From a virus, in the IMG/VR virus record IMGVR_UViG_3300047474_000434, positions 1-25,489 of that record: DNA of 25,489 nucleotides. One strand, written 5' to 3'. Below, piece after piece: positions 1 through 25,489 of the stretch. The position numbers and the translations under genes were made by a program. The notes beneath the pieces were generated by a model. The model did no database searches. It was not told where the DNA came from and worked only from the letters and a program-made list of their open reading frames with translations. The stretch's first letter is position 1. Each line of letters starts with the position of its first letter.

Positions 1-714
1 GGTGAACTTGAAATATCTAGTCAAGTTACACGTCATTCAAAAGCTATAGTTGATAATCCGTTGCAAGAACGTATACTACTAATGAACGGTAATGCTTCGA
101 TACTTACAAATGGATTGCCAGGTGATGCAAAATGGTCAACTTATATCGATGCACTCCCAGGAAAATATCAACCTGGTTTAAGTATTATCTATTTAAGAAA
201 GCCAGATGTAAATGGATTAATTGCCGGAAGAATTACTCTTAATCCGTTGGACGAAACACAACTAGTTATTGACTTTGATAGAGATACATTACCTAGCAAT
301 AATACTATACAAGGTCCTGCTAGAGACACAAATCAATATTCTAGCATTGATTATATAATTGATCCGTTACGTTATGATCCTCAATCAGATACTTCAAAAG
401 CAGGGGTACGTTTATTATTACTTGGTGCTATTGGTAGTACTACAAATACCGACGGAGCTGATGCTTGGAAGAATGCTGATAACACAGACTTTGTTGCAGG
501 CGCAAATGATATAATTGAATATGACGGATCTAAATGGAATATTATATTTGATGCAAGTAAAGACTATTTGCCTTATAATGACACAACTATTACAAAACTA
601 TATACTACAAATCTTAACACAGGCGTACAATATTACTGGGACGGTGATCAGTGGTTACTAAGTGTTGATGGAGAGTATGCCAAAGGTGACTGGTCGATTA
701 ACTTATCTGGCTAA
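1..714 (+). CDS. Virion structural protein, C-terminal part (5' truncated by window edge)
   Basis: The reading frame is open from base 1 to the TAA at 712-714, so the TTG at 61 is not a start. About 237 residues of a longer protein are seen. The composition is that of a phage structural protein: rich in Asn, Thr, Asp and Tyr, with no signal peptide or membrane segment. The last third carries two W-containing beta motifs, YDGSKWNI and YWDGDQWLL, like the short aromatic hairpins common in marine phage baseplate and fibre proteins. It ends 8 bases before the Nudix gene, so the two are probably on one transcript. I do not recognise the family exactly. A baseplate, neck or large tail protein is the best guess, from composition and from the fibre genes around it. 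No catalytic motif is visible. Confidence 0.6.
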   Translation, partial: GELEISSQVTRHSKAIVDNPLQERILLMNGNASILTNGLPGDAKWSTYIDALPGKYQPGLSIIYLRKPDVNGLIAGRITLNPLDETQLVIDFDRDTLPSNNTIQGPARDTNQYSSIDYIIDPLRYDPQSDTSKAGVRLLLLGAIGSTTNTDGADAWKNADNTDFVAGANDIIEYDGSKWNIIFDASKDYLPYNDTTITKLYTTNLNTGVQYYWDGDQWLLSVDGEYAKGDWSINLSG

Positions 715-722
715 TTACTAGT

Positions 723-1160
723 ATGAGTAAGATAGTTTGTAGTGGTGCGCTTTTCTATGCACTAGACACAAAAAGATTTTTGTTTTTACACCGTGCTAAT
801 GGTAAAACTTCTGGCACTTGGGGACTTGTAGGTGGCGGGAACGAATTAGGTGAATCACCATTTGAAGGGTTAACCCGTGAGATACAAGAAGAAGTTGGCG
901 ACTTACCTAAGTTTGTAAAAACTATACCTTTAGAAACATTCGTATCTAATGATGAAAAATTTAATTTTCATACATATCTTGTTGTTGTAAAAAAAGAATT
1001 TTTACCTAATCTAAATAACGAACACGATGGATATGCTTGGACTAGTTTTGGTAAATGGCCAAAGACGTTGCATCAAGGACTACGTAATACACTACAAAAT
1101 AAAACTAATCTTAGTAAATTAGAAACTGTGTTTCAGGTAATAGATTTATTAGAGGAATAG
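723..1160 (+). CDS. Nudix hydrolase
   Basis: This 145-residue protein has a clear Nudix box at residues 38-60: G38, E44, then R52-E53-I-Q-E56-E57-V-G59, matching GX5EX7REUXEEXG. Only the final hydrophobic position is unusual, being Asp60. E56 and E57 are the expected Mg2+ ligands. The family hydrolyses nucleoside diphosphates linked to another group (dNTPs, ADP-ribose, nucleotide sugars, NADH, capped RNA). The substrate cannot be read from the sequence. The length is normal for a single-domain Nudix enzyme, presumably cytoplasmic. The start is the ATG at 723, preceded by only a weak ribosome site, which suggests translation carried over from the structural gene ending 8 bases upstream. Its stop is followed directly by the ATG of the cupin gene. 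The pairing with a sugar-isomerase-like cupin hints at nucleotide-sugar chemistry, but that is inference. Confidence 0.88.
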   Translation: MSKIVCSGALFYALDTKRFLFLHRANGKTSGTWGLVGGGNELGESPFEGLTREIQEEVGDLPKFVKTIPLETFVSNDEKFNFHTYLVVVKKEFLPNLNNEHDGYAWTSFGKWPKTLHQGLRNTLQNKTNLSKLETVFQVIDLLEE

Positions 1161-1502
1161 ATGACAGATAATATAAAACAAACAGACTACGGCTACGAAG
1201 TTGTTTGGACTGACAACGAATATTATTGTAGTAAAATATTAGTTTTTGAAGAAGAAGGCAAACAAACTCGATTACATTTCCACAAAGATCGACACAAAAG
1301 TTGGTTTGTAAATGCTGGGAAGTTTGAAGTACAATGGGTTGATTCTAAAGACGGTAAAGCATATTCTAAAGAACTTCCAGAAGGTAGTATTTTTGAAGTG
1401 CCTGCACTATTGCCTGTTACACTAAAGAGTTTAGCTGATAACAGTGCTATGGCAGAAACTAGTAATAGCAATGATTTAGAAGATTATTATAGGTTAAATT
1501 AA
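1161..1502 (+). CDS. Small cupin protein, mannose-6-phosphate-isomerase type
   Basis: This 113-residue single-cupin protein has cupin motif 1 at about residues 37-56, with H39-F-H41 followed by an aromatic strand and Gly53. The usual metal-binding Glu four to five residues after the second His is replaced by H45/K46. Motif 2 (about 73-90) has the EGSIFEVP turn but lacks the usual His, reading PVT where many relatives have a PH pair. The C-terminal segment at 98-112, with ETSNSND and LEDYYRL, resembles the end of the type II phosphomannose isomerase cupin domain, where an acidic DD/ED-x-x-RL motif is typical. The fold is well supported. Enzymatic isomerase activity is doubtful given the altered ligands, and sugar or nucleotide-sugar binding is possible. 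The ribosome site GAGGAATAG abuts the ATG, which directly follows the Nudix stop codon. Confidence 0.8.
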   Translation: MTDNIKQTDYGYEVVWTDNEYYCSKILVFEEEGKQTRLHFHKDRHKSWFVNAGKFEVQWVDSKDGKAYSKELPEGSIFEVPALLPVTLKSLADNSAMAETSNSNDLEDYYRLN

Positions 1503-1765
1503 TGTTAAAAATAAGCCAATCTAAAGAATTTAAAAAAGACTTTATACAATATAAAAAAGACATTGATCAAATTACTAATGAACGTGCTAAAGAAAAATGC
1601 AAAGATATTTTAAATAAACTATCTAACGAATATAGTTATATTGATGCTACACACGATGCAATTAATAAATCAATTGATCCTACTAAAGTAAGAGAAAATG
1701 TAGAACGTAGTATTGAACTACGCCAAGAATTAAATAAAATAATTAAATATTCGAAAGATCTTTAA
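1502..1765 (+). CDS. Small helical (coiled-coil) phage protein
   Basis: This 87-residue, highly charged protein is rich in Lys, Glu, Asp and Ile, with no Gly, Pro only at residue 60, and no Trp. Heptad-like spacing of Ile, Leu and Ala through residues 3-50 and 62-85 predicts two long helices, probably a helical hairpin. There is no enzyme motif or membrane segment. Its ATG overlaps the TAA of the cupin gene (TAATG), so translation is coupled to that gene. Its last 23 bases overlap the end of the fibre gene on the other strand. Short helical proteins of similar composition occur beside structural genes in marine T4-like phages; their role is not known to me. Structural accessory or chaperone are possibilities only. 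Confidence 0.68.
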   Translation: MLKISQSKEFKKDFIQYKKDIDQITNERAKEKCKDILNKLSNEYSYIDATHDAINKSIDPTKVRENVERSIELRQELNKIIKYSKDL

Positions 1766-3674
1766 CTGTAATTGATCCAAACATCGAAGAGTGACTTGTA
1801 CATTGATAAACATATGTACCATTGCCGCTTTCAGGAATTCTCCAATATAATGTTCCACTAGACTTTCCTTGTGCAGCACTATTTGTACTTACAGTTCCAG
1901 TTGGTGATACGTGTACTATATTACTAGTCAGTGCAGTAAGAGTGTTGTCTTGCAATTCAAATGGATGTCCTGATATATTTGTTAAGTCAAATGCTAGTGT
2001 GGTTCCGCTGATTGCATATATAGTAGGATTAGTACCACTGTAGTGACTGTTAAACGTATATCCACTAGTTCCAACATTGTCAACTCTCAGCATTGCAATA
2101 GCAGGTTCATAAATTTGATCTATTCTTAACCCAGCTGTTGTAACATCTCCTAAGTCGTCAAAATCACTAGCGCCTGCACTAACTGTACTTGCAATAGTTA
2201 CAGTACTTCCACTTGTGGTTAAACTAATTCCTGTACTGGCATCTAAAAATAACGTAGCAGTAGAATTAACAGCAGTAATAAGAGATTGTCCACTAACTGA
2301 AACATTACTAAATGCGTTTTGATTTGTTTCGCCTGATTGTGCTACCCAGTCAAAGTCTGATCCTGTCCAGCTTAATACTTCACTTGTTGATGCACTAGTT
2401 GTATTAAGATGTGCATTAACATCCGAGTCACTATAATCTCCACCGCTGCCGCCACTTATTGTTGTGAATGTAAATGCGCCAGCACCGTCTGTTGTTAAAA
2501 CTTGTCCGGTTGTCCCGTCACTAATACTTAGATCAGTTAACACTGTTGGTATAGAAGTGCTAGATGGTAATGCATCGGTAATTCCGTAACCTGCTAAAGT
2601 AGTTGGAGTAGTTGTTAGATCATCAAATGTTACACTAGTTAGATATGTACTCAAGTCAGGTGGAGTATAACGGAACACTCCTGTAGTATCATCGTATGAT
2701 ATAGCGCCATCGCCCGAGGCTGTAAGTTCGTTACCAACACTTAAACTTGCCAGTGTAAGTATACTAGGTTTGTTAGTAACGTTGCCCCAGTCTAAATAAT
2801 ATGTTCCGTCAAATCCGTCAAGTGTATCAGCATCTGTTCCACCGCCTCCAGTCGTAGCATCAGAACCTGGTGCCCATTTAGCACCGTCCCACTTTAATAC
2901 TTGTCCAGAAGTTGGCGCACTTGTTGTAGTGTCAACATCGCTTAAAAAGTCAATACTAAATGCACTCATATTAATTGTTACATCGTCTGAGTCTGTAGCG
3001 ATAGCAGTTGCTATGTTTGTACCGCCTAATATACTTAATGTATCTGTCACAGCATCAGCTGTTGTTGATCCGTCATCACTAGTTATAGTAGAAAATAAGT
3101 TCTGAGTTGACCCTGTTTCGGGTGCATCTTCAAATGTAAAGTTGCCGGCACCGTCTGTAGTTAGAATTTGTGTCGAATTACCATCAGTAATTCCTAGGTC
3201 AGTTAGTGCAGCAGGTATTAAATTTGTTGTATCTGTTAAATCAGATAAGTCTGCAGGTATTAAATTTGTTGTATCTGTTAACTCTGATATGTCTGCTACA
3301 GAAGTAAGATCTGCTTGATTAGCAAGTTCTATCCAAGCGCCTGCGTGTGCATAGTATGCTTTACCTGTGCCGTGTACGTGTGCAAACATTCCGTGATTGT
3401 CTGTTGCACTTGGTAAATCTACAAGCTCAGCATATGCTATCCAGTTTATATCATCGTTTGTTAAAGATACTTTTGCAGAAAGTGTTACTTCGTTTACATT
3501 GTCTAGATCTGCTCTTGCTATTTCAAAACCGGCTGCATCTTTACCGCTATATACTCTTAAACTATTAGTAACTTTGTTAAAGAATACTTCACCACTAGAT
3601 CCTACGTTGCGATCTAAAAAATCAGTAGGTCTTGGTATAATTCTTATTCTATCTACAATCGGTGCTGATGACAT
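1743..3674 (-). CDS. Tail-fibre-like protein with C-terminal cupredoxin-like domain
   Basis: This 643-residue protein is rich in Thr, Ser, Asp and Gly, typical of a phage fibre shaft. The N-terminal 95 residues have a compact beta motif (GEVFFNK, LRVYSGKDAAGFE). The middle carries repeated fibre motifs of the type DG-x4-Q-I/V-LTTDGAG-x-FTF (about residues 165 and 395) and G-Q-V-L-K-W-D-G-A-K-W (about 258). A 14-residue tandem repeat (TDTTNLIPA) lies near residues 133-155. The last about 95 residues look like a cupredoxin: H570 in SGHPFEL, then C625-T-S-H628-S-S-M631, the arrangement of type 1 copper ligands (His, Cys, His, Met), with H-x2-M instead of the plastocyanin H-x4-M. The start is the ATG at 3674 with ribosome site AAGGAA and a GATAAATA site 20 bases upstream. 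It probably contacts the host surface. Confidence 0.83.
   Translation of the reverse strand: MSSAPIVDRIRIIPRPTDFLDRNVGSSGEVFFNKVTNSLRVYSGKDAAGFEIARADLDNVNEVTLSAKVSLTNDDINWIAYAELVDLPSATDNHGMFAHVHGTGKAYYAHAGAWIELANQADLTSVADISELTDTTNLIPADLSDLTDTTNLIPAALTDLGITDGNSTQILTTDGAGNFTFEDAPETGSTQNLFSTITSDDGSTTADAVTDTLSILGGTNIATAIATDSDDVTINMSAFSIDFLSDVDTTTSAPTSGQVLKWDGAKWAPGSDATTGGGGTDADTLDGFDGTYYLDWGNVTNKPSILTLASLSVGNELTASGDGAISYDDTTGVFRYTPPDLSTYLTSVTFDDLTTTPTTLAGYGITDALPSSTSIPTVLTDLSISDGTTGQVLTTDGAGAFTFTTISGGSGGDYSDSDVNAHLNTTSASTSEVLSWTGSDFDWVAQSGETNQNAFSNVSVSGQSLITAVNSTATLFLDASTGISLTTSGSTVTIASTVSAGASDFDDLGDVTTAGLRIDQIYEPAIAMLRVDNVGTSGYTFNSHYSGTNPTIYAISGTTLAFDLTNISGHPFELQDNTLTALTSNIVHVSPTGTVSTNSAAQGKSSGTLYWRIPESGNGTYVYQCTSHSSMFGSITVKDLSNI
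3211..3281 (-). repeat. 29-bp direct repeat, 42-bp period, inside fibre gene
   Basis: A perfect 29-base sequence beginning gcaggtattaaatttgttg occurs at 3211-3239 and again at 3253-3281. The 42-base period equals 14 codons and keeps the frame. It encodes two copies of a unit containing LTDTTNLIPA. It looks like a recent in-frame duplication in the fibre shaft, possibly by slippage or unequal recombination. Confidence 0.9.
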
Positions 3675-3694
3675 ATAACTTTCCTTAGTTTATG

Positions 3695-3702
3695 TATTTA
3701 TC
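3695..3702 (-). promoter_or_regulatory. Putative late promoter GATAAATA for the fibre gene
   Basis: Read on the minus strand, GATAAATA differs from the T4 late-promoter consensus TATAAATA only at the first base. It lies 20 bases upstream of the fibre ATG, with the ribosome site AAGGAA between them, leaving room for a short leader. The same octamer occurs before the 2366-residue giant gene. T4-like late promoters use just this octamer with no -35 box. Function here is inferred. Confidence 0.6.
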
Positions 3703-3756
3703 ATTTCTATTTAATGCCTAGCAGTAGACAACATAAGTACTATTAAAGGAAACAGA

Positions 3757-4296
3757 ATGACAGATTTAGAAATAATTGATAATTTTTTACCAGTGAATCA
3801 ATTTAATAAAGTCCAACAAGACTTAATGTCTAATAAATTACCTTGGTTTGTTAACGATGATATCGTACATACAGATCTAGGAAATATTGCGTCTAATAAA
3901 AAACACAATTGGCAATTATTCCATCTTTTTTATTATAATCCCCTTATGCACTCTGAATATATTAGTGCTATTGAACCAATATTACAACATCTAAATCCAT
4001 TAGTATTAATAAAAGCTAAAGCAAATACAAATTATGTTACTGAATCAATAGTTGAACACGGAATGCATATTGACATACAAAATCCTGAATTAAAAAGTAT
4101 TTTGACTACAGGAATCTTTTATGTTAATAACAACGACGGTTATACCTTATTAGAAGACGGTACTAAAATTGAAAGCGTAGCAAATCGATTTGTAAGTTTT
4201 CCGACAGAAACTAATCATAGCGGAACAAGTTGTACTAATACTAATCGAAGAGTTGTATTAAACTTAAATTATATTAAACAAACACACAAAACTTAA
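3757..4296 (+). CDS. 2OG-Fe(II) oxygenase
   Basis: This 179-residue protein has the layout of the small 2-oxoglutarate/Fe(II) dioxygenases common in marine T4-like phages. The iron-binding facial triad is visible: H104-I-D106 in HGMHID, and H154 in ETNHSGT. Arg164/165 in NTNRRVVLNLNY is placed to bind the 2OG carboxylate. The segment at 121-149, with YVNNNDGYT, LEDGTKIESVANR and FVSFP, is the double-stranded beta-helix core typical of prolyl-hydroxylase-like members. The family hydroxylates or otherwise oxidises proteins, nucleic acids or small molecules using 2OG and O2; the substrate here is unknown. The ribosome site AAAGGAAAC lies 5 bases before the ATG. It is divergent from the fibre gene and 11 bases upstream of the halogenase gene, so the pair is probably co-transcribed. 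No flavin reductase or 2OG-supplying gene is in the window. Confidence 0.88.
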   Translation: MTDLEIIDNFLPVNQFNKVQQDLMSNKLPWFVNDDIVHTDLGNIASNKKHNWQLFHLFYYNPLMHSEYISAIEPILQHLNPLVLIKAKANTNYVTESIVEHGMHIDIQNPELKSILTTGIFYVNNNDGYTLLEDGTKIESVANRFVSFPTETNHSGTSCTNTNRRVVLNLNYIKQTHKT

Positions 4297-4307
4297 TAGG
4301 AGACTAT

Positions 4308-5744
4308 ATGCACATATGCATTGTCGGTACTGGAGCAAGCGGCTGGATTACAGCACACTTTCTTAAAAATAATCCAAAAATTAAAAAAATTACAATCATT
4401 GGTTCTGATAAAATTCCAACTATTGGAGTAGGAGAAGCAACTACTCACAGTTTTAGAGAGTTTTTATTAAATCGATGCAATTTAACAGAAGAAGAATATA
4501 CAAAATTCTTAATAGATTCTGATGCATCTTTCAAATACGGTGTTAGTTACGAAGGATGGAGTAAGAAGAAATTTTTACACCCGTTTGCTATTGGACAACA
4601 CTTAGGTTACCTATTAGGAAAAAAAGATCCTAATGACAATTATCACAAGTATGTAAGTCCAATACATAATGAAATTTATAATAATAAAGTATATCTTGGC
4701 ACAGATAAACACGAATATTCTTTCCACTTTGATGCTAATAAGTTTATCAATGCAATGACGGAATTAGCTAAATTAGACGATAAGATAACACATATTGTTG
4801 ATACTGTTGTCGAAAGCCAATACGACAATCTAAATAATGTTAGTTGTATTATTACAGATTCAAAGAAAAAAATAACTGCTGATTATTTTGTTAGTTGTAT
4901 TGGATCTCAAGCATTTAATAAAACTATCTTTAATGAAGAATATATTTCATATGACGATATACTTTTAACAAACAAAGCAGTAGCGTGTCCGTTAGCATAT
5001 TCTGATAGAGCAACTCAATCACACCCTTATACAGTAGCTAAAGCAATGCCTAACGGGTGGCGATGGATTACTCCTACATTATCAAGGGTAGGTACTGGTT
5101 ATGTTTTTAGTGATAAACATATAAGCGTAGACGAAGCAACAAGTCAGTTGTTAGATGATATTGGAGATCGAGATCTTATAATTGATCCATTTGTAGTTGA
5201 TTTTACTCCTAGGCGAGTTAAACAAGTTTTTAAATCAAATATTGCTACTATAGGAATGGCAGCTGGATTTTTAGAACCGTTAGACGCTCCAGGGCTTGCA
5301 TTAACTTTAAGGTTTTTAACATTTTTAGAAGATGTATTAGATAATATAGAATCTAAAGATATACAAAAAATAAAGACAATGTTAAATCAAGAAGCAGTTA
5401 TTGATTATAATTTCTTTTGTAGTTTTATTTTACATCAGTATAAAACTTGTAAACGTAGTGACACTGAGTTTTGGATAGATCAAAAAAATGTACAATTTGA
5501 TCCTTATGATGAAATTTTACATCAAGTATTTGACCCTGCAATAACCAAAGACAATACTCCTGTTTATCCGCAGTCTGTAAGAGAACCTTGGATGTTTTAT
5601 AATAGTACTGCTGGCAAAGATATTAGATGGGAAGTAAAAATAGATGAAGACCTTACTGATATTACTGAAACAAAGTTTAATGAAAATTTATTGTTTACTC
5701 ACAAAGAAATGCTCGATAAAATGGTTAAGCAATCTTTAAAATAA
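4308..5744 (+). CDS. Flavin-dependent tryptophan-halogenase-like protein
   Basis: This 478-residue enzyme is of the FAD-dependent halogenase family. The FAD-binding GxGxxG is at residues 7-12 (GTGASG), followed by the family motif PTIGVGEAT at 37-45. The catalytic lysine that carries the hypohalite is K76 in ASFKYGVSYEGW. The signature GWxWxIP appears as GWRWITP at 250-256, with Thr in place of the usual Ile. The FLEPL motif at 321-325 supplies E323, the counterpart of the second catalytic residue. All key residues are therefore present and the length is near normal, slightly short. Such enzymes halogenate aromatic substrates with FADH2, O2 and halide. A cyanophage member (VirX1 of phage Syn10) is known to iodinate diverse small substrates. 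The ribosome site AGGAG precedes the ATG. No flavin reductase gene is adjacent, so reduced flavin would come from the host. The substrate is unknown. Confidence 0.9.
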   Translation: MHICIVGTGASGWITAHFLKNNPKIKKITIIGSDKIPTIGVGEATTHSFREFLLNRCNLTEEEYTKFLIDSDASFKYGVSYEGWSKKKFLHPFAIGQHLGYLLGKKDPNDNYHKYVSPIHNEIYNNKVYLGTDKHEYSFHFDANKFINAMTELAKLDDKITHIVDTVVESQYDNLNNVSCIITDSKKKITADYFVSCIGSQAFNKTIFNEEYISYDDILLTNKAVACPLAYSDRATQSHPYTVAKAMPNGWRWITPTLSRVGTGYVFSDKHISVDEATSQLLDDIGDRDLIIDPFVVDFTPRRVKQVFKSNIATIGMAAGFLEPLDAPGLALTLRFLTFLEDVLDNIESKDIQKIKTMLNQEAVIDYNFFCSFILHQYKTCKRSDTEFWIDQKNVQFDPYDEILHQVFDPAITKDNTPVYPQSVREPWMFYNSTAGKDIRWEVKIDEDLTDITETKFNENLLFTHKEMLDKMVKQSLK

Positions 5745-5749
5745 TGTAA

Positions 5750-6205
5750 TTAGTCTTCTTCAGCACCCTGGTATACTGATATATTAGGATCAACCCAAGG
5801 TTCAGCAACTTTTGCAGCTGGCTGATTAGATATTCCTTCGTGTTCTAAATCCCATTGCCGCGTATCTTCGTTCCAAACATAATACTCGTCATCGTTGTTA
5901 GGAGTAGGTGAAGGTGTCGGCGCTTCCCATTCTATAGTAGAAGAATTAAGCGTCCAACTAGGATACGGCTTTGGCATAATAAATGCATCTAATTCACTAT
6001 TGTATGTATGCCCAATACCGGCATAACAATTTCTAAAGTTTCCATTATAGCTAGTTTGTAGCCAAACACCTTTTAGTCCAATAGATTTGATATAGTGCTG
6101 CCCTATCGGTTCACTTTTAGGAAATTCTTCATTATAGATATCATTGTTATTAATAACAATAACGTCTATTACTTTATTTTTTTTAATTTTAACAAAATGT
6201 GCCAT
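5750..6205 (-). CDS. Marine-phage structural protein with YNGNFR/YAGIGHTY motif
   Basis: This 151-residue protein starts MAHFVKI, contains WLQTSYNGNFRNCYAGIGHTY at about residues 51-71 with intervening charged turns, and has PKPYPSWTLN near 81-90, all hallmarks of a small protein family seen many times in marine T4-like phages and usually annotated as a structural or hypothetical protein. A Pro-rich linker (about 99-106) separates this from a WNEDTRQWD aromatic hairpin and an acidic tail. I chose the ATG at 6205 rather than the in-frame TTG two codons upstream because MAHF is the conserved start and AAAGG lies 11 bases before it. The gene is last in the minus-strand series and its stop is only 5 bases from the halogenase stop. 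Its place in the virion is not known to me. Confidence 0.75.
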   Translation of the reverse strand: MAHFVKIKKNKVIDVIVINNNDIYNEEFPKSEPIGQHYIKSIGLKGVWLQTSYNGNFRNCYAGIGHTYNSELDAFIMPKPYPSWTLNSSTIEWEAPTPSPTPNNDDEYYVWNEDTRQWDLEHEGISNQPAAKVAEPWVDPNISVYQGAEED

Positions 6206-6219
6206 AGTCAACTTTACCT

Positions 6220-7638
6220 TTAGATGTTGTATCTTTTCTTTGCAATCTCATAACTTTTTCTAACATCGCCAGCGGACATTGCAGAACTATAAATTCTAAC
6301 CTGTTTCATATATCCTGTAAAGAAAAAACTAGTACTTTCAGCTCCGATTAGAACGTCACTGCTATCTGCACCGGACCAAGTTCCTGATCCTACTTGTGCT
6401 CCGTCTAAATAAACAACTCCTGATCCGCCACTTCGTGTATAAGTAATTTGGTGCCAATTTCCGTCCCAAGCATTTGTTCCAGCAGCTACGTTACTATTGT
6501 AATTTCCATCTTGTACGCCAATTTGTGTATTTCCGTTATTCTTACCTATAAAGAAATCACCGCTTTTATTACCAGCAAGAGCTTGATAATTTGCGTTAGT
6601 AGATCCGGTATATTTGTATATAAAACTAAATGTAAATCCACCAAGAAGTAATTCATCTGATATGCCAAATCTAGTTGCACAGTGTTCGTTATTACCATCA
6701 AATTGAACCGCTTGTTCGGTATCATTATACACTGGCCAATTTACAGCAGTTGCATCATTTCCGCCTACATAGTCTCTCCATTTATGATGATTGTTGTTTA
6801 GAAGATCTTGTATACTAGGTTCTGTACCATCGCAAACATCAATTCTAGGATCCCAGTATTGTTGCGAGGTTGATGTATTAGTTGAGTAAAATAAGTAACT
6901 TCTATGCATAGCATAAGTAGCACCGTCACGGTACACATAATCTCTACAGTTACCAATTTTATCTCCATTTGTATTATATATACCAGTATGCGGATGATCG
7001 CTTCCAGTTTCACTTCGATAGGGCCAAGTATGTCCTACAAATAAAAACCATTCATTTGCACCACCTGGCCAACCGCCAGAGTAAAAATAAGGATTCGTTG
7101 TTCGGTTGCCGCTTGATCTAAGGTTTACACCATCATTGGATCGTGTACCCATATAAGATGAACCGTTACCTACTACACTTCTTTTCATCCACATACTATG
7201 TCTAGTAAATCTAAAATAGTCAATGTTAACATTACTACTGTTCCATCCACCGTCTGAGTTACTAGCCGAATCGTTGCTCGGTGTGTCCCAAATAATAGCT
7301 GTATTCCCGTGGGGATCAGTTGACCAAATTCTTCTATTTTCTGCGTCTGTACCGTTTCGGCTCCAACCGGTTTCGCTACTATTACCAAGGTTCCAGTTTT
7401 CTATAGGGAGTACCGGGTCTCGCCAATCTCTTTGAAACATTCCTGAATCATATTCAGCTACAAGTGTTTCGGTATTTTCTTCTGTGGGAGTCCAATGGGT
7501 TCCTTGATAAAATTCAACTGCTGATGTTTCTGAATTATATCTTATATCCCCCTGTGCTCCGCTTCGTTGTGTAACATTGCCGGAAGGTAAATTAATAAAT
7601 CCTGAACTGTTAACTACTGTATTTTTTAAAGTTGCCAT
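6220..7638 (-). CDS. Adhesin-like fibre protein: shared leader, jelly-roll middle, LamG end
   Basis: This 472-residue protein begins with a leader (residues 1-50) of the form MA-x-L-x-NT...GF-x-x-LPSG...R...G-x-x-RYN...E-x-Y-x-G-x-x-W that is shared with the next two genes. Residues about 55-290 are rich in Trp, Asn and Gly (WFLFVGHTW, MHRSYLFYST) and look like a beta-sandwich domain of unknown type. Residues about 305-465 fit a concanavalin-like/LamG jelly roll: VQFDGNNEHC, FTFSFIYKY, GNWHQITYTRSGG, VYLDGAQVG, then GYMKQVRIYSSAMS at the end. LamG domains bind glycans or proteins, so host-surface recognition is the likely role. The ribosome site GAGGTAATAG precedes the ATG at 7638. It lies 12 bases after the glycine-rich gene. 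Confidence 0.8.
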   Translation of the reverse strand: MATLKNTVVNSSGFINLPSGNVTQRSGAQGDIRYNSETSAVEFYQGTHWTPTEENTETLVAEYDSGMFQRDWRDPVLPIENWNLGNSSETGWSRNGTDAENRRIWSTDPHGNTAIIWDTPSNDSASNSDGGWNSSNVNIDYFRFTRHSMWMKRSVVGNGSSYMGTRSNDGVNLRSSGNRTTNPYFYSGGWPGGANEWFLFVGHTWPYRSETGSDHPHTGIYNTNGDKIGNCRDYVYRDGATYAMHRSYLFYSTNTSTSQQYWDPRIDVCDGTEPSIQDLLNNNHHKWRDYVGGNDATAVNWPVYNDTEQAVQFDGNNEHCATRFGISDELLLGGFTFSFIYKYTGSTNANYQALAGNKSGDFFIGKNNGNTQIGVQDGNYNSNVAAGTNAWDGNWHQITYTRSGGSGVVYLDGAQVGSGTWSGADSSDVLIGAESTSFFFTGYMKQVRIYSSAMSAGDVRKSYEIAKKRYNI

Positions 7639-7650
7639 CTATTACCTCAT

Positions 7651-8646
7651 TTATACGGGATATCTTATAATAACCACGCCGCTGCCTCCGCTGCCACCTG
7701 CTTTTTGATATGTGGCAGTTCCACCGCCGCCGCCACCTCTGTTTGCTATTGCTGACTGTCCTGGTTCGCCGCTGCCGTGTTGTCCTGTGCCGCCCGATCC
7801 GCCTACGCCGCTTCCACCTTGTCCTACTGGACCAGTGTTACTATAGTTAGGTAGTGGATATACTCCACCTCCGCCGCCGCCGGCGTAGTATCGTAATTGT
7901 CCCGATATCGAAGAAGCAATTCCTGGGCCACCATTGCGACCATAACTTTCTGTTAAGAACCAATAATCTGTTCCGCCTGCGCCTCCGCCACCACCGCCGG
8001 TATTTTGTTGACCGTCTGATTTACTGCCGCCATCTGATCCTTGACCTGCTGTTCCTGCGCCACCAGATGATCCGTTAGACCAATTTTGAGTTCCACCACC
8101 GCTGCCACCTGCAGCGCCACCAACAGAATAGTTTCCGCCTCCGCCACCACCGATTGCTGTTAAACCAAGTGCAGACGAATTACCGCCGTTACCGCCTGTG
8201 CCACCTGGAGATGAATTAGTTGCTGTGTTTGGTGCTCCGCCGCCGCCTACAACAATAGCATTATTTGCTACAGTACGAAATGAAGTACCTTGTAACAGTC
8301 CGCCTGCGCCACCACCACCACCGTGATGTCTGCCGCCTGCGCCGCCACCAGCAACGATTAAATATTCAACTTCCCCTGCACACACTACGTTAAAACTACC
8401 AGCGCCAGTAAAGGTAAATGTTTTGTATCCACCGTGTATCTTTACATCTACTGCTCCAGTTGCTGTTGCTTTGCATTTCTTATCTATACAAATCCAGTTA
8501 GAGCCATTATATAATTCTACATCGTTTATATCAGTATTAAATCGCATATACCCAACTTGTGGATTAGGTGGTCGATCATCTGTTATTCCTCTTGGTAACG
8601 TAAGAGAACCTGTATCATTGATTGTTAATGTATCTAGTGTAGCCAT
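7651..8646 (-). CDS. Glycine-rich adhesin-like protein
   Basis: This 331-residue protein starts with the shared leader (MATLDTLTINDTGSLTLPRG, ending at GSNW near residue 51), then a short beta region to about 92. It then has a long glycine-rich domain (93-331) that opens with VEYLIVAGGG and closes with SGVVIIRYPV. Runs of GGGGG and GG-x repeats alternate with short polar loops, the pattern of glycine-rich domains that pack as polyglycine helices in some phage adhesins (compare gp38 of the T4-like phage S16). That comparison is structural inference. I chose the ATG at 8646 because it forms a TAATG overlap with the stop of the upstream gene, has GGAGGG 10 bases before it, and begins at the conserved leader. 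An ATG 18 bases upstream is rejected. A receptor-binding role is likely. Confidence 0.8.
   Translation of the reverse strand: MATLDTLTINDTGSLTLPRGITDDRPPNPQVGYMRFNTDINDVELYNGSNWICIDKKCKATATGAVDVKIHGGYKTFTFTGAGSFNVVCAGEVEYLIVAGGGAGGRHHGGGGGAGGLLQGTSFRTVANNAIVVGGGGAPNTATNSSPGGTGGNGGNSSALGLTAIGGGGGGNYSVGGAAGGSGGGTQNWSNGSSGGAGTAGQGSDGGSKSDGQQNTGGGGGGAGGTDYWFLTESYGRNGGPGIASSISGQLRYYAGGGGGGVYPLPNYSNTGPVGQGGSGVGGSGGTGQHGSGEPGQSAIANRGGGGGGTATYQKAGGSGGSGVVIIRYPV
8153..8174 (-). repeat. 22-bp copy of a block shared with 9925-9946
   Basis: The 22 bases beginning attgctgttaaaccaagtg are identical at 8153-8174 and 9925-9946. They lie at equivalent places in two neighbouring glycine-rich genes and encode the ALGLTAIG motif. 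The flanks stay similar but diverge at third codon positions, as expected for related genes that have diverged or exchanged segments. Confidence 0.85.
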
Positions 8647-10442
8647 TAGCTGCCAACCCTCCACTTAGTTGCATCGTATATTTGTTTAATTTCTATAGCA
8701 CTTAGTTCTCTAGTATAAACTGCCATAAAATATATCCATCCTTGCCACCTTGTACCAGTATAACCAACTCCGTGTCGTATATCAGTAGTTGCATTTGCTG
8801 TAGTAGGATATCCGCCAGCGTCTGCTGATGTATATAGTGCACCGTTTTTATACCAGTACTGTCTATTCTTAATTTGATTTCTAGTACTGACTATAAATGC
8901 AGTTTCATTAACTGTACCTAAGAAGTTACCGTCGCTGCCTCTTCCAACATAAGGTTGTCCATTAGGTCCGTTGGTTCCAAAGTAGTAACTAACACTTCCG
9001 CTTGGTTCGTGTGTCCAAGTTCCTGAGCCACCATATGACTGATCGTGAAGATTTCTACGTCCAGATAACGTTGTTGGCGTTACCCACATCATAATAGTTT
9101 GAGCTCTTGAAAAGTCCATAGTTCTTGCATTATAAGGAACTGTAAGGTTTGAACTACCGTCAAAATACAATCCGCCGCCATTTTTACCGTCTTTTCTTAA
9201 ATATCCGTTTGAGAAAGTAGCGTGATTACTATTGCCACTTAAATCTCTAATTGTTCTGTTTCGCCACTTTTCGTCATTTAGACAAATGTGTTTACTCATA
9301 TCAAATGCATATACTAGGCCTTCCTTAGAAGCACCATATAAATTATCAAGTTCTATTTGGCCGCCGTCCAATACTCCAACCTGTCCAGGATCTCTTTTGT
9401 ATCTTATAACTACAATACCACTTCCGCCAGCACCACCTGACGATGCTGAGCCGCCAGATCTACCGCTGCCACCTCCGCCACCACCTGTGTTTGGTTGTCC
9501 ATCTTTTCCTGTAGGCTCTACTGCGCCATCATATATATCACTGGCACCTGTACTAGCACCGTTATTGGGTCTATCGCCGTAACCGCCGCCACCTTTGCCG
9601 CCGTTTCCAGGTTGAGCATTGCTCGAGTTACCGTGAACTCCGCCGCCACCGCCGCCTGAATACCAAATTTGAGCACCAGTTATTGCACTTGGTTTACCTA
9701 TGCCGCCATCGCCTGACTTAGTTGCTGTCCAATCTTGGCCAGGTCCCCCTGCGCCACCTCCGCCACCTGTTGGGTATCCGTTTGTACTTGATCCTCTCCC
9801 GCGACCGCCATTAAATCCTTGGCCTGCTGTTCCTGCTGCGCCTGCTGGACTGTGTCCTTCACCACCTCCTGAACCGCCAGATCCTGCATCGTATGTACTC
9901 CAAGATCCACCTTTTCCGCCGCCTATTGCTGTTAAACCAAGTGCAGTCGAGTTGCCGCCACGTGTTGCTCTAGGCATTCCGCTATAGCTGCCTGGATTAC
10001 GTTCTCGTGTACCTCCAGCTCCTACTGCAATAGGATAGCTTCCTGGAGCTAGATCCATTTTTCCTGATAAGAAGCCGCCGCCTCCGCCGCCGCCTCCAAC
10101 CCAAGCGCCACCGCCACCACCACCAGCAACGATTAAGTATTCAACTTCTCCAGCTTGTGTTACGTTTAAAGTTCCAGCGCCTTGTTCGTTTGTAAATACG
10201 TGTACAGTATATGGAACACCATTTTCTACTATATTATAAGTTTTTTCTGCTCCGGAAGCCGATGCTTGTATACTACCATCTGTTTCTCGCCATTGACCAT
10301 TAGTGTAATACTCTAATTGATTTAAAGTTGTATTGTATCTTACGTATCCTTCCACAGGACTTCCCGGGCGTTGAGCAGTTGTTCCCGAAGGAATAGTTAT
10401 AAATCCCGTATCATCAATGTTAGTATTTTTTAGTTGTGCCAT
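8646..10442 (-). CDS. Adhesin-like fibre protein: leader, glycine-rich domain and LamG
   Basis: This 598-residue protein combines modules that its neighbours carry separately. The leader is residues 1-52 (MAQLKNTNIDDTGFITIPSG, then RYNTTLNQLEYY and GQW). A glycine-rich domain spans about 98-350, opening with VEYLIVAGGGGGG and closing with SGIVVIRYKRD, very like the 331-residue protein downstream. A concanavalin-like/LamG domain spans about 375-595: GLVYAFDMSKH, DLSGNSNHATF, GGLYFDGSSNL, QTIMMWVTPT, then WIYFMAVYTRELS. It most likely recognises a host glycan or surface protein. The start is the ATG at 10442, 3 bases after the stop of the S74-domain gene, with a weak GAAGAAA ribosome site that suggests coupling. 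The stop overlaps the next ATG. Open frames on the opposite strand here are mirror images of the GGN codons. Confidence 0.82.
   Translation of the reverse strand: MAQLKNTNIDDTGFITIPSGTTAQRPGSPVEGYVRYNTTLNQLEYYTNGQWRETDGSIQASASGAEKTYNIVENGVPYTVHVFTNEQGAGTLNVTQAGEVEYLIVAGGGGGGAWVGGGGGGGGFLSGKMDLAPGSYPIAVGAGGTRERNPGSYSGMPRATRGGNSTALGLTAIGGGKGGSWSTYDAGSGGSGGGEGHSPAGAAGTAGQGFNGGRGRGSSTNGYPTGGGGGAGGPGQDWTATKSGDGGIGKPSAITGAQIWYSGGGGGGVHGNSSNAQPGNGGKGGGGYGDRPNNGASTGASDIYDGAVEPTGKDGQPNTGGGGGGSGRSGGSASSGGAGGSGIVVIRYKRDPGQVGVLDGGQIELDNLYGASKEGLVYAFDMSKHICLNDEKWRNRTIRDLSGNSNHATFSNGYLRKDGKNGGGLYFDGSSNLTVPYNARTMDFSRAQTIMMWVTPTTLSGRRNLHDQSYGGSGTWTHEPSGSVSYYFGTNGPNGQPYVGRGSDGNFLGTVNETAFIVSTRNQIKNRQYWYKNGALYTSADAGGYPTTANATTDIRHGVGYTGTRWQGWIYFMAVYTRELSAIEIKQIYDATKWRVGS
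9925..9946 (-). repeat. 22-bp copy of a block shared with 8153-8174
   Basis: This is the second copy of the identical 22-base block, in the glycine-rich domain of the 598-residue gene. A further near-identical stretch (around 8347-8375 and 10127-10155, encoding EVEYLIVAGGG) shows that the two genes share DNA-level similarity in several short blocks. Confidence 0.85.
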
Positions 10443-10445
10443 TAC

Positions 10446-11300
10446 TTATTTCTTCAACTCATCTATCTCTAGTTTTAAACTTTTAATTGCTTCAATTAAA
10501 TAAGCAGTTAGTTTTGTATATTTAATTCCAACAACATCATTGTTTGTATCACGAGTAACTAACTCCGGTAGTACTTCTTCAGTCCATTCTGCAATCAGTC
10601 CGCTTTCGTGTTCGTTATTATCTAATCTATCATAAGTTACGCCACGTAAATTTAATATACTAGTTAAAGCATCTTGTATTGGATTGATGTTTTCTTTAAG
10701 TGCAATACTTGAAGTTTCAACAATACTTACAGCAGTTACCTGACCACCAAAGCCAGCTCCACCAGTCACTACCAATGCTCCAGAGGAAGTTGAACTAGAA
10801 GCAGTACTTGCTGAAGCTCTTAACTCAGCAGTAGTTAATCTGCCAGGGTTTGGTACAAAGTTTAGTCTGCTACCATCTGCTACACTTAGTGTATCTTCTG
10901 TCCCAGTAGTACCATCGGACATAGTAATATAGTAAGTACCATTATCTGCTGCTGTTCTATTTGTAACTGTTAGTGAAGGTGCTGTCCAACTTAAAGTGCC
11001 GCTACCGTCTGTTTGTAAAACATTACTTGCTGCACCGTCATTTGCTGGAAATGTTAACGTATAGTTACCAGCAAGTGCTGCTGGGGCTTTAAGAAGAGCA
11101 TAATTAGTATCGCCGTCTCCTAATCTAATACCGGCATTTGAACTGGTGTATAAATCTTTAGTAAATTCTGTAACACCTGTACCATCAGGTGCTAATACAA
11201 TATTTGAATTAGATTCACGTGACGTAAATGTGTTTGTTGATGTAGAAAGACTTCCCAAAACCTGTCCACCTACTACTCCTGATGTAATTTTTCTTGGCAT
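10446..11300 (-). CDS. Fibre protein with C-terminal Peptidase_S74 intramolecular chaperone
   Basis: This 284-residue protein has a Ser/Thr/Gly-rich fibre part (1-190) containing GIRLGDGDTNYALLKAP, NVLQTDGSGTLSW and GALVVTGGAGFGG, motifs common in phage fibres. Residues about 195-284 match the Peptidase_S74 chaperone domain: S197-S-I-A-L-K202-E-N-I, then LRGVTYDRLDN, ESGLIAEW, and a helical end IEAIKSLKLEIDELKK likely to form a trimeric coiled coil. In this family a Ser/Lys dyad spaced S-x4-K cuts the chaperone off after it has guided trimerisation; S197 and K202 have that spacing. The usual S-D-x-x-L-K has Ser instead of Asp here. The ribosome site AAGGAAGAAAC precedes the ATG. It follows the 111-residue gene after 10 bases. 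Unlike most S74 fibres the body is short. Confidence 0.87.
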   Translation of the reverse strand: MPRKITSGVVGGQVLGSLSTSTNTFTSRESNSNIVLAPDGTGVTEFTKDLYTSSNAGIRLGDGDTNYALLKAPAALAGNYTLTFPANDGAASNVLQTDGSGTLSWTAPSLTVTNRTAADNGTYYITMSDGTTGTEDTLSVADGSRLNFVPNPGRLTTAELRASASTASSSTSSGALVVTGGAGFGGQVTAVSIVETSSIALKENINPIQDALTSILNLRGVTYDRLDNNEHESGLIAEWTEEVLPELVTRDTNNDVVGIKYTKLTAYLIEAIKSLKLEIDELKK

Positions 11301-11310
11301 TGTTTCTTCC

Positions 11311-11646
11311 TTATGTAGTTGCTGTTTCTATACCGTAAACCATAACTGATGTATTAGCCTGCGATGAACGTGCATAGATTTGTCTACTAGCATCAATTAC
11401 TACACCAGTTCTTTCTAGAACACCGTTTGGTAGTATTTCTGTTTCGTATTCCAAATAGTCATCTGCTACTGGTAAAGTTGCGCCAGTTGGGTCTGTTTTA
11501 GCTATAGCCAATCTAACTGTAATGCTAGTTGAGTTTTTGTTGCATATACTTACCGTAGCTACACTAAACGTAGTCACCGGTACCAAATATATTGGTGTAT
11601 ATGTTGTAGCAGCTAAATCTGCTGATCCTAATATTCCGTTTGCCAT
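11311..11646 (-). CDS. Small beta-sandwich-like structural protein
   Basis: This 111-residue protein begins MANGILGSADLAATTYTPIY and consists mostly of alternating hydrophobic strands (VATVSICNK, ITVRLAIAK, YLEYETEILPNGVLERTG, IYARSSQANTSVMVYGIE). It resembles the 109-residue protein encoded at 25121-25450 in length and in the order of strands: an N-x-T/S turn, a strand with Y-x-x-x-T/E-x-x-LP, and a late RSS motif. Both are probably small beta-sandwich proteins linked to the fibres, but no function can be assigned from sequence. The ribosome site GGAG lies 9 bases before the ATG. It sits 20 bases downstream of the 2366-residue giant gene, and a GATAAATA octamer is present inside the end of that gene. 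Confidence 0.72.
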   Translation of the reverse strand: MANGILGSADLAATTYTPIYLVPVTTFSVATVSICNKNSTSITVRLAIAKTDPTGATLPVADDYLEYETEILPNGVLERTGVVIDASRQIYARSSQANTSVMVYGIETATT

Positions 11647-11666
11647 TTTTTAATCTCCAATTTTAA

Positions 11667-14600
11667 TTATCTCAGGAAGTAGTTGTATGCTAAAGGTAAT
11701 CCTAATACTGATCCATTAAACACTACATTTGCATTTATATTTATCGGACTTCCGCTTAGTGTTGTTATAGTGTCGGCTCCGATAAATATGTCACCTGCTG
11801 TTACGCTGTTAACATTCAATGTTGCACCACCACCGCCAATTTGTGACTCAATATATGCTTTAACTGCACGTTGTGTTGGTACTACCGAATCACTATTTGC
11901 AGTAAAGAACGGATCTGTACTAAATTCCGTAACACTTGCAGAGTTACCACCTAGTGTAACTTCTCCCAATGAAAGTTCTTGTAGTCCTGCAATGTTAAAT
12001 GCATCAGCATTCAATGTTGCAACACCAGTTGATTGTTCAATAGTAAACAAGTCACCAACTCTAAAGTTACCATCTTGGTCTGTAGCAGTGTAGAACACTC
12101 TACCACCGTCAAAGTCGCTAGTTTCTTTTACTTGATCTGGTGCGTTAAGCGGCACTCCAGGGTAATTAGTATCAGTAAATCCGCCTGTACCAATATCTAA
12201 GAAATCGTGTCCTGTTAAACGCACTTGTGAGAACCTAATACGTAACTCTACAGGATCGCCATCTGGTAAATCATCATCTACTGTTATACTAGGCGATATC
12301 TGTAAGAAAGCGGTATAACTTCCATCGTTTGTTCCTAAGAAACTTACTATATTAACTAGTTTATAGAACTCTCCTGGTAAGCTCGCAAATTCTACATTAG
12401 AGCCGTTTACTGGACGACTAGTTAATCTACGTACAGCAATAAATGCTCCAGCTTGCGGGAAGTTTGCATTACCGTTTGAGGTTACTGCATTTATTTCTGC
12501 TGTTGAACTTGTAAATCCTGTACCTCTATTATTGAATGTTGGATTTGCTAGAGCACCGTTACCAATTTGTGGTACTAGTACAACGTCATCAACATTGTTA
12601 GGATCTGTTATAGTTATTGTTGGCGCACTTGTATAGCCGCTTCCTGGTTCTGTTATTCTAATAGCAAAAATTTGTTCATTTGCTACACTTGCTCTACCTT
12701 TTGCAGGTGTATTAATTTTTGCATATTTTCCTGCTGTTCCTGCTCCTGGTAGTAACATTACAAATTTACCTTCTTGTGCAGGATTACCAAATGCTATTGC
12801 ATTAAATCCACCTGTAGTAGCTGTTCCAGTTAATGTATATGACTGCCAGTACAATCCATCGTGACTATATTGAACTTCGTCAGTATCATCACTTGAAATA
12901 ACAAATGTACCCTGTCCGTATGCTATTTTACGTTCTGTAGCAGTTAGTGGAAGTGTAAGTGTGTTTTCGTACCAAGTAACACCGTCTAGTGAGTACATAA
13001 TACCATTAGTTCCGCCTAGTGCTACAAACTTACCATTACCCCATACAATATCTGTTACTGCTGCAAAACTTGCCGGAGCTGTTACGCCTGTCCAACTAAT
13101 TCCATCTTCAGAATATGCTGCACTTGTAGTTCCGCTGTTAATAGCAACAAACTTACCTGCGCCGTATACCATTTCACCAAATCCATTTGCTGGAAGTGCT
13201 GTGCCAGTTATGCTCCAAGTTTGGCCACCATTGTCTGAATATGCAACATCTTGATCTGCGTCACTAATAACAACAAATCTTGCTGTAGCAGCAGCAACTT
13301 GACCAAATGCTATAGTATTTTCACCTGTTGCATTAAACGATCCTGGTAACGAACTAGTTGACCACGTATCTGCATCGCTTGAGTAAGCAACTGTGCCGTC
13401 GCCGTCTGCAATTAATACTACTGCACTGGGTTGGAATGTACTCGAGCCATCATCTTGTAAACCGTCTGCAATACTTGCCCAATTTCCGCTTGGTAAAGTA
13501 GGTAATACTTCTGAAGTCCAAGTTTCGCCATCAATACTTACTGCTCCATTTGTTCCAGCGCCAACTGCAAGGAATTTTCCTGCTTGTGCAGTTCCTGCAA
13601 GATCAAAATCTACAATAGCACCTGTTACACTGTTTACTGTTGTTACAGTTATTGTAATATCGTTAGCTGTAGTGGCTCCGCCAACGTCTGTACCTACAAT
13701 AGTTAATGTATCAAGTCTTGAATACCCTGTACCTACTGCACTAGAAGTTACATAATATTTACTTCCGTTACGAGTAACATCAAAAGTTGCTCCAGAGCCG
13801 TTGCCACCTGTGTGACTTATTCCTGTATACTGTGCTGCTGTTTGAATCCATTCAACATCATACCAAGTAGTTGATGTTGGCATTGTAATACTATTGCTTG
13901 AGTTAGTTGGAGCAGTGATTGTAACTCTTGGTTCAATTTGGTATGTTGATGAACTGTTAGGAGCAACAATAGGTGTTCCTGGAACTACGTGATCCCAGCC
14001 TGCAACACCATCTGATTCTCTTACAACTGTTGCTTCTTTAGTACCTGCATTGTATGTGTTAATAATTGCATACTGTCCTATACCAGCAGCACCTATGATA
14101 TAAATTTTCATTCCTGGGTATGCTGAACTTAATGAACCGTCTGTTGCACTTAGGAATATTCCTGTTGCACTACCACTTTGTGCAACGTTACTTGATATTA
14201 CATACCCGCTACCGCCTAGTGCAATATCTGGGTTTGCATCTTGATCAACATAAGCATAGTTAAATGCTCCATCACGGAATTCATTTGCAACTACTACTTC
14301 ATTAGACCCTGGGCCAAATATATCAAGAGTAGCTTCAGTATAATCATTACCTGCGTGGGTATATTCAACTGATAACAGTTTTACATTATCTGTATTAACT
14401 TGTCCAATAGTTGCATTATACTGTGTGCGGTTGTCAACTACTGCTGTTACAGCAGTTTCATCTGGATCAACTCCTGTTGCTACGGAACCAAAGTCACCAT
14501 ATGAGTTGTTACCGTTTGTTGCACGTACTCTACCACCTGTTTCTGCAAGATAGCCAATGTGTGAGTAATATGTAAACACTGATACAAGTTCTGCTCTACC

Positions 14601-17600
14601 ATTGTTAAGAATGTGTGCGCCAATACCGTCACTTATAACCTGTGTAAAGTCATTTGACACCATTGAGTCATTGCCGCCATTGTGTAATGCTCCGTCAATT
14701 TTTTGTCCAGTTGCTGCATTACCAAATGTTGTAACACCTTGTATGTATGGTGAACGTGTAATAATCCAAGTACGGAAATCATCTGGACCCCAACCTGGAT
14801 CTAACGAGCAATATGCTCCTGCACTTACTTTACTATAATTAAATGCATTTTCTGGTAACAAGTCACCTTTTAATCCGTTAAGAGTACAGTTTCTTACACC
14901 TGTAGCATCTCTAAGGTAGAACATATCTTCTTCTTGCGATCCTGTTACACTGTTATTGTAGAAACGTGCAACATATCTTGAAGCATAATTTCCTGTCCAC
15001 ATCAAATCATATTTTAACGCATCGATATAGTAATCAACATCTCTAGCACAAAGAACTTCGTTATATGTATAACCGTTCCAAATGCTGCCGCTTGCTGCAC
15101 CGGCAATTTGAACATCAATCCAAGCTGCAATTTCAGCTTTTATAAAGTCTCTATTACGCTCTAACTGTAGTTTTGCATAATATCTATTTTGGTCTTCAGT
15201 TGCACAAACAGCACCTTCATTAGTTGCTCCAAATAATACAGCATCAATAATTCTTGCACTTGCTGTTATTCTTGCAATAGCTGTTGCGTCACTTGCAACA
15301 TTTGCAATAGCACCATCAGTTGCATCTAAGAGTGCATATTGAATTGCTTCTCTAGTTTGTTTCTTCTGGCCGCCTGTGTATACTTCTATAGCAGTTTTAC
15401 GCAAGTATGCGTGTGCTGCTTTAAGTGTTCTGTAGTTACTATTTAAAGCAAAGTCAAATCCAACTGCTTCTAATATCTTACCAACGTCTCTTTCACACTT
15501 AGCACTATTATAAACTAAGTCCGGATAGTTAGCTGTAATCCAAGCAGTTGTATCAGTTTTAATTCCAGCTGTAGCAGTGTCTAATGCACCTTTAGCAGCA
15601 ATTAATGCTGTAGTACTGTTAACACCGTTTGCTAGTGTTGGATTAACAAGTGTAGTTGTATCGCCAACTGCATCTGGTCCGTTGTTAATAATATCAATAA
15701 TATCTTCTACATTATCTGCAATTTCAGTAATACTACCTACATTACCAGTTTCAACTTGTAGTATTGTTGTTTGTTTAGGATTTGCAATATTTGTATTACC
15801 TGCTACACTTTGTGCTGTAGTTTTTAAATAGTTAATTGATGCAACACATTCTGTTTTTAGAGAAGCAGGAAGTTGATCATATGTTTCATCGTCGCCATCC
15901 CAATACGACAATCCAGCTATTACAGCCATTGAATTGCCGCCATATGTTAAGTCATAGATTAACGAATCAATAATAAATCCAGTATCACGTCGACTGTCAG
16001 TTTTTCCATATTTTAGTGTTGGATATTCTGTATCTAAGAACGCAATTACTTCTGCTTTTAAGAAGTCTTTGTTTACTATAAGATTTTCTCTAGCATTTTC
16101 TAAAATTGAACTATAGCCTGTAGGATCTGTATAGTATCCTGCACTCATAGTTTTTAGTCCGTAGTCAATTTGATATTTCATCATATCAACTAGACTTTCT
16201 ACAGCATTTTCTTGTGTAGTTACAGCATATGGCCAGTTTTGATCTTGTGGCTCAGTATTACCAGTACTAGCAGTTACAGTTGTTCCTACAACAATGTCTC
16301 CAACTACTTCGGCAATTCTGTCAAACGTTGCTACGGTGTTTGGAGTATCTGTTGACGGTGTTGTTTTTCCAGCGGCAATAACCTTTGTCGAACGCAGTTC
16401 GTCACCTAGTATAGCACAATATGCCGGTACTCTAATTGGTAGAACTTCGTAATGTTCTCCTGTAGATACTTTAACTAGTGTTTGAGGTACATCACGAGCT
16501 GGAATTTCGCTAGTATCACCTGCTGTAATTGTATCTGTAATTATTTTAACTAAACTTTGTATTTTAGTATATACACCTGTTTCTGATACAAGCGTTGTGC
16601 TTGTAAATTGATCAACAATTGCTGTACTATCATCTGTAACATTTTGATAAATTGCGCTCGGTGCTTCATTTTTAAGAATTGCATCAACAACAGTTAGCAT
16701 ATAATTGTATGCTGCAACTGATTGTGCAGATTCTGCTGCTAAGCCTGCACCACCGTATGGTTTATCTTCTGATGCAGCTGAAAATTCGCCATCTGCACTA
16801 AATCCATTTACAAACGAAAGTGCTGCTGCTCTTGATTTCAAGTTGCCGCCGTGGCTAATATCCCATATTAATCTATCAACAATATTTCCAACGTCACGTT
16901 TACACTTGTCTTCACCGTAAGTAAAATTATTCCAAATACCTGATCCACCTGCATTTGCAATTTGATAGTTAATCCAAGATCCAACTTCTTCTTGTATAAA
17001 GATTCTGTTTAATTCTAACAAATACTGTGCATTAGGATTCTTCGGTCCTTGCTCAATTTGTTCGCAAGCATAACGTATTGATTTAAATGGTCTATCAACA
17101 CTACCACCTGATTCCGGAAACGGTCTATCAATACCGTGTTCTGACACATAATAAATGTCTTCAATAGTTTGTAAAAACTCCCAGTCAGGAATTCCTGATG
17201 CTCCTACTGTTAATACTTGCCCTTCTAAGCCAACTGGTAGTCTTGTTGGAGCACTACCGCTATAATAAACTAAGTCACCAGCTGTAGTAAGGACACTAGC
17301 TTCTGAACCAACTGCTAGAACACTCCAATACTGTCCACTATCTGCTAAGTCTGGGCGTGAACCCTCGTTGCCGCCGCCTGCTCCTACTAGAGTTGCTGTT
17401 GAGTAATCGTCACCTTCTGATATATGATATAAAGTACAGTAGTAGCTGTTGTCTCCGTAACGAACAACGTCACCTTCGTAATATTCTTGATCGTCTAACC
17501 ACTCGCCTCTCCAACGGAATCCTTCATTAACTAATTTCCAATATGTTGGGTTAGGTGGTTGCTGTCCTTCTTCGTGATCTAAAATACATAAGTAGGTAAA

Positions 17601-18767
17601 CCCGCCTAAGCGTACAACTTCGCCTACTTTATAATGTTGATTAGCACTATCTTCATTCCAGTCGCCTATAAATCTAAAACCTTCTGAAAATAGATCCCAG
17701 TCAGTTGGCGATTCCGAAGTATATTCGCCGCCTGAAGTATATGTTGTAAATGTTGTTGTATTTAACGGTGCTGTTAATTCTGCATCTGTATATAATTCAA
17801 ATGTGTTTACACTAATTACATCTATATACAAAGATAGTCCGTTAATTTCGGTCATACCTTCAACATCATTAATTATAATTTGTCTAGTATCTTGTAATCC
17901 GTGGTTTGCACTGGTTACGGTTGCTGTTGTATCTTGTGTTATATTAGTGATTACACCACTTTGCGGTCCTGGGGTAATTACTGAATGATTAGTTCTTGAA
18001 ATATATTGGTTGCCACCGTAACGAACAACATCACCTGGTTGATAATCTCTGTAAGGGCTCCAGTCGTTTTCGTATTGAAACCCTTCTACAAATTGACTCC
18101 AATTTGCAGAATCTGTTCCTAAATCAGACGTGCTAGTATGTGCCGTAGTACAAATCCAAACGCCTGCTCCGTAACGTACTAAATCATTATATTTGTATCT
18201 TGTAGTTTTTGTCCACTCGCCTTTATATTCTAAACCTTGATTAAACGTGTCCCAATTTGAAATATCAGCTTCTAATCCATCTGCGGCAGTTGCAGTTGAA
18301 ACGTGTAGTGTTTTACAAACATAAGTTGAGCCACCGTATTTTACAAAATCATTAATTCTGTATCTAGTAGATGTAGACCAGTCGCCTTGCCAGTCTAAAC
18401 CTTCAGCATAAGCGTCCCATTTTGCAATGTCAACTTCTAAGCCATCTGTAGCGTCTATAGCAGTAGCAGCACTAGTATGCGAAGTATTTGCAATATAGAG
18501 TCTTGCGCCATAGCTAACTATGTCGTTAACGTAATATACAGTATCTACAGTCCACTCACCCTTCCAAGTTTGACCGTCACTTACTAAGTTCCATTTACTC
18601 GGAACAATGTTTAAATCTGCAAAGAAGTCTGTATCACTACTATGTCCTATTACACAAATATATGTTTTGCCACCAAAGGCAACTACATCATCTTGATAGT
18701 AGACATTTGATGCTGTCCAGTCACCTTTCCAAACAAATCTAATTCTACCTAGTTTAAATTCTGCCAT
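11667..18767 (-). CDS. Giant fibre protein, 2366 residues: repeats, beta-helix, helical repeats, propeller
   Basis: Modules, with approximate residues. 1-475: seven repeats of W-x-G-x-W-x3-x-x-Y-x-x-x-D-x-V-x-Y-G-x-x-Y-x-C-x-x-x-H, like small chitin/carbohydrate-binding modules, with an extra HGL/NG/TFEL beta domain (266-359) between repeats five and six. 537-570: start of a pectate-lyase-like segment (SEHGIDRPF, PFKSIRYACE), interrupted, then resumed at 759-800 (VKVSTGEHYEVLPIRVPA, GDELRSTKV). Four helical repeats at about 579, 894, 1059 and 1200. 1290-1480: beta-helix (SLDPGWGP, RSPYIQGVT, FTQVISDGIGA). Beta repeats with GTGY/GSGY. 1725-2020: six Asp-box-like repeats (YSEDGISW, YSLDGVTW). 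2190-2366: conserved end (GHDFLDIGTG, DQDGNFRVGDLF). It is a tandem paralogue of the 1970-residue gene. It is probably a long host-contact fibre or baseplate-attached protein; the exact position in the virion is inferred. The ribosome site is TAGGAA. Confidence 0.83.
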   Translation of the reverse strand: MAEFKLGRIRFVWKGDWTASNVYYQDDVVAFGGKTYICVIGHSSDTDFFADLNIVPSKWNLVSDGQTWKGEWTVDTVYYVNDIVSYGARLYIANTSHTSAATAIDATDGLEVDIAKWDAYAEGLDWQGDWSTSTRYRINDFVKYGGSTYVCKTLHVSTATAADGLEADISNWDTFNQGLEYKGEWTKTTRYKYNDLVRYGAGVWICTTAHTSTSDLGTDSANWSQFVEGFQYENDWSPYRDYQPGDVVRYGGNQYISRTNHSVITPGPQSGVITNITQDTTATVTSANHGLQDTRQIIINDVEGMTEINGLSLYIDVISVNTFELYTDAELTAPLNTTTFTTYTSGGEYTSESPTDWDLFSEGFRFIGDWNEDSANQHYKVGEVVRLGGFTYLCILDHEEGQQPPNPTYWKLVNEGFRWRGEWLDDQEYYEGDVVRYGDNSYYCTLYHISEGDDYSTATLVGAGGGNEGSRPDLADSGQYWSVLAVGSEASVLTTAGDLVYYSGSAPTRLPVGLEGQVLTVGASGIPDWEFLQTIEDIYYVSEHGIDRPFPESGGSVDRPFKSIRYACEQIEQGPKNPNAQYLLELNRIFIQEEVGSWINYQIANAGGSGIWNNFTYGEDKCKRDVGNIVDRLIWDISHGGNLKSRAAALSFVNGFSADGEFSAASEDKPYGGAGLAAESAQSVAAYNYMLTVVDAILKNEAPSAIYQNVTDDSTAIVDQFTSTTLVSETGVYTKIQSLVKIITDTITAGDTSEIPARDVPQTLVKVSTGEHYEVLPIRVPAYCAILGDELRSTKVIAAGKTTPSTDTPNTVATFDRIAEVVGDIVVGTTVTASTGNTEPQDQNWPYAVTTQENAVESLVDMMKYQIDYGLKTMSAGYYTDPTGYSSILENARENLIVNKDFLKAEVIAFLDTEYPTLKYGKTDSRRDTGFIIDSLIYDLTYGGNSMAVIAGLSYWDGDDETYDQLPASLKTECVASINYLKTTAQSVAGNTNIANPKQTTILQVETGNVGSITEIADNVEDIIDIINNGPDAVGDTTTLVNPTLANGVNSTTALIAAKGALDTATAGIKTDTTAWITANYPDLVYNSAKCERDVGKILEAVGFDFALNSNYRTLKAAHAYLRKTAIEVYTGGQKKQTREAIQYALLDATDGAIANVASDATAIARITASARIIDAVLFGATNEGAVCATEDQNRYYAKLQLERNRDFIKAEIAAWIDVQIAGAASGSIWNGYTYNEVLCARDVDYYIDALKYDLMWTGNYASRYVARFYNNSVTGSQEEDMFYLRDATGVRNCTLNGLKGDLLPENAFNYSKVSAGAYCSLDPGWGPDDFRTWIITRSPYIQGVTTFGNAATGQKIDGALHNGGNDSMVSNDFTQVISDGIGAHILNNGRAELVSVFTYYSHIGYLAETGGRVRATNGNNSYGDFGSVATGVDPDETAVTAVVDNRTQYNATIGQVNTDNVKLLSVEYTHAGNDYTEATLDIFGPGSNEVVVANEFRDGAFNYAYVDQDANPDIALGGSGYVISSNVAQSGSATGIFLSATDGSLSSAYPGMKIYIIGAAGIGQYAIINTYNAGTKEATVVRESDGVAGWDHVVPGTPIVAPNSSSTYQIEPRVTITAPTNSSNSITMPTSTTWYDVEWIQTAAQYTGISHTGGNGSGATFDVTRNGSKYYVTSSAVGTGYSRLDTLTIVGTDVGGATTANDITITVTTVNSVTGAIVDFDLAGTAQAGKFLAVGAGTNGAVSIDGETWTSEVLPTLPSGNWASIADGLQDDGSSTFQPSAVVLIADGDGTVAYSSDADTWSTSSLPGSFNATGENTIAFGQVAAATARFVVISDADQDVAYSDNGGQTWSITGTALPANGFGEMVYGAGKFVAINSGTTSAAYSEDGISWTGVTAPASFAAVTDIVWGNGKFVALGGTNGIMYSLDGVTWYENTLTLPLTATERKIAYGQGTFVISSDDTDEVQYSHDGLYWQSYTLTGTATTGGFNAIAFGNPAQEGKFVMLLPGAGTAGKYAKINTPAKGRASVANEQIFAIRITEPGSGYTSAPTITITDPNNVDDVVLVPQIGNGALANPTFNNRGTGFTSSTAEINAVTSNGNANFPQAGAFIAVRRLTSRPVNGSNVEFASLPGEFYKLVNIVSFLGTNDGSYTAFLQISPSITVDDDLPDGDPVELRIRFSQVRLTGHDFLDIGTGGFTDTNYPGVPLNAPDQVKETSDFDGGRVFYTATDQDGNFRVGDLFTIEQSTGVATLNADAFNIAGLQELSLGEVTLGGNSASVTEFSTDPFFTANSDSVVPTQRAVKAYIESQIGGGGATLNVNSVTAGDIFIGADTITTLSGSPININANVVFNGSVLGLPLAYNYFLR
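11738..11745 (-). promoter_or_regulatory. Possible internal late promoter GATAAATA
   Basis: The same octamer found before two other genes occurs on the minus strand inside the last codons of the 2366-residue gene, 91 bases before the ATG of the 111-residue gene. Like the 18795 copy it is followed by TA. It could start a transcript for the adhesin series downstream, but it also simply encodes Pro-Ile-Asn-Ile, so chance is possible. Confidence 0.35.
14945..17035 (-). repeat. Four degenerate helical repeats within the 2366-residue protein
   Basis: About 65-75 residue units share N-R/K-x-F-I-x-x-E, then W-I, a Y-x-Y turn, C-x-R-D-V, a hydrophobic helix ending in Y-D, and GGN or GNY followed by A-x-x-Y. 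Copies start near bases 17030, 16085, 15590 and 15165. The third is the most degenerate. One copy only is present in the 1970-residue paralogue (about 22490-22685). The repeat is at protein level; the DNA copies are well diverged. Confidence 0.7.
17330..18767 (-). repeat. Seven tandem W/GDVV repeats in the N-terminus of the 2366-residue protein
   Basis: Units of about 45-60 residues begin with WKGDW, WKGEW, WQGDW, YKGEW, YENDW, FIGDW and WRGEW. Each continues with a Tyr, a D-x-V strand, YGG-x-x-Y-x-C and a His. The pattern resembles small aromatic carbohydrate-binding modules of chitinases (family 5/12 type), so polysaccharide or glycoprotein contact is plausible. Binding is inferred. Confidence 0.75.
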
Positions 18768-18794
18768 TTTTTATTCCTACTTGCACGTTATGTA

Positions 18795-18802
18795 TATTTA
18801 TC
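18795..18802 (-). promoter_or_regulatory. Putative late promoter GATAAATA for the 2366-residue gene
   Basis: GATAAATA on the minus strand lies in the 56-base gap between the two giant genes, 27 bases before the ATG at 18767. It differs from the T4 late consensus at one base and is identical to the octamer at 3695-3702. A small palindrome (ATCATATTATGAT, 18800-18812) overlaps its upstream edge. No terminator hairpin is visible in the gap, so read-through from the upstream giant gene is also possible. Confidence 0.6.
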
Positions 18803-18823
18803 ATATTATGATCTCTTTGTTTT

Positions 18824-21800
18824 TTATTGCATTGTCTCGTCGAACGGTTTTAACATTAGCATTTGACTTACAATAGTTCCTGATACTGCTGTTTGTTGTG
18901 TTGTAATATTTCCTGCTCCGTCATCAGACTCAAAAGTTCCGTCAAATACAACATCTGCAGGTATAATAAGATACTGTCCTGAGTTTGTATTAATTTCATT
19001 TTCATCAAGACCGCCTAACAACACTCTACCAGCTTGCAACTTATTAACTTCTAATGCTTCACCACCAACACTTAGTCTATCTGAGAGGAATGTTACAATA
19101 GCCCTTTGAGTAGGAACAACATTATTTGAATCTGCACTAAATGTTCCGTCTGTTGAAAATTCATTAACTACAGCACCTGATCCACCTAGTCTGACTCCGC
19201 CTAGTGCTAGTTCACTTAGGCCATCTAAGTCAAAGAATTCAGCACTAATAGTAACAACTCCTGTTGCTTGTTGAACACTAAACAATTCACCAGTTCTAAA
19301 GTTACCATCTTGGTCTGTACTCACATAATAAACTCTTCCGCCGTTTGATTCGTAAACTTCGTTTTCAGGAGCAGCACTAAAGAATGCACCTCCTGAGTAA
19401 ACTGTTGGATAGTTTGTTTGTACAAAGTTTCCAGTACCGATATCTAAGAAATCGTGACCACTAATTCTACACTGAGCATATTTTTCTCGTAATGTTACTT
19501 GTGTTCCGTGTTGCACAACGTATTCAACATCTAATCTTGGAGATATTTGAAACTGTACTAACTTAGTTTCGTTGCCAGTTCCGTCATCGCCTAAATCTGT
19601 TACACTAACTCCACTAAATGTAGCAAGTGTACCTGGTTCCAATGCATTAGGATCTATTACACCTGCAATGCTAATCTGTACACCAGGTCCAGGTATGCTT
19701 TCTACACCCGAAACTGTAAGTACGTTACCAACAGGAATATCATCAGCAACCCCGTCTCCAATAATTGTAATTGTACTTGAAGTATTTCTATACCCTGCAC
19801 CACGATTAATAAAATCTGGCTGCGAAAGTACTCCATTACCTACTCTACTTTCTGTAGCTGCACTAAACGTAACATTAGGATCTGTGATAGTTATTGTAGG
19901 AGGGTTTGATTCGTCGTAGCCGCTGCCGGGGTCTAATACTCTAACTTCCGCCATTGAACCTACATTAAGATCTACTCTTAGTTTTGCTCTTGCTCCTGTG
20001 TTTACTATAGCAACTGCATTTGTAGTTGCTGCGTTTGCTTTTATAAACCACTGTGCATTTCCATACGTTAATGCACTCCAAGCGTGGACCTCTGGAACAC
20101 TTCTTTGTATCCATAATAGGCCGTCTTCACTAGTAAATATAATATTAGTTCCAGCGCCGCCTTCTGTTCCTATTGCAATAAATAAACCATTTGCATATTT
20201 CAGTCCAGTAACTTGATATGTTACAGCAGATATATCAGTAAATGTATTTGCATTAGTATACCAAGTTATGCCATCAAAGCTATAAGCTGTTTCGCCGTCT
20301 GCTGCTGCTGCTGCTACAAATCTATTATTACCGTATTCAACACGGTCTGGATTAAAATCTATGGCGCTATCGTGTCTTGTCCAATTAACACCGTCTGTAC
20401 TAGATGCTGTTGCTCCGTCACTTGACGATATTGCAACGAACTTACCTTTACCATAAGTAATACTAGTCCAAACACTTGTTGTACTGTCAACACCGCCATC
20501 AGTGTCGTCTGGAATACTACCTATAGACCACGTTGTTCCGTCTGCACTAGATAAAACTCTATCATCGTCTGATGCAATTATTACAAATTTACTGTCACCA
20601 TATACACTATCTGACCACGCTGATGCTAAAGGTAATGTTCTTTGTAACCAATTAATTCCTGTGAATGAGAGTGCTAATCGAGATTCGTTTGCAGCAGTTG
20701 CAATAAATCTATTATTACCTGCGGTTAAACTTGTCATTGTTGCATTAAACGGTAAACTTACTTCAGTCCAATTCGAACCGTTGTCACTGTATCTTGCATT
20801 TTGTATACTAGTTAAAGAAACAAATCTACCTCCTCTACCAGTACCAGTACTAGAATATGTTAGTATACTACTTGTACTATCATCCGAAACTGTTCCGACG
20901 GTAATTGTTAGATCATTGGCTGGTGTTGTTCCGCCTAATGCAGTTCCTAGTATAGTAATTTTGTCATTAGGTTGATATCCAGCGCCGCCACTACTTAAAT
21001 TTACATTATATGTTGTTCCGGTTCTAGTTACATTAAAAATAGCATTTATAGGAGCACCGTCAAACGTATCGCCTGTGCCTGATGTGAGTACTAAGTCTAT
21101 TTCTTCGCCAACAATAAATCCAGATCCTCCTGATTCTACATCAACTTCAATTAAAGTTTCTGTATTTGCACTAATTGATAAAACTGTTGCTAATGTATCA
21201 GACGTTCTTCCTTTTATATCAAAGGGCGTTAACGGATTTGCTGATAAATTTGCATTAAACTGTATTGCTACATCACTAACTACAGAACTAACTGTAATTC
21301 TAGTTTCAGCATCGTCTCTCCATATTACATTACCGCCACCTGTAACACCGGTATATGATTCTGTAAATGATCCAAACTCCATATCTACATATGTTCTGTT
21401 TGTAAACAAATTAGCACTAGTTGTACTATATGCTGGCAACGGAACTAATAATCTTGGTTCTATTCTATATCGAGTAGTTAAGTCAAAAGCTGCTACTAAT
21501 GGTGTTCCTGGAATAATATGATCCCACCCTAATGTATTGTCACTATCTCGTGTTACTGTTACATTTCTAGTAGCAAAATCAAAATTAGTTATATATCCGT
21601 ATTGTCCTACTCCTGTGCCGCCGGTTATAGTAATTCTCATACCATCAATTTCTGATAAAAATTGAGTTGCATCTGTAGCGGCAAGTTTAATTGTTGATGA
21701 TGCGTCAGCAGTTTCTTGTGCGCTACCTTGTCGTCTTAGATATCCAGCGCCGCCAGCTTTACTAGACCCGTCTGCACTAATTAATCTTTCTTCAAATAGT

Positions 21801-24736
21801 CCTCCGTCTCTAAAGTCAGTATATTCAACACTAGCATTGGCTCCTGCACCTGTAATAGTTGCAGTAGCAGAGGTATAATCTTGACCTGCATTTGAGTATT
21901 CAAATATTTTAATTTCGTCAGATGTGCCACCAGCAAACGCTTCTGATACCGTTGCTTCATTATTTCTGTTAAATGCTGCTGCATTCTGTGGCACTTCGGT
22001 ATCGTCAATACCGTCTGCAATTGATCCATAACGTCCATATGAGTTGTTACCGTTTGCTGCTCGTATAATTCCGCCGTCTTCTGCAAAATAACCAATTTGA
22101 CAATAGTAAGTAAATACTGACACAAGTTCTGCTCTTGCATTATTTGTAATCCAAGCTCCAATACCATCACTTAATACTTGTGTAAAGTCGTTAGCAGTCA
22201 TTGACTTATTACCGCCATTGTGTAGGTTACCGTCAACTTTCATTCCTACACAACCTGTACCGGTATTAGTTACACCTTGTATATACGGTGAACGATTTTT
22301 AATCCAAGCACGTTCATCTGTTGGTCCCCAACCTGGATCTAAACTTACAAGTGCGCCGCCTGTAGGCTTTTGATATAATTGAAATACGCCTGGAGGGTTA
22401 AGTACTCCTTCTAAGCCGCCAGTTGTCATATCTCTTAAGCCAGTAGTATCTCTCATATAAAATAAATCAGTTGTTTGGCTGCCATTAATTGAATTTGCAT
22501 ATCGTTGTGCTGAAAGAAGTGTAGCATAGTTGCCCGAATACTTTGTGTCTCTTCTAGCTGCACGTAAAAAATGTTTTACATCGTTTTTAATTTGTAATTC
22601 GTCAAATGTAATCGCAGGATAAGTATTTTGTAAATATGATAATAATTCCTGTGCTATAAATTTTCTATTAAGATGTAATGCTTCGCCGGCATTACTAAGT
22701 GTTATGTCACTATTTAAAGTATTAGATCCTGACAGTGTTGGAGATATTTCGCCGTCAGCAGTATTAAACTCTACATAGTTTTTCCAATCAGTTATTAAAT
22801 TAAGTACTAGGTTAGCTCCTGCTATAGATGATGTTGGATATGCATCAGAAAATCGAAGTTCACCGGTAATTTGATCTACTGCTTGTTCGCCTGTGGAAGC
22901 ATCTATAATAGGTGTTAATAGTTGTCGTACTTGCAGTTCTTCATTTCCGCTTTGAGGAGTAATCTCTTGTGCTGTTAAAATATCAGCTATTATAGATGTA
23001 AAGTGATTAAAATAAGCTGTTGTGTATTGATAATTATCTAGATATTTTGTAATAGGGCTATTTGCTTTAACTGTAGTAGAACGTAATTCGTCACCGTTAA
23101 TTGCACATCCTGCCGGAATAACAATTGGTGATACTTCTTCAAACATTCCTGTGCTTACTCTAATAATTACAGGTGTACCTGCGGCAAATGTATCTTCTAC
23201 GTATTCTGCTGCATAACGTATTGTCTTAAAAGGTTTTTGGAATGTTCCTCTATCATCGTCGTCTATACCATTCGATGCAACCCATATTGAGTCGGCATCT
23301 TCTTGTATATTTCTCCAAAATGCTTCTAACTCTGACGATACTGATAATAGTTGTCCACTTTCACCAATACCTAATCTAGTATCACCTAAACTACTATCGT
23401 CAAATACAGTACTCCCGTCCTGCATTCTGTCACCTGCAGAATCAATTTGTCTGTTAGGTCCAAAGGTTAATAAGTCACCTTTAACTTCTAATGCAGCAGG
23501 TTGTCCTGCTTGGATTAGTATATCCCAGTAAAAACGTCCACTGCCGTTATCGCCTGGAAAATTTACAAAACTAGCTTCGTGTTCTGTATTACAAGTATAT
23601 GCTGTTCCTTTAAATAAAACTACACTGCCGATACTATATACTGTTCCGCTTGTCCAATAATTTTTAAAACTTTTACCTGGTACTAATAATTCCCACGTGT
23701 CAGACTCTAAGTAATCAAGTGTACTACCGTCTAGTAATTCTCCTGATATTAATGTTCTATTAATTTCAATACCATCACCGCCGCCGGTTTCTTCGTATAC
23801 TCCGCCAATATCTCTTTGTGCAAGATACAGATTTCCGCCTCTTAATACTACATCACCTGTTTTATAAACACCATCAATTGACCAAGGACCTACAAAATTT
23901 ATATTTTTAGAAAGTATTATCCAGTCAGTGCTACCACCATCGGCACTAATATATGGTTTAGAGTTTGTATTATTGTTAACCGCATAATATGAGAATCCTG
24001 TGTGTTTTACAATATCTCCTATATTATAATCTGTAGTACTATTCCAAACTCCGTTATATTCGCTACCAAATAGTTCTACAGTAAATTTAGTATCGTCTAG
24101 CGTTGTATCCGAAGTATGTGTTTCTATACAACGAAATACTGTCCCACCGTATTTGACAAGATCATTTATTCTATATAATGTACTTTCTAAAAACTCACTA
24201 CGCCAAGCTGTACCTGCTCGATATAATTCCCAATCGTCTGCATTATCTTCTAACACAGTAGATGATATATGTGAAGTTATACACTTATAAGCATTTCCGT
24301 TATAACTTACAACTACTCCTGCTCCATAAGAAGTAGACGAAGCCCAAGGTCCGTCAAAACTTGTTGTTTGGCTAAATGCTACCCAATTTCCTATATCACC
24401 AGCAAACGACGACCCTGTGTGATTTATTACACATCTCCACAAAGAACCGTTATATTTTGCAATGTCTCCTAGATTATAATTTGTTGATTCTTCCCAGTCT
24501 CCAACAAAACTAAAACCGTTTGTCATCACAGTCCATTTTGGTTGTGGTTGAGGCGGTACTGATCCTGGTAATATTGCATCTAAGTCTGCAGCAAATGTTG
24601 AAGATGATGCGTGAGTAATAACACAAACGTAACTCTTACCGTTTACTCTTACAACATCGTCACGTTTATAAGCAGTGCCAGTAGTCCAGTCACCTTTCCA
24701 GTTATACTTAAATCGTTCTAGTTTAAATTCTGCCAT
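18824..24736 (-). CDS. Giant fibre protein, 1970 residues, paralogue of the downstream giant
   Basis: Approximate layout: 1-410, seven W/GDVV repeats (WKGDW, FVGDW, FDGPW, WRSEF, YNGVW, FVGPW, FKNYW). 480-560, an unbroken pectate-lyase-like start (ASNGIDDDDRGTF, KPFKTIRYAAEYVED, IIRVSTGMFEEVSPI, GDELRSTTV). 684-749, one helical repeat. 766-905, beta-helix (SLDPGWGP, RSPYIQGVT, FTQVLSDGIGAW, AANGNNSYG). 1300-1566, six Asp-box-like repeats plus a seventh partial one (YSDNGSNW, SSADGTTW, YSFDGITW, TSEDGLLW). 1756-1970, the shared end (GHDFLDIGTG, DQDGNFRTGELF, VPTQRAI), with a longer tail than its paralogue. The order and wording of modules match the 2366-residue protein throughout, so the two arose by tandem duplication. 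It probably forms or carries a host-contact fibre. No enzymatic residues could be confirmed in the beta-helix. The ribosome site AAGGAATAG precedes the ATG. Confidence 0.83.
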   Translation of the reverse strand: MAEFKLERFKYNWKGDWTTGTAYKRDDVVRVNGKSYVCVITHASSSTFAADLDAILPGSVPPQPQPKWTVMTNGFSFVGDWEESTNYNLGDIAKYNGSLWRCVINHTGSSFAGDIGNWVAFSQTTSFDGPWASSTSYGAGVVVSYNGNAYKCITSHISSTVLEDNADDWELYRAGTAWRSEFLESTLYRINDLVKYGGTVFRCIETHTSDTTLDDTKFTVELFGSEYNGVWNSTTDYNIGDIVKHTGFSYYAVNNNTNSKPYISADGGSTDWIILSKNINFVGPWSIDGVYKTGDVVLRGGNLYLAQRDIGGVYEETGGGDGIEINRTLISGELLDGSTLDYLESDTWELLVPGKSFKNYWTSGTVYSIGSVVLFKGTAYTCNTEHEASFVNFPGDNGSGRFYWDILIQAGQPAALEVKGDLLTFGPNRQIDSAGDRMQDGSTVFDDSSLGDTRLGIGESGQLLSVSSELEAFWRNIQEDADSIWVASNGIDDDDRGTFQKPFKTIRYAAEYVEDTFAAGTPVIIRVSTGMFEEVSPIVIPAGCAINGDELRSTTVKANSPITKYLDNYQYTTAYFNHFTSIIADILTAQEITPQSGNEELQVRQLLTPIIDASTGEQAVDQITGELRFSDAYPTSSIAGANLVLNLITDWKNYVEFNTADGEISPTLSGSNTLNSDITLSNAGEALHLNRKFIAQELLSYLQNTYPAITFDELQIKNDVKHFLRAARRDTKYSGNYATLLSAQRYANSINGSQTTDLFYMRDTTGLRDMTTGGLEGVLNPPGVFQLYQKPTGGALVSLDPGWGPTDERAWIKNRSPYIQGVTNTGTGCVGMKVDGNLHNGGNKSMTANDFTQVLSDGIGAWITNNARAELVSVFTYYCQIGYFAEDGGIIRAANGNNSYGRYGSIADGIDDTEVPQNAAAFNRNNEATVSEAFAGGTSDEIKIFEYSNAGQDYTSATATITGAGANASVEYTDFRDGGLFEERLISADGSSKAGGAGYLRRQGSAQETADASSTIKLAATDATQFLSEIDGMRITITGGTGVGQYGYITNFDFATRNVTVTRDSDNTLGWDHIIPGTPLVAAFDLTTRYRIEPRLLVPLPAYSTTSANLFTNRTYVDMEFGSFTESYTGVTGGGNVIWRDDAETRITVSSVVSDVAIQFNANLSANPLTPFDIKGRTSDTLATVLSISANTETLIEVDVESGGSGFIVGEEIDLVLTSGTGDTFDGAPINAIFNVTRTGTTYNVNLSSGGAGYQPNDKITILGTALGGTTPANDLTITVGTVSDDSTSSILTYSSTGTGRGGRFVSLTSIQNARYSDNGSNWTEVSLPFNATMTSLTAGNNRFIATAANESRLALSFTGINWLQRTLPLASAWSDSVYGDSKFVIIASDDDRVLSSADGTTWSIGSIPDDTDGGVDSTTSVWTSITYGKGKFVAISSSDGATASSTDGVNWTRHDSAIDFNPDRVEYGNNRFVAAAAADGETAYSFDGITWYTNANTFTDISAVTYQVTGLKYANGLFIAIGTEGGAGTNIIFTSEDGLLWIQRSVPEVHAWSALTYGNAQWFIKANAATTNAVAIVNTGARAKLRVDLNVGSMAEVRVLDPGSGYDESNPPTITITDPNVTFSAATESRVGNGVLSQPDFINRGAGYRNTSSTITIIGDGVADDIPVGNVLTVSGVESIPGPGVQISIAGVIDPNALEPGTLATFSGVSVTDLGDDGTGNETKLVQFQISPRLDVEYVVQHGTQVTLREKYAQCRISGHDFLDIGTGNFVQTNYPTVYSGGAFFSAAPENEVYESNGGRVYYVSTDQDGNFRTGELFSVQQATGVVTISAEFFDLDGLSELALGGVRLGGSGAVVNEFSTDGTFSADSNNVVPTQRAIVTFLSDRLSVGGEALEVNKLQAGRVLLGGLDENEINTNSGQYLIIPADVVFDGTFESDDGAGNITTQQTAVSGTIVSQMLMLKPFDETMQ
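23510..24736 (-). repeat. Seven tandem W/GDVV repeats in the N-terminus of the 1970-residue protein
   Basis: Seven units of about 45-60 residues follow the same pattern as in the downstream paralogue, including the same first unit (MAEFKL, WKGDW). Units five to seven are the most degraded: unit six lacks the Cys and unit five lacks the conserved Cys and His. Equal numbers in both paralogues suggest the array predates the duplication. Confidence 0.72.
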
Positions 24737-24746
24737 TTTCTATTCC

Positions 24747-25121
24747 TTAATACCCTGGTCCTGAAATATTATCAGGGTAAACATAATCTTCTGAAATTCT
24801 TACAATAAATTGTCCATCTGTAGGATCAATATAATATGTTAACAATCTACCGTCCCATTTAATTTGTTGATATCTTAAATTTTCGTATACAATGTTGTGG
24901 TTTGCATCAATACCTTCTAAAAAGTCAATCCCTTCTTCAAAGTCGGGATAGTTGTTTTCACCAACACCAATGTCGTTTATAGTTGCTGTGCCTTGTCCAC
25001 TAAGTTGATCAACTCTTAACAAAAACAATTCGCCGTCTTCGTTTCTACGCATACCGTAAAAATATTGTTTAATAAATCCCTGAACAATTGATTCTGGATT
25101 ATTACCTATGTAATGACTCAT
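24747..25121 (-). CDS. Conserved marine-phage virion structural protein
   Basis: This 124-residue protein begins MSHYIGNNPESIVQGFIKQY and contains YFYGMRRNEDGELFLLRVDQL and later NHNIVYENLRYQQIKWD. It matches by eye a family that recurs in marine T4-like phages next to giant fibre genes and is usually called a virion structural protein. It is rich in aromatic residues, with no signal or membrane segment. It may be a connector or chaperone for the giant fibre encoded 10 bases downstream; that is inference from position. Its ATG overlaps the TAA of the upstream 109-residue gene (TAATG), with the ribosome site GGAG 9 bases before, so the pair is translationally coupled. Confidence 0.75.
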   Translation of the reverse strand: MSHYIGNNPESIVQGFIKQYFYGMRRNEDGELFLLRVDQLSGQGTATINDIGVGENNYPDFEEGIDFLEGIDANHNIVYENLRYQQIKWDGRLLTYYIDPTDGQFIVRISEDYVYPDNISGPGY

Positions 25122-25450
25122 TATACAATCTCCACTATACTTGCAACAACGTCAACGCTGTCGTCAATACTTGAACGCACTTGTAATTTATTACTTGGTG
25201 CGATAATTAATTTTTCACCTGTTGCTACTACACGCAAACTAGTGTTTGCTGGAAGTAGTGTTTCCTTTAAATAATAACCTGTTACACTTGTATCATCTTG
25301 AACTAATACATCTACATACACAAAAGATTGTGTTAGGTTTGTTAAACTTAGCCCAATTACTGTTGCCCGAGTACTTGCATCGGTCTCGTAAATGTCAATA
25401 GGCACTACGCCTACATTGTTAATTACTTTATTTCTAAATACTGTTGCCAT
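25121..25450 (-). CDS. Small beta-sandwich-like structural protein
   Basis: This 109-residue protein begins MATVFRNKVINNVG and has alternating strands (TRATVIGLSLTNLT, FVYVDVLVQD, YYLKETLLPANTSLRVV, LQVRSSIDDSVDVVASIVEIV). The pattern parallels the 111-residue protein at 11311-11646, including the LP turn and the RSS motif, so the two are probably distant paralogues flanking the giant pair. No enzyme motif is seen. It likely belongs to the virion, perhaps at a fibre or baseplate joint, by association only. The ribosome site is AGGA, about 7 bases before the ATG. Confidence 0.72.
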   Translation of the reverse strand: MATVFRNKVINNVGVVPIDIYETDASTRATVIGLSLTNLTQSFVYVDVLVQDDTSVTGYYLKETLLPANTSLRVVATGEKLIIAPSNKLQVRSSIDDSVDVVASIVEIV

Positions 25451-25454
25451 CTTT

Positions 25455-25489
25455 TTATCCTAAACTCAATACAATTTCGAATGCTATTT
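25455..25489 (-). CDS. Last residues of an upstream gene (partial)
   Basis: On the minus strand the final bases of the window read in one frame as IAFEIVLSLG followed by TAA at 25455-25457, 4 bases before the next ATG. The alternating hydrophobic end and the tight gap, like the other joints in this series, suggest the C-terminus of another structural gene. The fragment is too short to identify. Confidence 0.35.
   Translation of the reverse strand, partial: IAFEIVLSLG

Follow-up and report, generated by a model that had tools for sequence, protein, structure and literature searches.

A halogenase-oxygenase cassette at a viral tail-fibre locus and its tentative assignment to the tailoring of fibre proteins

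Introduction

What would a halogenase do among the tail-fibre genes of a virus? The question is raised by an IMG/VR virus record of 25,489 bases (the window, by which we mean the whole stretch that was analysed), in which genes for a 2OG-Fe(II) oxygenase and a flavin-dependent halogenase stand side by side between genes for tail proteins. The reaction chemistry of both enzyme families is established. An initial annotation of this DNA had proposed that the two enzymes may act on the same substrate, for example a host metabolite, a signal or an aromatic residue of the virion or of the host.

The covered parts of three papers (PMC3037559, PMC10452541, PMC9146016) name both viral halogenases and 2OG oxygenases, each on its own, among the genes of cyanophages. 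The phage halogenase VirX1 (CPUG_00131 of cyanophage Syn10, PDB 6qgm) is well studied in vitro, where it halogenates many free aromatics according to the covered part of a review (PMC8407142); the portions of this literature that we covered do not name its native substrate, and those of the cyanophage papers offer only a guess of antibiotic protection. In the parts of the literature searched, to which most subscription papers and all preprints did not belong, we found nothing on a link between halogenases and fibre adhesin loci or on their pairing with 2OG oxygenases. The enzyme families are known, and their recurrent arrangement is one for which we found no description in that literature.

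Results

Layout of the cassette and its flanks

Both cassette ORFs were confirmed on the plus strand, the oxygenase gene at 3757-4296 (179 aa) and the halogenase gene at 4308-5744 (478 aa). The 11-base gap between them (4297-4307, plus strand), as first annotated, holds by its coordinates and is overlapped by a likely ribosome-binding site of the halogenase, AGGAGA, judged by eye. The flanks consist of minus-strand tail proteins, and the earlier observation that the cassette faces opposite to the fibre genes on both sides is borne out. On the left lies a 643-aa fibre connector identified by its match to phrog_677 (1743-3674). On the right, a 151-aa protein matching phrog_7759 (5750-6205) is directly convergent with the halogenase and is followed by a LamG-domain fibre protein found by Pfam (6220-7638, 472 aa) and by two adhesin-like fibre proteins identified as Gly_rich_2 in the domain scan (7651-8646, 331 aa, and 8646-10442, 598 aa), all on the minus strand. 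The nearer of the two Gly_rich_2 genes is 1.9 kb from the halogenase. Two giant proteins, 2366 and 1970 aa long, are encoded at 11667-24736; they contain CBM_5_12 modules in repeated copies and are presumably fibre or tail-tip proteins. A trio at 723-1765, on the same strand as the cassette and assigned by Pfam and PHROG matches, comprises a Nudix gene, a cupin gene (phrog_7851, 'cysteine dioxygenase') and an 87-aa ORF of unassigned function; it lies behind a sheath/baseplate gene, whose match in two PA5oct-like records has a Nudix hydrolase listed beneath it.

The GC content of the cassette is 29.8%, compared with 38.0% for the window and 42.2% for the fibre block at 5750-11646. Measured against the related contig L004, dN/dS is 0.11 for the halogenase and 0.10 for the 2OG gene; both are under purifying selection and therefore do not constitute a chance pair of ORFs. 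A late-promoter-like ATAAATA site stands upstream of two fibre genes, with a site of the form GATAAATAC near 3701, upstream of the fibre connector gene; a search of the window revealed no such ATAAATA site upstream of the cassette. The consensus behind these calls is the one that we take to be that of late promoters. The remark that no flavin reductase is adjacent agrees with our scan, which detected none among the scanned window proteins (a partial gene at 1-714 and a 111-aa ORF at 11311 excepted), and no biosynthetic partner gene was seen among the same proteins.

The halogenase

The halogenase (4308-5744) was identified by Pfam (PF04820, 234 bits against a cut-off of 21), by PHROG (PHROG_2928, E 2e-85), by its residues and by its predicted structure. 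The catalytic residues K76 and E323 are invariant in all 52 aligned viral halogenases and the GxGxxG motif is present, so that the assignment of both catalytic residues and an FAD site stands. At 251-256 the protein reads WRWITP, with the threonine for isoleucine noted earlier; both tryptophans and the proline are retained, and the strict WxWxIP signature is absent. The latter occurs in 88 of 129 distinct viral halogenases and WxWxTP in 19 of them, so the threonine is not unique to the window protein.

The predicted model (mean pLDDT 85.8, pTM 0.88) is of low confidence from about residue 90 to 140, close to where part of the substrate pocket should lie, and in the C-terminal region. It superposed on 2wet with a Z of 40.5 (457 residues, rmsd 2.7), and nearly all of its residues were matched by PyrH and SttH (Z 40.5), PrnA (39.8), the lanthipeptide tryptophan halogenase MibH (36.7) and VirX1 (35.7). 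A model devoid of a substrate pocket or halide site, named at the outset as a possible refutation, gained no support from this match along the protein or from the conserved lysine and glutamate, within the limits set by the low-confidence pocket region. By sequence and model the window protein belongs to the flavin-dependent halogenase family PF04820, any halogenating activity being putative. It shares the family and the whole fold (Z 39.8-40.5) with PrnA, PyrH and SttH, but is only 24-25% identical to them and is devoid of their Trp4 substrate motif. With VirX1, likewise a phage flavin-dependent halogenase, it has in common the catalytic lysine and glutamate and the lack of a Trp4 motif; it differs in identity (23-24%), in length (478 versus 530 aa) and in having WRWITP in place of WxWxIP. 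VirX1 was the top PDB match of a viral halogenase profile (A4), at 554 bits, the next scoring 465. In a FastTree phylogeny the window halogenase falls outside the VirX1 clade on a deep branch, the deep placement being weak, and within a three-row branch with those of contigs L004 and L056 (support 100). The L056 protein is its nearest distant relative, at 42-43% identity. Relatives were found in 64 phage records, all below 60% identity.

The Trp4 motif is tied to tryptophan binding in the covered part of PMC8269204, which also places VirX1, MibH, KrmI and BrvH in group C, without the motif. Searched with the group A and B patterns given there, none of the 129 distinct full-length viral halogenases, the window one included, contained it. 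The window halogenase is, by this motif, of the non-tryptophan type. A published proposal, as it appears in the covered parts of PMC9964418 and PMC2984593, makes free tryptophan the chlorination substrate of the phage enzyme and invokes antibiotic protection; for the 129-protein set this proposal is not supported by the Trp4 motif.

The 2OG-Fe(II) oxygenase

The oxygenase (3757-4296) was assigned from its residues, its fold and its PHROG match (PHROG_274, E 1e-44). In 32 of 32 aligned relatives H104, D106, H154 and R165 are invariant; the ligands H104-x-D106 and H154 of the initial annotation are upheld, and its undecided R164/165 resolves to R165. The PF13640 score (20.2 bits) lies under the cut-off of 27, and the superfamily assignment is accordingly made from residues and fold. 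The prolyl-hydroxylase-like model (pLDDT 89.8) matched PHD2 best (Z 16.0, 143 residues, rmsd 2.6), then the PHD of T. adhaerens (Z 15.6) and the P4H of P. putida (Z 15.0). The window protein has the HxD..H..R arrangement of PHD2 and of the P. putida P4H but is only 13-15% identical to them, the likeness being one of predicted fold and ligand residues. PHD2 entries crowd the list of PDB matches, and a common fold does not reveal the substrate. As modelled, the protein is closest to protein prolyl hydroxylases, and protein proline is a candidate substrate. A profile of the 2OG proteins, compared with PDB sequences, returned repeat-protein noise only. Relatives occur in 253 phage records, all below 60% identity. 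According to the covered part of PMC12774648, 2OG proteins that resemble human EGLN3 are common in phages. Collagen in the tail fibres of viruses comes up in a Baltic virus paper (PMC9301287, likewise in part) where a viral prolyl 4-hydroxylase is discussed.

Phage proteins under PHROG_274 carry the label 'DNA endonuclease V' and are of the same family as the window oxygenase (E 1e-44). Set against the 2OG signature in the 32 aligned relatives, the label is, on sequence grounds, a misnomer; no Pfam family for a pyrimidine-dimer glycosylase domain was detected in the window protein at E up to 0.1. The same product name appears on genes of these loci in the records of S-SSM7, S-H38, Sf-FP1 and Sf-FR1.

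Conservation of the gene pair

The exact pair is found in the window and in four further contigs, among them L004, whose cassette is 94% identical. A sixth contig, L010, has the 2OG gene (84% identical) between the same Nudix-cupin and fibre flanks, abutting the LamG fibre gene, with both the halogenase and the phrog_7759 gene missing at that place. The pairing is not obligatory, because L010 keeps the 2OG gene without the halogenase there. In L056 the halogenase is 2.1 kb from a 2OG gene of the PHROG_274 type.

For a wider sample we took the best 80 of 588 IMG/VR loci by the viral halogenase profile, which left 71 after dereplication at 80%. A motif-bearing 2OG gene was the direct neighbour of 40 of the 89 halogenase genes that had both neighbours in view, and of 34 of 69 when one halogenase (the first) was counted per locus. 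Among the remaining genes in these loci, those lying 2.5 kb or more from the halogenase adjoined a 2OG gene in 11 of 75 cases (P 4e-5 against 40/89); the looser controls gave 28/144 at 1.5 kb and 61/285 for all other genes, with Fisher P values of 3e-5 to 5e-5 across controls for all halogenase genes. Halogenases stand directly beside a 2OG gene 2-3 times as often as the other genes in their loci do, and the ends of such halogenase and 2OG neighbours often overlap. The close PHROG_274-type gene was the direct neighbour in eight of the 71 loci, in seven of them on the same strand. A lack of conservation of the pair in related phages, named at the outset as a refutation, is not borne out at family level: adjacency recurs above local controls, and the exact pair in the window and four contigs, although L010 is without the halogenase.

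More than one halogenase was present in 19 of the 71 loci. Up to five were counted within 39 kb of L112 (record G021), and other loci also hold several per contig, which suggests a diversification of substrates. A family of about 250 aa, which occurs in 21 of the 71 loci, is exemplified by L080:2476-3228, a match to the functionally unassigned phrog_7084. The phrog_7759 gene is found in 15 of the 71 loci besides the window. We rejected it as an obligate partner or substrate of the halogenase, since none of seven relatives outside the near-identical group (6-10 kb each) is accompanied by one, and we rejected its union with phrog_1787 into one family (profile comparison, probability 0.1).

Isolates were sampled as 26 phage records, and tests were run on 19 genomes with 24 halogenase clusters. 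W11 (taken from coordinates and scores as a near-duplicate of W13) and the fragments W15, W17, W18 and W23 were left out, and W25 and W26, which have no halogenase, stood outside the tests. Counts of 2OG genes here are among the matches listed, weak ones being missing. On that basis 9 of the 24 clusters had a 2OG gene within 1 kb (null 3.3, P 0.003) and 14 within 3 kb (null 5.8, P 0.0005); within 300 bases there were 2 (null 2.3), a distance at which closeness is understated as matches end short of genes. Among the same listed matches, the control gene talC was near a 2OG gene in 2 of 16 cases at 1 kb (null 1.9) and 9 of 16 at 3 kb (null 3.7, P 0.0025), and hli in 4 of 16 at 1 kb (null 1.5, P 0.05). 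Because these controls are also enriched, the isolate signal is in part a general clustering of accessory genes. Closeness to 2OG genes in isolates does not, in our view, prove a function, given the talC enrichment at 3 kb and the lack of enrichment at 300 bases.

Association with fibre adhesin genes

In the 19 isolates a Gly_rich_2 gene lay within 2 kb of 10 of the 24 halogenase clusters, against a null mean of 0.94, and none of 5000 shifts reached as many. At the same distance the controls talC and hli each scored 0 of 16 (hli 1 of 16 at 5 kb). The remaining 14 clusters were not near an adhesin gene. In IMG/VR contigs of at least 30 kb the association was again seen, in 8 of 27 clusters within 2 kb (null 3.2, P 0.003); this test covered 24 contigs, without L061, which duplicates L060.

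Nine distinct isolates (W01, W03, W06, W13, W16, W20, W21, W22 and W24) have in common the gene order adhesin, phrog_1787, halogenase. The VirX1 locus of Syn10 presents Gly_rich_2 fibre genes, a phrog_1787 gene, two halogenases and then a run with several 2OG oxygenases; the VirX1 gene is downstream of the fibre genes, whereas the unit in the window is convergent with them. Matches to phrog_1787 without a halogenase at that place were seen in S-B64, S-RIM2, metaG-MbCM1 and Syn1 (a weak match). S-RIM2 and metaG-MbCM1, chosen for their 2OG genes, have no halogenase at all, and in metaG-MbCM1 a PHROG_274 gene is near fibre genes. Other settings also occur: the L056 halogenase is 33 kb from a Gly_rich_2 match and, by eye, 3-4 kb from psbD- and psbA-like ORFs, and the halogenases of S-PM2, Syn1 and S-MbCM6 sit among hli, talC or psbA genes.

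The adhesin association is, at the level of sequence, the strongest sign of a possible role at the fibre. Halogenases beside adhesin genes in many phages suggest that some phages may chemically decorate their tail tips.

The ends of four aligned fibre proteins (window 1743-3674, C-terminal 114 aa; L004 5436-7367; L010 3952-5562 and 5575-7005) all carry CxxHxxM, with GHPF upstream in three of the four. Copper-bind (PF00127) matched three of the four below threshold (E 0.02-0.05). A cupredoxin-like copper site on the phage tail is possible.

Affinities of the virus

Among the matches listed, two sheath/baseplate proteins of L004 were 31-38% identical to those of PA5oct-like phages, Atu_ph07, Phosso and Salicola jumbo phages, and 9 of the 72 records in one such match set were Synechococcus phages. 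By these sequences the tail proteins of the virus are, among the matches listed, nearest to jumbo myoviruses, and we set aside a cyanophage origin of the window. Both cassette enzymes and a fibre piece have cyanophage or pelagiphage relatives, the fibre piece matching Pelagibacter phage Mosig and S-CAM phages.

Discussion

As judged from gene neighbourhoods, the cassette is one instance of an arrangement widespread in phages, with halogenases beside 2OG oxygenases and often near genes for fibre-tip adhesins. The most likely explanation is that it is an oxidative tailoring module of the fibre locus that modifies side chains of fibre or adhesin proteins; we hold it tentatively, at somewhat under even confidence, with host metabolism and unlinked cargo as serious rivals. 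Of the substrates proposed initially, the aromatic residue of the virion gains support from the adhesin association, and the earlier reading is to that extent sustained.

In such a module the oxygenase and halogenase genes would form a small transcription unit. A host reductase would supply reduced FAD, which with O2 and halide would give a hypohalite or a haloamine at K76; E323 would position an aromatic ring to be halogenated by it. The oxygenase would hydroxylate a side chain with 2OG, O2 and Fe(II). The likeliest targets would lie in the fibre or adhesin proteins that the phage itself encodes; modification of their residues could alter the binding or the stability of the tail tip. Counted against a role at the fibre are the opposite strand, the lack of a late-promoter-like site, the deep branch outside the VirX1 clade and the context of L056; in addition, the 2OG fold also serves small-molecule enzymes.

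The enzymes may instead modify the host's free small molecules during infection (an aromatic metabolite, a pigment, a signal or an antibiotic-like product), as an auxiliary metabolic cassette for which the fibre neighbourhood is incidental. The breadth of VirX1 toward free aromatics in vitro, in the covered part of PMC8407142, is consistent with this, as are the photosystem-gene-like ORFs around the L056 gene, the hli, talC or psbA surroundings in S-PM2, Syn1 and S-MbCM6, and a unit set apart from the fibres by its strand and by the lack of their late-promoter-like site. We consider it rather unlikely, in view of the lack of a biosynthetic partner or a flavin reductase among the scanned window proteins, the absence of the Trp4 motif and an adhesin association that talC and hli do not have in common.

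Fibre loci might also gather unrelated accessory genes, in which case the two enzymes would be independent and their adjacency meaningless. That L010 has the 2OG gene alone between the same flanks, that the two genes are 2.1 kb apart in L056, that the cassette is AT-rich and that talC too is enriched near 2OG genes at 3 kb all fit such hotspot cargo. It is nevertheless unlikely, as local controls adjoin 2OG genes 2-3 times less commonly than halogenases do, the gene ends often overlap, and the association with adhesins is absent for talC and hli.

A flavin enzyme that does not halogenate, for example a monooxygenase, is very improbable: the altered WxWx(T)P motif (WRWITP), the divergent C-terminus, the low confidence of the C-terminal and pocket regions and the long branch would suit it, but K76 and E323 are kept, the fold is full, selection is purifying and threonine holds the same motif place in 19 of 129 viral halogenases.

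Returning to the tailoring of fibres, the adhesin- and hydroxylase-like gene neighbourhood makes the question of what a viral halogenase is for directly testable. A broader claim, that the fibre-tip loci of several phage lineages encode dedicated enzymes which halogenate and hydroxylate the phage's own tail-fibre adhesins, is at present doubtful. If it is true, VirX1-type halogenases would have adhesin modification as their native role, and phages would have a chemical route to diversify receptor binding beyond sequence. Post-translational chemistry would then be a layer of phage host recognition.
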